Below the pieces are notes generated by a model. That model did no database searches. It saw only the letters and a program-made list of their open reading frames with translations, and had not been told where the DNA came from. A stretch of 55,492 bases of DNA, taken from NCBI GenBank assembly GCA_017440375.1, contig JAFSHK010000030.1, positions 1 through 55,492 on the forward strand, read 5' to 3'. Numbering within the stretch: position 1 is the first letter of the stretch; every line of letters begins with the position of its first letter. This stretch comes from Lachnospiraceae bacterium (lineage in GTDB: Bacteria; Bacillota; Clostridia; Lachnospirales; Lachnospiraceae). The translations under genes were made by a program, and so were the position numbers. Positions 1 through 55,492 of the stretch are shown here, piece by piece.

Positions 1-243
1 AATATCAAGAAGCTTGCTGATTCTTCCAAGGATACTGCAAGTGACAGTGATAGAAACAAAGAAGAAATTCAGACGGCAATCAATGGTTTGTTAGCTGATG
101 CAGAGAAGTTGATTTCTGTTATTGATGGTGTAAATGTCAGAGTTACCAATCTGGCAGCGTCAACACAGGAGATTGCTGCTTCTGCTGATATGGTAAGCTC
201 GATTTCTTCGGGATTAAGAGAAAAACTGTCTCATCTCAGATAG
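1..243 (+). CDS. Methyl-accepting chemotaxis protein, C-terminal end (partial)
   Basis: The window opens inside this gene. The 80 visible codons read as the last helices of a chemoreceptor signalling bundle: a long amphipathic, Ala/Ser/Glu-rich stretch containing LAASTQEIAASADMVSSISS, then a short tail ending LSHLR and a TAG stop. This is the usual end of the methyl-accepting domain after the kinase-contact tip. The sensor and membrane parts lie outside the window, so the ligand cannot be guessed. The gene is followed by about 380 bp without a gene. Confidence 0.75.
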   Translation, partial: NIKKLADSSKDTASDSDRNKEEIQTAINGLLADAEKLISVIDGVNVRVTNLAASTQEIAASADMVSSISSGLREKLSHLR

Positions 244-336
244 GACAGAGCAAAGTTTAGAAGTGTAAAGATAGAAAAAGGTAAATGAAAGTGATGTTGT
301 ATAAATAAAGTTGACACCCTAAAGCACAGACTGTAA

Positions 337-434
337 AGAGATACCCCGCAGAAATGTCAGAGTCAAAAGACCTGATTTTCTGTGGGGTATCTTTATAATT
401 CTGTCAGAAATCAGCATTAACCGATTTTCCCTTT
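337..434. repeat. Dispersed hairpin repeat, copy 1
   Basis: The outer arms at 340-354 and 377-391 pair in 14 of 15 positions, and the inner bases (TCAGAGTC / GACCTGA) continue the stem to an AAAA loop. The same sequence, including the downstream block TCAGAAATCAGCATTAA, recurs at 4234-4341 in the same orientation. It could end transcription of the upstream receptor, but only a weak T-run follows. Nothing else was recognised in the 244-621 gap. Confidence 0.8.
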
Positions 435-621
435 TAAAATTTGAATAATTGACTTTTAATAGTTAGTCTTACGAAAGAAGTGGCTCTCAAGCGAGATAAT
501 ATTCAGTTTATCAAATAACAAACTTTTTTCTTGGAAAATTCCATTTTTTATGAAAATATGTTATACTTACTTAAAATATAGAAAATTGTGTGTTATCAAA
601 AAAACAGAGGGAAGGTGTTTT

Positions 622-1446
622 ATGAAATACAAGGTTTTATTATTTGGGAGAAGTCAAGCAATTGTAGATGATTTTTTCAATCATCTGGGAATTGATTACG
701 AAGTTCAGACCACTTCATTACGTTATGCTGACATTTTGAGCCATTTAAAATTCTATATGCCGGATGTGCTGATTTATTGTATGCACAAGGAAGTGGCAAG
801 TACATGGTCTTCCATGCCTGCAATCAGAACTAAACTGGAACAATTTGGGGTTCCCCTTGTCATTATTGGAAATGAGGAAGAATGTGAGCAGTTCCAGAAT
901 GCAACAATCTCGATGGCCGGACTTGTTTTAACAAAACCACTCCAGATTCGTACAATCGGTGAAAGGGTAAGAGGATTTGTGAAAACCTGGAAGGAAGAAC
1001 ATCCACAGGTTACAATGGAGGAGGTTTCAAACGATCAGGAAGAAAGTCCCGAAGATATTTTAAAAAACACTATTCCTGTAAAAAAACATATTCTTGTAGT
1101 AGATGATGAACCGATGATGTTGAAGTTGATTAAAGAGCAGCTCAAGGAATCTTATACTGTTGCAACGGCGACAAGTGGAAATATTGCACTCAAATTTCTT
1201 GAAAATAAAAAAACGGATTTGATTATTCTGGATTACGAGATGCCAAATGAGAGCGGTGCAGAAGTATTGCAAAAAATTCGTGATAATGAAGCGACGTCAA
1301 ATCTGCCGGTAATTTTCCTGACCGGTGTTACGGAACGAAAGAAAATCGAGAAGGTGTTAAGCTTCAAGCCACAAGGCTATCTGTTAAAACCAATAGAACG
1401 AGAAAAACTGCTTAAGATAATTTCCAATACACTGAACAGCTTCTAA
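622..1446 (+). CDS. Two-domain response regulator-like protein
   Basis: A 274-residue protein. The C-terminal half (about 154-274) is a complete receiver domain: acidic pair D161/D162 in ILVVDDEP, phospho-acceptor D204 in LIILDYEMP, T234 and K256 in LLKP. The N-terminal 120 residues have a receiver-like strand pattern (PDVLIYC, PLVIIGN, LVLTKPL) without the acidic pocket, so they look like a pseudo-receiver. There is no DNA-binding or enzymatic output domain, so signalling is probably by protein contact or phosphotransfer. I chose ATG 622, preceded by GGGAAGG; the frame is open upstream to 550 but without a ribosome binding site. It lies 18 bp before the hybrid kinase and probably works with it. 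Confidence 0.85.
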   Translation: MKYKVLLFGRSQAIVDDFFNHLGIDYEVQTTSLRYADILSHLKFYMPDVLIYCMHKEVASTWSSMPAIRTKLEQFGVPLVIIGNEEECEQFQNATISMAGLVLTKPLQIRTIGERVRGFVKTWKEEHPQVTMEEVSNDQEESPEDILKNTIPVKKHILVVDDEPMMLKLIKEQLKESYTVATATSGNIALKFLENKKTDLIILDYEMPNESGAEVLQKIRDNEATSNLPVIFLTGVTERKKIEKVLSFKPQGYLLKPIEREKLLKIISNTLNSF

Positions 1447-1464
1447 CAAAAAGGAGGAGCGGTT

Positions 1465-4149
1465 ATGAATGAAAATATCAGATTGGTTGATTTGGTGAAA
1501 ATTGAGACATTGCAACAGCTTCAGGATGCTTTTTCAAATATGACAGGAATGGCTGCCCTTACGACGGATGAGTTTGGTGTTGCAATAACAAAAGGAAGTA
1601 ATTTTTCTGATTTTTGTACTTTGTTTACACGACAGACTAATCTTGGTTGTTCCAGATGCGAAAAATGTGACAAATACGGGGCAGAACTTGCATTAAAAAG
1701 CGGTAAATCAATTACCTATTTCTGTCATGCCGGACTGGTTGATTTTGCTGCACCAATTATGGCAGATGGAAAAATGCTGGGTTGCTTTATTGGTGGACAG
1801 GTGCTTACCGAACCTGCGAATGAGTTTTATGTTCGTAATATGGCAATAGAAATCGGTGTAAATCCGGATGAATATGTCAAGGCTGTCAGAAAAGTGAATA
1901 TTGTTCCAAAAGAAACCATAGATAGGGCTGCTGATTTTTTATATGTCATAGCTCAAATTCTTTCTGATATTACCTATAGCAGGTATCTTGCATATCGCGC
2001 AGGCGAAGAACTGGAAAAGGCGGCAAATATGAAGTCGGACTTCCTTGCCAATATGAGTCATGAAATTCGCACGCCTATGAATGCAGTTATTGGTATGGCA
2101 GAGATGGCATTACGCGAGGATTTGCCAGACAATGCCAGAGAATATATAAATGAAATCAAAATTTCCGGCAAGACGCTTCTTACCATTATTAATGATATTT
2201 TGGATTTTTCAAAGATAGAATCGGGAAAAATGGATGTCGTGCCCGGAGAGTATGAGCCGATGTCGGTAATCAATGATGTTACCAACATTATTATGACAAG
2301 ATTAGAGAATAAAGACCTTGAATTTATCCTGGATATAAAACCGGAAATACCAAACAAATTGTATGGTGACAGCGACCGGATAAAACAGGTGATATTAAAT
2401 ATTGTCAATAATGCCGTTAAATTTACACGAAAGGGACGGGTAATTCTTAAGGTTGACTTTACCAGAGTATCCGAATATATACTTATATTGCATGTTTCTG
2501 TCACGGATACCGGTATAGGAATAAAAAAAGAAGATTTATCAAAACTGTTTCAATCCTTCCAGCAGTTGGACAGCAAGCGTAACCGGAATATCGAGGGGAC
2601 CGGTCTTGGACTAGCGATTTGTAAACGCCTTCTGACACTTATGGGTGGACATATTAATGTAGAAAGCGAATATGGAAAGGGAAGCCGATTTTCCTTTAGT
2701 TTTCCGCAAAGAATAGTGGATAGCACCCCAAGTATTTCGCTTGAAACCGAAAAGCAAATTGTTGCAGCTACATTGATATATAATGAGTTTGTTGAAGAAG
2801 AGTTAAAACATTCCATACAACGGTTGGGTGCGGAATGTATCGAATTGCAAAAAGAGGATGATTTAAATAGCCAGAAAATGGAAGGTGTGTCTTGTCTGTT
2901 TGTTGACACGATTCACTTTAGCGATAATGTAAAATGGTTTGCAGAAACGAATCCTCATATCAAGGTAATTCTAATAATAGGTCCAAATGAAAGAGCTAAT
3001 ATTGAGCTTTCAAATGTAAGAATAGTTAAAAAACCTGTATATACTTTAAATGTTGCCATGATTTTTAATGGGGAAGTGGTACATTATGAACATGAAGCCG
3101 GAGAAAATGTTTTTGATTTTATAGCACCGGAGGCTGAAATTTTAATCATTGATGATAATGCAATCAATCTTACGGTGGCAGAAGGACTTCTGGAACCGTT
3201 AAAGATGAAAATAGATACGGCAGTTAGTGGAAAACAGGCAATTGAAAAGATTTCGAAACGAAAGTATGATATAATTTTTATGGATCATATGATGCCTGAA
3301 CTGGATGGCGTGGAGACAACCCATATTATACGTCGTTTTTTTCCACAGTATGATGCTATTCCTATTATTGCACTGACGGCGAATGCGGTTGACGGAACCA
3401 TGGAAATGTTTATTAAAGAGGGTATGAATGATTTCGTTGCCAAGCCAATTGAACTCAAGATACTTGTTTCCAAAGTAAAAAAATGGCTTCCGCTTGAAAA
3501 AGTACAAAAGAAATTTACGTGGAAGGAAAACGAGCATGTTGACGAAACGAGCAACTTGCCACAGATTGGCGATTTAGATGTAAAAATGGCATATCATCTG
3601 CTTGGAAGTGAAAAATTATTCTGGAGTGTATTAAAAGATTACTATCGTGTGATAGAAACAAAATCAGATACCATTAAGAAACATGTGCTTGCAGAAAACT
3701 GGCCTGCATATACAATAGAGGTACATGCGTTAAAGAGTGCATCGAAACAGATTGGTGCCATTGAGCTTTCAAAGAAGGCGGCTGAACTGGAACAGGCAGG
3801 AAATGAATCTAATGTCGAACTGATTTATGCAAAAACAGACATTATGCTCAGTAAGTATCGGGAATATATAGAGGTATTAACTCCATACTTTACTGAGAAT
3901 GAACAGGAAAATACTGTAAAGCTAGAGGTTTCGCAGGAAAATCTTAGGGGATTTTTTGAAAAACTTCGTTTGGCAATGGATGATTTGGACATGGATGCAA
4001 TGGAATGTGTTATGGAAGAGATGAATCAGTATTACTATGTCGAAGGGCAGCAGGAATTGTTTGAAAAATTAAAGGAAGCGGTTGCTAATATCGATGTTGA
4101 AAATTGTGAGTTTCTTCTGCAAAAATGGGAGAGGGCTGTCGGGGAATAG
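1465..4149 (+). CDS. Hybrid histidine kinase with PocR sensor domain
   Basis: An 894-residue cytosolic sensor kinase. Domains in order: PocR-type ligand-binding domain (about 8-165) with a cysteine cluster at C51, C62, C65, C68, C87 and C107; HisKA with phospho-acceptor H199 in NMSHEIRTP; HATPase with GTGLGLAI; a degenerate receiver-like stretch; a true receiver (IIDDNA, IIFMDHMMPELDG); and an Hpt domain with VHALKSASK near the C-terminus. The full phosphorelay is therefore in one chain. There is no membrane segment, so the signal is intracellular. AAGGAGGAG precedes the ATG. The cysteine cluster could suit a metal, redox or small-molecule ligand; that is inference. Confidence 0.9.
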   Translation: MNENIRLVDLVKIETLQQLQDAFSNMTGMAALTTDEFGVAITKGSNFSDFCTLFTRQTNLGCSRCEKCDKYGAELALKSGKSITYFCHAGLVDFAAPIMADGKMLGCFIGGQVLTEPANEFYVRNMAIEIGVNPDEYVKAVRKVNIVPKETIDRAADFLYVIAQILSDITYSRYLAYRAGEELEKAANMKSDFLANMSHEIRTPMNAVIGMAEMALREDLPDNAREYINEIKISGKTLLTIINDILDFSKIESGKMDVVPGEYEPMSVINDVTNIIMTRLENKDLEFILDIKPEIPNKLYGDSDRIKQVILNIVNNAVKFTRKGRVILKVDFTRVSEYILILHVSVTDTGIGIKKEDLSKLFQSFQQLDSKRNRNIEGTGLGLAICKRLLTLMGGHINVESEYGKGSRFSFSFPQRIVDSTPSISLETEKQIVAATLIYNEFVEEELKHSIQRLGAECIELQKEDDLNSQKMEGVSCLFVDTIHFSDNVKWFAETNPHIKVILIIGPNERANIELSNVRIVKKPVYTLNVAMIFNGEVVHYEHEAGENVFDFIAPEAEILIIDDNAINLTVAEGLLEPLKMKIDTAVSGKQAIEKISKRKYDIIFMDHMMPELDGVETTHIIRRFFPQYDAIPIIALTANAVDGTMEMFIKEGMNDFVAKPIELKILVSKVKKWLPLEKVQKKFTWKENEHVDETSNLPQIGDLDVKMAYHLLGSEKLFWSVLKDYYRVIETKSDTIKKHVLAENWPAYTIEVHALKSASKQIGAIELSKKAAELEQAGNESNVELIYAKTDIMLSKYREYIEVLTPYFTENEQENTVKLEVSQENLRGFFEKLRLAMDDLDMDAMECVMEEMNQYYYVEGQQELFEKLKEAVANIDVENCEFLLQKWERAVGE

Positions 4150-4158
4150 ACGGTTTTG

Positions 4159-4207
4159 GACAGGGCGGATAACGGTTCACATGAGCCGCACCCGCCCTGT
4201 CTTTTTT
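4159..4207 (+). terminator. Intrinsic terminator after the hybrid kinase
   Basis: GACAGGGCGG at 4159-4168 pairs with CCGCCCTGTC at 4192-4201, followed directly by six T. It lies 9 bp after the kinase stop codon. Confidence 0.9.
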
Positions 4208-4233
4208 GAATTTGGAAAACAGAAAATTAGAAA

Positions 4234-4341
4234 TAAAGATACCTCTGCAGAAATGTCAGAGTCAAAAGACCTGATTTTCTGTGGGATATCTTTATTTTTT
4301 TATAATTCGGTCAGAAATCAGCATTAAACGATTTCCTCTTT
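4234..4341. repeat. Dispersed hairpin repeat, copy 2
   Basis: Second copy of the 337-434 repeat, about 90% identical by eye, with the same AAAA-loop stem (4238-4290) and the same downstream block. It has an extra T-rich insert (TTTATTTTTTTAT) after the stem. It lies between the convergent kinase and LUD genes, so it may end transcription from one or both sides. Confidence 0.8.
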
Positions 4342-4349
4342 TTAGTGCT

Positions 4350-4985
4350 TTAATAACCCAGTTCTTCGCCAACAAAGTATACTTTAATTCTACCGGTATG
4401 ACCGCTTCTTCTTGTAACAACAATCTGGTTGCAGAAGCAATCAGGTGAAAGACAATCATGGCAATGGCCTGTTGTACCACAAGGTATTTTCCTATTTAAG
4501 CGGATAGCATTTGCAGGAGATGCCATATTTCGTACTCTCGCAACACCACTTGAAACATCAGTAACAATTTTATTCATGCCGACAACGATAATTACATGAC
4601 TTGGTCCCTGAATCAGACAAGCAACACGATTGCCGTTTCCGTCAATGTTGATTAATTCTCCATCTAAGGTGATCGCATTGGTACTCATAAGATAATAATC
4701 AGCTAAAACTGTTTTTGAAAAAAGTTGTCTGGATTCTTCCGGTGTTTGGGCAGTTGTGCGGTCGATGAGTTCATAGGAACCGTTATGTATTGCATCCATC
4801 AGACCACACTCTTTTAATGATTCGCTTCCGCCCCAACTAATAACGCTTCCTTTCGGAATCGACTCTGTAATGGCGTTAACGCATTCTTCGCATGTCTCGA
4901 AATAATAGCCTTCCATATTGCGCTTTTCCAGATTTTTAATAATTGACTGTGCTTGCAGAGCATAGGCGTCTTTTTTATGTGACAT
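4350..4985 (-). CDS. LUD-domain (DUF162/LutC-like) protein
   Basis: A 211-residue protein of the LUD family. Seen here: GSVISWGGSESLKECGL in the first third, a central DYYLMSTNAITLDGELINIDG that fits the family pattern, VIIVVGMNKIV, and a C-terminal cysteine-bearing part (CGTTGHCHDCLSPDCFC) that could hold a metal. In lactate-utilisation systems LUD proteins work with iron-sulfur partners, but none is encoded nearby, so the substrate is unknown. I chose the ATG at 4985 because GGAGG lies just upstream; the frame is open further upstream without such a site. Confidence 0.8.
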   Translation of the reverse strand: MSHKKDAYALQAQSIIKNLEKRNMEGYYFETCEECVNAITESIPKGSVISWGGSESLKECGLMDAIHNGSYELIDRTTAQTPEESRQLFSKTVLADYYLMSTNAITLDGELINIDGNGNRVACLIQGPSHVIIVVGMNKIVTDVSSGVARVRNMASPANAIRLNRKIPCGTTGHCHDCLSPDCFCNQIVVTRRSGHTGRIKVYFVGEELGY

Positions 4986-5142
4986 AGGTACCCTCCTTAA
5001 TTTTTGTTTGATAATAGTATAGCATCGTGACAGATAGCCGCGCAAGAAGTATAGTCAAAATATGCATAAAATGGGAAAAGTGTGAAAATAATTCATGTTT
5101 TGGAATAAAATGTAAAAATTAAAAGAAAAATAAAAAAATGTG

Positions 5143-5170
5143 TTGACAAATTAAAATCACATGATATAAT
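5143..5170 (+). promoter_or_regulatory. Sigma-A-type promoter for the purine-rich transcript
   Basis: TTGACA at 5143-5148 and TATAAT at 5165-5170 with a 16 bp spacer. No gene of normal size starts downstream; the GH3 start is more than 500 bp away, beyond a hairpin. Confidence 0.75.
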
Positions 5171-5176
5171 AAAGAC

Positions 5177-5500
5177 ATAAACAAACAAATTCACATAGAT
5201 GAAGAAAAACAAAAGAAAGAGAGGTACGGTCCACCAGAAACGTAAAACATAATCCATTTTGAAGTACAAAAGAATAAGAAAACAAAAGAAAAAGTTGAAA
5301 TCGAGACAAAAATGAAATCGTAATCAAGTACAGAAGAAAAAGTGACGCAGAACAAGAGAGAAAAGAAGATAAGTCGTTACAGTATGTGAATACAAAAGAG
5401 AAATGGAAAGAGTACGAAAGAAGAAAAATGGAGGTAAAGACCATTGGATAGTATAGTTTAGAAGCGGGTGTTAATCGAAAGGATTGATGCCCGCTTCTCA
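5177..5500 (+). ncRNA. Candidate purine-rich noncoding RNA or short-peptide transcript
   Basis: The stretch starts at a strong promoter and ends at a hairpin (GAAGCGGG 5461-5468 with CCCGCTTC 5490-5497, continuing inward to a GAAA loop). In between, the plus strand is almost all A and G. Copies of TACAAAAGA or close variants start near 5208, 5265, 5329 and 5391, about 57-64 bp apart, so it may be a decayed tandem repeat. Only short basic reading frames exist, such as one of 17 codons from 5198. No known RNA family was recognised. The hairpin lacks a strong T-run, so read-through into the GH3 gene is possible. Confidence 0.4.
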
Positions 5501-5692
5501 TGTGCGTTTTTGGTAGGTAGTTTTTTTCAACATATAAAACTCTTTTGGGTAAATAAAAATGTAATATAATAAAAAATAGGGGAAAATAACAGAAAAGGAA
5601 AAATTATGTGGTAAAAAGGGGGAATATAGGTTATCATATACTATATATAGTAGTAATGATGGGATATTTTGTGGTTAGATGGGAGGTTTATC

Positions 5693-7327
5693 GTGGGAAA
5701 ATTATTTAATCGGGCAAAAGGATTTTTTGCGGAGGAAGAATTTGACGATGATGAAGATATTGAGGATGATGAAGATATAGAAGAGGATGATGAAGATATA
5801 GAAGAGGATGACGAGGATATTGAGGATGACGAGGATATTGAGGATGACGAGGATATTGAGGATGACGAGGATATTGAGGATGACGAGGATATTGAAGATG
5901 ACGAAGACATCGACGAGGAAGAAGATGTTGAGAACGACGATGACGATATAGACGATGATGAAGATGAAGATATCGATGAAGACGATGAAGAGGATGACAT
6001 AGAAGAGGAATTTGATGAGGACGATGAAGAGGATGAAGAAGACAGACGTGAGTATCGTCGCAGAAGACGTATCCGGAATCAAATTATTGCTTATAGTGTA
6101 GTAGGGATCTTTTTGGCAATTTTAGTTGGTGTTGGAATTTTAATCGGCTATCGGGTTTCTACATCCATAAAGGAAAAACGTCAGGCAGAAGAATTGGTAC
6201 AACAGATGGCACAGCAGGAAGAAGAATCGACAGATTTAGTCATTGAAGCGCCACCGGAAATAGAGGAAAGCACACTTGATGAGCAGTTAGAAGAAATTGT
6301 TAATAGTTGTATTGCGGAAATGCCGTTAGAGGATAAGGTGGCAGGTTTATTTGTTGTTACGCCGGAAGCCTTGACCGGGGTTGGTACGGTTACACAGGCG
6401 GGAGAAGGAACACAGAACGCATTGACGGAGTATGCTGTGGGCGGCTTGATTTATTCAAGTAAAAATATGATTGATAAAGAACAGCTTACTGAAATGCTCA
6501 AGAATACAACTCCGAAGAGTAAATATCCGATTTTTCTTGCAGTGGATGAAGAAGGTGGCGAGATTAGTCGAGTAGCCAACAGTGATATTGAAGTTACTCA
6601 AGTAGGGGATATGGCGACCATTGGAGCGAATGGTGATCCGTCAGTAGCGTATGAAACCGGTGTTACAATCGGTTCCTATTTGAGTGAATTGGGATTTAAT
6701 CTTAATTTTGCACCGGTAGCAGATATTGCGGTGGCTGATAGTGCCGTATTAGGAAATAGATCTTTTGGAGAAGATGCTGGTGTTGTTACGGATATGGCTG
6801 TTAATGTAATTGAAGGCATGGAAGGTACAGGTATCAGTGCATGTATGAAACATTTTCCGGGGATTGGTTCTACAACCGAAGATACACATGACGGAAAAGT
6901 AGAAATTACAAAAACACTGGATGAAATGAGGGCTTCCGAATTTATTCCATTTCAATCAGGAATTGAAGTTGGCGTAGACAGTATCATGGTGAGTCATGCG
7001 GTTGCAGTCAATATTGATGCACAAGGATTACCGAGTTCATTGTCAGAATCGGTTATTACAAATGTACTTCGTGGTGAATTAGGATATGATGGTATTGTTA
7101 TAACGGATGCACTTGATATGGGAGCTATTACAGAGTATTATACATCAGAAGAAGCAGCAGTTATGGCGATTGAAGCCGGAGCAGATATGCTTCTTATGCC
7201 GGAAGATTTTGAGGCAGCCTATAATGCTGTTTTGACTGCGGTACAGAATGGAACTATTTCAGAAGAAAGAATTAATGAATCTCTTAGAAGGATTTATCGT
7301 GTGAAGTATGCAGATAAGTTAGAATAG
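5693..7327 (+). CDS. Membrane-anchored GH3 family beta-N-acetylhexosaminidase-like enzyme
   Basis: A 544-residue protein. An acidic region (about residues 15-115, nearly all Asp, Glu and Ile) is followed by a basic RREYRRRRR patch, one membrane helix (IIAYSVVGIFLAILVGVGIL), and an extracellular glycoside hydrolase 3 domain. NagZ-type motifs are present: AVDEEGGEISR, KHFPGIGSTTEDTHDG with the histidine loop, and the nucleophile region ITDALDMGAI. This suits removal of N-acetylglucosamine from cell-wall or glycan fragments. GGGAGG lies 7 bases before GTG 5693, which I take as the start; a TTG at 5669 has no such site. The basic patch before the helix predicts that the acidic tail is cytoplasmic. 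Confidence 0.85.
   Translation: MGKLFNRAKGFFAEEEFDDDEDIEDDEDIEEDDEDIEEDDEDIEDDEDIEDDEDIEDDEDIEDDEDIEDDEDIDEEEDVENDDDDIDDDEDEDIDEDDEEDDIEEEFDEDDEEDEEDRREYRRRRRIRNQIIAYSVVGIFLAILVGVGILIGYRVSTSIKEKRQAEELVQQMAQQEEESTDLVIEAPPEIEESTLDEQLEEIVNSCIAEMPLEDKVAGLFVVTPEALTGVGTVTQAGEGTQNALTEYAVGGLIYSSKNMIDKEQLTEMLKNTTPKSKYPIFLAVDEEGGEISRVANSDIEVTQVGDMATIGANGDPSVAYETGVTIGSYLSELGFNLNFAPVADIAVADSAVLGNRSFGEDAGVVTDMAVNVIEGMEGTGISACMKHFPGIGSTTEDTHDGKVEITKTLDEMRASEFIPFQSGIEVGVDSIMVSHAVAVNIDAQGLPSSLSESVITNVLRGELGYDGIVITDALDMGAITEYYTSEEAAVMAIEAGADMLLMPEDFEAAYNAVLTAVQNGTISEERINESLRRIYRVKYADKLE
5804..5893 (+). repeat. 18-bp tandem repeat in the GH3 gene, five perfect copies
   Basis: The unit GAGGATGACGAGGATATT is repeated five times without change and has degenerate copies on both sides. 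It encodes EDDEDI. The length is a multiple of three, so gain or loss of a unit keeps the frame. Confidence 0.95.
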
Positions 7328-7431
7328 GGAAAAAGAATTGATACAGTGGTTCTTGCATAGCCCTGAAATTGTGTAAAAATGATATATTTTTATAATTATA
7401 CAAAAAATTTAAAAAATTTTTAATTTTAGCG

Positions 7432-7460
7432 TTGACAAAAGAAATCATGTGTAGTATTAT
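7432..7460 (+). promoter_or_regulatory. tRNA-Gly promoter
   Basis: TTGACA at 7432-7437 and TATTAT at 7455-7460 with a 17 bp spacer, about 50 bp before the tRNA. Confidence 0.7.
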
Positions 7461-7510
7461 AATACTTGTCCGAGGGATACAGAAGAAAAAACGAATCGGA
7501 CAAGCAATAT

Positions 7511-7583
7511 GCGCGAGTGGCTCAGTTGGTGGAGCACGACCTTGCCAAGGTCGGGGCCGCGGGTTCGAGTCCCGTCTCGCGCT
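7511..7583 (+). tRNA. tRNA-Gly (GCC)
   Basis: A 73-base cloverleaf: acceptor arms GCGCGAG (7511-7517) and CTCGCGC (7576-7582), anticodon stem CGACC/GGTCG around loop TTGCCAA with anticodon GCC, T-arm GCGGG TTCGAGT CCCGT. Discriminator base T. The 3' CCA is not encoded. Confidence 0.95.
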
Positions 7584-7587
7584 CTTG

Positions 7588-7620
7588 AAAAGCCTAGTAA
7601 ATACTAGGCTTTATTTTTTT
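7588..7620 (+). terminator. Terminator after tRNA-Gly
   Basis: AAAGCCTAGTA at 7588-7598 pairs with TACTAGGCTTT at 7602-7612, followed by a T-run. Confidence 0.9.
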
Positions 7621-7717
7621 GCGTTGCATAATATATTGGTCAGGCGCACCGATAGCCTACATGATGGAAGCAGCGTAGTGTCTTAAAACTTGGACAAGGG
7701 TTTGAGTATAATCGCTT

Positions 7718-7747
7718 TTAGTAGAATCGAGATATTAGTAGAATCGA
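7718..7747. repeat. Short direct repeat upstream of the chemoreceptor
   Basis: TTAGTAGAATCGA occurs at 7718-7730 and again at 7735-7747, about 100 bp upstream of the receptor start. It could be a regulator site; there is no further support. Confidence 0.4.
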
Positions 7748-7845
7748 CTTGTTTTTATTGTTAAAAAATATCATTTATAGTATAATATCTTTAACTAACA
7801 ATAAGACAAATGTCACGTGATAAGTGAGACGGAATGGAGATACGT

Positions 7846-9290
7846 ATGGCAGAGAAAGATACAAGAAAAATCGATAAAAAAATGTTTATTTGCTTTTGGT
7901 AGTATCAATTTATTACGTAATCGGAGTTGCAAGCAAAATCCTTGAGGGCAATTGTTTCATGCCGTTTGTGGTTGGAGCGGCTGTTTGTTTCGTATGTATG
8001 ATTTTAATTTACTTTTCAAAAAATTTATTCCCAAATAGGCAGATTGCTTATGCCATGTGTTTGTTTTATGGTATTGAAACATTGCTATGTACATTTGCAT
8101 ATAGTGAATATTCAGTAATGTTATATCTTGTAGTAATGTTGATAATGGGAATTATGTATCAGAATAAGAAGTTTTTGATATATGCAGCCATTATATGTGT
8201 AATTATGACATTAGCTGGTGAGGCAGTTGGGTGCGTTTTTCTTGGATGGGATTATTCAAAAGCAGGATTAAGTATTTTCATTGTTACAGCCATTGCTGTT
8301 AGTGTAATTATGTCATTTTCACATGTGCAGCATGTAAATGCGCAACAGTTTGAACAGATTAATTCAAAGTGTGATGAAATCAATAGTGCAAAAGAAAATA
8401 TTATGTCATTGAATAAGATTACGTTGGATTCTATACAGGAAATGACTACATATTTGAATGATAGCAAGCAGTCTTCAAAGGAATTAGACAGTTCAGTGGC
8501 AGATAATGTTGAATCGATAAGCAGTATTTCTGCTGACCTTCAGGGAATTTCTAAGATAATTCATGGAACACAGCAAGGGCTGGATGATTCTTTAAAACAT
8601 TTAAGCGAAATTATTTCAGATACAGAAAAATCATTGCAAATGACGCAGGTTTGCAATGTTGATGTACAAAATGTAGAGTTGAATTCAGGAAATATAGAAA
8701 AGCTTGTTGATGATATTCGGGAAGATACAAGTGTATTAAACCAGGAAATTTCTAATGTTAATGATATTCTTAACATAGTGAGAGAAATATCTGATGAAAT
8801 TAGTCTTCTTTCTTTAAATGCGATGATAGAAGCAAGTAGAGCAGGCGAATTTGGTAGAGGATTTTCGGTTGTGGCAAATGAGATGCAAGGACTTTCTGAA
8901 AATAGTTTAAAATCATTAAGTAAGATTACAGAAATTATTGAAGTATTTGTACAAAAAGCAAATAGTACAATAGAAGGAATTAATAATGTTAATACGGAGT
9001 TGATAAATCAAAGAACAAGTATTGATAATGCAACCAAGAATATTTCTGATTTAGCTGATTATATGGAGAAGCTGGAGAAGAAGATTAATACGATTGTATT
9101 GCAAATTGAGGAATCTATTAAAGAGAACAGCGCGGTAGCAGAACAGATTACAGAATTAAGTGGTGTCTCAGAAAAGGTTATGGTTGCTACAGAATCACTG
9201 CGAGGAATTAGTACAGATGTTTATGAAAAATCAGAGAAGATAGACGACCTTGCTTCTAAGATTAGTGAAGAAATGCAAAGGATATGTTAA
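7846..9290 (+). CDS. Methyl-accepting chemotaxis protein with N-terminal frameshift
   Basis: Four or five membrane helices (about the first 150 residues, with no large extracellular loop) are followed by a chemoreceptor signalling domain whose tip reads ISLLSLNAMIEASRAGEFGRGFSVVANEM. The frame with all recognisable protein is open from TTG 7890, which has no ribosome binding site. A good start lies upstream: GGAG before ATG 7846, reading MAEKDTRKIDKK, but that frame stops at 7900-7902. One extra A in the A7 run at 7876-7882 would join the two into a normal N-terminus. It is either a real frameshift, a slippage switch or a sequence error. It resembles the receptor fragment at the window start in type. 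Confidence 0.8.
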
Positions 9291-9300
9291 GAAGCGAAAT

Positions 9301-9335
9301 AAAAGTCGAATTGCAGAGTTGCAATTCGACTTTTC
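9301..9335 (+). terminator. Terminator after the chemoreceptor
   Basis: AAAAGTCGAATTGC (9301-9314) pairs perfectly with GCAATTCGACTTTT (9321-9334), with T's in the 3' arm. Confidence 0.85.
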
Positions 9336-9358
9336 AATGTGTTAGGAAAAGTTTTGAA

Positions 9359-10429
9359 ATGGAGCAAAATATGGAATTTGAATATTATGTACGACAACAA
9401 CTAGAGCGGCATAAGTCGATACAACCACAGGACATTGTTAAGTTGTGTTATCAGGCAGCTTATGGTGCAGAGCACATGCTTGCAGATATGGAGGCGGCTA
9501 AAAAATATTTTTATACAGAATATGATTCTGTTTCTGCAAAGAAAGAAGCGTTATATGAAGAAATATCTCAGGATATATGCAGAATCAATTTGTCAGCGTG
9601 GAAAGCAAGCGGTATGCCTGCCAAGTGGTTGTTTCATATGTTTATACAGTCGACAAAAGAATTGCGTGGTAGCAAAGAAATGTTTCTGTGTTATTTGCAA
9701 ATAGTAGAAGAGATACTGAACGGTTCAGAATTTTCGCTTTCTCTGGATGATTGGAAGGAGTATTTGATAAGTTATAGGACAATGGGTATGCCGGCAGTAC
9801 ATCATAGTGAGAATTATCGGGTAAGTGAGTGTCCGGCTTATCGAATTGTAAATCAACGTTTTTTAAAGATATTGCCGATTCTTCAAAGGGCTGTTCTGCT
9901 GCCTGAAAAGAATAAGACAAAAGTGATTTCAATTGATGGGAGAGCGGCTTCCGGAAAGTCAACGATGGCAGAAATGCTAGGAGTAGTGCTTGATGCCGGA
10001 GTCATTCATATGGATGATTTCTTTTTGCCAATGGATTTAAGAAGTGATAAGCGATTTGCAGAAGCGGGAGGGAATATTCATTATGAACGTTTCCGGGAAG
10101 AGGTTCTGCCGAATATCGCTAGTCCCGAAGGATTCAAGTATAGAGTTTTTGATTGTAACCAAATGGATTTTGGTGGAGAAAGACAGGTAGATGAATCTGA
10201 TTGGCGTATTGTTGAGGGTTCTTATAGTCATCATCCGAAATTTGGAGATTATGCAGATTTGCAAATTTTTTGTAATATAGGTAAAGATGAACAGAAAAAG
10301 AGAATTATTGCGCGTGACGGTGAAGGTATGGCTGAGGTATTCGGAAAACGTTGGATTCCTATGGAGGAAGAGTATTTTAGAACATATCAAATACGAGAGA
10401 GCGCAGATTTAGAAATTTGGCTAAGTTGA
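9359..10429 (+). CDS. Uridine kinase-like P-loop protein with unknown N-terminal domain
   Basis: A 356-residue protein. The C-terminal part (about 180-356) is a nucleoside/phosphoribulokinase-type P-loop kinase: Walker A as SIDGRAASGKST and the downstream VIHMDDFFLP acid motif, then a VEGSYSHHP segment matching the family's 'EG' strand. The first 180 residues are helical and match nothing I recognise; they contain CYQAAYGAEHMLADM. The substrate could be a nucleoside or another small alcohol. Start chosen at ATG 9359 after AGGAAAA; an in-frame ATG at 9284 would overlap the receptor and cross its terminator. Confidence 0.75.
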   Translation: MEQNMEFEYYVRQQLERHKSIQPQDIVKLCYQAAYGAEHMLADMEAAKKYFYTEYDSVSAKKEALYEEISQDICRINLSAWKASGMPAKWLFHMFIQSTKELRGSKEMFLCYLQIVEEILNGSEFSLSLDDWKEYLISYRTMGMPAVHHSENYRVSECPAYRIVNQRFLKILPILQRAVLLPEKNKTKVISIDGRAASGKSTMAEMLGVVLDAGVIHMDDFFLPMDLRSDKRFAEAGGNIHYERFREEVLPNIASPEGFKYRVFDCNQMDFGGERQVDESDWRIVEGSYSHHPKFGDYADLQIFCNIGKDEQKKRIIARDGEGMAEVFGKRWIPMEEEYFRTYQIRESADLEIWLS

Positions 10430-10547
10430 AATAAGGAGCTTTTTTTGATATACTTTTGGTAATATCATTGGCCTATGCGGTTAGCAGTGCAGTGAAATTT
10501 TGCAGAAATCGAAAGCGATATTTGAGACGCAGGAATAGGAGTGAAGC

Positions 10548-10916
10548 ATGAAGAAAATTTTGGTAGTAGATGACGATGCAATGAATTTGCGTGTGGCGGA
10601 ATTTATTTTAGGTAAAGCGGAAGCGTATGAGATATTGAAAGCATCTTCGGGAGAGGAATGTTTGGAAGTATTGGAGAAGGAGAGTATTGATTTGGTGCTT
10701 TTAGATGTAGAAATGCCGGGAATGAATGGTATTAAAACATTGGAGATCATCAGAGAAAAGCAGGAAACAGCAAATCTGGCGGCGATGTTTCTGAGTGCGG
10801 ATGAAGCAGTGACAACGAAAGAAGCAGCAGAAAGACTTGGTGCGCTTGCTTTTATCAAGAAACCGTTTATGCCACAGGATTTGTTGGATAATGTAGCAAA
10901 AGTGTTTGCGGAGTAG
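10548..10916 (+). CDS. CheY-like single-domain response regulator
   Basis: A 122-residue receiver domain and nothing else: acidic residues D8-D10, phospho-acceptor D53 in LLDVEMPG, S84 in FLSAD, and K105 in FIKKPF. AATAGGAG precedes the ATG. No kinase is adjacent; the hybrid kinases elsewhere in the window are possible partners. It ends 4 bp before the GreA-like gene, so the two are probably transcribed together. Confidence 0.9.
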   Translation: MKKILVVDDDAMNLRVAEFILGKAEAYEILKASSGEECLEVLEKESIDLVLLDVEMPGMNGIKTLEIIREKQETANLAAMFLSADEAVTTKEAAERLGALAFIKKPFMPQDLLDNVAKVFAE

Positions 10917-10920
10917 AGAT

Positions 10921-11424
10921 ATGCATAATGAATTAACACAAAAAGACATCGAGAAGATGCAAGAGGAAATAGAATATCGCAAATTGGTTGTGCGTAAAAA
11001 TGCCTTAGAGGATGTGAAGGAAGCAAGAGCGCATGGGGATTTGAGTGAGAATTTCGAATACTATGCAGCGAAAAAGTTCAAAAATCAGAACGAGAGCAGA
11101 ATTCGCTATCTGGAGCGCATGATTAAAACCGCAGTGATTGTGTCGGATGAGTCTGCGGAAGACGAGGTAGGCATGAACAATACGGTTGAGGTCATGTTTG
11201 AAGAAGATGGTACAACTGAGAAGTATAAACTGGTAACGACGGTACGCGGCAATTCATTGGAAGGTTTAATTAGTACCGAATCGCCGATGGGTAAGGCTCT
11301 TCTTGGCCACAAAGTAAATGATAGAGTTTATGTCGAAGTGAATGCCGGATACGGTTATTATGTAGTGATCAAATCCATTGAAAATACGGTGGATGATGGA
11401 AGTGATAAGCTAAGAAGTTTTTAG
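10921..11424 (+). CDS. GreA/GreB-family transcription elongation factor
   Basis: A 167-residue protein with the two GreA parts: an N-terminal coiled coil (about 1-75) with the tip signature ARAHGDLSENFEYYAAK, and a C-terminal FKBP-like domain with STESPMGKALLGHKVNDRVYV. GreA acts on paused RNA polymerase by promoting transcript cleavage. The acidic tip residues D and E are present. I chose ATG 10921, preceded by GGAGTAGAG; an earlier in-frame ATG overlaps the CheY-like gene. It could be a second, non-housekeeping paralogue, because it is paired with a receiver. Confidence 0.85.
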   Translation: MHNELTQKDIEKMQEEIEYRKLVVRKNALEDVKEARAHGDLSENFEYYAAKKFKNQNESRIRYLERMIKTAVIVSDESAEDEVGMNNTVEVMFEEDGTTEKYKLVTTVRGNSLEGLISTESPMGKALLGHKVNDRVYVEVNAGYGYYVVIKSIENTVDDGSDKLRSF

Positions 11425-11443
11425 CATTATGTAAACCAAAATA

Positions 11444-11494
11444 AAAGTGCTCAAGGGAAATCTCTTAAGAGAAATTTCTCTTGGGCACTTTGTT
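11444..11494. terminator. Shared terminator between convergent genes
   Basis: AAAGTGCTCAAG (11444-11455) pairs with CTTGGGCACTTT (11480-11491), with a nested inner stem. A's and T's flank both sides, so it can serve the GreA-like gene on the plus strand and the ABC permease on the minus strand. Confidence 0.75.
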
Positions 11495-11501
11495 GTCCTA
11501 C

Positions 11502-14078
11502 TTACTCCGTTTCACGTAATCTTTCCACAATTGATTTTCTGGAAGAATAACGGTAGGTTATGAGTGGAATCAGAATTCCTAAGATAGCAAAGAACGGTGT
11601 AACAACGAAAAGCGGTAATAATGTCAGCTTATAGGAGAAGAACCAGACTATGTTCTCAAGAAGAGAATACAAAAGCGGGGCAGTCACAATGATAAGGAGC
11701 GTGGAAAATAAAAGTGAGCCGAGCGTAAAAATAAGTCCTTCTGTTACGAGCAATGTATTAAGCTGTTTACCGGTCATTCCAACAGATTGCAGGATTGCAA
11801 ATTCGTGATGTCTGGCAAGAATACTGGTCAAGATGGCATTCAGGAAATTTAAAATACCAATCAGCCCAATGATAAAGCTTAATGAGGAGCCAAGAACGAG
11901 AAACATATTCTTAAAGGATTCAAATTCCGAGGCATAGGTCATTTTGCTTTCATAGTTATACTGTGGCATGATTTTTTCTGTATAATCGGCTAAAAAAGCT
12001 TCCATATCGTTTGTATTATCTTCTTCCATATCAAAGGTATAGTACATGATGGCAGATGTACCGGTATCCTGTTTGAAGGTTTCTGCATTTAAGATAAACT
12101 CGTCTTTGCCATAGTGCCGATAACTTAAGGAGTGCGGAACAGTCACAGTTGCGGCAACTTCATATTCTTTTGCTGTGTAACTGCCGTCTTCCTTATTGTA
12201 GTGGATGGTTACGGTGTCACCGAGTTTTGCCCAATTGGAATTATATTCAGGATTTCCATAGTCATCGGTAAGATAAACGGCGGCGATATAATCAGTGCTA
12301 TCATATAGTTTCGTAATGTCACCTTCCAAAACGGTTAAGTTATCTAAACAAAATTGTTCCATACCATAAAGCTGTGCATAAATTTTAAACAGACCTTGAT
12401 GGGAATCCAATTCCTTTATGATTTCATCCAGTTGTTCCGGTGTACAGTACTTTTCGTGTTTAGCACGGTAGTGCTCTTCCGTGATTAATTCACAGGATGA
12501 GATTACATTGCCGTAAGTTCTTCCGCCGTTTGATATTCCTTGTTTGGAAGTAACGGCTTCAATTACTTCTTCGGGAAGTTGCTGGTCAATGTCCCAGAAA
12601 GGAGGTCCCGGATTGAAATAATTAGAATCCGCAATAATATAATCGGTAGCTATAAGATTGCTGACGTATTTATTAAGGTCAAATCCGTTTGTAAAAGTTA
12701 CGGTCAGATTAAGCAAAACAATAGCAAGCGAAAGAGAAATAATGGTTAGAGAAGTTTTCTTTCGATTTCTGCCAAGATTAGCCCATGCCATTTTCCATAT
12801 GGAGGCACCGGATTTTGCTTTTCGCATTGTTTTTTTGTTGTGTATTCCTTCTGTATAGCGTACGGCTTCTATTGCGGATACTTTTGCTGCCATTTTACCG
12901 GGTTTACGACAGGAAATCACAACTGTGATCAAGGAAAACAGTGCTGCACTGACAAAAATCCATGGACTGAAGGAGAGGGATTTTGACGGCAGCCCATTCA
13001 GGTTACGCATGATAAGTGGAGAGAATACAGCGCCAACTCCATAGCCAAGCAACAGTCCGATTGGAATTCCGATAGCAGACAGAGTGATTGCCTGAATGAA
13101 AATAATGCGTTTCAATTGTTTTCCGGTAGTTCCGATGGTCTTTAACAATCCATAGAAGCGGATGTCAGTGGAAACGGAAATCTGAAATACATTATAGATG
13201 ATCAGATATCCTGTAAAAATAATCAACAATAATATGGCAATAAGAGAGAGTGAGGTACCCAAATCCATCTGACCGGCTAATTGGGCATTGATATAGCCCC
13301 AATTGACCCCGATTGCGATATAATTATCATCTGCTATATTGGTCCCGGCCTGGTAGCCATGATGCTCAAGAACTTTAACAAGATTCTCTTCGATATTTAT
13401 GGAATTCTGAAACATGACTTCCATGTTATATAATCCCGTCATGCCATCCAGACCTTGTGTATTCAGTTTATCGAGAATTTCATCGACACGACTTTCGGGA
13501 ATCAGAACATGACTGGCAATAATCGCTTCATCATATTCCCAATAACCACAGAGGGTAAAAGTCTCCGTCGTTTCTACTCCATCGACATAAAAACTAAGTG
13601 TAAATTCTGTGCCGATTTCCGGTTCTATACCAAGCAGTGATAATACGCGGGTATCAGTTGCAGCTTCTCTTGTATTTTCCTTTGGCATACTCCCTTCCTT
13701 GGCAGATAAAAACATCCACTTACTGCTGTTGGTGTCGGAGTAACTGATTTCGACCTGAAATTTGGAAAAAACTTCACCGGAAGCAAAACCAAGAACTTTG
13801 CGTAATCCGTATTCTTTTATCAGAGAATCATCTTTTAGCTCATTCACCTGTTCTTTGGTCAGATATTTGAAGGTACCGTGTGAATAACCGCCTACCTGCC
13901 GAAAAGTGGATTGTTCATAACTGTACACAATGGACATAGTAATCGTAAAAAGGGCTGTAAAAAGCAAGGTAGTCAATGTAATAGCCGCAATGGAAATGAG
14001 GTTTCTGGTTTTTGCAGATTTCATGTTTTGCAGACTGATATGACGAATACATTTTTTGTTAGAAACATTTATTTTCAT
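11502..14078 (-). CDS. FtsX-type ABC transporter permease
   Basis: An 858-residue membrane protein. Helix 1 lies at about residues 28-50 (ISIAAITLTTLLFTALFTIT), followed by a large extracellular domain, a three-helix FtsX block (about 275-390), a fourth helix with a second extracellular domain, and a second FtsX block at the C-terminus. The duplicated FtsX arrangement is typical of MacB/BceB/YknZ-like systems that sense or remove peptides and lipids rather than import sugars. It forms the transporter with the ATPase 23 bp upstream. The substrate is not visible; antimicrobial-peptide response is the usual theme for this gene order. Confidence 0.85.
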   Translation of the reverse strand: MKINVSNKKCIRHISLQNMKSAKTRNLISIAAITLTTLLFTALFTITMSIVYSYEQSTFRQVGGYSHGTFKYLTKEQVNELKDDSLIKEYGLRKVLGFASGEVFSKFQVEISYSDTNSSKWMFLSAKEGSMPKENTREAATDTRVLSLLGIEPEIGTEFTLSFYVDGVETTETFTLCGYWEYDEAIIASHVLIPESRVDEILDKLNTQGLDGMTGLYNMEVMFQNSINIEENLVKVLEHHGYQAGTNIADDNYIAIGVNWGYINAQLAGQMDLGTSLSLIAILLLIIFTGYLIIYNVFQISVSTDIRFYGLLKTIGTTGKQLKRIIFIQAITLSAIGIPIGLLLGYGVGAVFSPLIMRNLNGLPSKSLSFSPWIFVSAALFSLITVVISCRKPGKMAAKVSAIEAVRYTEGIHNKKTMRKAKSGASIWKMAWANLGRNRKKTSLTIISLSLAIVLLNLTVTFTNGFDLNKYVSNLIATDYIIADSNYFNPGPPFWDIDQQLPEEVIEAVTSKQGISNGGRTYGNVISSCELITEEHYRAKHEKYCTPEQLDEIIKELDSHQGLFKIYAQLYGMEQFCLDNLTVLEGDITKLYDSTDYIAAVYLTDDYGNPEYNSNWAKLGDTVTIHYNKEDGSYTAKEYEVAATVTVPHSLSYRHYGKDEFILNAETFKQDTGTSAIMYYTFDMEEDNTNDMEAFLADYTEKIMPQYNYESKMTYASEFESFKNMFLVLGSSLSFIIGLIGILNFLNAILTSILARHHEFAILQSVGMTGKQLNTLLVTEGLIFTLGSLLFSTLLIIVTAPLLYSLLENIVWFFSYKLTLLPLFVVTPFFAILGILIPLITYRYSSRKSIVERLRETE

Positions 14079-14101
14079 AACGTATCAATTACCTGCCTTT
14101 C

Positions 14102-14800
14102 CTAGAGTGTTTGCGTATTGCTTCCGGTAGAATGTGAGGTTACAATTTTACCATCTTCAATACGGATGATGCGGTCGGCAAGCTGTGCAATTTCTTCATT
14201 ATGCGTAATCATAACAATGGTCTGTCCAAATTTTTGACTTGTAATTTTTAAAAGTCCCAGTACATCCTGAGAAGTTTTGCTGTCCAGATTTCCGGTTGGT
14301 TCATCGGCGAGAATGATAGCCGGTTTAGAAGCAAGTGCACGGGCAATGGCAACTCTTTGTTGCTGACCGCCGGATAAATTGTTTGGAAGGTTTTGTAGTT
14401 TTGATTGTAAGCTTAATGTTTCGATAATGCTGTTGATATAGGCTTCATCAACGGCATGACCATCCAATTGAATAGGTAAGACAATGTTTTCATAAACATT
14501 CAGCACCGGAACCAGATTATAGTTCTGGAACACAAAACCTATCTTACGTCTGCGGAAGATAGTAAGCTCTTCGTCTTTTAACGTAAATATGTCTTTGCCA
14601 TCGACGGTTACGTTGCCGCATGTAGGGCGGTCAAGCCCACCAAGCATGTGTAACAAAGTGGATTTTCCGCTGCCGCTTGTACCGACGATTGCAACAAATT
14701 CTCCTTTTTCAACCGATAAGCTCACACCGTCTAATGCATGAACTTCGTTGTCTCCGTTTCTATAAATCTTTTTCAGATTTGAGGTAGATAATATGGTCAT
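14102..14800 (-). CDS. ABC transporter ATP-binding protein (MacB/LolD type)
   Basis: A 232-residue ATPase. Walker A is GTSGSGKST, the signature is LSGGQQQRVAIARALA, Walker B is ILADEPTGNLD, and the switch histidine lies in MITHNEE. The 'FVFQNYNLVPVLNVYENIVLP' type Q-loop region is typical of the LolD/MacB class that pairs with FtsX permeases. AAGGAGA precedes the ATG. A terminator hairpin lies between it and the kinase gene upstream, so it may have its own promoter. Confidence 0.9.
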   Translation of the reverse strand: MTILSTSNLKKIYRNGDNEVHALDGVSLSVEKGEFVAIVGTSGSGKSTLLHMLGGLDRPTCGNVTVDGKDIFTLKDEELTIFRRRKIGFVFQNYNLVPVLNVYENIVLPIQLDGHAVDEAYINSIIETLSLQSKLQNLPNNLSGGQQQRVAIARALASKPAIILADEPTGNLDSKTSQDVLGLLKITSQKFGQTIVMITHNEEIAQLADRIIRIEDGKIVTSHSTGSNTQTL

Positions 14801-14820
14801 CTTTCTTCTTCTCCTTACAT

Positions 14821-14871
14821 GAAAAAATACAAAATCTGTATTGCAAGTATTTTGCTTACAATACAGATTTT
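14821..14871 (-). terminator. Terminator between sensor kinase and ABC genes
   Basis: Read on the minus strand, AAAATCTGTATTG (14871-14859) pairs with CAATACAGATTTT (14843-14831) and is followed by GTATTTTTTC. It would separate the regulator-kinase transcript from the transporter genes. Confidence 0.75.
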
Positions 14872-14914
14872 ATCGTATGATTCTTTCCAAAAACTTTCCG
14901 GTGAAAAGAAATTC

Positions 14915-15841
14915 TTACGGTTTTGAAAGATTTATAGGAAGGTATACAGCAAATTGGGAACCTTTTCCGGGAGAAGAGGTAAGTTTGATATAGCCGCTTT
15001 CTTCGGAAATAATTTTACGGGCAAGATATAGACCGATTCCGATGCCATCTTCGGTATGAACATCCGAAGAACGATAGAAGCGAGAAAAAATTCTAGGTTG
15101 TTCTTCTTCCGCAATGCCCATTCCGGTATCGGATATTTTAATACAGCAGAATAATTCGTAAGGAATGACGTCGATAGTAATGCCGCCATGAGAAGTATAT
15201 TTTATAGCATTGTCTACAAGGTTACAGAGTGCTTCCGCAGTCCATTTTGCATCGAAAACAGCTTCAGCTTCCGTTGCATTCAGCGTAAAAGAAAGTCCCT
15301 TGGTAGTAGAGGAAGCGGCAAATTGCTCCTTTATTTTTTCTAACATAGGCATGATAGGCTGCTTGCTTGGAGCAAGGGTCAATATTCCCGTTTCTAAGCG
15401 AGATAATTTGACGAGTGAGTTAATTAGAAACTTGAGCTTCTGTGCTTGTGCATTTAAGGCATGGACATAATTCTGACTTTCGGCAGACAAATTTTGTTCT
15501 CCCAGTAGTTCAGAATAGAGCAGAACATTGGAAATCGGAGTTTTGGTTTGATGAGAAATATCAGAGATTAGTTCTTTGATTTTATCCTTTTCGGCAGCTA
15601 CATTTTGTGCGGAGAGTTCGCAGGCAGTCAGATAATGACTGAGTTTAAACTCCAGTGCAGAGTACATCGTTTCGTCGATTTTGTCGGTCGTAAAAGTACC
15701 GTTTATCGCTCGGTCCAACATCGCATCCAGATTTTTCATGATTTTTCTGGTGTGCAGGTAATTTCTAAGAGTAAAGATTATGCAAAATAAAATGCAAATA
15801 CCGGACAAAATATAGGGAATAAGTAGCATAGTTTCAGTCAT
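14915..15841 (-). CDS. Sensor histidine kinase
   Basis: A 308-residue kinase with one clear N-terminal membrane helix (about 6-27), then HisKA with phospho-acceptor in DISHQTKTPISN, an N-box in LVDNAIKYT, and ATP-binding G-boxes DTGMGI and GIGIGLYLAR. The small extracellular part suggests sensing in the membrane or through the partner transporter, as in Bce-like systems. It lies 59 bp downstream of its regulator. I chose the ATG at 15841, preceded by AAAGGAACTC; the frame continues upstream without a better site. Confidence 0.85.
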   Translation of the reverse strand: MTETMLLIPYILSGICILFCIIFTLRNYLHTRKIMKNLDAMLDRAINGTFTTDKIDETMYSALEFKLSHYLTACELSAQNVAAEKDKIKELISDISHQTKTPISNVLLYSELLGEQNLSAESQNYVHALNAQAQKLKFLINSLVKLSRLETGILTLAPSKQPIMPMLEKIKEQFAASSTTKGLSFTLNATEAEAVFDAKWTAEALCNLVDNAIKYTSHGGITIDVIPYELFCCIKISDTGMGIAEEEQPRIFSRFYRSSDVHTEDGIGIGLYLARKIISEESGYIKLTSSPGKGSQFAVYLPINLSKP

Positions 15842-15900
15842 AAGTGTGAGTTCCTTTTTGGTGTTTGTATGGGGTGAGGCAAAATCAGTTTTCAATAAAA

Positions 15901-16581
15901 TTAATCTGCAACAGTCCAGGAATAACCGATTCCATAGATTGTTTTAATATAATTCTGTGCCGAAAGCTTGTCGCGAAGTCTCTTGATGGAAACAGAAAGA
16001 GCATTTTCATCTACATAAGCAGCACCGTCTGTCCAGATGCGGTCGATTAAGGTATTGCGTGGAATCGTATTTCCGGCATTTTCGACGAGAAGACGAAGCA
16101 GTTTCTGTTCCGTTTTACTTAGCTCAATGGTAATTCCGGCATGTGTAAATTCCATTTTATCAAAATCGAAAAGATAATTGTCTTGTACAAAACGGAAACC
16201 GGAGGAAGCAGCCTCTGTTTTGCGAAGCTGTGCATTGACTCTGGCACGGAGAATTGCAAGACTAAAGGGCTTGGTAATATAGTCGTCAGCGCCTTGTTCT
16301 AATCCTGCAACAATGTCACTTTCCAAATCATTTGCAGTTAGTAGAATAACCGGAATATCCATGCTTTGCTTTATTTCTTTTAGAAAATCAAAGCCATTTC
16401 CATCCGGGAGATTGATATCTAGCAGGATAAGAGAATAATTTTCTTTTGCCAGATGTTCTCTCGCGGTACGAAGGCAGTTACAGCTTTGTGTCTGATATGA
16501 GTCGGAAGAAAGCGCACGACTAAGACCTTCTGCAAGAGAAATATCGTCTTCTATAATCAATATCTTTTTTGTTAAAGTCAT
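15901..16581 (-). CDS. OmpR/PhoB-family response regulator
   Basis: A 226-residue regulator: receiver (EDD pair near residues 11-13, phospho-acceptor in LILLDINLPDGNG, lysine in YITKPF) and a C-terminal winged-helix domain ending TIYGIGYSW. It forms a two-component pair with the kinase just downstream and probably controls the ABC transporter genes. AGAGG lies before the ATG. A minus-strand promoter with TATAAT (16636-16631) and TTGCAC (16660-16655) fits its position. Confidence 0.9.
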   Translation of the reverse strand: MTLTKKILIIEDDISLAEGLSRALSSDSYQTQSCNCLRTAREHLAKENYSLILLDINLPDGNGFDFLKEIKQSMDIPVILLTANDLESDIVAGLEQGADDYITKPFSLAILRARVNAQLRKTEAASSGFRFVQDNYLFDFDKMEFTHAGITIELSKTEQKLLRLLVENAGNTIPRNTLIDRIWTDGAAYVDENALSVSIKRLRDKLSAQNYIKTIYGIGYSWTVAD

Positions 16582-16630
16582 ATTATGTAAACCTCTTTAA
16601 AGTGATTTCAAGCATAAGCTATTTCACACT

Positions 16631-16727
16631 ATTATACTGCACTTTGCTTTCGATGTGCAACCAGGCTCTTTTTTGGAAGGTTCTTTTGCATATCCGCTTT
16701 TGAACAAGCATATGGTATAGGTATAAG
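16631..16727. promoter_or_regulatory. Divergent promoters of the regulator and the P-type ATPase
   Basis: Minus strand: TTGCAC 16660-16655, 18 bp spacer, TATAAT 16636-16631. Plus strand: TTGAAC 16700-16705, 16 bp spacer, TATAAG 16722-16727, about 60 bp before the ATPase start. Confidence 0.5.
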
Positions 16728-16786
16728 AGCATGACAAGCCATCGAAAGAGCATCTTATAGAAAACGGGCAATAGGAGGAAACAGAT

Positions 16787-19579
16787 ATGTATGAAATGAA
16801 GACGGCAGCAGAGACGATTAGATTGCTGCAAACGGATAAGGAAAAAGGATTGGACAGGCGGGAGGCACTGGAACGAAAGAACAAACAGGGAGCGAATCGG
16901 CTGAAAGAACAGGAAGGAAAAAGCATATGGCAAATGATTCTGGGACAGTTAAATGACCCATTGATTTTGATTCTCGTGATAGCGATGGCAATTTCACTTT
17001 TGCTTGGAGAAATCGGGGACGCCATTATCATTGTGACGGTTGTTGTTTTAAATGCAGCCATTGGTGTAATTCAAGAAGGTAAGGCGGGAAAAGCGGTAGA
17101 AGCTTTGAAAAAGATTTCTTCTCCGCAAGCAACCGTGATACGAGAAGGAAGGACCATGAAAGTGGCGGCAGAAGATTTGGTAACCGGTGATTTGGTTGTT
17201 TTAGAGGCCGGAAATATGGTACCTGCTGACATGCGATTACTTGAAACAATCGGGATGCAGATAGAAGAGTCTACCCTAACGGGAGAGTCTGCACCTGTGG
17301 AGAAAAATGCAGATTATATAGAAATGGTACAAGGTGACAACAGTTGTGAAAATATGGCATATATGTCTACTTATGTGACGAAAGGAAGAGGTATGGGTGT
17401 TGTCACGGCTATTGGTATGGACACGCGTATCGGTCATATTGCAGATATGCTTCATGCCACGAAAGAGAAAATGACCCCTTTACAGGTAAAACTGGGTGAA
17501 CTGGGGAAAATGTTAAGTATTCTGGCAGTTTTAGTTTGCGCATTGCTTTTTGTCATTGCCGTTTTGCAGAAAAGAAATATCGGGGAAATGTTGTTAACTT
17601 CGGTATCGCTTACGGTTGCGGCGGTTCCGGAAGGACTCCCGGCAATTGTTACGATTGTACTTGCACTTAGTGTATCTCGTATGGTTCGAGCGAAGACGAT
17701 TGTACGAAAGTTATCTTCCGTAGAGACATTGGGAGCAGTAGACATTGTTTGTTCTGATAAAACAGGAACATTGACCCAGAATAAGATGACTGTCCGGGAA
17801 TGTTATGTGGATGGCAGAATGATAGAGCAGGAGAAGTTTGCAAGTGTTTTTTCCAGAGAATTGCTGCGAGGTGAAATACAGACAGAAAGTAGTTTGACGC
17901 ATTTTTTGCTTGGATGTGTATTGTGTAATGACGGAGTGTCTTCTTCGGAGGGCGATTTTGGCGACCCAACAGAAATGGCACTTGTTCATATGGCGCAGAA
18001 GTGTGGGCTTGATATGAAAGCCATTCGAAGTCGTTTTCGCCGTAAGGAAGAAAAAGGATTTGATTCTGAGCGAAAAATGATGACAACCTGTCATATGATG
18101 GGAAGTGCAAATGGTTCGCATCCGCTTGTGGCTTATTCCAAAGGTGCGGCAGAGCAGGTATTGGAAAAGTGCAATGCTTTTTATCAGAATGGGCGAAAAC
18201 GTGGTATGAGTGCAGGGGCAAAAGCAGCGCTCTCTCAGGTTTTAGAAGAGTTAATGGGAGAAGGAAGGCGTGTACTTGCAATTGCGATGGAACCGGATGG
18301 GAAAATGACGGAACGGGATATGATATTCCTTGGTTTTGTTAGTATGCAGGACCCGGTCAGACCAGAAGCGGTAGAAGCGGTAGAAGAATTTAAAAGAGCA
18401 GGAGTAGTAACGGCGATGATAACCGGTGATCATCAGAATACCGCTTTTTCCATTGCAAAGGAGCTACATATTGCTTCTTCGCCGAAGGAATGCATTTCCG
18501 GCAGGGAATTAGATACAATGGATGAAAAAACATTTCTGAAAAAATTACCTCATTTGCGTGTATTTGCAAGAGTGACACCGGAACATAAGGTGCGTATCGT
18601 AGAAGGCTTTAAGAAACTAGGCAAGACGGTGGCAATGACAGGAGATGGTGTGAACGATGCCCCTTCTTTGCAGGCAGCGGATATCGGTATTGCGATGGGC
18701 AAAAACGGAACGGATGTAGCCAGAAATGCAGCAGATTTTGTATTGATGGATGACAATTTTGCAACCATACATTTGGCAATACGCGAGGGAAGAGGCATTT
18801 ATGAGAATATCCGCAAGTCAGTGCTTTTCTTATTATCCTCCAATCTGGGTGAGATAATGACAATGTTAGTAACTATTATTGCAGGATTTCCGAGTCCGTT
18901 AAAAGCAAGCTTCATTTTATGGATTAATTTGATTACAGATTCCCTTCCGGCACTTGCACTGGGGGTAGATGATAATGAAACAGATTTGCTCATGAAAGAA
19001 CCGCCCAGACGAAAGGAAGATTCCTTATTCGCAAAAGGCGGTCTGTTGTGTGTATTATGTTATGGTTTTGTGATTGGAGGCGTAAGTCTGGCGGCTTTTC
19101 TAAAAGTGCCTTATGACAAATTAGTAGCGGAAGGATTACCATTAAGTTTACATAACATAATACAAAGTTATCAAATATCCGCAGTTCTTGCAAAGGCACA
19201 GACACATGCTTTTATGGTACTTGGAATGAGTCAGCTTTTTCATGCAATTGGTATGCGTGATGTGAATCGTTCTATTTTTAAGATGAATCATAAGAAAAAT
19301 CCTTATATGCTATTGGCGGTAGGAGTAGGTCTGTTATTGCAAATTGCAGTAACTGAGATTGAACCGTTGATTCGTTTGTTTGGAACCATCAAATTGGATT
19401 TGATGGAGTGGGCGCAGTTGCTTGCATTGTCTTTAACACCGATGATTGTGCATGAGCTGCTTGTTGCTGTTTATTACGGAACAGAGAAAAAGGATACGAA
19501 AAAAAGTGCACAAAAGGAGGTTGCAGAAGAGTCTACGTTAGAGTGCATAGTGCCAGCAACAGAAGAAACAGTCCGCTAA
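16787..19579 (+). CDS. Calcium-type P-type (P2) ATPase
   Basis: A 930-residue ion pump of the SERCA/PacL type. Seen: the cation-ATPase N-terminal domain, actuator motif TLTGESAPVEK, transmembrane motif PEGLPA, phosphorylation site in CSDKTGTLTQNKMT, nucleotide-domain KGAAE, hinge motif TGDGVNDAPSLQ, and a C-terminal helix bundle. PEGLPA rather than CPC argues against heavy-metal pumps; Ca2+ export is most likely, with Mn2+ possible. ATAGGAGG precedes the ATG. Its last 47 bp overlap the end of the convergent YtaF gene. Confidence 0.9.
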   Translation: MYEMKTAAETIRLLQTDKEKGLDRREALERKNKQGANRLKEQEGKSIWQMILGQLNDPLILILVIAMAISLLLGEIGDAIIIVTVVVLNAAIGVIQEGKAGKAVEALKKISSPQATVIREGRTMKVAAEDLVTGDLVVLEAGNMVPADMRLLETIGMQIEESTLTGESAPVEKNADYIEMVQGDNSCENMAYMSTYVTKGRGMGVVTAIGMDTRIGHIADMLHATKEKMTPLQVKLGELGKMLSILAVLVCALLFVIAVLQKRNIGEMLLTSVSLTVAAVPEGLPAIVTIVLALSVSRMVRAKTIVRKLSSVETLGAVDIVCSDKTGTLTQNKMTVRECYVDGRMIEQEKFASVFSRELLRGEIQTESSLTHFLLGCVLCNDGVSSSEGDFGDPTEMALVHMAQKCGLDMKAIRSRFRRKEEKGFDSERKMMTTCHMMGSANGSHPLVAYSKGAAEQVLEKCNAFYQNGRKRGMSAGAKAALSQVLEELMGEGRRVLAIAMEPDGKMTERDMIFLGFVSMQDPVRPEAVEAVEEFKRAGVVTAMITGDHQNTAFSIAKELHIASSPKECISGRELDTMDEKTFLKKLPHLRVFARVTPEHKVRIVEGFKKLGKTVAMTGDGVNDAPSLQAADIGIAMGKNGTDVARNAADFVLMDDNFATIHLAIREGRGIYENIRKSVLFLLSSNLGEIMTMLVTIIAGFPSPLKASFILWINLITDSLPALALGVDDNETDLLMKEPPRRKEDSLFAKGGLLCVLCYGFVIGGVSLAAFLKVPYDKLVAEGLPLSLHNIIQSYQISAVLAKAQTHAFMVLGMSQLFHAIGMRDVNRSIFKMNHKKNPYMLLAVGVGLLLQIAVTEIEPLIRLFGTIKLDLMEWAQLLALSLTPMIVHELLVAVYYGTEKKDTKKSAQKEVAEESTLECIVPATEETVR

Positions 19580-20168
19580 GCCAGGAGAGATCAAAATGGC
19601 TTCTTTTGGAAATGAGTAGTCCAAGTCCAAAACCGAGAAAGAAAAGAAGAAAATGAAAGATGACAGCTAACAGGAAAAAGGATAGTAAGGAGTTTACCTG
19701 ACAGGAAAATGCCATACTGGCAATCATACTGTCTAAGGAAAGTGCCAGACTTAAGAAGAATGCTTCTTTGGCACTTAATACCTGAATGTCCTGTTTATTA
19801 GCATCTTCCGGAGAAAAATAAATAGTAAATATAATATTAAGCTGCTTGATTTTACACGCCCAGTTTCCGATGATACTCGGATATTTTTTTGCATAATGGC
19901 GTATCAGACTTTCCAGAAGCTTAGTACAACCTAAGAGAAAAAGGAGCAGAAAGGAAATGGTAGAAAACAAGGCAACCGGAAAAAGGGAAAATAATACAGA
20001 ACCAATTTGCGTCATAAGCGTAATAGTAATCGAGGGAATAAAAATCAGATAAATGGCGGCTAGTGGTTTAATATGGACTTTGGAAGTACCATAGGAAAGC
20101 CCGGCAGTAAAGGAATCTATGGAAACAGCAAGCAGAAAGAGTAACATGGAAAGAATTGAAAAAATCAT
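19533..20168 (-). CDS. YtaF/MntP-family sporulation membrane protein
   Basis: A 211-residue protein of about six membrane helices. Two related halves carry AVSIDSFTAGLSYG and ALSLDSMIASMAF, the paired acidic motif of the MntP/YtaF group. MntP exports manganese; YtaF is the sporulation-linked relative in Firmicutes. The connecting hydrophilic loop (about 85-130) is longer than in MntP, which favours YtaF. It converges on, and overlaps by 47 bp, the ATPase gene. Confidence 0.75.
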   Translation of the reverse strand: MIFSILSMLLFLLAVSIDSFTAGLSYGTSKVHIKPLAAIYLIFIPSITITLMTQIGSVLFSLFPVALFSTISFLLLFLLGCTKLLESLIRHYAKKYPSIIGNWACKIKQLNIIFTIYFSPEDANKQDIQVLSAKEAFFLSLALSLDSMIASMAFSCQVNSLLSFFLLAVIFHFLLFFLGFGLGLLISKRSHFDLSWLSGLFLLLLALCTLT

Positions 20169-20292
20169 AATGCTACCTCTGTATTGAATAAACTTGTGAT
20201 AAAATATTTTTAATTTATCCTATGCAAAAATATGGAAATTGACTGTACGGTTTTTGGGAAAAATGGTATGATAGATAAAAGGAGGCATGCTT

Positions 20293-21891
20293 ATGGAACT
20301 AATGTTTATTGGAGCCGACCATGAGGTAACTGGCAGTTGTCATTATCTTCATGTCAATGATAAGAATATTTTAGTAGATTATGGTATGGAGCAGGGAACA
20401 CAGGCATTTGAAAACTGTACGCTTCCGGTGGAACCTGCTTTGATTGATTATGTTTTTCTGACACATGCGCATATTGATCATTCAGGTATGCTTCCGCTTC
20501 TGTATGCAAGAGGTTTTCGTGGTAGTATATATACAACGGATGCTACGGCAGATTTGTGCAGCATTATGTTACGTGACAGTGCGCACATCCAGATGCAGGA
20601 AGCTGAATGGAAGAATCGAAAGGCGAAACGTAGTGCAAATAATGCATTGATTGAACCGCTTTATACCATGGAGGATGCAGATGGAACAATTAAAAGGATT
20701 GTTCCTTGTGAATACGAAAAAGAGATTCAGATTTGTGACGGAGTGAAAATCCGATTTACGGATATTGGACATTTGCTTGGTTCGGCAAGTATTGAGGTAT
20801 GGGCTACCGAAGACGATGTGACGAAGAAAATTGTGTTTTCCGGTGATATCGGTAATGTTGACCAGCCGTTAATTAAGGATCCAAAGATAACTAAGGAAGC
20901 AGATTATGTTGTGATGGAGTCTACTTATGGAGACAGATATCACTCAGATACCAAGCCGGATTATGTTGGTGAACTGACAAGAATTCTGAAAACAACCTTC
21001 GATAAAGGTGGTAATGTAGTCATTCCTTCTTTTGCGGTCGGCAGAACCCAGGAAATGCTTTATTTCCTGCGTCAGATTAAGGAAGAACGAAGAGTAGAAG
21101 GACATGAGAACTTTTTAGTTTATGTAGATAGTCCGCTGGCTGTTGAAGCAACAGGAATTTTCCAGAAAAACATTGCAGAGTGTTTTGACGAGGAAGCAAT
21201 GGCTCTGGTGCAAAAAGGAATTAATCCGATTACGTTTCCGGGGCTTCGTCTGGCAATTACAAGTGATGAATCCAAAGCAATTAACTTTGAAAATACACCG
21301 AAAGTTATTATTTCTGCTTCCGGTATGTGTGAGGCGGGTCGTATCAGACATCACTTGAAACACAATTTATGGAGACCGGAATGTACGGTACTTTTTGTTG
21401 GTTATCAGGCAATCGGTACGTTGGGGCGTGCGATTGTAGAAGGTGCGAAAGAAGTAAAGCTTTTTGGCGAGACAATTGAGATTCGTGCACAAATAGAGAA
21501 ATTAGTAGGTATGAGTGGTCATGCGGACAAAGGCGGTTTGCTTCAATGGATAAAAGGGTTTGAAACCAAGCCGGAGCGTGTTTTTGTTGTGCATGGTGAA
21601 GATGGTGTGTGTAAGCTTTTTACCGAGTGTTTGAAAATAGAGCATGGCATCAAAGCATATGCACCTTACAGCGGTACAAGGTATGATTTGATAGCGAATG
21701 AATTTATTTATGAAGCAGAACCTGTGGTACTGAAGAAGAAAGCACATGCAGTATCTGATGTCTTTGCAAGACTTGTTGCAGCAGGGCAGCGACTTGTGGC
21801 AGTTATTTACAAGAACGAGGGCTGCGCGAATAAAGATTTGGCGAAGTTTGCAGACCAAATCAATGCACTTTGCGATAAATATGACAGATAG
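20293..21891 (+). CDS. Beta-CASP metallo-beta-lactamase-fold RNA hydrolase-like protein
   Basis: A 532-residue protein. The metal-binding motif THAHIDHSG lies near residue 60, followed by GHLLGSASIEV, FSGDIGN, the beta-CASP part with VVIPSFAVGRTQEMLY, SASGMCEAGRIRHHL, and the late GHADK and VHGE motifs. Family members cut or process RNA; bacterial members with this layout are annotated as MBL-fold RNA metallo-hydrolases. A C-terminal extension of about 70 residues has no clear match. AAAGGAGG lies 7 bases before ATG 20293, which I prefer to ATG 20287. It is followed by thyA after 14 bp. Confidence 0.85.
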   Translation: MELMFIGADHEVTGSCHYLHVNDKNILVDYGMEQGTQAFENCTLPVEPALIDYVFLTHAHIDHSGMLPLLYARGFRGSIYTTDATADLCSIMLRDSAHIQMQEAEWKNRKAKRSANNALIEPLYTMEDADGTIKRIVPCEYEKEIQICDGVKIRFTDIGHLLGSASIEVWATEDDVTKKIVFSGDIGNVDQPLIKDPKITKEADYVVMESTYGDRYHSDTKPDYVGELTRILKTTFDKGGNVVIPSFAVGRTQEMLYFLRQIKEERRVEGHENFLVYVDSPLAVEATGIFQKNIAECFDEEAMALVQKGINPITFPGLRLAITSDESKAINFENTPKVIISASGMCEAGRIRHHLKHNLWRPECTVLFVGYQAIGTLGRAIVEGAKEVKLFGETIEIRAQIEKLVGMSGHADKGGLLQWIKGFETKPERVFVVHGEDGVCKLFTECLKIEHGIKAYAPYSGTRYDLIANEFIYEAEPVVLKKKAHAVSDVFARLVAAGQRLVAVIYKNEGCANKDLAKFADQINALCDKYDR

Positions 21892-21905
21892 CAGGAGAAA
21901 CAGAA

Positions 21906-22754
21906 ATGAGTTTAGCAGATACAATATTCATTAATATGTGTAAGGATATTCTGGAGAACGGAACCAGTACAGAAGGCGAGAAGGTAAGACCGCATTGGGA
22001 AGATGGTACTTCGGCATATACAATTAAGAAATTTGGAGTCGTGAATCGTTACGATTTATCAAAAGAATTTCCGCTGATTACACTTCGCAAGACAGCACTC
22101 AAGAGTGCAACGGATGAAATGTTGTGGATTTGGCAGCAGAAGTCAAATAATATCCATGATTTGCATAGCCACATTTGGGACGAATGGGCGGACGAAGACG
22201 GTTCTATCGGCAAAGCATATGGTTATCAATTAGGCGTTAAGCATCAATATAAAGAGGGGATGATGGATCAGGTTGACCGAGTCATCTATGACCTGAAAAA
22301 TAATCCGTTCAGCCGCCGTATTATGACGAATATTTATGTGCATCAGGATTTGCATGAAATGAATTTGTATCCCTGTGCTTATAGTATGACTTTTAATGTT
22401 ACACAGAAACAAGGGGAAGAGAAACTGACGTTGAATGCTGTTTTAAATCAGCGTTCTCAAGATGTATTGGCAGCAAATAACTGGAATGTTGTACAGTATG
22501 CGGTATTAGTGCATATGTTAGCCCAGGTTTGTGATATGAATGTAGGTGAACTTGTGCATGTGATAGCAGATGCGCACATTTATGACAGACATATTCCGAT
22601 TATCAAAGAATTGATTGAACGTCCCACTTATGAGGCACCGACATTCTGGTTGAATCCGGATATTAAAGATTTTTATCAATTCACCAGAAATGATGTGAAA
22701 GTGGAAAATTATGTAACTGGTCCACAAATAGAAAATATTCCGATTGCTATTTAA
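21906..22754 (+). CDS. thyA: Thymidylate synthase
   Basis: Makes dTMP from dUMP with methylene-tetrahydrofolate. The 282-residue chain shows the catalytic cysteine in YPCAYSMTFNV, the folate/nucleotide part RSQDVLAANNWNVVQYA, and the later HIYDRHIP. The usual LxPCH histidine is replaced (PCA), as in the divergent thymidylate synthases of some Firmicutes. It is followed after 20 bp by dihydrofolate reductase, which restores the folate oxidised in the reaction. Start at ATG 21906 after GCAGGAGA. Confidence 0.9.
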   Translation: MSLADTIFINMCKDILENGTSTEGEKVRPHWEDGTSAYTIKKFGVVNRYDLSKEFPLITLRKTALKSATDEMLWIWQQKSNNIHDLHSHIWDEWADEDGSIGKAYGYQLGVKHQYKEGMMDQVDRVIYDLKNNPFSRRIMTNIYVHQDLHEMNLYPCAYSMTFNVTQKQGEEKLTLNAVLNQRSQDVLAANNWNVVQYAVLVHMLAQVCDMNVGELVHVIADAHIYDRHIPIIKELIERPTYEAPTFWLNPDIKDFYQFTRNDVKVENYVTGPQIENIPIAI

Positions 22755-22774
22755 ATGGAGAAGGAGAACGCAAG

Positions 22775-23266
22775 ATGAATTTAATTGTTGCAGTAGACAA
22801 TAATTGGGCGATAGGATGTAAAAACAGTTTGCTCGTTAGTATCCCAAACGATCACAAGTTTTTCAGACAGGAAACAACCGGAAAAGTGGTTGTGCTCGGA
22901 AGAAAGACTTTGGAAACATTTCCGCAGGGGATGCCGCTAAAAAACAGAACCAATATTATTCTTTCTACGAATCCGGATTTTAAAGTAAAGGATGCGGTTG
23001 TAGTACACAGCAAAGAAGAATTGTTGGAAGAATTAAAACAATATAGTACAGAAGATGTTTATATCATTGGTGGGGAAAGTGTGTATCGTATGATGCTCCC
23101 TTATTGTGATGTGGCGCATGTTACAAAAATAGACCATGCCTATGAAGCAGACGCTTATTTTCCAAATCTGGATGAACTGGAAGAATGGGAAATTACTGCT
23201 GATAGTGATGAACAGACCTATTTTGATATTGCTTACCAGTTTGTAAAATACGAACGCAAGAAATAA
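22775..23266 (+). CDS. folA: Dihydrofolate reductase
   Basis: A 163-residue enzyme that reduces dihydrofolate with NADPH. Motifs: NWAIGCKNSLLVSIPNDHKFF with the substrate-binding acid, VVVLGRKT for NADPH binding, and YIIGGESVYRMML near the C-terminus. The pairing with thyA is the standard folate cycle arrangement. GGAGAAGGAG precedes the ATG. Confidence 0.95.
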   Translation: MNLIVAVDNNWAIGCKNSLLVSIPNDHKFFRQETTGKVVVLGRKTLETFPQGMPLKNRTNIILSTNPDFKVKDAVVVHSKEELLEELKQYSTEDVYIIGGESVYRMMLPYCDVAHVTKIDHAYEADAYFPNLDELEEWEITADSDEQTYFDIAYQFVKYERKK

Positions 23267-23286
23267 GAAAGGGGCATTGGTAGATT

Positions 23287-25263
23287 ATGGGTGAAGACAA
23301 GAACCAGGAAAAGAAAAATGGCTTTACCTCCAAATTGGAGAAACAGGCAGTATCCCTTCTGCTTGCCAAAGAACAGTTAGAAAAGAAGAATATTGAATTG
23401 GAAAGTGCTATGGCAGATGCCAGAAAGGCGACTCATGCAAGAGACCTTTTCCTTGCAAATATGTCCCACGAAATTCGTACGCCAATCAATACAATTCTTG
23501 GATTAAACGAATTGATTTTGCGAGAGAGTCAGGACGAAAATATTAGAGAGTATGCACTGGATATTAAACAGGCAGGAAGTATTTTGTTATCTCTCATCAG
23601 TGATATTCTGGATTTTTCACAAATTCAGTCCGGAAAGATGGAGATTCAGGATGGAATTTACGATATCAGTTCTGTAATGAATGATTTGATTAACAGTATT
23701 TCGATTCCGCTGCGTAAGAAGAAACTTCGTTTGGAATTGGATATCGCATCGGATATTCCGTATAAGTTATCCGGCGACGAAATACATCTTCGTCAGATTA
23801 TTGGTAATCTTCTATCCAATGCAGTCAAATATACAAAGGTTGGTAGCGTTACATTACATCTTACTTGGAAACAACATTCTGAAGAAGAAATTCTGTTAGA
23901 GATAGCAATCGAGGATACCGGTATTGGTATTAAGGAAAAAGATATTGAAAAGATTTTTGGTACCTTTAACAGACTGGATATGGAAGCAAGCCGTGCGGAG
24001 GCAGGAACCGGGCTTGGTTTGGCAGTTACGAATCGTTTGGTTGAAATGATGGGTGGAAAGCTTGAAGCTAAGAGTGAATATGGGAAAGGTTCTACCTTCT
24101 CATTTGCCGTTGTGCAGAAAGTAATTGATAAAGAACCACTTGGTGATTTCAAAAAGCAATACGATAATAGCGTGCGTAATTCAATTAGTTATAAGGAAAA
24201 ATTCATTGCACCTCTCGGAAAGATTCTGGTTGTGGATGACAATGCAATGAACTTGGCGGTTGCACAAGATTTACTGCGTAAAACAAAGTTGCAGATTGAT
24301 GTGGCAACAAGTGGTGAGGAATGTCTGGAGCTTATTAAGCGAAAAGAGTATCACTTGATTTGTATGGATCATATGATGCCAATTATGGATGGTGTACAAA
24401 CCTTACATGCGATTCGGGAATTAGAGGGAAATCCCTCGAAAGATGTTCCGATTATTGCACTGACTGCCAATGCAGTTATCGGTGCTCGTGATTTTTATTT
24501 ACAGGCGGGCTTCGAAGATTATCTGACAAAGCCGATTGAACCGGAGAAATTAGAAGATATGTTAATCAAATACCTTCCGAAGGAATTGGTATATATGACA
24601 GAAGATACCAATGAAGAAATTACGGAAGGATTTGAAACAGTCGGCTTAGATGAAGAACGGTTAACAGATATTGGTATTAATGCGGAACATGGACTCAAAT
24701 ACATGGGTGGAAGTAAAGTGCTTTATGAGAAAGTTCTACGTGATTTTCATGATATGTTGATTGAGAAGGAAGAGCAGTTAAAAGCCATGTTGGACAAAGA
24801 GGATACTTCCGGTTATGCTATTATTGTACATGCACTGAAAGGTAATGCAAGAAATATCGGTGCCGATGAACTGGCAGAGCTTTCTTTTGAATTAGAGAAA
24901 AAGAGCAAAGCAGGCAGATTGGAAGAGGTGGAAGTACAATCACCGATATTGTTTGGCATGATGCATACTTTAGGAGAAAATCTGGAGCTTTATCTTGGAT
25001 ATGGTGCGTTCGAACATAAAGAAGAAGCAGAACCGGAAGAAGTTGAAAAAATTCCGTTTTCAGAGCAAGCATGGAAAGAGAAACTGCAGGAATTGCATAA
25101 GAAGCTGGATGATTTTGATGGTGAAGGTGCAGCAGAATATCTTAGTCAATTAAAGAAATTTAAGCTTACGGAATCCAATGCAAAGTTACTTCGTATGTGT
25201 GAAAAGGCAGTAAAGGATTTTGCATATGATGTGGCGATGGAGATTGTAACTTCTGCGCTGTAG
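23287..25263 (+). CDS. Cytosolic hybrid histidine kinase
   Basis: A 658-residue protein. There is no membrane segment and only a short N-terminal coiled coil (about 20-60) in place of a sensor domain. HisKA has NMSHEIRTPIN, HATPase has DTGIGI and GTGLGLAV, the receiver has VVDDNAMN and ICMDHMMPIMDG, and an Hpt domain carries VHALKGNARNIG. The layout matches the kinase at 1465-4149 minus the PocR domain, so the two look like paralogues. It may take its signal from a partner protein. It sits 20 bp after folA, but the ribosome binding site (AAAGGGGC) is weak and distant. Confidence 0.85.
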   Translation: MGEDKNQEKKNGFTSKLEKQAVSLLLAKEQLEKKNIELESAMADARKATHARDLFLANMSHEIRTPINTILGLNELILRESQDENIREYALDIKQAGSILLSLISDILDFSQIQSGKMEIQDGIYDISSVMNDLINSISIPLRKKKLRLELDIASDIPYKLSGDEIHLRQIIGNLLSNAVKYTKVGSVTLHLTWKQHSEEEILLEIAIEDTGIGIKEKDIEKIFGTFNRLDMEASRAEAGTGLGLAVTNRLVEMMGGKLEAKSEYGKGSTFSFAVVQKVIDKEPLGDFKKQYDNSVRNSISYKEKFIAPLGKILVVDDNAMNLAVAQDLLRKTKLQIDVATSGEECLELIKRKEYHLICMDHMMPIMDGVQTLHAIRELEGNPSKDVPIIALTANAVIGARDFYLQAGFEDYLTKPIEPEKLEDMLIKYLPKELVYMTEDTNEEITEGFETVGLDEERLTDIGINAEHGLKYMGGSKVLYEKVLRDFHDMLIEKEEQLKAMLDKEDTSGYAIIVHALKGNARNIGADELAELSFELEKKSKAGRLEEVEVQSPILFGMMHTLGENLELYLGYGAFEHKEEAEPEEVEKIPFSEQAWKEKLQELHKKLDDFDGEGAAEYLSQLKKFKLTESNAKLLRMCEKAVKDFAYDVAMEIVTSAL

Positions 25264-25348
25264 ACTTGACTTTTGAGGATAAAAGTATAATATAGAGTAT
25301 AAGCGTTTTTTGAAAGAGATACTATGAGGGAAAGAAGGAGTAAGAAAC

Positions 25349-26374
25349 ATGGAAAAGAAAAACATTGACTGGGCAAATCTTGGCTTCGGCTATCAGGAGA
25401 CAGACAAAAGATTTGTAGCAAATTATAAAAATGGTGCATGGGATGAAGGAGCACTTGTTTCTGATGCAAATATCACAATCAATGAGTGCGCAGGTGTATT
25501 CCAGTATGCACAGACTTGTTTTGAAGGTATGAAAGCCTACACAACAGAAGACGGACATATCGTTACCTTCCGCCCTGATTTAAATGCACAGCGTATGGAA
25601 GATTCCTGTAAGAGACTGGAAATGCCGGTATTTCCGAAAGACCGTTTTGTTCAGGCGGTTATCGATACCGTAGCAGCAAATGAGGCTTATGTACCTCCAT
25701 ACGGTTCCGGTGCAACTTTATATATTCGTCCGTATATGTTTGGAAGTTCTTCTGTTATTGGTGTTAAACCGGCAGAAGAATATCAGTTCAGAATTTTCAC
25801 TACACCGGTTGGACCATATTTTAAAGGTGGTGTAAAACCACTTACGATTAAAGTAAGCGATTTTGACAGAGCAGCACCGAACGGTACAGGTCATATTAAA
25901 GCTGGTCTTAACTATGCAATGAGCCTTCATGCAATCGTAACTGCGCATGCAGAAGGTTATGACGAGAATATGTATCTGGATGCTAAGACAAGAACTTATG
26001 TCGAAGAAACAGGTGGTGCAAACTTCTTATTTGTAACAAAAGATAATAAGGTAGTAACACCGAAATCTGACAGCATTCTGCCATCTATTACACGTCGTTC
26101 TTTGATGGTTGTAGCCAAAGATTATCTTGGACTGGAAGTGGAAGAAAGACCGGTTGCGTTAGAAGAATTGAAAGACTTTGCAGAATGTGGTCTTTGCGGT
26201 ACAGCAGCAGTTATCTCACCGGTAGGAAAAGTAGTGAATCACGGTAAAGAGATTGCTTTCCCAAGCGGTATGACTGAAATGGGACCTGTAACAAAGAAAT
26301 TGTATGATACTTTAACAGGTATTCAGATGGGTCGTATAGAAGCTCCTGAAGGTTGGATTCAGGTTATTAAATAA
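25349..26374 (+). CDS. ilvE: Branched-chain amino acid aminotransferase
   Basis: A 341-residue PLP enzyme that interconverts Leu, Ile and Val with their keto acids. Seen: QTCFEGMKAY, RPYMFGS, the lysine in GHIKAGLNYAMSL, YVEETGGANFLFV, and phosphate-cup CGLCGTAAVISPV. AGAAGGAG precedes the ATG. It is a single gene ended by a terminator; the other branched-chain genes are not nearby. Confidence 0.95.
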   Translation: MEKKNIDWANLGFGYQETDKRFVANYKNGAWDEGALVSDANITINECAGVFQYAQTCFEGMKAYTTEDGHIVTFRPDLNAQRMEDSCKRLEMPVFPKDRFVQAVIDTVAANEAYVPPYGSGATLYIRPYMFGSSSVIGVKPAEEYQFRIFTTPVGPYFKGGVKPLTIKVSDFDRAAPNGTGHIKAGLNYAMSLHAIVTAHAEGYDENMYLDAKTRTYVEETGGANFLFVTKDNKVVTPKSDSILPSITRRSLMVVAKDYLGLEVEERPVALEELKDFAECGLCGTAAVISPVGKVVNHGKEIAFPSGMTEMGPVTKKLYDTLTGIQMGRIEAPEGWIQVIK

Positions 26375-26386
26375 AGAGTGGACAGT

Positions 26387-26432
26387 AAAAAGGATTAGGT
26401 TGTGTATATACACACAATTTAATCCTTTTTTA
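26387..26432 (+). terminator. Terminator after ilvE
   Basis: AAAAAGGATTA (26387-26397) pairs with TAATCCTTTTT (26420-26430); the loop holds GTGTATATACAC, itself a palindrome. Confidence 0.9.
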
Positions 26433-26479
26433 GGGAATAGGAAAGAACCCAAGCAGTTAGTGTGAGGAAAGGTTTGAAA

Positions 26480-27250
26480 ATGAGTGATAAAATAAAGGAG
26501 CAGTATCCATATCTTTATGAGACACATTTGCACACATTGGAGGGAAGTGCATGTGCACATTTTTCCGGGAAAGATATGGCCAGAGCTTGTAAAGAATATG
26601 GTTATGCCGGTATTTTTGTAACAGACCACAATTGGGGCGGGAATACCGCAGTAAGTAGAAAATTACCCTGGGATGAATGGGTAAATGAATTTTGTAAAGG
26701 ATATGAAGGCGCAAAAGAAGAAGGCGATAAAATAGGTTTAGATGTTTTCTTTGGCTACGAAGCAGGCTATGCAGGAACAGAGTTTTTGCTTTACGGAATT
26801 GATAAAGAATGGATGCTTGCAAATCCATCTCTTCGGATTGCAAACGTGGAAGAGCAGTATCAACTTGTGCATGAAAATGGTGGTATGGTAATTCATGCGC
26901 ATCCGTATAGGGAAGAGGATTATATTCCTGAAATTCGGCTGTTTCCGGAATGGGTAGATGGTGTAGAGGCTGTGAATGCCATGCATTCGAATACGAAAAG
27001 TCATGCACATAATGAACCGGAATTTGATATAAGAGCAATTACTTATGCCAGAGAGCATAAACTACCGATGACAGCAGGCTCTGACATTCATTTTACGAAT
27101 TTGTTAGGCGGTGGAGTTGCGTTTAAACGCAAACTGACATCTGGAAAAGATTATGTCAATGCGATTCTATCCGGTGAAGATTACGTACTGACAAATGGGG
27201 AATACTGGTATGATAAAGAAGGTAACATACTTAACAAAGTAGAGAAATGA
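26480..27250 (+). CDS. PHP-domain metal-dependent phosphoesterase
   Basis: A 256-residue protein of the PHP fold. The metal-binding residues are visible in order: THLHT near residue 15, FVTDHN, FGYEAG, VIHAHPY and the final AGSDIH. Stand-alone PHP proteins include nucleases and nucleotide or histidinol-phosphate phosphatases, and the substrate cannot be told here. I chose ATG 26480 after GAGGAAAGG; the frame opens 6 codons earlier at a GTG inside that site. Confidence 0.85.
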   Translation: MSDKIKEQYPYLYETHLHTLEGSACAHFSGKDMARACKEYGYAGIFVTDHNWGGNTAVSRKLPWDEWVNEFCKGYEGAKEEGDKIGLDVFFGYEAGYAGTEFLLYGIDKEWMLANPSLRIANVEEQYQLVHENGGMVIHAHPYREEDYIPEIRLFPEWVDGVEAVNAMHSNTKSHAHNEPEFDIRAITYAREHKLPMTAGSDIHFTNLLGGGVAFKRKLTSGKDYVNAILSGEDYVLTNGEYWYDKEGNILNKVEK

Positions 27251-27280
27251 TGAAGTGCCAAAGTAAAAAAGTCGTTAGAA

Positions 27281-27331
27281 TGAAAAGTGTTATTTGAAAA
27301 GTGTTATTTGAAAAGTGTTATTTGAAAAGTG
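27281..27331 (+). repeat. 14-bp tandem repeat, 3.6 copies
   Basis: TGAAAAGTGTTATT is repeated perfectly three times from 27281, then TGAAAAGTGATG. It fills the spacer between the PHP gene and the foldase start. Confidence 0.95.
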
Positions 27332-27349
27332 ATGAGAAAGAAGAGGCAG

Positions 27350-28408
27350 ATGAAAAAGACAAAACGAATTATAGTATGGATGCTCTGTATCTGCATGATA
27401 GTATGCAGTTTGAGCGGCTGTGGAAATAAGAATGGTGAGAGTGTAAAGGTCGTTTTGACAACAGGCTTTGAGAAAGATGAGATTTTTCGTATCGAGTCGA
27501 TGTCCTGCACACTTCCTGAAATTATGGTATATCTGACAAATATTCAGAATCAGTATGAAAGCGTTTATGGAGAAGAAATTTGGAATACCAATTTGGAAGG
27601 TGTGACGTTAGAGGAAAATGTGAAGGATATTGCACTTGCGCAGATTGCTCAGATAAAGACGATGAATTTGATGGCAGAGCAATATGAAGTGACATTGACC
27701 AAAGAGGAGAAGGAACAGGTTAAGAATGCAGCCAAAGCTTATTATGATTCTTTGAATGAAACAGAAATTGAACTCATGGGGATTACGGAAGATACTATCG
27801 TAGGTTTGTATAGTGAATATGCACTTGCGAAAAAGGTATACCAATATATTATCAAGGATGTTAATCCGGAAATCAGCGACGATGAAGCAAGAACGATTAC
27901 CGTTCAGCATATTTTGTTGAAAACCTATGCTTTAGACGGAACCGGTAAAAAGATAGAATATACGGATAAGGCGAAACAGGATGCTTATAAAACAGCCTGT
28001 GAAGTATTAGAAAAAGCACAAGCAGGAGAAGATTTTGATGAACTGATACGTCATTATAGCGAGGATGATAAAGCAACCTACTCTTTTGGAAAAGGTGAGA
28101 TGGATGAAGCATTTGAAAAGGCTGCATTTAATTTGGGAAACGGAGAAATCAGTGATATTGTAGAAACAGAATACGGATATCATATTATTAAATGTATCAG
28201 TACATTTGATAAAGAAGAGACAGACAGTAACAAGATTAAAATTGTGGAACAACGCAAGGAAGAAGTTTTCGGACAGGAGTATGATGCTTTTGTGGCAACA
28301 TTGACACGAAAGTTAAATGAAGAATTGTGGGAAGAAGTTCGCTTTATCCATAATGAGAATGTTGTTACAGCCGCTTTCTTTGATGTTTATAATGACTATT
28401 TTGAATGA
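27350..28408 (+). CDS. PpiC-type peptidyl-prolyl isomerase lipoprotein
   Basis: A 352-residue exported foldase of the PrsA/SurA type. The signal peptide ends in lipobox LSGC (cysteine near residue 25), predicting a lipid anchor on the outside of the membrane. A SurA-like helical region follows, then a parvulin domain (about 185-290) with TVQHILLKT, FGKGEMDEAFEKAAF and ETEYGYHIIKC. Such proteins help secreted proteins fold. I chose ATG 27350 after AAGAGG; in-frame ATGs six and seven codons upstream are alternatives. Confidence 0.85.
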   Translation: MKKTKRIIVWMLCICMIVCSLSGCGNKNGESVKVVLTTGFEKDEIFRIESMSCTLPEIMVYLTNIQNQYESVYGEEIWNTNLEGVTLEENVKDIALAQIAQIKTMNLMAEQYEVTLTKEEKEQVKNAAKAYYDSLNETEIELMGITEDTIVGLYSEYALAKKVYQYIIKDVNPEISDDEARTITVQHILLKTYALDGTGKKIEYTDKAKQDAYKTACEVLEKAQAGEDFDELIRHYSEDDKATYSFGKGEMDEAFEKAAFNLGNGEISDIVETEYGYHIIKCISTFDKEETDSNKIKIVEQRKEEVFGQEYDAFVATLTRKLNEELWEEVRFIHNENVVTAAFFDVYNDYFE

Positions 28409-28489
28409 TAAAAAGCGATAGAAGTATGCAGTTTAGAAAAAGTTTAGAAATCTGATAACCCAGTTTTTACAAGGGTTTCAAGATGGTTA

Positions 28490-28552
28490 TTAGCACTCGA
28501 GCCAAACGAGTGCTAATTTTGTCTTGACTTTTCAGTTTAGCAGGATTACACT
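28490..28552 (+). promoter_or_regulatory. CIRCE operator and promoter of htpG
   Basis: TTAGCACTC at 28490-28498 and GAGTGCTAA at 28508-28516 with a 9-base spacer are a perfect CIRCE inverted repeat, the binding site of repressor HrcA. TTGACT (28524-28529) and TACACT (28547-28552) form a 17 bp-spaced promoter just downstream. Confidence 0.9.
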
Positions 28553-28612
28553 TTCTTTTAGATGAAAAATCTTATAAGACAGTTATGTAGTTAGAAAGGA
28601 ATGTGATTTTTT

Positions 28613-30685
28613 ATGGCAGTAAAACACGGTAACTTATCAATCAATAGCGACAATATTTTTCTGATTATCAAGAAGTGGTTATATTCTGACCATGATATCT
28701 TCTTTCGTGAATTGATTTCCAACGGATGCGATGCAATTACAAAATTGAAGAAGCTTGATATGATGGGCGAATATTCTTTACCGGAAAATTATAAAGCGAA
28801 GATTCAGGTGATTGTTAATCCGGAAGAGAAAACATTAAAGTTTATTGATAACGGTATTGGTATGACTGCTGAGGAAGTAGAAGAATATATCAATCAGATT
28901 GCTTTTTCGGGTGCAACCGATTTTATCGAAAAATACAAAGATAAAACGAACGAAGACCAGATTATTGGTCATTTTGGTTTAGGTTTCTATTCTGCATTTA
29001 TGGTAGCCGATGAGGTACATATTGATACCCTTTCCTATCAGGATGGTGCCAAAGCGGTTCATTGGGAATGTGACGGTGGTACTGAATATGATATGGAAGA
29101 AGGCGGCAGAACAGAAGTCGGTACAGAGATTACCCTTTTCATTAATGAAGATTGTCTGGAGTTCTGCAATGAATATAAGGCAAGAGAAGTGATTAAGAAA
29201 TATTGTTCTTTTATGCCGACAGAGATTTATCTTTCGAAAGCAAATACAACAGAAACACAGATTATTACAGAAGCTGAAAAATTAGATACAGATACTGTAA
29301 TGGAAGAAATTAAGAAAGAAAAAGAAGAGGACGAGCAGAAGTTAAAGATTGTTAAACGTCCGGAACTACTGAATGAAACACAGCCGCTTTGGGCAAAACA
29401 CCCGAATGAGTGTACTAAAGAAGAATATCTGGAGTTTTACCGCAAAGTATTTCAGGATTACAAAGAGCCTTTGTTCTGGATTCATTTGAATATGGATTAT
29501 CCTTTCAATTTAAAAGGTATTCTGTATTTTCCAAAAATCAATATGGAATATGAATCTATTGAAGGAACGATTAAGTTATACAACAATCAGGTATTTATTG
29601 CTGATAATATCAAAGAAGTTATTCCGGAATTTTTACTTCTGTTGAAGGGTGTTATTGATTGTCCTGATTTACCGCTTAATGTATCCAGAAGTGCCCTTCA
29701 GAATGATGGTTTCGTGAAGAAAATTAACGAATACATTACGAAGAAAGTAGCAGACAAGCTTTCCGGTATGTGCAAGACTGAGAAAGAAGAATATGAGAAA
29801 TATTGGGATGATATCAGCCCATTTATTAAATTTGGATGCTTAAAAGATGGTAAATTCTGTGAGAAGATGACCGATTATATCCTCTTTAAGAATCTTGATG
29901 GTAAATATATGACACTTCCGGAATGTCTGGAAGTAAATAAAATTGATCCGGACGAAGCAGAAGAATCTGCGACCGATGAAAACGGCGAAAAAGTAGAAGC
30001 AGAAGTAGTCGATGAAAATGGAGAAAGCATTACCGGAGAAGCTGCAGAGAACGAAGAAGACAAGAAAGAAAAAGTTATTTATTATGTAACAGATGAAAAA
30101 CAGCAGAGCCAGTACATCAATATGTTCAAGGCTGCTAAAATGGATGCTGTCATTCTGACACATAATATTGACCAGCCTTTCGTTTCCCAGTTAGAAGCAA
30201 AGAATGAAGGAATTAAGTTCCAGAGAATTGATGCAGATTTGACAGATACTTTCAAAGCGAAAACTTCCAAGAAAGCAGAAAAAGAAATGGAAGAGCAGGC
30301 AGAAGAAATTGCTGCAATTATGAAGAAAGCCTTGAAGAAAGATGCCATCAATGTGAAGGTTGAGAAATTGAAAAATAAGAAGATTTCTTCCATGATTACC
30401 TTATCTGAAGAAAGCAGAAGAATGCAGGATATGATGAAAATGTATTCTATGCAAGGTATGGGAATGGATATGGGCATGTTTGGCAAAGAAGGCGAAACAT
30501 TGATTCTCAATGCAAACCATCCGTTAGTTCAGTATGTGTTAGAGAATAAAGAAGGCGAAAATGTTACAATGATTTGTGAACAATTGTATGACCTGGCTTT
30601 GTTACAGCAGGCACCACTTGAGCCGGAAGCAATGACTAAGTTCATTGCAAGAAGTAATGATATTATGATGTTATTAACAAAATAA
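28613..30685 (+). CDS. htpG: Chaperone HtpG (Hsp90)
   Basis: A 690-residue ATP-dependent chaperone. N-terminal ATPase motifs: DNGIGMT, GATDFIEKY and GHFGLGFYSAF. The middle domain has NVSRSALQNDG. A long acidic insert (about residues 445-485, rich in Glu and Asp) precedes the rest of the middle domain, and a Met-rich MQGMGMDMGMFG loop lies near the end. Length is slightly above the usual 620-640. The CIRCE site indicates HrcA heat-shock control. GAAAGGAATG lies before the ATG. Confidence 0.95.
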   Translation: MAVKHGNLSINSDNIFLIIKKWLYSDHDIFFRELISNGCDAITKLKKLDMMGEYSLPENYKAKIQVIVNPEEKTLKFIDNGIGMTAEEVEEYINQIAFSGATDFIEKYKDKTNEDQIIGHFGLGFYSAFMVADEVHIDTLSYQDGAKAVHWECDGGTEYDMEEGGRTEVGTEITLFINEDCLEFCNEYKAREVIKKYCSFMPTEIYLSKANTTETQIITEAEKLDTDTVMEEIKKEKEEDEQKLKIVKRPELLNETQPLWAKHPNECTKEEYLEFYRKVFQDYKEPLFWIHLNMDYPFNLKGILYFPKINMEYESIEGTIKLYNNQVFIADNIKEVIPEFLLLLKGVIDCPDLPLNVSRSALQNDGFVKKINEYITKKVADKLSGMCKTEKEEYEKYWDDISPFIKFGCLKDGKFCEKMTDYILFKNLDGKYMTLPECLEVNKIDPDEAEESATDENGEKVEAEVVDENGESITGEAAENEEDKKEKVIYYVTDEKQQSQYINMFKAAKMDAVILTHNIDQPFVSQLEAKNEGIKFQRIDADLTDTFKAKTSKKAEKEMEEQAEEIAAIMKKALKKDAINVKVEKLKNKKISSMITLSEESRRMQDMMKMYSMQGMGMDMGMFGKEGETLILNANHPLVQYVLENKEGENVTMICEQLYDLALLQQAPLEPEAMTKFIARSNDIMMLLTK

Positions 30686-30756
30686 AACTTTTGTGACGAG
30701 TACAGAGTACCTGCATACAATAATTAAGAAGAATGTTATTGTATGCAGGTATTTAT

Positions 30757-31443
30757 ATGAGCGAAAAAATAATGCGGAGCACGCAGATGGAAGGAGAACA
30801 GACTGGCGGGCTGCAAATAAATGTTACCTCAGATATCGGCTTGATACCGATTCGGAATGCAGTGATTACCATTGCTTTTACCGATGCACCGGAAACAACG
30901 CTGGAAACGTTGGAAACAGATATTTCCGGTCAGGCAGAGGAAGTACAGCTTTCGGCACCGCCATTTGAATATAGTCAGGTGCCGGAATCTCCAAGACCAT
31001 ATTCGGAATACAATCTGATGATAGAAGCGCCGGGATATGAACCGGTTATGATATCCGGTGTTGAGGTACTTCCTGACGTAACAGCAGTGCAGAATATTCG
31101 AATGACACCGCTTGAAACCTCAGGAGAACCGGAAGAAACAATTGTTATTCCGGATCACACCTTGTATGGTATTTATCCACCCAAAATTCCGGAGGATGAA
31201 ATTAAGCCGATGGATGAGACCGGAGAGATTGTTTTGAGTCGTGTTGTAGTGCCGGAGTACGTTATTGTTCATGATGGTGTACCAAATGATTCTAGTGCAC
31301 CAAACTATTATGTCAGATACAAGGATTATATCAAAAACGTTGCCTCGTCCGAAATTTATGCAACTTGGCCGGAAAGCTCCATTTATGCAAACATTCTGGC
31401 AATTTTGTCTTTTACATTAAACAGGGTATATACGGAGTGGTAG
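30757..31443 (+). pseudogene. SpoIID-like peptidoglycan-binding protein gene, 5' part
   Basis: The first 228 codons of a host gene cut by the mobile elements. The N-terminal part (about 10-125) looks like a beta-rich carboxypeptidase-regulatory-like fold (GLQINVTSDIGLIPIRNAVI, YNLMIEAPGYEPVMISGVEV), then a proline-rich linker, then the start of a SpoIID-like region (ANILAILSFTLNRVYTEW). The TAG at 31441-31443 is made by the element end. Joined after TGG 31440 to TAC 42732, the frame continues as RVYTEW-YRNQGYNF. ATG 30757 was chosen as start; GCAGG upstream is a weak site, and ATG 30787 is possible. Confidence 0.85.
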
Positions 31444-31463
31444 CGGAACAGATGGTTTTGAGT
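31421..31463 (+). other. attL: host left half joined to element 1 left arm
   Basis: Host coding sequence ends at TACGGAGTGG; core GGTA lies at 31439-31442 with central GT at 31440-31441; the element 1 arm follows (CGGAA 31444-31448, TTTGAGT 31457-31463). Confidence 0.8.
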
Positions 31464-31614
31464 TGTTTCCTACTTCCGGTGCAACTATTAGCATAAAATC
31501 GATGAAAATAGTAGTACATTTAAGTACAATGAATAATTTTGTTGATAAGGAAGTTGAAATAAATATAATGTATTCCTTTCAGAAAGATTTTGTGCTATTA
31601 TAGTATTTGTAAAT

Positions 31615-31642
31615 TTGACATTTTTATACAAAAAAATATTTT
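31615..31642 (+). promoter_or_regulatory. Putative promoter of the DUF5722-like gene
   Basis: TTGACA at 31615-31620 and TATTTT at 31637-31642 with a 16 bp spacer, inside element 1 and about 33 bp before the start codon. Confidence 0.5.
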
Positions 31643-31674
31643 TTAAGCATAGATAAGTGATAGGGGAGGATAAA

Positions 31675-33327
31675 ATGAGCAAAATCAAAAAAACAGTCAT
31701 GATGTTGTTGGCAACGGTGGTTGCGGTAGTAGTAGCAGTGGGAGGTGCGGTGTTGCCAGAAAGTAATACGATGCAGGTTGAGGCATCAGGCCGCTCGGTT
31801 ACCATTGATACCTGCTTGATTTCGGGAACAGACGTGGTATGTCAAATTAGTGCAAGCAGTGTTCCAACAAGTGATGATGGAAAATATTATATTTATGCAG
31901 ATGAAGTTTATCAGGATGGCACAACAGGAAGTGTGGTTGCGACTATTGATGCTGGAAAATCTGTTACGGCAAGTTTTCCGTTAAAGTATAATACGACAGA
32001 GTCTAATTTGAGTCGTAAGTTTCTGGTTGCCGTAAAGCGTAATGGACAGATGACACAGGTAAGTGATGAACATTACATTACGAATCCGGAAGTAATTGCA
32101 GCACATACTTCACCTAGAAAGCCGGCAACCATTAAAGGTATTTTACCGGATCTTACCAAAGCTTCTAAAGAAGAATTACAGGCACTCGGTGTTTCGCAGG
32201 TTGTTTACAATATGTATATAGACGATATTTGCTCGGATGCATCTGTTCCGGGGGCAATTCCTTTTAAATACAATGGGCAGATGTATTATTTTGACAGCAA
32301 TATGGTTGGTAAATATGATTCCATGATTAGAAGCTTTAATGTTTATGGAATGCAGGTTACCATGGTTCTTTTAAACCGTGGCGAGGGTCTTTATTCACAG
32401 GATTTGGTTCGTGCTGATGCGGTAGAAGCTGAGTGTCCGGGATATGCATTGAATGTAGAGGAAGCAGCCGGAGTGAATCATTTGAAAGCAATCGGTGCAT
32501 TCTTGGGACAGCGTTATTCCGGTAAATTTAACTTTGGTCAGGTAGATAACTGGATTTTGGGTAATGAGGTCAATGCAAGAACATCATGGTGGTATACCAA
32601 TTCAGAATCATTAGATTTCAACGTAAATATTTATGTGAAAGCATTCCGTATTATTTATAATGAAATGAAAGGTATGAATGCAAATGTTCGCATTTATAAT
32701 TCCATTGACCAGGAGTGGAATCGTAAATCCAATCCGGGAAGTTTTCTGGCAAAAGACTATTTAGATCAGTTTAATTATTATATGAATCGAGAGGGAAATA
32801 TTGATTGGGGGCTTTCCTATCATCCATATAACTCTCCGTTGTATGACCCTTACGCATGGAACGGACCGGCAGTATGGGTAAAAGATGATATTACAACACC
32901 ATACATCACAATGCAGAATATTGATATTTTGATTGATTATATGCATCAGGAACATTTCCTGAATCCGGCAGGTGAGGTTAGAAGTATTTCCATTGCAGAA
33001 ATCGGATATACATCCAGTTTTGGTGATGCGGCACAAGAGGCATCCATTGCCTATGGTTATTTGAAAGCAGCTTCTCTTCCGGATGTAGATGCATTTTTGC
33101 TGTTCCGTCAGACAGATGATGCACATGAAATGGAAAGTAATCTGGCACTTGGATTATATGACCTGAACGGAAATAAGAAACCGGCATATTATATTTATCA
33201 GAGTCTTGGCACAGCAAACGAAGCGACTGCCAAAGCAAGAGCATCAGAAATTATCGGTATGGACATCGACCAGATGATTCGTGAGGGAATTATGTGGACT
33301 CGAAATGGCGATGGAGTTGTACAGTAA
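31675..33327 (+). CDS. Secreted DUF5722-like (glycoside hydrolase fold) protein
   Basis: A 550-residue secreted protein, the only cargo of element 1. A signal peptide (about 1-38) ends near QVEASG. A short beta-rich domain (about 40-140) is followed by a TIM-barrel-like region that I recognise as DUF5722: NPEVIAAHTSPRKPATIKG, LGVSQVVYNM, NWILGNEVNAR and SIAEIGYTSS. The glutamates in GNE and AEIG are placed like the acid/base and nucleophile of GH-A clan glycosidases; that is inference. GGGGAGG precedes ATG 31675. Codon use and style look like the host, so it probably came from a related bacterium. A terminator follows. Confidence 0.75.
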   Translation: MSKIKKTVMMLLATVVAVVVAVGGAVLPESNTMQVEASGRSVTIDTCLISGTDVVCQISASSVPTSDDGKYYIYADEVYQDGTTGSVVATIDAGKSVTASFPLKYNTTESNLSRKFLVAVKRNGQMTQVSDEHYITNPEVIAAHTSPRKPATIKGILPDLTKASKEELQALGVSQVVYNMYIDDICSDASVPGAIPFKYNGQMYYFDSNMVGKYDSMIRSFNVYGMQVTMVLLNRGEGLYSQDLVRADAVEAECPGYALNVEEAAGVNHLKAIGAFLGQRYSGKFNFGQVDNWILGNEVNARTSWWYTNSESLDFNVNIYVKAFRIIYNEMKGMNANVRIYNSIDQEWNRKSNPGSFLAKDYLDQFNYYMNREGNIDWGLSYHPYNSPLYDPYAWNGPAVWVKDDITTPYITMQNIDILIDYMHQEHFLNPAGEVRSISIAEIGYTSSFGDAAQEASIAYGYLKAASLPDVDAFLLFRQTDDAHEMESNLALGLYDLNGNKKPAYYIYQSLGTANEATAKARASEIIGMDIDQMIREGIMWTRNGDGVVQ

Positions 33328-33339
33328 ATAGATTGTTTG

Positions 33340-33381
33340 AAATGGTTATCATACTTGAAAGAGTGTGGTAACCATTTTTTA
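33340..33381 (+). terminator. Terminator after the DUF5722-like gene
   Basis: AAATGGTTA (33340-33348) pairs with TAACCATTT (33369-33377), and the T-run extends to 33380. Confidence 0.85.
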
Positions 33382-33538
33382 TGTGCCTAATATGTGTGGA
33401 CTTTTAAAACACTTTTATAATTCTGCATAAAAAAATGCTTTTTTGGAATAAACGGAGAATTCATTTGTAGGATAATCTAAAAAAGTAAATGTATAGGGGA
33501 AAAGTACTGCTATGAAGTAATACTCTGAATACAGCCAA

Positions 33539-33553
33539 GCTATGTCACATAGC
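33539..33553. promoter_or_regulatory. Palindrome upstream of the recombinase 1 operon
   Basis: GCTATG TCA CATAGC is a perfect inverted repeat 35 bp before the small ORF. It could be an operator or leader hairpin. No convincing promoter was identified in 33381-33588. Confidence 0.4.
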
Positions 33554-33588
33554 AATAGAAGTAAGAAAGTGTACCCAGAGGATAACAG

Positions 33589-33810
33589 GTGGTCACTAAG
33601 TCAATCGTGCTCAAACATCAAAACAAAGAAGTAAAAGTCACAGTAGAATTTCCTATACAGTCAGATAAGGTAGCAGAGCAGGAGTTTATCGGCAGGCTTA
33701 AAGAAATGTATTTAAGAAAAATCGGCATAGAGGATAGACAAGGGGATAATTCGTCGAGATCAGTTTCCTTCGCAAAGAGACAATCTATAGAAAGCGGTAG
33801 AGAAGCATGA
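33589..33810 (+). CDS. Small protein preceding recombinase 1
   Basis: A 73-residue protein starting at GTG 33589 after AGAGG. Its stop overlaps the recombinase start (ATGA), which suggests translational coupling. The central stretch VKVTVEFP followed by an amphipathic helix (EFIGRLKEMYLRKI) resembles MKVIIECP plus VRLILVNALQEHLKKI in the 77-residue ORF before recombinase 2. The two small ORFs thus appear to be a family. A recombination accessory or directionality role is possible from position alone. No known domain was recognised. Confidence 0.65.
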   Translation: MVTKSIVLKHQNKEVKVTVEFPIQSDKVAEQEFIGRLKEMYLRKIGIEDRQGDNSSRSVSFAKRQSIESGREA

Positions 33811-35600
33811 GCAAGAAAGTAAGAACCCTACTAAGAGTATCATCAAAACAACAACTACATGACGATGATATTCCGATGCAGAGAGCAGAAGCAGAGGAAT
33901 ATATTGTGAAACGTTCCGATTGGGTATTTGACAAAGAATATCTGGAAAAAGCTGTATCAGCATATAAGAATAGTGTGGCTGATAGAGAAATCCTACAAGA
34001 GATTTTAGAAGATGCTAAAAAGCAAGAGTTTGATATATTGCTTACATATATGTCTGATAGAATTGGGAGGCAGGAAGAGTACAGCTTCTATGTTGCAACG
34101 TTGAATCAGCTTGGGATTGAGGTTTGGACAATAAAGGATGGACAGCTAAAGACCGAGGAACACATTGATAAGCTATTAAATTACATACGCTTCTGGCAAA
34201 ACGAAGGGGAAAGTAAGAAAACCAGTATGAGGGTTCGTGATGCACAAAAGGAAATGGTGTTGTCTGGAAAGTTTGTAGGTGGAAAAGCCCCTTTTGGTTA
34301 TAAATTGATACCCTCCGGAGAAATCAGCAATCATGGTCGCTTGTTAAAGAAGCTGGAAGTAGTAGAGCGAGATGCAGAAATTGTCAAAAAGATGTATTAT
34401 TTAGCAATTTATCAAGGCATGGGATACGAAAAAATTGCGAAAACCTTGAATGCAGAAGGTCTACCAGCCATTACAACTAATGAATGGAAAGCTTCAACGA
34501 TAGCAAGTATTTTAAAAAATCCGATTTACATGGGGTATTATGCACTAAACAGACGAGTAAATCAAAGTGGTAATAATTTGAGTGGACTTCAAAGATTGGA
34601 TCGTAGAGAATGGGTTTATTCGGAAAAACAGATTCCGGAATTAGTAATTATAGAGCCGCAGATGTGGGAGAAAGCGCAGGAAATCAGGGAAGCAAGAAAA
34701 GCAAAAATCAATGCTTCCAAAGAGGCGTCTTCCAGACAATACGAGGAACAATACAATGTCCCTTTTAGTACCAAGGGAAAGTTAGTCTTAATCGGTTTAA
34801 CATATTGTGGGTATTGTGGAAAGCGATTGAAGAATGGAAGCTATTGCAATCACTGGACAATAAAGTCCACTGGAGAGAAGAAAGTAGCTTTTACCGGGAG
34901 ATATGTATGTTCCGATAAATGCGCTATACGCAACTGTTATTCTCAAAATTATCTGGAAGGGATTGTGTTTGAGATTATTGAAGGTTATATGAAATATCTG
35001 AAAAGTGTAGATGTCACGGCAGAACTGGACAAAATACAAAAGCGAAAAAAATCCAGTATAGAGAAAGAATTACAGGCGATTAAAAAAGAAACGAAGAAGC
35101 TAAGAGAAGATATCGAGACTCTGGAGGAAAAAATACCGGAAGCCATTCGTGGAGATTATTATTTCAGTGCAGAGAAATTATCTTCCTTAATCAAAGAAAA
35201 GGAACAGCAGTTAACGGAATTACAGCAGAGTGAGAAGGAAATCCAAAGGAAGTTACAGAAGACAGAGTTAGCAGGCAGTGATTTGGAAAAGCTTATCACT
35301 AAAATCCCAAACTGGAAAGAAGAATTTAGAAATGCAGATACAGCAACAAAACAAATGCTACTATCCTCTTTAATTGATAGAATCGAAGTGAAAGATAGTG
35401 ACATAAAGATAAAATTCAAAATCCGACTGGAAGATTTTGCGGACTTTGAAGCTGATATAAGAAAAGAAAATTCTGTACTCAAATCTATTGATTCCGAGGT
35501 AGGGAGTACACCACTCATTCGTGGTTGCAGGAGTTTGATTATCAATGAACTAGTGATTAAGATTACTGGAAAGACTTCCTACGAAATAGAATACCGATAG
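33807..35600 (+). CDS. Large serine recombinase 1
   Basis: A 597-residue site-specific recombinase. The resolvase domain begins LLRVSSKQQ with the catalytic serine near residue 12 and DRIGRQEEY later; the recombinase domain follows (GKAPFGYKLI, LKNPIYMGYY), then a zinc ribbon (CGYCGKRL ... CSDKC) and a long coiled coil (about 415-470). It should cut at the GGTA core of element 1. Its reading frame crosses the internal att core: residues after IDSEV are encoded by the left end of element 2, so the last 33 residues are borrowed. In the element 1 circle the frame would instead continue 18 codons from the element's left end. Confidence 0.85.
   Translation: MSKKVRTLLRVSSKQQLHDDDIPMQRAEAEEYIVKRSDWVFDKEYLEKAVSAYKNSVADREILQEILEDAKKQEFDILLTYMSDRIGRQEEYSFYVATLNQLGIEVWTIKDGQLKTEEHIDKLLNYIRFWQNEGESKKTSMRVRDAQKEMVLSGKFVGGKAPFGYKLIPSGEISNHGRLLKKLEVVERDAEIVKKMYYLAIYQGMGYEKIAKTLNAEGLPAITTNEWKASTIASILKNPIYMGYYALNRRVNQSGNNLSGLQRLDRREWVYSEKQIPELVIIEPQMWEKAQEIREARKAKINASKEASSRQYEEQYNVPFSTKGKLVLIGLTYCGYCGKRLKNGSYCNHWTIKSTGEKKVAFTGRYVCSDKCAIRNCYSQNYLEGIVFEIIEGYMKYLKSVDVTAELDKIQKRKKSSIEKELQAIKKETKKLREDIETLEEKIPEAIRGDYYFSAEKLSSLIKEKEQQLTELQQSEKEIQRKLQKTELAGSDLEKLITKIPNWKEEFRNADTATKQMLLSSLIDRIEVKDSDIKIKFKIRLEDFADFEADIRKENSVLKSIDSEVGSTPLIRGCRSLIINELVIKITGKTSYEIEYR
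35477..35528 (+). other. Internal att site between element 1 and element 2
   Basis: Left arm of element 1's attP (35477-35496), core GGTA at 35498-35501, right arm of element 2's attP (35509-35528). It has no host sequence, so it is an element-element junction inside recombinase 1. Confidence 0.8.
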
Positions 35601-35623
35601 AATGGACAAGCTCCTAGAAAAAA

Positions 35624-35652
35624 GAAAGACAGGCACGAAAACCTGTCTTTCA
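35624..35652 (+). terminator. Terminator at the left end of element 2
   Basis: GAAAGACAGG (35624-35633) pairs with CCTGTCTTTC (35642-35651). A second GC-rich hairpin (GGGGTGG 35713-35719 / CCACCCC 35725-35731) lies further on. Confidence 0.7.
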
Positions 35653-35807
35653 AAATGTAAGCATTTATAATCTAAAACTTTTGCCGAGGTCACTCGGACA
35701 CATTCACTTTATGGGGTGGGGTTACCACCCCTTATATGTATTGTATCATACAAAATTTTGAAATGCAAATCTTCAACAAACTGAAAGTTATGCGTGTATC
35801 TTACTTT

Positions 35808-36284
35808 TTACATTGTTTCTGCATCCAACCATTCCTTACTTAGTTCTCCACAATTCTCGCATGTTAAAGAAATACTAATCCACTCAAATGCATCTACCCA
35901 ATCTTCTACCGAAAATGAATCATCAGTCGATAAACATTCGTCAATAAAATCTTCCTTACCTTGAGATGAGATATGAACAAGAACCTTGAAACAATCTTCT
36001 TTACAATTAGAACAATGATACTTATTATATGGCAACTCTCTATTAAGAAAGTCATCTCCACATACAAATCCATTCCAACCATGTTTGCCACTATCGAATA
36101 TTACATATTCTTTCTTGCATTGCTTACATAAAATTTTTACCATTAATTGCTCATTACTTTCCCATATTTCAAAATATTCATTTCCACATGAACACTTTAT
36201 TTCTCCTGTTACTTCAAATTCGTTATTATCATTTCCAACAGGGAAAAATATATCTTTCAAATGTGTTGGTACTGGCAATTCCAT
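35808..36284 (-). CDS. Zinc-ribbon protein of unknown function
   Basis: A 158-residue protein with four cysteine pairs: CSCG, CKQC, CSNC and CENC. They suggest two zinc ribbons. GGAGG lies before the ATG. I do not recognise the family. It is the last gene on the minus strand in element 2, 39 bp after its upstream neighbour, and probably shares its transcript. It could be cargo with a host-interaction or defence role, but nothing in the sequence shows that. Confidence 0.7.
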   Translation of the reverse strand: MELPVPTHLKDIFFPVGNDNNEFEVTGEIKCSCGNEYFEIWESNEQLMVKILCKQCKKEYVIFDSGKHGWNGFVCGDDFLNRELPYNKYHCSNCKEDCFKVLVHISSQGKEDFIDECLSTDDSFSVEDWVDAFEWISISLTCENCGELSKEWLDAETM

Positions 36285-36323
36285 AGTATTATTCCTCCAT
36301 CAAATTCAATTTTTACTTTCTTC

Positions 36324-36941
36324 TTAGTGGAACAAGTTATTATCCACAATATATTTTAAATTACATCTATTTAACATCCATGATTTATTCCTTGCCCCAT
36401 TTTGATATTGAATAACCTGTTCTTTATATTCGTCAGATAACCCCTCATATATTTGTTGTGCTTTATCTTTAATTATTTCCTGACCTAAATTATCTGCCAC
36501 AAAGTCAAGATACACATTATATTTTTCAAACCCTTCAAAGAAAAGATATCGTATAGCTGCATTATAATCTTCATCAAATCTTTTTACCAAATCCATCGCA
36601 GTATCTCGAAATCTTTTTTCTAATATATTCTTCGTTTCAAGCAATTTACTTTCCGTTGATATATCATACCAATACCCATCTGTGGGATTATAACTCATAG
36701 ATGCTATTACATTGTCAACTGGTAATTTTCCATATTTTTTATAAATAATCCTCAAATCGGCATTTACTTCGATACTCTGCCCAGATGCATTCCATTTTGA
36801 CGAGAAAAAGTTTATTTCAAACACAATGTCTTTTACTGTTTTCTTCAAAATACCACTTTTTAAATACTTAAAGCCAGTTACTGTTGACAACTCACATATT
36901 AATCTTGTTTTCGTTTCTTCAACACTTAAAATATTTTCCAT
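36324..36941 (-). CDS. Hypothetical protein, possibly DUF4304-like
   Basis: A 205-residue soluble protein. The first half has the pattern 'fold with N-terminal helix, then strands' reading GFKYLKSGILKKTV, IVFEINFFSSKWNASGQSIEVNADLRI, which reminds me of DUF4304; the match is weak. The rest is helical. Start chosen at ATG 36941 after AGGAG rather than the longer frame to 37001. The AT-rich sequence and its style differ from the flanking host genes, as expected for cargo. Confidence 0.6.
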   Translation of the reverse strand: MENILSVEETKTRLICELSTVTGFKYLKSGILKKTVKDIVFEINFFSSKWNASGQSIEVNADLRIIYKKYGKLPVDNVIASMSYNPTDGYWYDISTESKLLETKNILEKRFRDTAMDLVKRFDEDYNAAIRYLFFEGFEKYNVYLDFVADNLGQEIIKDKAQQIYEGLSDEYKEQVIQYQNGARNKSWMLNRCNLKYIVDNNLFH

Positions 36942-37019
36942 TTTTTCTCCTAATAACCCATGTGAAACTTCAAATTTTCCAAAGAGAATTATATCACACA
37001 TTCCCAGAAATAACTACCG

Positions 37020-37919
37020 CTATTTTAGGTACGAAGTAATGCTTGTATCGATACGTGTGTGCCCCAGACAATTCGAAATAATCCATACTGAATCACGCTC
37101 AAAAATATTTCCCTCTCGGTCTTTATAATATGGACTTTTAACTTTTTCTTGTCGTGGAGGGTAGTAAGTTAAGTATTCATCTCTAAGCTTTCTGTTATTC
37201 TTTAGTGTATTATGTAGTGCTTGTGCGTACTCTCTACGCAAGCCATGCACATCTATTTCCTTTGGGATATGCTCAAATATTTTTTGTTGTCCATTTTCTT
37301 TTGCTTTGTCTATGATAGCTTTTATTTCCTGTACTTTATCTGGATGAACAAGAGCAAGGCGGTCACGTCCACCTTTGCTTTTTCTTATATCAAGAAAGTA
37401 ATGTCCATTTTTCTCCACCAGACAATTAACTGTTAATCTTGTTGCGTCACATCTACGACACCCTGTTGAAGTAACCATAGTAAAAATGTCTTTATATTTT
37501 CCTGTTCTGCTTATGTGTTTATCGTTTGCGGTTTCAAGTCGGCTTCTTGTCACGTCTTTACTATGGCGAACAGGGAGCGGAATGTCGAAGCTGTGTCCGT
37601 ATATCATACCAAGTGCAGAACGCTCCATTTTAAGCGTATAGAGCGATTTTCCTTCGTCTAAACGTGTTTCTATGTATTCTTTAACATAACGCTCTGTATG
37701 AGCCAATGAGCCATATTTAACACCTTTATCCATAAGCCACCTTGCATATTCTTCTCCAACCTTGCGATAGGTGTCATAAGTATCAAAGGAATATATTTTA
37801 TAGGTGCTTTCGCCAAATTTCTTTTCCTGTTCAATTTTATCTGTATGCTTACTTTCTCCGTATGCGATTTTATCAGCTAACGAAGAATGAATTTGATTTG
37901 CTATTGTTTTTCTTCCCAA
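37020..37919 (-). CDS. Tyrosine recombinase / phage integrase-family protein
   Basis: A 299-residue protein with a helical SAM-like N-terminal domain (about 45-110) and a C-terminal catalytic domain. Candidate catalytic residues: an arginine in STGCRRCDATRLT, the lysine in KSKGGRDR, HGLRR, and LGHTRIDTSITSYL with the final tyrosine. The TTG start at 37919 is supported by GGAGG 7 bases upstream. A tyrosine enzyme within an element that also has a serine recombinase may resolve multimers, invert DNA or be a remnant. Promoter P3 lies about 200 bp upstream. Confidence 0.75.
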   Translation of the reverse strand: MGRKTIANQIHSSLADKIAYGESKHTDKIEQEKKFGESTYKIYSFDTYDTYRKVGEEYARWLMDKGVKYGSLAHTERYVKEYIETRLDEGKSLYTLKMERSALGMIYGHSFDIPLPVRHSKDVTRSRLETANDKHISRTGKYKDIFTMVTSTGCRRCDATRLTVNCLVEKNGHYFLDIRKSKGGRDRLALVHPDKVQEIKAIIDKAKENGQQKIFEHIPKEIDVHGLRREYAQALHNTLKNNRKLRDEYLTYYPPRQEKVKSPYYKDREGNIFERDSVWIISNCLGHTRIDTSITSYLK

Positions 37920-38426
37920 TTAAAAACCTCCATGTTCTATATAATCTTGTTAAACCCGAAAATATCGGTGGTAGGCTTTTATTTACCTGCTTGCCCTTGC
38001 AGGCTTTTTCTTCTCTCTATATAAAATGCCAATCGGCATATTGCTAAGTTGTTATATGGGTAAACTTGTGAAACACTATACTAAGAATATCCGTAGTCAT
38101 GGATATATCAGAAATACTTACACCTATATTATATAGCATAGAATTGATATATCCAAATATACAAGGCTTATAAGCGTTTACATACTACATAAAATGTGTA
38201 TGTAACGATATAAGCTAAGGTATGGGGGCGGGCATTACCCTCATAGCCAAGCAGAACATTTTCAATGCAAATCAGTTCCAGTCATGTCACCGCAAATCAT
38301 TACTTTACCAGACATATCATTGCAGTTCATTACATTATAAGAATACCTTTTGCATAATAAGGGAGTATTTATAGCTTCCGCACGGAATATTAGATGAAGT
38401 ACCCATAAAACAGGGCACTTCACAAA
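37920..38426. other. Long noncoding stretch in element 2 with possible control or origin signals
   Basis: No convincing gene. It holds promoter P3, the GGATATATCA inverted repeat, related ATCATT/TTCATTAC words near 38290-38335 (possible decayed iterons), and the hairpin GAAGTACCC (38396-38404) / GGGCACTTC (38413-38421) at the end of the upstream gene. It could contain an origin of replication or transfer, but no nick-site motif was recognised. Confidence 0.4.
38101..38156 (-). promoter_or_regulatory. Promoter P3 with inverted-repeat operator
   Basis: Minus strand TTGGAT (38156-38151), 17 bp spacer, TATAAT (38133-38128). GGATATATCA (38101-38110) and its perfect complement TGATATATCC (38145-38154) bracket the start region, one half overlapping the -35. 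It points at the tyrosine recombinase gene. Confidence 0.6.
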
Positions 38427-39020
38427 TTAAAAATTAAATTCGTTAGTGAAATCTTCGTCATCGTCATATTCGCGTGCAAGTTGTTGGTAGTAAGCATCAC
38501 GTTCGGAATCTTCAAATTGTTGAGTTTGATTTTCTGTTATTGACTTTTTCTTGGCATTGTTTTGTTTACTCTTTCTATCTCGACTTCTTCTGGCTTGTAA
38601 CATTTCCCAGTTGTATATTTGCTGTATATCTGTTAAGTATTCAGAATCATCATAATGAAAAGTTCTGATAACTTTTTCTTGAATCAAAGTATCAATAATA
38701 GGTAAACATTCTTCTTTTAAAACACCCCATAAGGGTAGACATTCTGCAATATCTTCTTTAGTAACGTTGTCCCATTTTATATACCAACTTGTTTGACACA
38801 TTCGTTTTCGTAGGTATAAGTAAACTATCATAGTTTTACTGTTTTCTTTAACTAATTTACGAAAAATGGGATTATTGTCAAACTCGTTTACTTCAACTGT
38901 GATATAGTCCATTGTTTGCTCGTAGCATACACCTTTTTCACTTTTAATAGGGTGTTTTTTTGCCAATTCATCAAATATATTGTTATCAATGATTTTATAT
39001 TTTTGGATTTTTCCTGCCAT
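38427..39020 (-). CDS. Hypothetical protein, possibly replication-related
   Basis: A 197-residue protein. A segment around residues 55-140 (MIVYLYLRKRM, WDNVTKEDIAECL, IIDTLIQEKVI) resembles a winged-helix arrangement of the type seen in plasmid and phage replication initiators, while the C-terminus is charged (RRSRDRKSKQ) and ends in an acidic tail. The resemblance is structural impression only. AAGGAGA lies before ATG 39020. It lies 28 bp after the 104-residue gene and is probably in the same operon. Confidence 0.6.
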   Translation of the reverse strand: MAGKIQKYKIIDNNIFDELAKKHPIKSEKGVCYEQTMDYITVEVNEFDNNPIFRKLVKENSKTMIVYLYLRKRMCQTSWYIKWDNVTKEDIAECLPLWGVLKEECLPIIDTLIQEKVIRTFHYDDSEYLTDIQQIYNWEMLQARRSRDRKSKQNNAKKKSITENQTQQFEDSERDAYYQQLAREYDDDEDFTNEFNF

Positions 39021-39048
39021 AATTTTTCTCCTTTCTAGGAGAGAAGCA

Positions 39049-39363
39049 CTAGGCTTCTTCTCCTGTTGAGTTTTCAATAGTGTTTTTAAGATGTTCTATA
39101 AGTTTAAGATATTCTTTTTTTGTTTTGAGATAGACACCCTCAAACAATGCCACAGCCAAAAGAGGCTGTTCTGCGACAATAAGAATGTCTAATAACTCTG
39201 GTAGCGAAAAAGATTCGATAGTAAAAAGAAGTGCATAAAAGTCGAGCTTTGGATTTTCTGTTGCATGAGAGCTATCATCAACAAGCGAATGAAAAACTGA
39301 ACAGAATAAAGCTACAAATTTGATACTGGTAACATCGAGTAATAAATTTAAATTTTTTGGCAT
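39049..39363 (-). CDS. Hypothetical helical protein
   Basis: A 104-residue protein, mostly helical, with repeated hydrophobic stretches (LLLDVTSIKFVALFCSVF, LPELLDILIVAEQPLLAVALF). I do not recognise it. AAAGGAG precedes the ATG. It is the first gene behind promoter P1, whose leader has two copies of the element's operator motif. Confidence 0.6.
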   Translation of the reverse strand: MPKNLNLLLDVTSIKFVALFCSVFHSLVDDSSHATENPKLDFYALLFTIESFSLPELLDILIVAEQPLLAVALFEGVYLKTKKEYLKLIEHLKNTIENSTGEEA

Positions 39364-39410
39364 AGTTTATATCTCCTTTCATAAAACATGGTTTACGTGT
39401 TACATGCTAG

Positions 39411-39513
39411 CCACTTTTTGTGAGCTTGCATAAGATTAAAAAATATATCCCCTCGTTGAGAGGATATATCTATGATATACCATGTTTTTAAATTTGTCAA
39501 CCACTTTTTATGA
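39411..39513 (-). promoter_or_regulatory. Promoter P1 with two operator copies and a leader hairpin
   Basis: Minus strand TTGACA (39500-39495), 17 bp spacer, TATCAT (39477-39472). One operator copy (CCACTTTTTATGA, 39501-39513) abuts the -35; another (CCACTTTTTGTGA, 39411-39423) lies in the leader. At the start site, ATATATCCCCTC (39443-39454) and GAGAGGATATAT (39458-39469) form an 11 of 12 hairpin. Confidence 0.7.
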
Positions 39514-39528
39514 GCCCTCTGTATTTTC

Positions 39529-40590
39529 TTATAAATCGATTGGTCTGGTAGATAAATATTGTTCTATGTTACAGCAAGTGTAAAAGTCCGTTGCTTCATT
39601 CCCTGCATTTATCCAATTTTCAAACTGATTGATTAAGTTTTCGTCATATAGTTTTAAACAACGTGCAAGCTCTTTCTTACCACCATGGTGTTTCAGTTTT
39701 AAGCGTTCATAGTCAATAGGGAATATCATAGGTATCTTATTATAGATACATGATAACTCTAAATTATTGCTATCTTCGCACATTTGCATGAGTTTTTCAA
39801 AGTTCTCTGGAACTGGTCTGTTTCTCTTTACAAGGCTTGATATAACAAAATGTTTCTCCATGAGTTCCAATTCTTCCTTATAATTAACTGTCTGCTCGTA
39901 GCTGTCTGCTTTCATGTGAAAGCCATTCTTGCTACAGCCTGCCATAGCCACTGCCATTTTCTCTGGAATTTTGAAAAGCTCATAGAGCCAAAAAGCCACA
40001 CGGAACGAGGTTGTATATCCGCTACCGATACGACCTCTGTTGTCTTGAATGTCTCCGTCCTCTAAACCATTAACCAATTCAAAGGCTCGTTCATATTCTA
40101 TCGGAGAACGTGGCTGAAAGCCGAAATCACAAGTGCTGTATTCGGATAAAGCACTTTCCCTTGTGTAGTCTGGAATGAGTACCCCGATATTCGCTTCTCG
40201 GAATATTCGGTAATACTTCTTTATATTATCACAGCTTCCAAAAGCATTGATTGAGGTTACTACAATGACCGTGCTAAAAGGTCTGGTATAACAGCTCTTT
40301 GCTTGTTCTACGATACAATCCAACTTGTAGTTCATTCCTCTGCGTGAGCTTGTTATCACATCAACCTGCAACATATCGTCTGGCTTGAATACCATATTGT
40401 TTTCTATAATACTATATTCTGGATTAAGTTCTCTATCTTCAATAGGAAGAAACAAATCTTTATATGCTAACGCTGTATTCTTGTAATCGTGGTAGAGCTT
40501 AGTGTTTTCAAAGTTGGCAATAAGCTCCTCTTTTCTATGTCCTGTGCGAATGCTTGCATATCCATATATATGCTCTGGCATTGTATACAT
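39529..40590 (-). CDS. Resolvase-like protein lacking the catalytic serine
   Basis: A 353-residue protein. Its first residues YGYASIRTG look like the GYARVST strand of serine resolvases, but the catalytic serine position is arginine (R15). A region near residues 75-145 has the resolvase pattern (ITSSRRG, TVIVVTSINAFGS, IKKYYRIFREANIGVLIPDY). It lacks the zinc ribbon and coiled coil of the two recombinases. It may be a catalytically dead DNA-binding protein or regulator; I do not know the family. It shares a divergent control region with recombinase 2. ATG 40590 follows AAAGGAGAG; ATG 40581 is possible. Confidence 0.6.
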   Translation of the reverse strand: MYTMPEHIYGYASIRTGHRKEELIANFENTKLYHDYKNTALAYKDLFLPIEDRELNPEYSIIENNMVFKPDDMLQVDVITSSRRGMNYKLDCIVEQAKSCYTRPFSTVIVVTSINAFGSCDNIKKYYRIFREANIGVLIPDYTRESALSEYSTCDFGFQPRSPIEYERAFELVNGLEDGDIQDNRGRIGSGYTTSFRVAFWLYELFKIPEKMAVAMAGCSKNGFHMKADSYEQTVNYKEELELMEKHFVISSLVKRNRPVPENFEKLMQMCEDSNNLELSCIYNKIPMIFPIDYERLKLKHHGGKKELARCLKLYDENLINQFENWINAGNEATDFYTCCNIEQYLSTRPIDL

Positions 40591-40624
40591 ATATCGAAAC
40601 TCTCCTTTCTGGATTGATACCTAC

Positions 40625-40718
40625 ATTATATAATATCGCTCTCGATAAGTCAACCCACAAAAAGTGGTTGACAAAACAAAATTCTCATGATAGCATATAG
40701 TTATACCACAAAAAGTGG
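40625..40718. promoter_or_regulatory. Divergent promoters around a shared operator
   Basis: Minus strand: TTGACT 40653-40648, 17 bp, TATAAT 40630-40625 (to the resolvase-like gene). Plus strand: TTGACA 40668-40673, 17 bp, TAGCAT 40691-40696 (to the small ORF and recombinase 2). The perfect inverted repeat CCAC-AAAAA-GTGG at 40655-40667 lies between the two -35 boxes. A second copy at 40706-40718 lies at the plus-strand transcription start. Confidence 0.8.
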
Positions 40719-40769
40719 TTAATCAAACGCAAGGAGGTTGAAAATATCAGAGAAAGGAGTTGATGTCCA

Positions 40770-41003
40770 ATGGTTAAGAAAACCGAATGTGACAAGCTCC
40801 CTAATAATAATATTGTAAAGAACGATATTGATGTGGAGCTGTCAATGACTAATACAACCTATCAGCAAACAGAGATTAAAAAGGGTGGAATGAAAGTTAT
40901 CATTGAATGTCCCGACTATTCAGACGAGGACGACAAGATAAAAGACGAGGTGCGACTTATCCTCGTTAATGCCTTACAGGAACACCTAAAGAAAATCTCA
41001 TAA
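40770..41003 (+). CDS. Small protein preceding recombinase 2
   Basis: A 77-residue acidic protein, ATG 40770 with AAAGGAG about 10 bases upstream. The second half (MKVIIECPDYSDEDDK then a helix VRLILVNALQEHLKKI) matches the pattern of the small ORF before recombinase 1. A hairpin (GCAGGGGA 41011-41018 / TCCCCTGC 41023-41030) separates it from the recombinase, which follows after 53 bp. Confidence 0.65.
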   Translation: MVKKTECDKLPNNNIVKNDIDVELSMTNTTYQQTEIKKGGMKVIIECPDYSDEDDKIKDEVRLILVNALQEHLKKIS

Positions 41004-41056
41004 TTATACAGCAGGGGAGTTTTCCCCTGCTCCGAAGAAAGGAGCGTGTTATATAT

Positions 41057-42751
41057 ATGAAACGAGTAAGAATGTTATTACGAGTGAGTTCAGACCAACA
41101 GCTTGAAGCCACAGGTGACTTATCCATTCAACGACAGATTTTGCAGGATTTCATTTCTAAACAAGATGATTGGGTGCTTGATACTAAGGAATATTTTGAG
41201 GGAAGCAAAAGTGCCTACAAGAACACCGCAGAGGAACGAGATGTACTACAAGAGATTTTAGAGGACGCAAGGAACAAAGAGTTTGATATTTTAGTCCCCT
41301 ATAAAGATGATAGAGTTGGACGTCTCATGCTTAATACTTCCTTATATGTAGTAAACTTAAAACGATACAACGTTGATGTGTATTCAGTAAAGGACGGGTG
41401 CATATCTCCTAAGTCAGATGATGACATAGAGGGAATGATGATGTTAATGTTCCGTTATGCAAATGCCCAAAAGAGCAGTAAGGACACAGGAATGCGTGTT
41501 AAAGATACCGCACAGAAATTAGTACAAGGCGGAAAATTCATGGGTGGTTCTGCTCCATTTGGTTATACACTAGAGTTTTCTGGACAAATCAGTAAGCATG
41601 GACGAGCTCTCAAACATCTGGTTATAGTACCAGAACAGGCAGAGCTTGTAAAACACATTTACAGCCTGTCATTAAACAAAGAATATGGCTCGGCTAAAAT
41701 TGCTAAGGAATTGAACTTAAATGAAAAGCATAAGACGTTAGCACCAAACGGAGTTTGGAAAGGTGGAACAATTACGAGTATACTTACCAACCCAATCTAC
41801 GCAGGGCATACAGCCTATAAAAGACGAGAACGCATAAACGGACAATATCACAGATTAGACAGTAAGGATTGGATAACTTCCTATGAAGCTAACGAAGAAA
41901 TTACTATTATTGATAGTGACACATGGAACAAAGTACAAGATAAGCGTAAACAACGCAACGATAAATATATTAAAAAACTTGAGAATAAAGATGTTACAGT
42001 AATTAGGAGGAATGACGGAATGTTACCTTTAGTAGATGTATTGCATTGTGGTTATTGTGGTTCAAAAATGGTTAATGGTAGCAAGTACAACTATTGGACG
42101 ATTAAAGGAACTGGCGAAAGGCGAGCAAGCAAAATTCCTATTTACAAGTGCCAAAATGCTTGGCAGGGTGTACCCCATGACAAAACAAAAATGCACAGAG
42201 CCGATTTACTTGAACCAATCGTGTTTGAAGCATTATCTCAATATATTGGTAAGCTCCAAGAAAATGAAAACGTATTTGAGCAGATTGAGCAAAACCACAA
42301 TTCTGAAAAGAAACAGCTTGAAAAGCTAGTTAAGAAAGAAAAACAGGAACTTGCAAAGATACAGAAAAAAATTGATGTAATGGAAAGCAACATTCCAAAT
42401 GCTATGCTTGGCGAATATCCACTTTCTTTAGAAGAGCTTGTTTCTATCATAAAGAAGCATAAGGAACAACTGGAAGCACAACAGGAAGTGGTAAAGCAAA
42501 AGGAATTAGAGTTTAAAAATTCTTCTGTGAGTGCTGATGATTGGAAAACACTACGAGAGCAAATACCAACATGGCAAGAAGTTTTCCTTAACGCAGATGT
42601 GGCAACTAAACGAGTGTTAGTAAATAAGTTAATAGAGCGAATTGATGTTAAGAAAGATGAAGTCGTTATCCGCTTCAAAATCAATCTTAACGATTTTTTT
42701 CAGCAACCCCGAATGAGTGGTGAGTTCGAGGTACCGGAATCAAGGCTATAA
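41057..42751 (+). CDS. Large serine recombinase 2
   Basis: A 564-residue paralogue of recombinase 1 (shared: LLRVSS, SAYKNT, VLQEILEDA, EFDIL, KDDRVGR). Catalytic serine near residue 11; recombinase domain with GSAPFGYTLE and LTNPIYAGH; zinc ribbon CGYCGSKM; coiled coil about 390-440. Its 3' end crosses the attR core, so the last residues (PESRL) are encoded by host DNA in a different frame from the host protein. In the circular element 2 the frame would instead run on into the 33-residue tail now fused to recombinase 1. No terminator follows, so its transcript may enter the host operon. Confidence 0.85.
   Translation: MKRVRMLLRVSSDQQLEATGDLSIQRQILQDFISKQDDWVLDTKEYFEGSKSAYKNTAEERDVLQEILEDARNKEFDILVPYKDDRVGRLMLNTSLYVVNLKRYNVDVYSVKDGCISPKSDDDIEGMMMLMFRYANAQKSSKDTGMRVKDTAQKLVQGGKFMGGSAPFGYTLEFSGQISKHGRALKHLVIVPEQAELVKHIYSLSLNKEYGSAKIAKELNLNEKHKTLAPNGVWKGGTITSILTNPIYAGHTAYKRRERINGQYHRLDSKDWITSYEANEEITIIDSDTWNKVQDKRKQRNDKYIKKLENKDVTVIRRNDGMLPLVDVLHCGYCGSKMVNGSKYNYWTIKGTGERRASKIPIYKCQNAWQGVPHDKTKMHRADLLEPIVFEALSQYIGKLQENENVFEQIEQNHNSEKKQLEKLVKKEKQELAKIQKKIDVMESNIPNAMLGEYPLSLEELVSIIKKHKEQLEAQQEVVKQKELEFKNSSVSADDWKTLREQIPTWQEVFLNADVATKRVLVNKLIERIDVKKDEVVIRFKINLNDFFQQPRMSGEFEVPESRL
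42703..42750 (+). other. attR: element 2 right arm joined to host right half
   Basis: Element 2 arm GCAACCCCGAATGAGTGGTG (42703-42722), core GGTA at 42730-42733, then host sequence from CCGGAATCAAGG. Host CGGAATCAA (42735-42743) mirrors TTGATTCCG in the left arm of element 1 (35488-35496) at the same distance from the core. Confidence 0.8.
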
Positions 42752-43313
42752 CTTCACTATCACATCTTCGACAGCCTATGATCAGAAATGGATTTACGGT
42801 AGGAATACGTTTGAAAATATTGACCGTCTGGTGGATTCCATTTTTGCCAATTTCCTTTCCAGACCGGGGGTAAGACAGCCAATTTTTACATCTTATTGCG
42901 ATGGCAAAAGAGTCACTTGTGATGGTCTCAGCCAGTGGGGCTCCAAGTATTTGGGAGACGAAGGATATTCGGCAATTGAAATTATTCGTTATTATTACGG
43001 TAGTGATATGTATATTAATACAGCGGTTAGTATTTCCGGAGTACCGTCTTCTTTTCCGGGCTATAATCTAACGATTGGTGCATCCGGTGATAAGGTAAGG
43101 CAGTTGCAGCAACAGTTGAACCGGATTGCACAGAACTTTCCGGCGATTCCAAGAGTGACAGTAGATGGTATCTATGGGCAGGGAACTGCAGAAGCAGTAA
43201 GAGTTTTTCAACGAGTATTTGGTTTACCGGCAACAGGTATAACAGATTATCCAACGTGGTATGAAATTTCTAATATCTATGTAGGAGTCAGCCGAATTGC
43301 AGAACCAAATTGA
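42732..43313 (+). pseudogene. SpoIID-like peptidoglycan-binding protein gene, 3' part
   Basis: The last 193 codons of the split gene. It continues the SpoIID-like region (YNFTITSSTAYDQKWIYGRN, then CDGLSQWGSKYLGDEGYSA) and ends in a peptidoglycan-binding type 1 domain (IGASGDKVRQLQQQLNRI, VDGIYGQGTAEAVRVFQ). GTG or ATG codons just before the junction (42713-42717) keep a frame open but have no ribosome binding site. The intact protein would have 421 residues. SpoIID proteins act on the cell wall during engulfment; here the role is inferred only from similarity. It ends 12 bp before the next gene. Confidence 0.85.
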
Positions 43314-43325
43314 GAAGGTCCCACT

Positions 43326-46300
43326 TTGTTTGTTTGCACCTTGCAGAGTGTACCGGAAGAATGGTATAATCTGATTAAATATGAGCAAAGCGTGGTGTGG
43401 AATTTGAAACAGGTCATTCGTGAAATATTAGATGGAAATTTTAAGTATGATAATGGTTCTTTGGACTTTTCATGCCCGCGTATCGAGTTATCTGTTCATG
43501 CCGGTTGTGTGGAAGAAGGTTCTTTTACGATTTATGGACCACAGGGATGTGTCACAGAAGGGTATATTGTATCTTCTGATTTGCGAATGCAGTGCATTAC
43601 ACAGTCTTTTGGCGGAAGTCAGGATGAAATTTTTTATCGGGTTGATACATCCGAGATGGAAGCCGGAAATGAAATCAAAGGTGCTTTTCATATTGTATCG
43701 AATCAGGGAGAGTATTATCTCCCTTTTTCTGTTGCTGTGATTGATGATGTAATCGAATCAAGTCTTGGACCGATTAAAAATCTTTTCCATTTTACGAATC
43801 TTGCCAAAAGTAACTGGGCAGAAGCTGTTAATTTGTTTTATAGTGAAGAATTTGAACGTGTTTTTACCGGAAATGACAAACAGTTTTTCTCAGCATATAA
43901 AGGACTTTCCAAGATACATGGCAATGAGCATAATATGGAAGAGTTTTTGTTAGAGATAAACAAAAAGAAGCCGGTAGAGTTTATACCGGAGGAAACAGAG
44001 ATCAAAATAGAAGATCCCATTGCTTTATCACGATATGCGCTTGTTATTAACAGGAATGGATGGGGCTACACTTCTTTACGTATTGAAACAGAAGGGGATT
44101 TTTTGAAGATAAATGAAGAACGGGTTTCGGAAGATGCGTTTTTGGGTAATTTGTATCGTTTATATTACTATATTGATGACACCAAGCTGCATGCGGGCAA
44201 TAATTACGGATGTATACGATTGATTCATTGCGAGCAGGTTATAAACATACCAGTTACAATAGTAAATCATATGAATCAGCGTAGTGGCAGGAAGATTTTG
44301 GGGCTTCGCAAAGAGAAAAAATGGACTTTAATGCAGTTGATGGAATATTATCAGGCATTCCGTTTGAAGAAAATCAGCACCAGAACATGGATGCAGGAAA
44401 CAGGAAAATTAGTAGAGCGGATGCAACAACTGGATGACAAAGATATAGCGGCGAGATTGTTTCGGGCGCAGTTGATTATCACAGAGGAGCGATATAACGA
44501 AGCCAGATGGATATTAGAGCAGGAACGTGAGAAAGTGGAGGCATTACAGGAGGAACAGCCGGCGCTTTGGTGTTATTTTCTTTACTTAACAACGCTTTAT
44601 AGCAAAGAGGATAGTTATGTAGATGAGGTGGCCAGAGAGATATCCGGAGTTTATGAGAGAAATCGTGGGAATTGGCGGATTGCATGGTTACTTTTGTTTT
44701 TGTCTGAGGAATATACGAAGAGTCCGACCAGAAAGTGGGGCTTATTAGAGGAACTGTTTAAATGTCATTGTACCAGTCCGATGATTTATGTGGAAGCATG
44801 GCATTTGTTATGTATGAATCCGGCAATGCTTTTAAAGCTGGGCGAATTTGAATTACAGATTTTGAATTATGCAGTAAAGCATGAATTGATGAAGGATGAA
44901 ATTGTCTTGCAGCTTTTATATCTGGCACAGAAGCAGAAAGGGTATTCGGAACGTTTGTTTCGGATTTTGTGTGTATGCTATGAGGAAAGACCGCAGAACG
45001 ATATCCTTCATGCAATTTGTACTACTTTAATAAAAGGAAATAAATATGGCAGCAAATATTTCCGTTGGTATCAGGCCGGTGTGGAGCAAAATCTTAGGAT
45101 TACAAGACTGTATGAGTATTATATGATGTCAGCTACGCTGGATGAAAAAGCTACTTTGCCGAAAATGATTTTAATGTATTTTTCTTATCAAAGCGATTTG
45201 AGTTATGAAATTACGGCATATATTTATGCTTATGTGTACAAGCGTCAGGAAGAAATCCCTGAAATTTTTGCAAGTTATCTGCCGGCAATTGAGCATTTTG
45301 TTGTGGAACAAATTAAGCGTGGCAGAATTAACAAAGACCTTGCCTATTTGTATCGCCATATTATTAAGCATCCGATGGTAGATGAGGAAAATGCGGAAGA
45401 GTTAATGACGCTTTTGTTTATGAATGATATTACGGTAGAAAGCGATAATATCAGAAAGATTATTTTGGTCTATCCTTATTGCATGGTAGAGCGTGCGTAT
45501 CCGGTGGTTGGCAGGAAAGCGCAGGTTCCGATTTATGATGCAGATTGTAAAATTGTTTTGGAAGACGTAGAGCATAATCGTTATACGAGCAGTGTAGCAT
45601 ATCAGGTAGAGAGACTGATTACGACCGGAAAACTCTCTATTATGGCGGCACCTTTTATACAAGAGCATCTTGGTTATAATATTTATACATGTTTTGATCA
45701 CAAGAACATTGTAATGATACATGAAGAAAATGTAGAGCGATTTAAGCAGTTAGCGGATTCAGTCTTGATTGCGGAAAGTTATCGGCAAGAGATTCGTTTG
45801 AAGCTGGTGCAGTTCTACTATGAAAAGGATAGAATGCGTGAGTTAGATGAATATCTTCTGACATTAGAGCCTGAGATGATTGCGATTGGTGACAGAAAAG
45901 ATATTGTGCGCATTATGGTGCTGCGAGGCATGTATCCGGAAGCTTATGAGTGGATTCGTGTCTGTGGTCCGTATGGCATGGATGCGAAGGTACTTGTGAA
46001 ATTGTGTAGTCGCTTATTAGAACAGGATGAGTTTGAAGAAAATACCTTAATGACAGGTGTTTTACATTATGTTCTGAAAAAGGGAAAGTATGATGAGTTG
46101 GTATTGCAGTATCTGGTGAAGTATTACGATGGAAATATCAAAGATATGCGCGATATCTGGAGGGCGGCGAAAGACTTTGGCGTTGATACTTATGAATTGA
46201 GTGAACGTATCCTTGTACAGATGTTATATACAGGCTCCTATATTGGTGAGAAAACCGATATTTTCCGTTCTTATATCAAGGAGGGGGGAAAAGATAAGCT

Positions 46301-46976
46301 GATTGCGGCGTTCCTGTCTCAGTGCTGTTATGATTATGTGGTAAAAGAAAAAATAACAGAGGTATTTTTCATTCAGAATATTATGCAATTGTATCAGAAA
46401 GAAATTCCGTTACATCTTGTATGCAAGATTGCATATCTGAAATATTATGCAGAGAATCAACAGGAAATTACCGAAGAAATGAAAGCGAGTATTAAACTGT
46501 TTTTGCAAGATATGATACAGGAGAAGATTGTATTACCGATGTTTAAAGAATATCAGGGATATCTTCCGGCACTGGATCAATATCTGGATAAATCAATTCT
46601 GGAGTATCGTGCAAAGCCGGGGCATAGGGCAGTTATTCATTTTCTATTGCAAAAAGGGGATGGAGTCGAGCAGGAATATAGCAAGGAAGAGATGCAAGAG
46701 GTGTTTGCAGGAATCTGCGTAAAAGAATTTATTTTATTCTTTGGGGAAAGACTGCAATACTACATTACAGAAGAGGAAGACGGCAAAGAGCAGTTGACAC
46801 AAAGCGGTACCATCAGCAAGAGTGATATTGGAAATACTGTTTTAGAAAGTCGATTCAGTATGCTGAATGATATTATGATTGGTAAAACGCTTCAAGACTA
46901 CGATACCGTAGGTAATCTGTTAGAAGAGTATTATAAGAAAGATTTTATGGTGGATAAACTGTTTACCATGCTATAA
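43326..46976 (+). CDS. DUF5717-like protein, 1216 residues
   Basis: A very large cytosolic protein typical of Lachnospiraceae. The N-terminal part (about 20-350) is beta-rich and holds a repeated Ig-like pattern (SFTIYGPQGCVTEGYIVSSDLRM, GAFHIVSNQGEYYLPF). The rest is a long series of helices with aromatic and acidic repeats, suggesting a helical-repeat scaffold. No catalytic motif was seen. The TTG start at 43326 is backed by GAAGG 7 bases upstream. It lies in a tight operon with an Hsp70-like gene and may be its partner. Assignment to DUF5717 is from memory. Confidence 0.75.
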   Translation: MFVCTLQSVPEEWYNLIKYEQSVVWNLKQVIREILDGNFKYDNGSLDFSCPRIELSVHAGCVEEGSFTIYGPQGCVTEGYIVSSDLRMQCITQSFGGSQDEIFYRVDTSEMEAGNEIKGAFHIVSNQGEYYLPFSVAVIDDVIESSLGPIKNLFHFTNLAKSNWAEAVNLFYSEEFERVFTGNDKQFFSAYKGLSKIHGNEHNMEEFLLEINKKKPVEFIPEETEIKIEDPIALSRYALVINRNGWGYTSLRIETEGDFLKINEERVSEDAFLGNLYRLYYYIDDTKLHAGNNYGCIRLIHCEQVINIPVTIVNHMNQRSGRKILGLRKEKKWTLMQLMEYYQAFRLKKISTRTWMQETGKLVERMQQLDDKDIAARLFRAQLIITEERYNEARWILEQEREKVEALQEEQPALWCYFLYLTTLYSKEDSYVDEVAREISGVYERNRGNWRIAWLLLFLSEEYTKSPTRKWGLLEELFKCHCTSPMIYVEAWHLLCMNPAMLLKLGEFELQILNYAVKHELMKDEIVLQLLYLAQKQKGYSERLFRILCVCYEERPQNDILHAICTTLIKGNKYGSKYFRWYQAGVEQNLRITRLYEYYMMSATLDEKATLPKMILMYFSYQSDLSYEITAYIYAYVYKRQEEIPEIFASYLPAIEHFVVEQIKRGRINKDLAYLYRHIIKHPMVDEENAEELMTLLFMNDITVESDNIRKIILVYPYCMVERAYPVVGRKAQVPIYDADCKIVLEDVEHNRYTSSVAYQVERLITTGKLSIMAAPFIQEHLGYNIYTCFDHKNIVMIHEENVERFKQLADSVLIAESYRQEIRLKLVQFYYEKDRMRELDEYLLTLEPEMIAIGDRKDIVRIMVLRGMYPEAYEWIRVCGPYGMDAKVLVKLCSRLLEQDEFEENTLMTGVLHYVLKKGKYDELVLQYLVKYYDGNIKDMRDIWRAAKDFGVDTYELSERILVQMLYTGSYIGEKTDIFRSYIKEGGKDKLIAAFLSQCCYDYVVKEKITEVFFIQNIMQLYQKEIPLHLVCKIAYLKYYAENQQEITEEMKASIKLFLQDMIQEKIVLPMFKEYQGYLPALDQYLDKSILEYRAKPGHRAVIHFLLQKGDGVEQEYSKEEMQEVFAGICVKEFILFFGERLQYYITEEEDGKEQLTQSGTISKSDIGNTVLESRFSMLNDIMIGKTLQDYDTVGNLLEEYYKKDFMVDKLFTML

Positions 46977-46990
46977 GTGAGGAAACAAGT

Positions 46991-48304
46991 ATGTTCTTTG
47001 AACGCAAGGAAGAGGAAAAAGTACATAAAGGCAGTGTTTTAGTAGGTTACGATTTGGGGGATGATTTTTCCCAGATTAGCTACTGCATTTTCGGTGAAGA
47101 GGATGTAGAAAGCGTTGCGACTGTGGTTGGTACGAAACAGTATAATATTCCGACAGTATTATATAAACGAAAAGGGGTTAATCAATGGTTCTATGGCAAG
47201 GATGCAGTGAAAAATTGTGGAGAAGACGGAACCTTGGTGACCAATCTGGTTGAAGCAGCCAAAAAGGGTGAGGTGCTTTCGATTGATGGAGAAGAATTTG
47301 ATCCGATTGCTCTGCTTACATTGTTTTTGAAAAGAAGTCTGGGGCTCATGAGTTTTATTGCAACTATGGATAATATAAATGCGTTGATGTTTACCGTGGA
47401 TAATCTCGATGACAGGATGGTTGATGTTTTGGCGAAAGCGGCTGTCAATCTAAACCTAAAGACTTCCAGAATTTATTTTCAGAGTCATATGGAGAGTTTT
47501 TATTATTTTGTACTGCATCAACCGGAAGAGTTGTGGAACTATCAGGTACTTGCCTGTGAGCATAATGGCAAGCGATTGAAAACGTATCGTTTGGAAGAGA
47601 ATAAGAAAACGACACCGATTGTTGTATTGATTGAAGAACAAACCTATAATACATTAGTTTTACCGGATGAGCAGGAAACAGAAACGATTAAGAAGGATAG
47701 CTATCATCTGGCAGATGAAAAGTTTTTGGACATTTTGCAGAGGCAATGCGAGAATCGAATTGTTTCGACAGCCTATCTTCTGGGTGACGGATTTCGGGAT
47801 GGATGGGCAGAAGAGGCATTGCGTTTTCTGTGCCGGAATAGAAGGGTTTTTCAAGGAAATAACCTATTCAGCAAAGGCGCTTGTTATGGGCTTGTTGAAA
47901 GAATAGAGCCGAGTAAAGTGGGGCAAGAGCATATTTTCTTAGGACCGGACAAGCTGAAAGCAAACATTGGTATGAATGTAAAAAGAAGGGGAAAAGATTC
48001 CTATTTCGCTTTGTTGGATGCCGGTGAGAACTGGTTCGAAGTGCATAAGGAATGTGAATTTATTTTGCCGGGTGATGAGAATAAGATTTCTTTTGTTGTT
48101 ACCCCGTTAACCGGAAAAAGTGCAGGAAAGCAGGAAATTGTTCTGGAGGATGCTCCCATTCGAAAAGGAGCATTTTGCAGATATCAAATGGAAGTCAAGA
48201 TGGTTTCAACGGAATGTGTAGAGATAGAGGTTACAGATTTGGGATTTGGGGAATTATTTCCATCTACCGGAAAAGTTTGGACAAAGCAATTTACGGTAGC
48301 ATAG
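46991..48304 (+). CDS. DUF5716-like Hsp70/actin-fold protein
   Basis: A 437-residue protein beginning VGYDLGDDFSQISY, which matches the first phosphate loop of the Hsp70/actin ATPase fold (compare IGIDLGTT). Further pieces fit this fold: TVVGTKQYNIPTVLYKRKG, the FYGKDAV segment, and AYLLGDGFRDGW in the place of the second adenosine motif. There is no Hsp70 substrate-binding domain; a beta-rich C-terminal 100 residues replaces it. ATP binding is inferred. It follows the DUF5717-like gene by 14 bp, and the two probably act together. Confidence 0.75.
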   Translation: MFFERKEEEKVHKGSVLVGYDLGDDFSQISYCIFGEEDVESVATVVGTKQYNIPTVLYKRKGVNQWFYGKDAVKNCGEDGTLVTNLVEAAKKGEVLSIDGEEFDPIALLTLFLKRSLGLMSFIATMDNINALMFTVDNLDDRMVDVLAKAAVNLNLKTSRIYFQSHMESFYYFVLHQPEELWNYQVLACEHNGKRLKTYRLEENKKTTPIVVLIEEQTYNTLVLPDEQETETIKKDSYHLADEKFLDILQRQCENRIVSTAYLLGDGFRDGWAEEALRFLCRNRRVFQGNNLFSKGACYGLVERIEPSKVGQEHIFLGPDKLKANIGMNVKRRGKDSYFALLDAGENWFEVHKECEFILPGDENKISFVVTPLTGKSAGKQEIVLEDAPIRKGAFCRYQMEVKMVSTECVEIEVTDLGFGELFPSTGKVWTKQFTVA

Positions 48305-48352
48305 ACTGGATCAGATTTTAGAAAGGAACGCCGAAAAGGCATGGTCAGAAGC

Positions 48353-49201
48353 ATGAGTAGTATCATAATGGGAACAGGAAATTATGCAGAAACTCCATAT
48401 TTTTTTGAAAAGACTTATGTAAACCTCTATTCGGTAGAAGAGCTATGCTATTGTCTGGTAGAAAATGCAGAACTTCTGGACCAGGATATTGTAAATGAAA
48501 AGCTGGCACGTTGGCTGGATGAACAGTGTGATTTATCACAACTTGCGCACGCATTGTATTCGTTAGTGAATCAGAAAGGTTCGCCAAGCGCTTATGTAGG
48601 AATGATTCTGGAATATGTCGGACTTTATTCCGCAGAGGAAGTTGTAAGGATTGAAAATGTTATTAAGAACAATGCAGGTTTAAGCCCGTATGAAAAACAG
48701 AAGGCGAAGGCAGATTATATGTTGCAGAATAAGAGATATGTTATTGCGATGGAACAGTATGATGCTTTGTTAGCGCAACTGCCGGAGAAAGAGATTGAGC
48801 TTCGTGGAAATGTGAAGCATAATCTTGGAGTGGCAAATGCCAAGCTTTTTATGTTTGAACATGCAGCGGAAGAATTTATGGAAGCATATCGAATTAGTGG
48901 GAATGCAGAAAGTCTGCGTCAGCATCTGATGGCACGCCGTATGTATAGCAAGGATAAAGATTATATTGCTTACATTGCACAGAATCCGAATTATCATGAA
49001 GTATCCTTGCAGGTTGAGAGATTGGTGGAACAGGCGAAGGGACAGTTTGATGCGACAGAAGAAAACAGAATGTTGTTCACGTTACAGGTGTGCAAAGAAG
49101 AGGGAAGTAGTACAGCGGGAAATACTGTTCCGTACTACCGGGAAATTGAAAAATTAACAAATTCATTGAAAGAAGCCTATCGTGATAGTGTTGCGAGGTG
49201 A
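48353..49201 (+). CDS. Helical-repeat (TPR-like) protein
   Basis: A 282-residue cytosolic protein. The middle (about 120-200) has TPR-like helix pairs (ADYMLQNKRYVIAMEQYDAL, HNLGVANAKLFMFEHAAEEF). It starts MSSIIMGTGNYAETPYFF at ATG 48353; ATG 48341 is also possible. No enzyme motif. It overlaps the next frame by 4 bp if that gene starts early, and is clearly part of the same operon. I do not recognise a named family. Confidence 0.7.
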   Translation: MSSIIMGTGNYAETPYFFEKTYVNLYSVEELCYCLVENAELLDQDIVNEKLARWLDEQCDLSQLAHALYSLVNQKGSPSAYVGMILEYVGLYSAEEVVRIENVIKNNAGLSPYEKQKAKADYMLQNKRYVIAMEQYDALLAQLPEKEIELRGNVKHNLGVANAKLFMFEHAAEEFMEAYRISGNAESLRQHLMARRMYSKDKDYIAYIAQNPNYHEVSLQVERLVEQAKGQFDATEENRMLFTLQVCKEEGSSTAGNTVPYYREIEKLTNSLKEAYRDSVAR

Positions 49202-49224
49202 ATTTGCAAAGACAGGGGATAAAT

Positions 49225-50409
49225 ATGAATTGGTTTAAAAAAATATTTTCAAGATGGAATAAAACAATAGAAGAGCCGGATTATGAGGAAGAAGGGGATT
49301 GGGAAGACACCTCTTCGGAAGATAAGCTTGATTTAGGGAATCGGGAAATACGAGAGGAGTATGTTCGTAACTGTCTGGAGAGAATAGCCGATGCTTCGAA
49401 AGAGTTAGAAAATCTTACCTTTGAATACAATACCGTAACAGCTTATCTGAAGGATATGGAAGAGATTGAAGCATTGCCGGAGGAAGAGGCAGAGGAACTG
49501 AAAGCTTGTGCGAAGAAGCTGGAGTTTTTACAGAGTAGTCGTGATGATTATATGTATCGTAAACGCCGGATGAGTGACGAACGTTTTCATCAGATGGAAA
49601 GAATGATAGATGAGGTGGAAGAAGGCTGCGAAAAATTAAGAAAGGCAGAAGATTATCAAGATCTCATCAAAAAGGATTTGAGCCGATTAGAAGGAGAAAA
49701 ACATGCTTATCTGTATCGTAAAAGTGAGTTGATGGGCGCGATTGCAGATACCAAAGGGATGGCTGTTATTTGTATTACAGCACTTGGACTTTGTATTTTA
49801 TTACTTCTATTCTTACAGTTTTTCTTAGAAATGAATACGGAAGCAGGTTATCTGGTAACAGCAGGTGTGGCAGCAATTGTACTTACGATTGTTTATGTGA
49901 AGCATGCGGAAGCAAGAAGAGAATTGAAGCGAGTTGAGCTTGGCATCAATAAGATTATTCTTTTGAAGAACAAGGTAAAAATTCGTTATGTGAATAATAC
50001 AAACTTACTGGATTATCTGTATTTGAAGTATGACGTATCCAGTGCAGAAGAATTGGAGAAGCTGTGGCAGAATTATCATGAGGAAAAGGAAGAACGTGAG
50101 AAATATAGACGGGCAGAACTTGAGCTTGATTTTAACCAACAGGAATTGATTAAGATTCTGAAACGTTATCAGGTGAGTGATCCGGCAATCTGGCTGCACC
50201 AGACGGAAGCTATTCTGGAACACAAGGAAATGGTTGAAATCCGTCATAATCTGATTATCAGAAGACAGTCCTTGCGAAGAAGAATGGACTATAACAAAGA
50301 AGTAGTAGCAGGAGGTTCTCAGAAAGAAATTAAAGAACTCGTGAATCGTTACCCACAATATGCAAGAGAGATATTGGAAACGGTTGAAAAATACGAAAAG
50401 AGTATATAG
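49225..50409 (+). CDS. Coiled-coil membrane protein of unknown function
   Basis: A 394-residue protein with two membrane helices in the middle (about 175-198 and 205-223) and long charged coiled coils on both sides (about 40-165 and 225-394). The first 40 residues are basic then acidic. Both coiled coils should lie in the cytoplasm if the two helices form a hairpin. ATG 49225 follows AGGGGAT; an upstream GTG at 49198 overlaps the previous stop. It may anchor the DUF5717/DUF5716/TPR proteins at the membrane; that is inference from gene order. Confidence 0.7.
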   Translation: MNWFKKIFSRWNKTIEEPDYEEEGDWEDTSSEDKLDLGNREIREEYVRNCLERIADASKELENLTFEYNTVTAYLKDMEEIEALPEEEAEELKACAKKLEFLQSSRDDYMYRKRRMSDERFHQMERMIDEVEEGCEKLRKAEDYQDLIKKDLSRLEGEKHAYLYRKSELMGAIADTKGMAVICITALGLCILLLLFLQFFLEMNTEAGYLVTAGVAAIVLTIVYVKHAEARRELKRVELGINKIILLKNKVKIRYVNNTNLLDYLYLKYDVSSAEELEKLWQNYHEEKEEREKYRRAELELDFNQQELIKILKRYQVSDPAIWLHQTEAILEHKEMVEIRHNLIIRRQSLRRRMDYNKEVVAGGSQKEIKELVNRYPQYAREILETVEKYEKSI

Positions 50410-50466
50410 TTTAGTCCCAAAACGAAGTGATGATGCAGAATAAAAAGGAAAATTAGGAGATAGAGC

Positions 50467-51918
50467 ATGAGTACAGACAGATATGTAAGTCCGTTATCAG
50501 AGAGATATGCAAGCAAAGAAATGCAGTACATCTTTTCTCCGGATATGAAATTCAGGACTTGGAGAAAATTATGGATTGCTTTGGCAGAGACAGAGATGGA
50601 ATTAGGTCTTAGCCAGAACGGTAGGCCTGTTATTACAAAAGAACAGATTGATGAATTAAAAGCGCATGCAGAAGATATCAACTATGATGTGGCAAAGGCA
50701 AGAGAAAAAGAAGTTCGTCATGATGTCATGAGTCATGTATATGCTTATGGGCAACAGTGTCCGAAGGCAGCCGGTATCATTCACTTGGGTGCAACTTCCT
50801 GTTATGTAGGAGATAATACGGATATTATTGTTATGCGGGAAGCACTTAAACTTGTGAAAAAGAAACTGGTAAATGTGATTGCAAAGATTTCTGAATTTGC
50901 AGAAGAATACAAAGAATTGCCAACACTTGCCTTTACTCATTTTCAGCCGGCACAGCCGACTACCGTGGGAAAAAGAGCTACGCTCTGGGCACAGGAATTT
51001 TGTATGGATTTAGAAGATTTGGATTATGTGCTTTCTACTTTGAAGCTGCTTGGTTCTAAGGGAACTACCGGAACACAGGCATCTTTCCTTGAGTTATTTG
51101 ACGGCGAACAGGAAACCATTGATAAAATTGATCCGATGATTGCGAAGAAGATGGGCTTTGAGAAATGCTATCCGGTATCCGGTCAGACCTATTCCCGTAA
51201 AGTGGATACAAGGGTCTGCAATATTCTTGCCGGAATTGCAGCATCTGCACACAAGATGTCTAACGATATCAGACTCCTTCAGCATTTGAAAGAAGTGGAA
51301 GAACCTTTTGAAAAGAGCCAGATTGGTTCCTCTGCTATGGCATATAAGAGAAATCCCATGAGAAGCGAAAGAATTGCATCTTTGTCTCGTTTTGTAATGA
51401 TTGATGCTTTAAATCCTGCCATCACTTCTGCAACACAGTGGTTTGAAAGAACATTGGATGACTCCGCAAACAAGAGACTTTCCATTCCGGAAGGATTCCT
51501 TGCAATCGACGGTATTTTGGATTTGTGCCTGAATGTAGTAGATGGTCTGGTAGTATATGAGAAAGTAATTACGAAACGCTTGATGAGCGAACTCCCGTTT
51601 ATGGCTACCGAAAATATTATGATGGATGCTGTTAAGCTGGGAGGTAACCGTCAGGAACTTCATGAGAAGATTCGCGAACTTTCCATGGTTGCAGGTGCAA
51701 ATGTGAAAAAGGAAGGTAAGGACAACAACTTATTAGAGTTGATCGCGAATGACCCTGCTTTCAACATGAGTCTGGAAGATTTACAGCAAACAATGGATCC
51801 GGCAAAATATGTCGGACGTGCGTCAGTACAGGTTGAGAGTTTTTTAAAAGAAGTGATTGCACCGATTTTGGAAGAAAACAAAGAACTTCTAGGTATGAAG
51901 GCAGAGATTAATGTATAA
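50467..51918 (+). CDS. purB: Adenylosuccinate lyase
   Basis: Catalyses two steps of purine synthesis: release of fumarate from SAICAR and from adenylosuccinate. The 483-residue chain shows the fumarase/aspartase signature in GSSAMAYKRNPMRSE, catalytic histidines in HDVMSHV and FTHFQPAQPTT, and HLGATSCYVGDN. TTAGGAG lies before the ATG. The neighbouring purA gives the previous step to AMP. Confidence 0.95.
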   Translation: MSTDRYVSPLSERYASKEMQYIFSPDMKFRTWRKLWIALAETEMELGLSQNGRPVITKEQIDELKAHAEDINYDVAKAREKEVRHDVMSHVYAYGQQCPKAAGIIHLGATSCYVGDNTDIIVMREALKLVKKKLVNVIAKISEFAEEYKELPTLAFTHFQPAQPTTVGKRATLWAQEFCMDLEDLDYVLSTLKLLGSKGTTGTQASFLELFDGEQETIDKIDPMIAKKMGFEKCYPVSGQTYSRKVDTRVCNILAGIAASAHKMSNDIRLLQHLKEVEEPFEKSQIGSSAMAYKRNPMRSERIASLSRFVMIDALNPAITSATQWFERTLDDSANKRLSIPEGFLAIDGILDLCLNVVDGLVVYEKVITKRLMSELPFMATENIMMDAVKLGGNRQELHEKIRELSMVAGANVKKEGKDNNLLELIANDPAFNMSLEDLQQTMDPAKYVGRASVQVESFLKEVIAPILEENKELLGMKAEINV

Positions 51919-52046
51919 TTTATATTTTTTAAGATATATTATATAATAGAATTGATTTGATATAGATATAGATTATAACACACATAACAAATATTGATTT
52001 TACTTATGGATATATATGTTTTATACTCATAAAGTAAGAAACAAGG

Positions 52047-52078
52047 AAGGATGGGTTTTTTACAAGCCCATCCTTTTG
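52047..52078 (+). terminator. Hairpin between purB and purA
   Basis: AAGGATGGG (52047-52055) pairs with CCCATCCTT (52067-52075), followed by a short T-run. It lies in an AT-rich gap of about 220 bp and could end purB transcription or attenuate purA. Confidence 0.7.
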
Positions 52079-52137
52079 TGGGTTATAAGGATTTGTTTCA
52101 GACAAGAAATTTGATGCAAGAATTAGGAGGAAAAATC

Positions 52138-53430
52138 ATGGTTAAAGCAGTAGTCGGTGCGAACTGGGGTGACGAAGGAAAAGGTAAAATTACAGATATG
52201 ATGGCAGAAAAGGCCGATATTATTGTTCGTTTTCAGGGTGGTGCGAATGCAGGACATACAATCGTAAACAATTACGGAAAGTTTGCACTCCACACATTAC
52301 CTTCCGGAGTTTTTTATGACCATACTACAAGCATTATCGGAAATGGTGTAGCGCTGAATATCCCAATTCTTTTCAATGAAATTAAATCTATTACAGACCG
52401 GAATGTTCCAATGCCGAAGATTCTTGTATCGGACAGATGTCAGGTGGTGATGCCGTATCATATTCTGTTTGACCAATACGAAGAAGAGAGACTGGGCGGC
52501 AAATCCTTTGGTTCGACCAAGTCCGGTATTGCACCATTTTATTCCGATAAATATGCGAAAATTGGCTTTCAGGTAAGTGAACTTTTTGATGAAGAATTAT
52601 TAAAAGAAAAAGTAGAGAGAATCTGTGAAAGCAAGAATGTTATTTTAGAGCATTTGTATCACAAACCATTGATTGTGCCGGAGAAATTGTTGGAAACACT
52701 TCATGAATATAGAAAAATGATTGCTCCTTATGTATGTGATGTTTCTGCATATCTGGATAAAGCAATCAAAGAAGATAAGACTATTCTGCTAGAAGGACAG
52801 CTTGGTACATTAAAAGACCCTGACCACGGTATTTATCCGATGGTAACATCTTCGTCCACGCTGGCCGCATATGGTGCTATCGGTGTTGGCATTCCGCCCT
52901 ATGAAATCAAACAGATTATTACGGTTTGTAAAGCATATTCCTCCGCAGTAGGAGCGGGTGCTTTTGTATCCGAAATTTTTGGAAAGGAAGCTGATGAGCT
53001 TAGAAGACGCGGTGGTGATGGTGGTGAATATGGTGCCACAACAGGTCGTCCTCGTCGTATGGGATGGTTTGATTGTGTCGCTTCCAGATATGGGTGTAGA
53101 TTACAGGGCACAACCGATGTGGCTTTTACGGTATTGGATGTACTTGGTTATCTGGATGTCATTCCGGTTTGTGTTGCTTATGAAATTGATGGAAGACCAA
53201 CTTTTGACTTTCCGGTAACACATAAATTAGAAAAAGCGCAACCTCTTTTCGAAATGTTACCGGGCTGGAAATGTGATATACGAGGTATCAAGAAATATGA
53301 AGATTTACCGGAAAACTGCCGTAACTATATCGAATTCATCGAGGAACAGATTGGTTATCCGATTACTATGGTTTCTAATGGTCCGGGGAGAAATGATATC
53401 ATTTACCGTGAGAGTAAGTTTAGTAAATGA
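52138..53430 (+). CDS. purA: Adenylosuccinate synthase
   Basis: Joins IMP and aspartate with GTP to form adenylosuccinate. The 430-residue chain has GANWGDEGKGKITD at the N-terminus, the catalytic histidine in GGANAGHTIV, DPDHGIYPMVTSSSTLA, and the nucleotide-binding TTGRPRRMGW. The ATG at 52138 is preceded by AGGAGG; the frame is open upstream but lacks any such site and overlaps the hairpin. Confidence 0.95.
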   Translation: MVKAVVGANWGDEGKGKITDMMAEKADIIVRFQGGANAGHTIVNNYGKFALHTLPSGVFYDHTTSIIGNGVALNIPILFNEIKSITDRNVPMPKILVSDRCQVVMPYHILFDQYEEERLGGKSFGSTKSGIAPFYSDKYAKIGFQVSELFDEELLKEKVERICESKNVILEHLYHKPLIVPEKLLETLHEYRKMIAPYVCDVSAYLDKAIKEDKTILLEGQLGTLKDPDHGIYPMVTSSSTLAAYGAIGVGIPPYEIKQIITVCKAYSSAVGAGAFVSEIFGKEADELRRRGGDGGEYGATTGRPRRMGWFDCVASRYGCRLQGTTDVAFTVLDVLGYLDVIPVCVAYEIDGRPTFDFPVTHKLEKAQPLFEMLPGWKCDIRGIKKYEDLPENCRNYIEFIEEQIGYPITMVSNGPGRNDIIYRESKFSK

Positions 53431-53463
53431 GAATTTGAAATCAAGAATAAGGATAGAAATTGG

Positions 53464-53492
53464 AAAGGGAACCCACACGTGGTTCCCTTTTT
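53464..53492 (+). terminator. Terminator after purA
   Basis: AAAGGGAACC (53464-53473) pairs with GGTTCCCTTT (53481-53490), followed by T's. Confidence 0.9.
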
Positions 53493-53616
53493 GAATGATA
53501 GTAGTAGCATTCCGCTCGTGAATACTGTTCTTGTGCAACTATGGTAACATGAATTATTACATTTGTCTACTTATTTTCGTCAAAATTATCCAAAAATTTT
53601 GATAATTCAGTTGGGT

Positions 53617-54206
53617 TTATAAAAAATGATATTGGTCGAGTAGGGTTTGGAAATTTTCGAGCTGCTGTTGCATTTGATTCATATTGGATTGAAGAGAGTC
53701 GCGCTGTGATTTTAGTTTATCGATATATTTCAGTTTATCATTATATTTATTTTCAAGACTTTGGTAGTGGTGGTATAAAGAGAGGGATAAAGAAATTGCT
53801 TTATCTATTTTTTGCATTTCTTCTATGGAAAGATTAGTAATATATTCTCCTAGTCGAGCTTTACTAACACATGTAATGTTGCCAAGAAGAACATTGCCAT
53901 CAAGAATTGTGTTTCCTTGCTCATTTAACTTTGGGGAAATAGGAACTACAGTAGATAAAGCTGATTGTGTATGCGTGATGGGAGCAACAATAGTATTAGG
54001 AGAAGACTTGTTTGCTGAATTACTCTGTAATATTACACATGGACGTTCTTTACACTCTTCACTTCCGATGCCTACACCAAATTTGCAACGATATACTTGA
54101 CCACGAAATATAGTACGATTTTGAGCAGAGGAAGCCATAGCGTTTAAATACAATTTATCTTTTGCCATTCTAAATATTGCTGCGTTTTCTTTAAATCAAT
54201 GTTCAT
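53617..54206 (-). CDS. MazF/PemK-family protein with coiled-coil tail and N-terminal frameshift
   Basis: The part from 54168 to 53617 (183 residues) has a MazF/PemK endoribonuclease-like domain (IFRGQVYRCKFGVGIGSEECKERPCVILQ, IVAPITHT, LGNITCVSKARLGEYI) and a long C-terminal coiled coil (about 130-180) that typical toxins lack. The ATG at 54168 has no ribosome binding site. A good one (AAAAAGGAG) precedes ATG 54206, which reads MNIDLKKTQQYLEWQK and then stops after 20 codons. One more A in the A4 run (54163-54160) would fuse the two frames (YLEWQK-DKLYLNAM). No antitoxin gene is adjacent. Confidence 0.75.
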
Positions 54207-54457
54207 TTGTATACTCCTTTTTATAGATGTGGGGATAAGGGTGAGAAAAATTACTTAAAAAATGTTTATTAGAGAATTATATGAATGTTCAGAAGTAATT
54301 TGATTACCATTATTCCGAAATGTATTTTATAATATATCATATTATTGTTTGATAATCAATATTTTTTTGTTTTGGATAGAGTAATAAATCTTCCCTAGAC
54401 ACTTCGATTATACCATGTTATTCTGATATAAGATACGTTTATAAAAGAGGAGTGCGT

Positions 54458-55345
54458 ATGATAAACAATCTGGAATATTACAAAGTTTTCTATTATGTAG
54501 CAAAACACAAGAGTCTTACGGTTGCGGCAGGAGAACTGGCGATTTCGCAGCCGGCAGTCAGCCAGTCGGTGAAACAATTGGAGAATATATTGGGAGCAAA
54601 GCTTTTTACCAGAGCCTCCAAAGGTGTGAAACTGACGAAGGAAGGGGAACTACTCTATGATTATGTGGCAAAAGGTTACGAGCAGATTGAACTTGGTGAG
54701 CGGAAATTGCAGCAAATGTTGAATTTGGATTTGGGGGAAGTGCATATCGGTGCCAGTGATATGACACTGCAATTTTATTTGTTGCCGTATCTGGAGAAAT
54801 TTCATGAAAGATATCCGGGAATTAAGGTTAAAGTGACGAATGCACCGACACCGGAAACTTTGCAGAATCTTCAAGAAGGAAAGATAGATTTTGGCGTGGT
54901 CAGTACCCCTTTTGAGGCAAAGGAAGAACTTCAAGCAATTGTGGTACGGGAAATAGAGGATATTTTTGTTGCCGGAAGAAGATTCATTCCGTATAAAAAC
55001 AAAATGTTAGATTTACAGGAACTAGAAGATATGCCACTTATTTGTCTGGAGGGTGGGACAAGTACGCGTAGCTACATGGACTCCTTTTTACAGAAAAATG
55101 AAGTGGAGATTAAGCCGGAGTTTGAGCTTGCAACCAGCGATATGATTGTGCAGTTTGCACTGCGGAATTTAGGAGTCGGTTGTGTAATGCGGGATTTTGC
55201 AAAAGAGTATTTAGAGTCCGGCAGATTGTTTGAGTTACGATTTAATCAAATTATTCCAAGACGACATTTCTGTGTGGTGACGGATGCAAAGAATCCTGTG
55301 TCAGTGGCAGCAAGGAATTTGTTGGAATTGGTATACGAAGCATAG
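54458..55345 (+). CDS. LysR-family transcriptional regulator
   Basis: A 295-residue regulator: N-terminal winged helix-turn-helix (about 1-60; SLTVAAGELAISQPAVSQSVKQLE) and a periplasmic-binding-like effector domain (about 88-290). AGAGGAG lies before ATG 54458. The effector is unknown. LysR regulators often control an adjacent gene; here a gene begins 118 bp downstream on the same strand. Confidence 0.9.
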   Translation: MINNLEYYKVFYYVAKHKSLTVAAGELAISQPAVSQSVKQLENILGAKLFTRASKGVKLTKEGELLYDYVAKGYEQIELGERKLQQMLNLDLGEVHIGASDMTLQFYLLPYLEKFHERYPGIKVKVTNAPTPETLQNLQEGKIDFGVVSTPFEAKEELQAIVVREIEDIFVAGRRFIPYKNKMLDLQELEDMPLICLEGGTSTRSYMDSFLQKNEVEIKPEFELATSDMIVQFALRNLGVGCVMRDFAKEYLESGRLFELRFNQIIPRRHFCVVTDAKNPVSVAARNLLELVYEA

Positions 55346-55363
55346 AAGGATAAAGATAATATG

Positions 55364-55461
55364 AAGTGACCTCACATTTGTAGATTCGTGGATTTACCTG
55401 TAAACTGTTAATTGAGAGATTAATGGTAACAGGAATTACCGCATACAAAAGGAGGTCACTT
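55364..55461 (+). promoter_or_regulatory. Structured leader that may hide a ribosome binding site
   Basis: AAGTGACCTC (55364-55373) is the perfect complement of GAGGTCACTT (55452-55461), which includes most of the GGAGG ribosome binding site of the next gene. Inside, CCTGT/ACAGG and TTAAT/ATTAA pairs can form an inner stem. No known riboswitch class was recognised. Confidence 0.5.
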
Positions 55462-55463
55462 AT

Positions 55464-55492
55464 ATGAAAAGAATAATACGAATCGGGATGGA
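55464..55492 (+). CDS. Start of next gene (partial)
   Basis: ATG 55464 after AAAGGAGG; only MKRIIRIGM is visible before the window ends. The basic start would suit a signal or membrane segment, but nothing more can be said. Confidence 0.6.

Follow-up and report, generated by a model that had tools for sequence, protein, structure and literature searches.

The locus examined here raises the question of why a gene of a Lachnospiraceae bacterium should be carried as two halves some 11.3 kb apart, and whether the cell could reunite them. Reports of programmed DNA rearrangement during sporulation have dealt with single genes (sigK, spsM, spoVFB, gerE and yabG), mainly from Bacillus and Clostridium. 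Spores of gut Lachnospiraceae are thought to carry these bacteria between hosts. The window analyzed, of 55,492 nucleotides, covers positions 1 to 55,492 of contig JAFSHK010000030.1 from assembly GCA_017440375.1.

Identity of the interrupted gene

Joining position 31440 of the window to 42732 yielded a single open frame devoid of internal stops, of 429 codons from 30733 or 421 amino acids from the ATG at 30757. The features of the gene are as follows.

30696..30722, + strand: sigma-K-like promoter of sleC, AC-N16-CATACAATA
30705..30754, + strand: 20-bp hairpin that extends from the -10 box of sleC as far as its ribosome-binding region
30757..31440, + strand: 5′ part of sleC, in an open frame running from 30733 to a stop at 31443
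42732..43313, + strand: 3′ part of sleC, with the remaining SpoIID-like domain and the peptidoglycan-binding domain (PF01471, E = 2.5e-16)

The first-pass annotation had proposed that the halves share a frame across 31440/42732 and encode a 421-residue product with a SpoIID-like region and a peptidoglycan-binding domain. The frame was confirmed, both domains were found in the joined protein, and each half matched the same PDB chain, 9h68_A, the 5′ half over residues 59-282 (E = 1e-58) and the 3′ half over residues 283-475 (E = 2.1e-67), with the break falling between consecutive residues 282|283. This chain is the pre-pro-form of a spore cortex-lytic enzyme, and a profile built from 15 intact relatives matched it at 1.1e-162. 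With similarity to SleC extending over the full length of the protein, SpoIID-like and peptidoglycan-binding regions both included, the interrupted gene is identified by homology as sleC, encoding the spore cortex-lytic enzyme used in germination, rather than as the general cell-wall gene initially proposed. Its suggested position at the head of an operon appears to be a local feature, the ORFs downstream of sleC in L034, L035 and L037 differing from the 1216-aa ORF of the window. Trp-236, counted along the joined frame of 429 codons, is the last residue of the 5′ part and lies within the SpoIID-like domain. Position 30757 is the likelier start of sleC, because the sigma-K-like box at 30696-30722 would leave 30733 no room.

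Within the same genus, sleC was intact in 26 of 41 genomes, split at this codon in 11, and incomplete or absent in four. The uninterrupted allele that the annotation had suggested seeking in related genomes thus exists, and the same comparison did not turn up the halves as separate intact genes, the finding that would have spoken against an interruption.

Contents and distribution of the two units

Between the sleC halves lie two elements of the large-serine-recombinase type (31441-35499 and 35500-42731), whose cores are GT. Three exact GGTA sequences, at 31439, 35498 and 42730, bound the units as first annotated, each unit holding its own recombinase, and the domains PF00239 (resolvase N-terminal) and PF07508 (Recombinase) scored above cut-off in both enzymes.

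31440..31441, + strand: attL of unit 1, core GT, within GGTA 31439-31442
31441..35499, + strand: unit 1, 4059 bp, with a DUF5722 gene, a small ORF and recombinase 1
31657..33327, + strand: DUF5722 protein, cargo of unit 1 (PF18989, E = 1.6e-129)
33589..33810, + strand: small ORF 1, 73 aa, putative recombination directionality factor, overlapping the start of recombinase 1
33807..35600, + strand: large serine recombinase 1 (PF00239, PF07508), its last codons extending into unit 2
35499..35500, + strand: middle junction with core GT, shared by the right end of unit 1 and the left end of unit 2
35500..42731, + strand: unit 2, 7232 bp, with minus-strand cargo, a small ORF and recombinase 2
35808..40590, - strand: cargo ORFs of unit 2 (35808-36284, 36324-37001, 37020-37919, 38427-39077, 39049-39363, 39529-40590)
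40770..41003, + strand: small ORF 2, 77 aa at longest, putative recombination directionality factor
41057..42751, + strand: large serine recombinase 2, its last codons (PESRL, stop) coming from host DNA
42731..42732, + strand: attR of unit 2, core GT, within GGTA 42730-42733

The DUF5722 gene was also found within six more site-1 elements. In the cargo of unit 2, ORF 37020-37919 showed weak similarity to tyrosine integrases and ORF 38427-39077 to Lin1244_N. Capsid, tail and packaging genes were looked for as marks of a temperate phage or prophage, and no convincing one was detected in either unit. Only two matches bore such names, both at chance level: PF05801 (lagovirus VP2) on the DUF5722 protein, with E = 0.027 and below its cut-off, and, on ORF 36324-37001, a PHROG head protein with E = 0.084.

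A small gene adjoined the recombinase in 81/83 site-1 loci and in 0/11 site-2 loci. The profile of this family, which included small ORF 1 itself among its sequences, matched small ORF 1 at E = 1.2e-19 and small ORF 2 at 8.7e-20; searches of profile databases with the small protein returned no convincing match. Its role as a putative recombination directionality factor is our guess, and the gene would then be a candidate for a new family of such factors paired with two recombinase clades, with possible use in recombination tools.

A single scan of public genomes yielded 80 loci with related recombinases, mostly titled Lachnospiraceae or its genera. Commensals with site-1 elements include Faecalicatena orotica (L080), Eubacterium sp. 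14-2 (L130), Lachnospiraceae bacterium 10-1 (L111) and Sellimonas caecigallum (L064). All 80 held at least one sleC half broken at this codon and none the whole gene, and the recombinase ended less than 200 nt from the junction in 71 of them (the nine beyond 200 nt being L078, L083, L092, L096, L105, L106, L124, L125 and L132). Element lengths ranged from 1.9 to 10.7 kb (46 rows with two halves, window excluded). L092, whose 5′ junction lies close to a contig end and reads TTC in place of TGG, was not used. The pairs L034/L068, L035/L090 and L037/L064 each represent one place retrieved twice, and both copies entered the stop-codon and small-gene/start tallies. Additional insertion sites were present near codons 303-313 of sleC, and a conjugation gene accompanied recombinases in a 66-kb stretch found at one of these sites; sleC was in three pieces in eight genomes of this set, Eubacterium plexicaudatum ASF492 (L078) among them, and some 3′ halves stop early because of further insertion. 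The literature searched reported neither sleC-intervening nor stacked elements.

Linkage to sporulation, promoter-like signals and selection

Our preferred reading, to which we assign a probability of about 0.85, is that the two stacked elements excise in the mother cell during sporulation and thereby restore sleC. At E < 1e-30, a SleC-family gene and spoIVA were both present in 130 and both absent from 63 of 200 genomes, with seven discordant (concordance 193/200, Fisher p = 4e-43), seven genomes with weak SleC matches (E from 1e-3 to 1e-7) being scored as absent in this main table; at E < 1e-3, 12/200 were discordant (p = 2e-36). Fifteen of the 16 genomes with an interrupted sleC carried spoIVA, a tally that omits, from the 18 first scored as interrupted, G074 (intact through the codon and broken at contig ends) and G132 (sequence not fetched). 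spoIVA was not found in the window's own genome, which is incomplete (68%).

In C. difficile, sleC is a target of sigma-K, whose boxes are AC / CATATAAT, and the sigma-E box of spoIIID reads ATA-N16-CATATATA (PMC3789822). The motif CATANNNTA, accompanied by A(A/C)C at -19 to -17, was found in 64/107 sleC upstream regions (shuffles: mean 7.7, maximum 14), the exact sigma-K-like box being absent from the other 43. The leader hairpin (-27 kcal/mol, z -8.3) was present in 23/107 loci (null: mean 0.44, maximum 2). Ahead of the element operons, a different, sigma-E-like signal was observed, with the following representatives in the window.

33527..33556, + strand: sigma-E-like box of the small-ORF/recombinase-1 operon, GAATA-N16-CATA
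40785..40814, + strand: sigma-E-like box of the recombinase-2 operon, GAATG-N16-AATA

The box GHATR-N16-(C/A)ATA precedes 59/78 distinct element operons (shuffles: mean 2.6, maximum 5). It lies upstream of the small gene, not of the recombinase itself; directly upstream of the recombinases no convincing promoter signal was seen, CATANNNTA occurring within 150 nt in 0/45 and 4/40 cases. The recombinase-2 box falls inside the longest reading of small ORF 2, upstream of an internal Met (40845). Since the box is likewise in frame within the longest small-ORF reading in many loci, part of its conservation could be coding. A purely coding origin, suspected at first from this in-frame position, was set aside, and the box was kept as a promoter candidate because would-be synonymous positions are nearly fixed, because it stands upstream of an internal Met common to the alignment, and because it lies outside the ORF in several loci, including unit 1 of the window.

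Purifying selection on split sleC was as strong as on intact copies: dN/dS within the genus was 0.049 and 0.054 for split against 0.060 and 0.086 for intact genes, a comparison in which L163/L165 and L164/L174 are the same loci twice, with some pairs duplicated, and which does not establish an old origin of the insertions. Stop codons were found in 0/67 rows (64 distinct) of the aligned part of split 3′ halves. Whole elements co-diverged with the host halves in four pairs, dN/dS in this comparison being given for selected pairs only; in three, the 3′-part dN/dS was 0.009-0.049 and the elements were 92-99% collinear, and in the fourth there was no nonsynonymous change across 69 codons. The dS limits were 0.02-1.2 for the split-half set and 0.05-1.5 for the genus set. 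Elements also move between species, as in L054/L055, L091/L093/L094 and L114/L116/L119, where host sequences were saturated or far diverged and recombinase dS was 0.02-0.05; some insertions are therefore recent.

Such clear horizontal spread favors a rival account, that of ordinary mobile elements at a conserved attB, with sleC knocked out in the carriers and excision rare and unregulated. The sites near codons 303-313, including that with the 66-kb stretch, would be expected on this account, as mobile elements would favour sleC. Excised forms, moreover, were not encountered: the assembly to which the window belongs contained neither the attB nor the attP2 pattern, and a search of viral contigs for the exact circle-junction cores of attP1 and attP2 gave no match. 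A scan of viral contigs with the recombinase alignment gave L133 and L134 as the only relatives, and all matches to either recombinase in phage records were below 60% identity (31% for the best among the matches listed). Knocked-out genes, however, do not sit well with the unrelaxed selection on split copies and the stop-free 3′ halves, nor with the four co-diverging pairs and their low dN/dS, and the conserved sporulation-sigma-like box ahead of the element operon speaks against unregulated excision. We thus consider this alternative unlikely. The sleC elements probably form a developmental switch of the kind known from skin in sigK, as had been suggested at first pass, an idea now backed indirectly by the spoIVA linkage, the promoter-like boxes and selection, although no excised form was seen.

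Attachment sites, proposed excision and known systems

The middle junction consists of a P1 arm and a P2′ arm without a host half-site. When arms were compared, the ends of unit 1 were complementary at 15/25 positions and those of unit 2 at 18/25, rebuilding palindromic attP sites, against 8/25 when the outermost ends were paired as those of a single element and 7/25 for the mixed inner pair (shuffled arms: mean 6.3, sd 2.1). Since the units' own ends give a palindromic attP and mixed ends do not, two elements are indicated rather than one. A single composite element of 11.3 kb with two recombinases might have been proposed from their common orientation between the sleC halves and from the precedent of gin, a known intervening element with multiple recombinases (PMC5595907), but the lack of a palindromic attP at its outer ends, the GT core between the units and the occurrence of each recombinase type elsewhere without the other, at the same codon, make it very improbable. 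Independent stacked elements, as first annotated, are supported by those same arms and single occurrences. Least credible of all is that the halves work as separate proteins with the element providing a start for the 3′ part, for although an in-frame start precedes the junction in 53/68 split 3′ halves (GTG at 42717 in the window), an RBS-like sequence was found in only 8/68 and no start at all in 15/68, the cut falls inside the SpoIID-like domain, three-piece copies occur, and many relatives keep one intact gene.

The core GT was conserved at both junctions in 47/47 rows with both sleC halves, a count that leaves out loci with one half only, takes the window as one row and includes L034/L068, the same place. 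The empty-site alleles predicted for relatives were found, with TGG|TAY and the core GT in place of the exact GGTACC expected at the join. GGTACC alone is weak evidence, as it occurs seven times in the window against 3.5 expected, a number reached by 6/100 shuffles.

The excision that we favor would proceed as follows, its occurrence, timing, compartment, acting sigma factors and small directionality factor being the inferred parts of this best explanation. The two elements would have integrated side by side at the same attB inside sleC, each with its small-gene/recombinase operon driven from a sigma-E-like promoter. In the sporulating mother cell, recombinase and small partner would excise each element as a circle, codon 236 would be rejoined to 237, and sigma-K would then transcribe sleC, as the C. 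difficile literature would predict for this gene in the mother cell, while the forespore would retain both elements. As the middle junction is common to both units, the first excision, in either order, would leave a normal host-containing attL or attR, and stepwise excision of both would therefore restore sleC.

Two recombinase clades were found at one codon and other recombinases near codons 303-313, and insertions were multiple either as the stacked pair at one site (window) or at two sites (three-piece sleC). A broader reading that covers these observations, and to which we lean slightly, is that elements of Lachnospiraceae have repeatedly used sleC as a developmental docking gene, with multiple locks on germination as the result; recombinases would have settled there because no cell but the doomed mother cell needs the gene. 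All elements would have to excise before spores receive the enzyme, so that germinability would be conditional on several elements, which the spore genome itself would keep. Across many gut Lachnospiraceae, elements sit in a single gene with a direct phenotype, that of spore germination; if excision is regulated, these commensals depend on mobile elements for their transmission.

The sleC elements share the marks of skin-type elements: a sporulation gene as target, a frame restored on removal, and a recombinase and att sites of their own. Like them, skin is a large serine recombinase element within a mother-cell sporulation gene, which its excision joins; the recombinase in B. subtilis and the directionality factor in C. 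difficile stand under sigma-E and SpoIIID (PMC5025042, PMC517825). It differs in its target, sigK, and in length, 48 kb in B. subtilis (PMC517825) against the short sleC elements; in the window, moreover, two elements are stacked, and their excision is a prediction. SP-beta in spsM and vfbin in spoVFB also interrupt sporulation genes (PMC4191935, PMC10747680), spsM being restored by SP-beta excision (PMC4191935), but they are described as prophages or as prophage-like, whereas the units of the window showed no convincing capsid or tail genes. The gin element in gerE of B. cereus, a non-prophage, resembles the sleC units in combining serine recombinases with a directionality factor (putative in the latter), yet is described as one 28.6-kb element with three recombinases (PMC5595907), whereas the two elements of the window are separate and each has att sites of its own. 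Finally, yin, in yabG of C. botulinum, likewise pairs a serine recombinase with a sigma-K-controlled sporulation gene, but is reported as unique to one strain (PMC10747680), whereas sleC elements were present in all 80 of the loci returned.

Identity of the interrupted gene

The first-pass annotation had described a SpoIID-like gene interrupted by two recombinase elements; its three GGTA sites, two half-genes and in-frame join were all confirmed in the window sequence. Joining yields a frame of 429 codons from position 30733, or of 421 codons from position 30757, laid out as follows.

5′ break codon: TGG, Trp-236 of the 429-codon frame, in the SpoIID-like region
31441-35499: unit 1, the first large-serine-recombinase element
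35500-42731: unit 2, the second large-serine-recombinase element
3′ resumption codon: TAC, Tyr-237 of the 429-codon frame

Profile matches were clear for the peptidoglycan-binding part of the product and weak for its SpoIID-like part. A profile built from 15 intact relatives matched PDB entry 9h68_A (“Spore cortex-lytic enzyme pre-pro-form”) with an E value of 1.1e-162, an uninterrupted relative of the same genus as the window matched this entry at 3.4e-126, and the two halves from the window, each searched alone, matched its residues 59-282 and 283-475. On the strength of these similarities, we identify the split gene as sleC. Pre-pro-SleC is described in the available text of PMC10747680 as a protein needed for germination.

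Two stacked elements at one codon

Integration by a large serine recombinase yields hybrid att sites, and the arms of an element, when rejoined, form an inverted-repeat attP. Compared in this way, the arms of unit 1 agreed at 15 of 25 positions and those of unit 2 at 18 of 25, versus 8 for the outermost ends taken as a pair, 7 for the inner mixed pair and a mean of 6.3 (sd 2.1) for shuffled arms; the arms of the host attB scored 6. The core GT was present in all 47 rows with both gene halves, and the interval measured 11.3 kb in the window and 1.9-10.7 kb across the other 46. A short gene lies 5′ of each recombinase in the window. Since this small gene was doubled in the window only, among 83 loci compared (80 listed recombinase-scan loci, two further loci and the window), one locus in 83 showed two such elements stacked at a single site. 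The middle junction is flanked by an element arm on either side; loss of unit 2 first would restore a normal attR to unit 1, and loss of unit 1 first a normal attL to unit 2. That the elements excise, when they would do so and what the small protein does are all inferred. In locus L125, the arms of the interval (8266-13558) resemble two different clades, although no more than a single recombinase from these clades turned up; the interval is possibly a remnant of another stack.

Distribution, further insertions and selection

The joined protein was matched in 140 of 200 genomes of the family, and the best 30 of these matches, which were fetched, were all uninterrupted. Genomes of this set with a split at codon 236/237 included at least that of the window, G104, G188, G143, G042, G032 and G163. 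Across 41 genomes of the window's genus, sleC was intact in 26, in pieces ending at codon 236/237 in 11 and incomplete or absent in 4. A six-recombinase alignment, used to scan a genome collection, brought up at least 80 loci; all 80 listed carried at least one sleC half and none a whole sleC, the recombinase ending within 200 nt of the junction in 71. The two window recombinases are 39% alike, the remaining ones each group with one or the other, and the elements are present in either orientation.

As to cargo, the DUF5722 gene of unit 1 (31657-33327) also occurs in six further elements inserted at codon 236/237, those of L109, L110, L111, L113, L115 and L124; in L108 it lies 5′ of sleC, outside the element (5965-7605). 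In loci L107, L117, L118 and L120, the gene broken at this codon is a SleC-like paralogue (33-49% identity), followed by an additional C-terminal match; their very short intervals of 1.9-2.1 kb leave room for little besides the small gene and recombinase.

In 10 of the 200 genomes, the break lay instead near codon 303 (TGGATGACC) and involved other, distant recombinases. This region forms a second recombinase hotspot, seen in L042-L052, where the serine recombinases found show ~25% identity to those of the window. Eight of the 80 listed loci (L055, L058, L063, L070, L075, L076, L078 and L082, from genomes G333-G340) came from genomes with a three-piece sleC, one break being at codon 236/237 and the other near codons 302-315.

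Gap sizes in three-piece sleC genes lying on one contig
Genome; first gap; second gap
G335; 5.3 kb; 57.8 kb
G339; 2.6 kb; 66.0 kb
G340; 8.7 kb; 61.5 kb

The large gap of G339 (Eubacterium plexicaudatum ASF492) looks like an integrative conjugative element, since the ten ORFs taken from its ends include two serine recombinases, ABC transporters, a type IV secretion coupling protein and restriction-modification genes.

Had insertion ended the use of sleC, its 3′ part would be expected to decay. All 67 split 3′ parts (64 of them distinct) were free of stops in the aligned part, as were all but one (L053) of the 67 split 5′ parts. Median dN/dS within the window's genus was 0.049 (3′, 14 pairs) and 0.054 (5′, 13 pairs) for split sleC, versus 0.060 (3′, 113 pairs) and 0.086 (5′, 59 pairs) for intact sleC. 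Whole elements aligned over 92-99% of their length in L109/L115, L112/L132, L118/L120 and L075/L082, and in these four pairs the synonymous divergence of the host was about that of the recombinase. The 3′-part dN/dS was 0.009-0.049 in the first three; L075/L082, whose gene has a second break, showed zero nonsynonymous changes over 69 codons. Comparison of host and recombinase divergence pointed to recent horizontal transfer in other locus pairs. Low dN/dS, codivergent pairs and transferred pairs together indicate that the elements both spread and persist with sleC still in use.

Sporulation, promoter-like boxes and known intervening elements

Presence of the SleC family (E < 1e-30, paralogues included) was concordant with that of spoIVA in 193 of 200 genomes, uncorrected for their relatedness (both 130, neither 63, SleC family only 3, spoIVA only 4), and in 188 when every match at E 1e-3 was counted. 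The accessible part of PMC3789822 counts sleC as a bona fide sigma-K target of C. difficile, and gives ATA-N16-CATATATA for one sigma-E promoter and AC with CATATAAT for one of sigma-K. Of 107 regions 5′ of sleC, 64 contained an exact CATANNNTA box (7.7 in shuffles, maximum 14), mostly 30-45 nt ahead of the start, and A(A/C)C precedes the box by 17-19 nt; its form in the window is AC-N16-CATACAATA (30696-30722). Upstream of the small gene, an unanchored sampler returned G[AC]AT[AG]-N16-[CA]ATA, a box present in 59 of 78 distinct regions (2.6 in shuffles, maximum 5) with a prominent N16 spacing (24 and 25 of 85; at most 4 in shuffles). Assignment of these boxes to sigma factors in Lachnospiraceae is putative.

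A 20-bp hairpin (30705-30754; -27 kcal/mol, z -8.3) extends in the window from the sleC -10 box to the ribosome-binding region, and arms of at least 8 bp were seen in 23 of 107 sleC upstream regions (null 0.44). The hairpin may stop transcripts that run on from the gene before sleC, with sigma-K transcripts starting within it and escaping.

Of the 83 loci, 81 encoded the short protein 5′ of the recombinase; L072 (contig cut) and L134 gave no match. All 11 loci broken near codon 303 lacked it. It had no convincing match in Pfam or PHROG. Because its gene adjoins the recombinase and sits 3′ of the box, it is the leading candidate directionality factor.

Among the open-licence papers that the searches listed, no title or abstract opening mentioned sleC interruption or stacked elements. 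Intervening elements have already been described in sigK, spsM, spoVFB, gerE and yabG (PMC10747680, available text), and the small gene may be likened to CD1234, the directionality factor of the C. difficile skin element (PMC5025042, available text).
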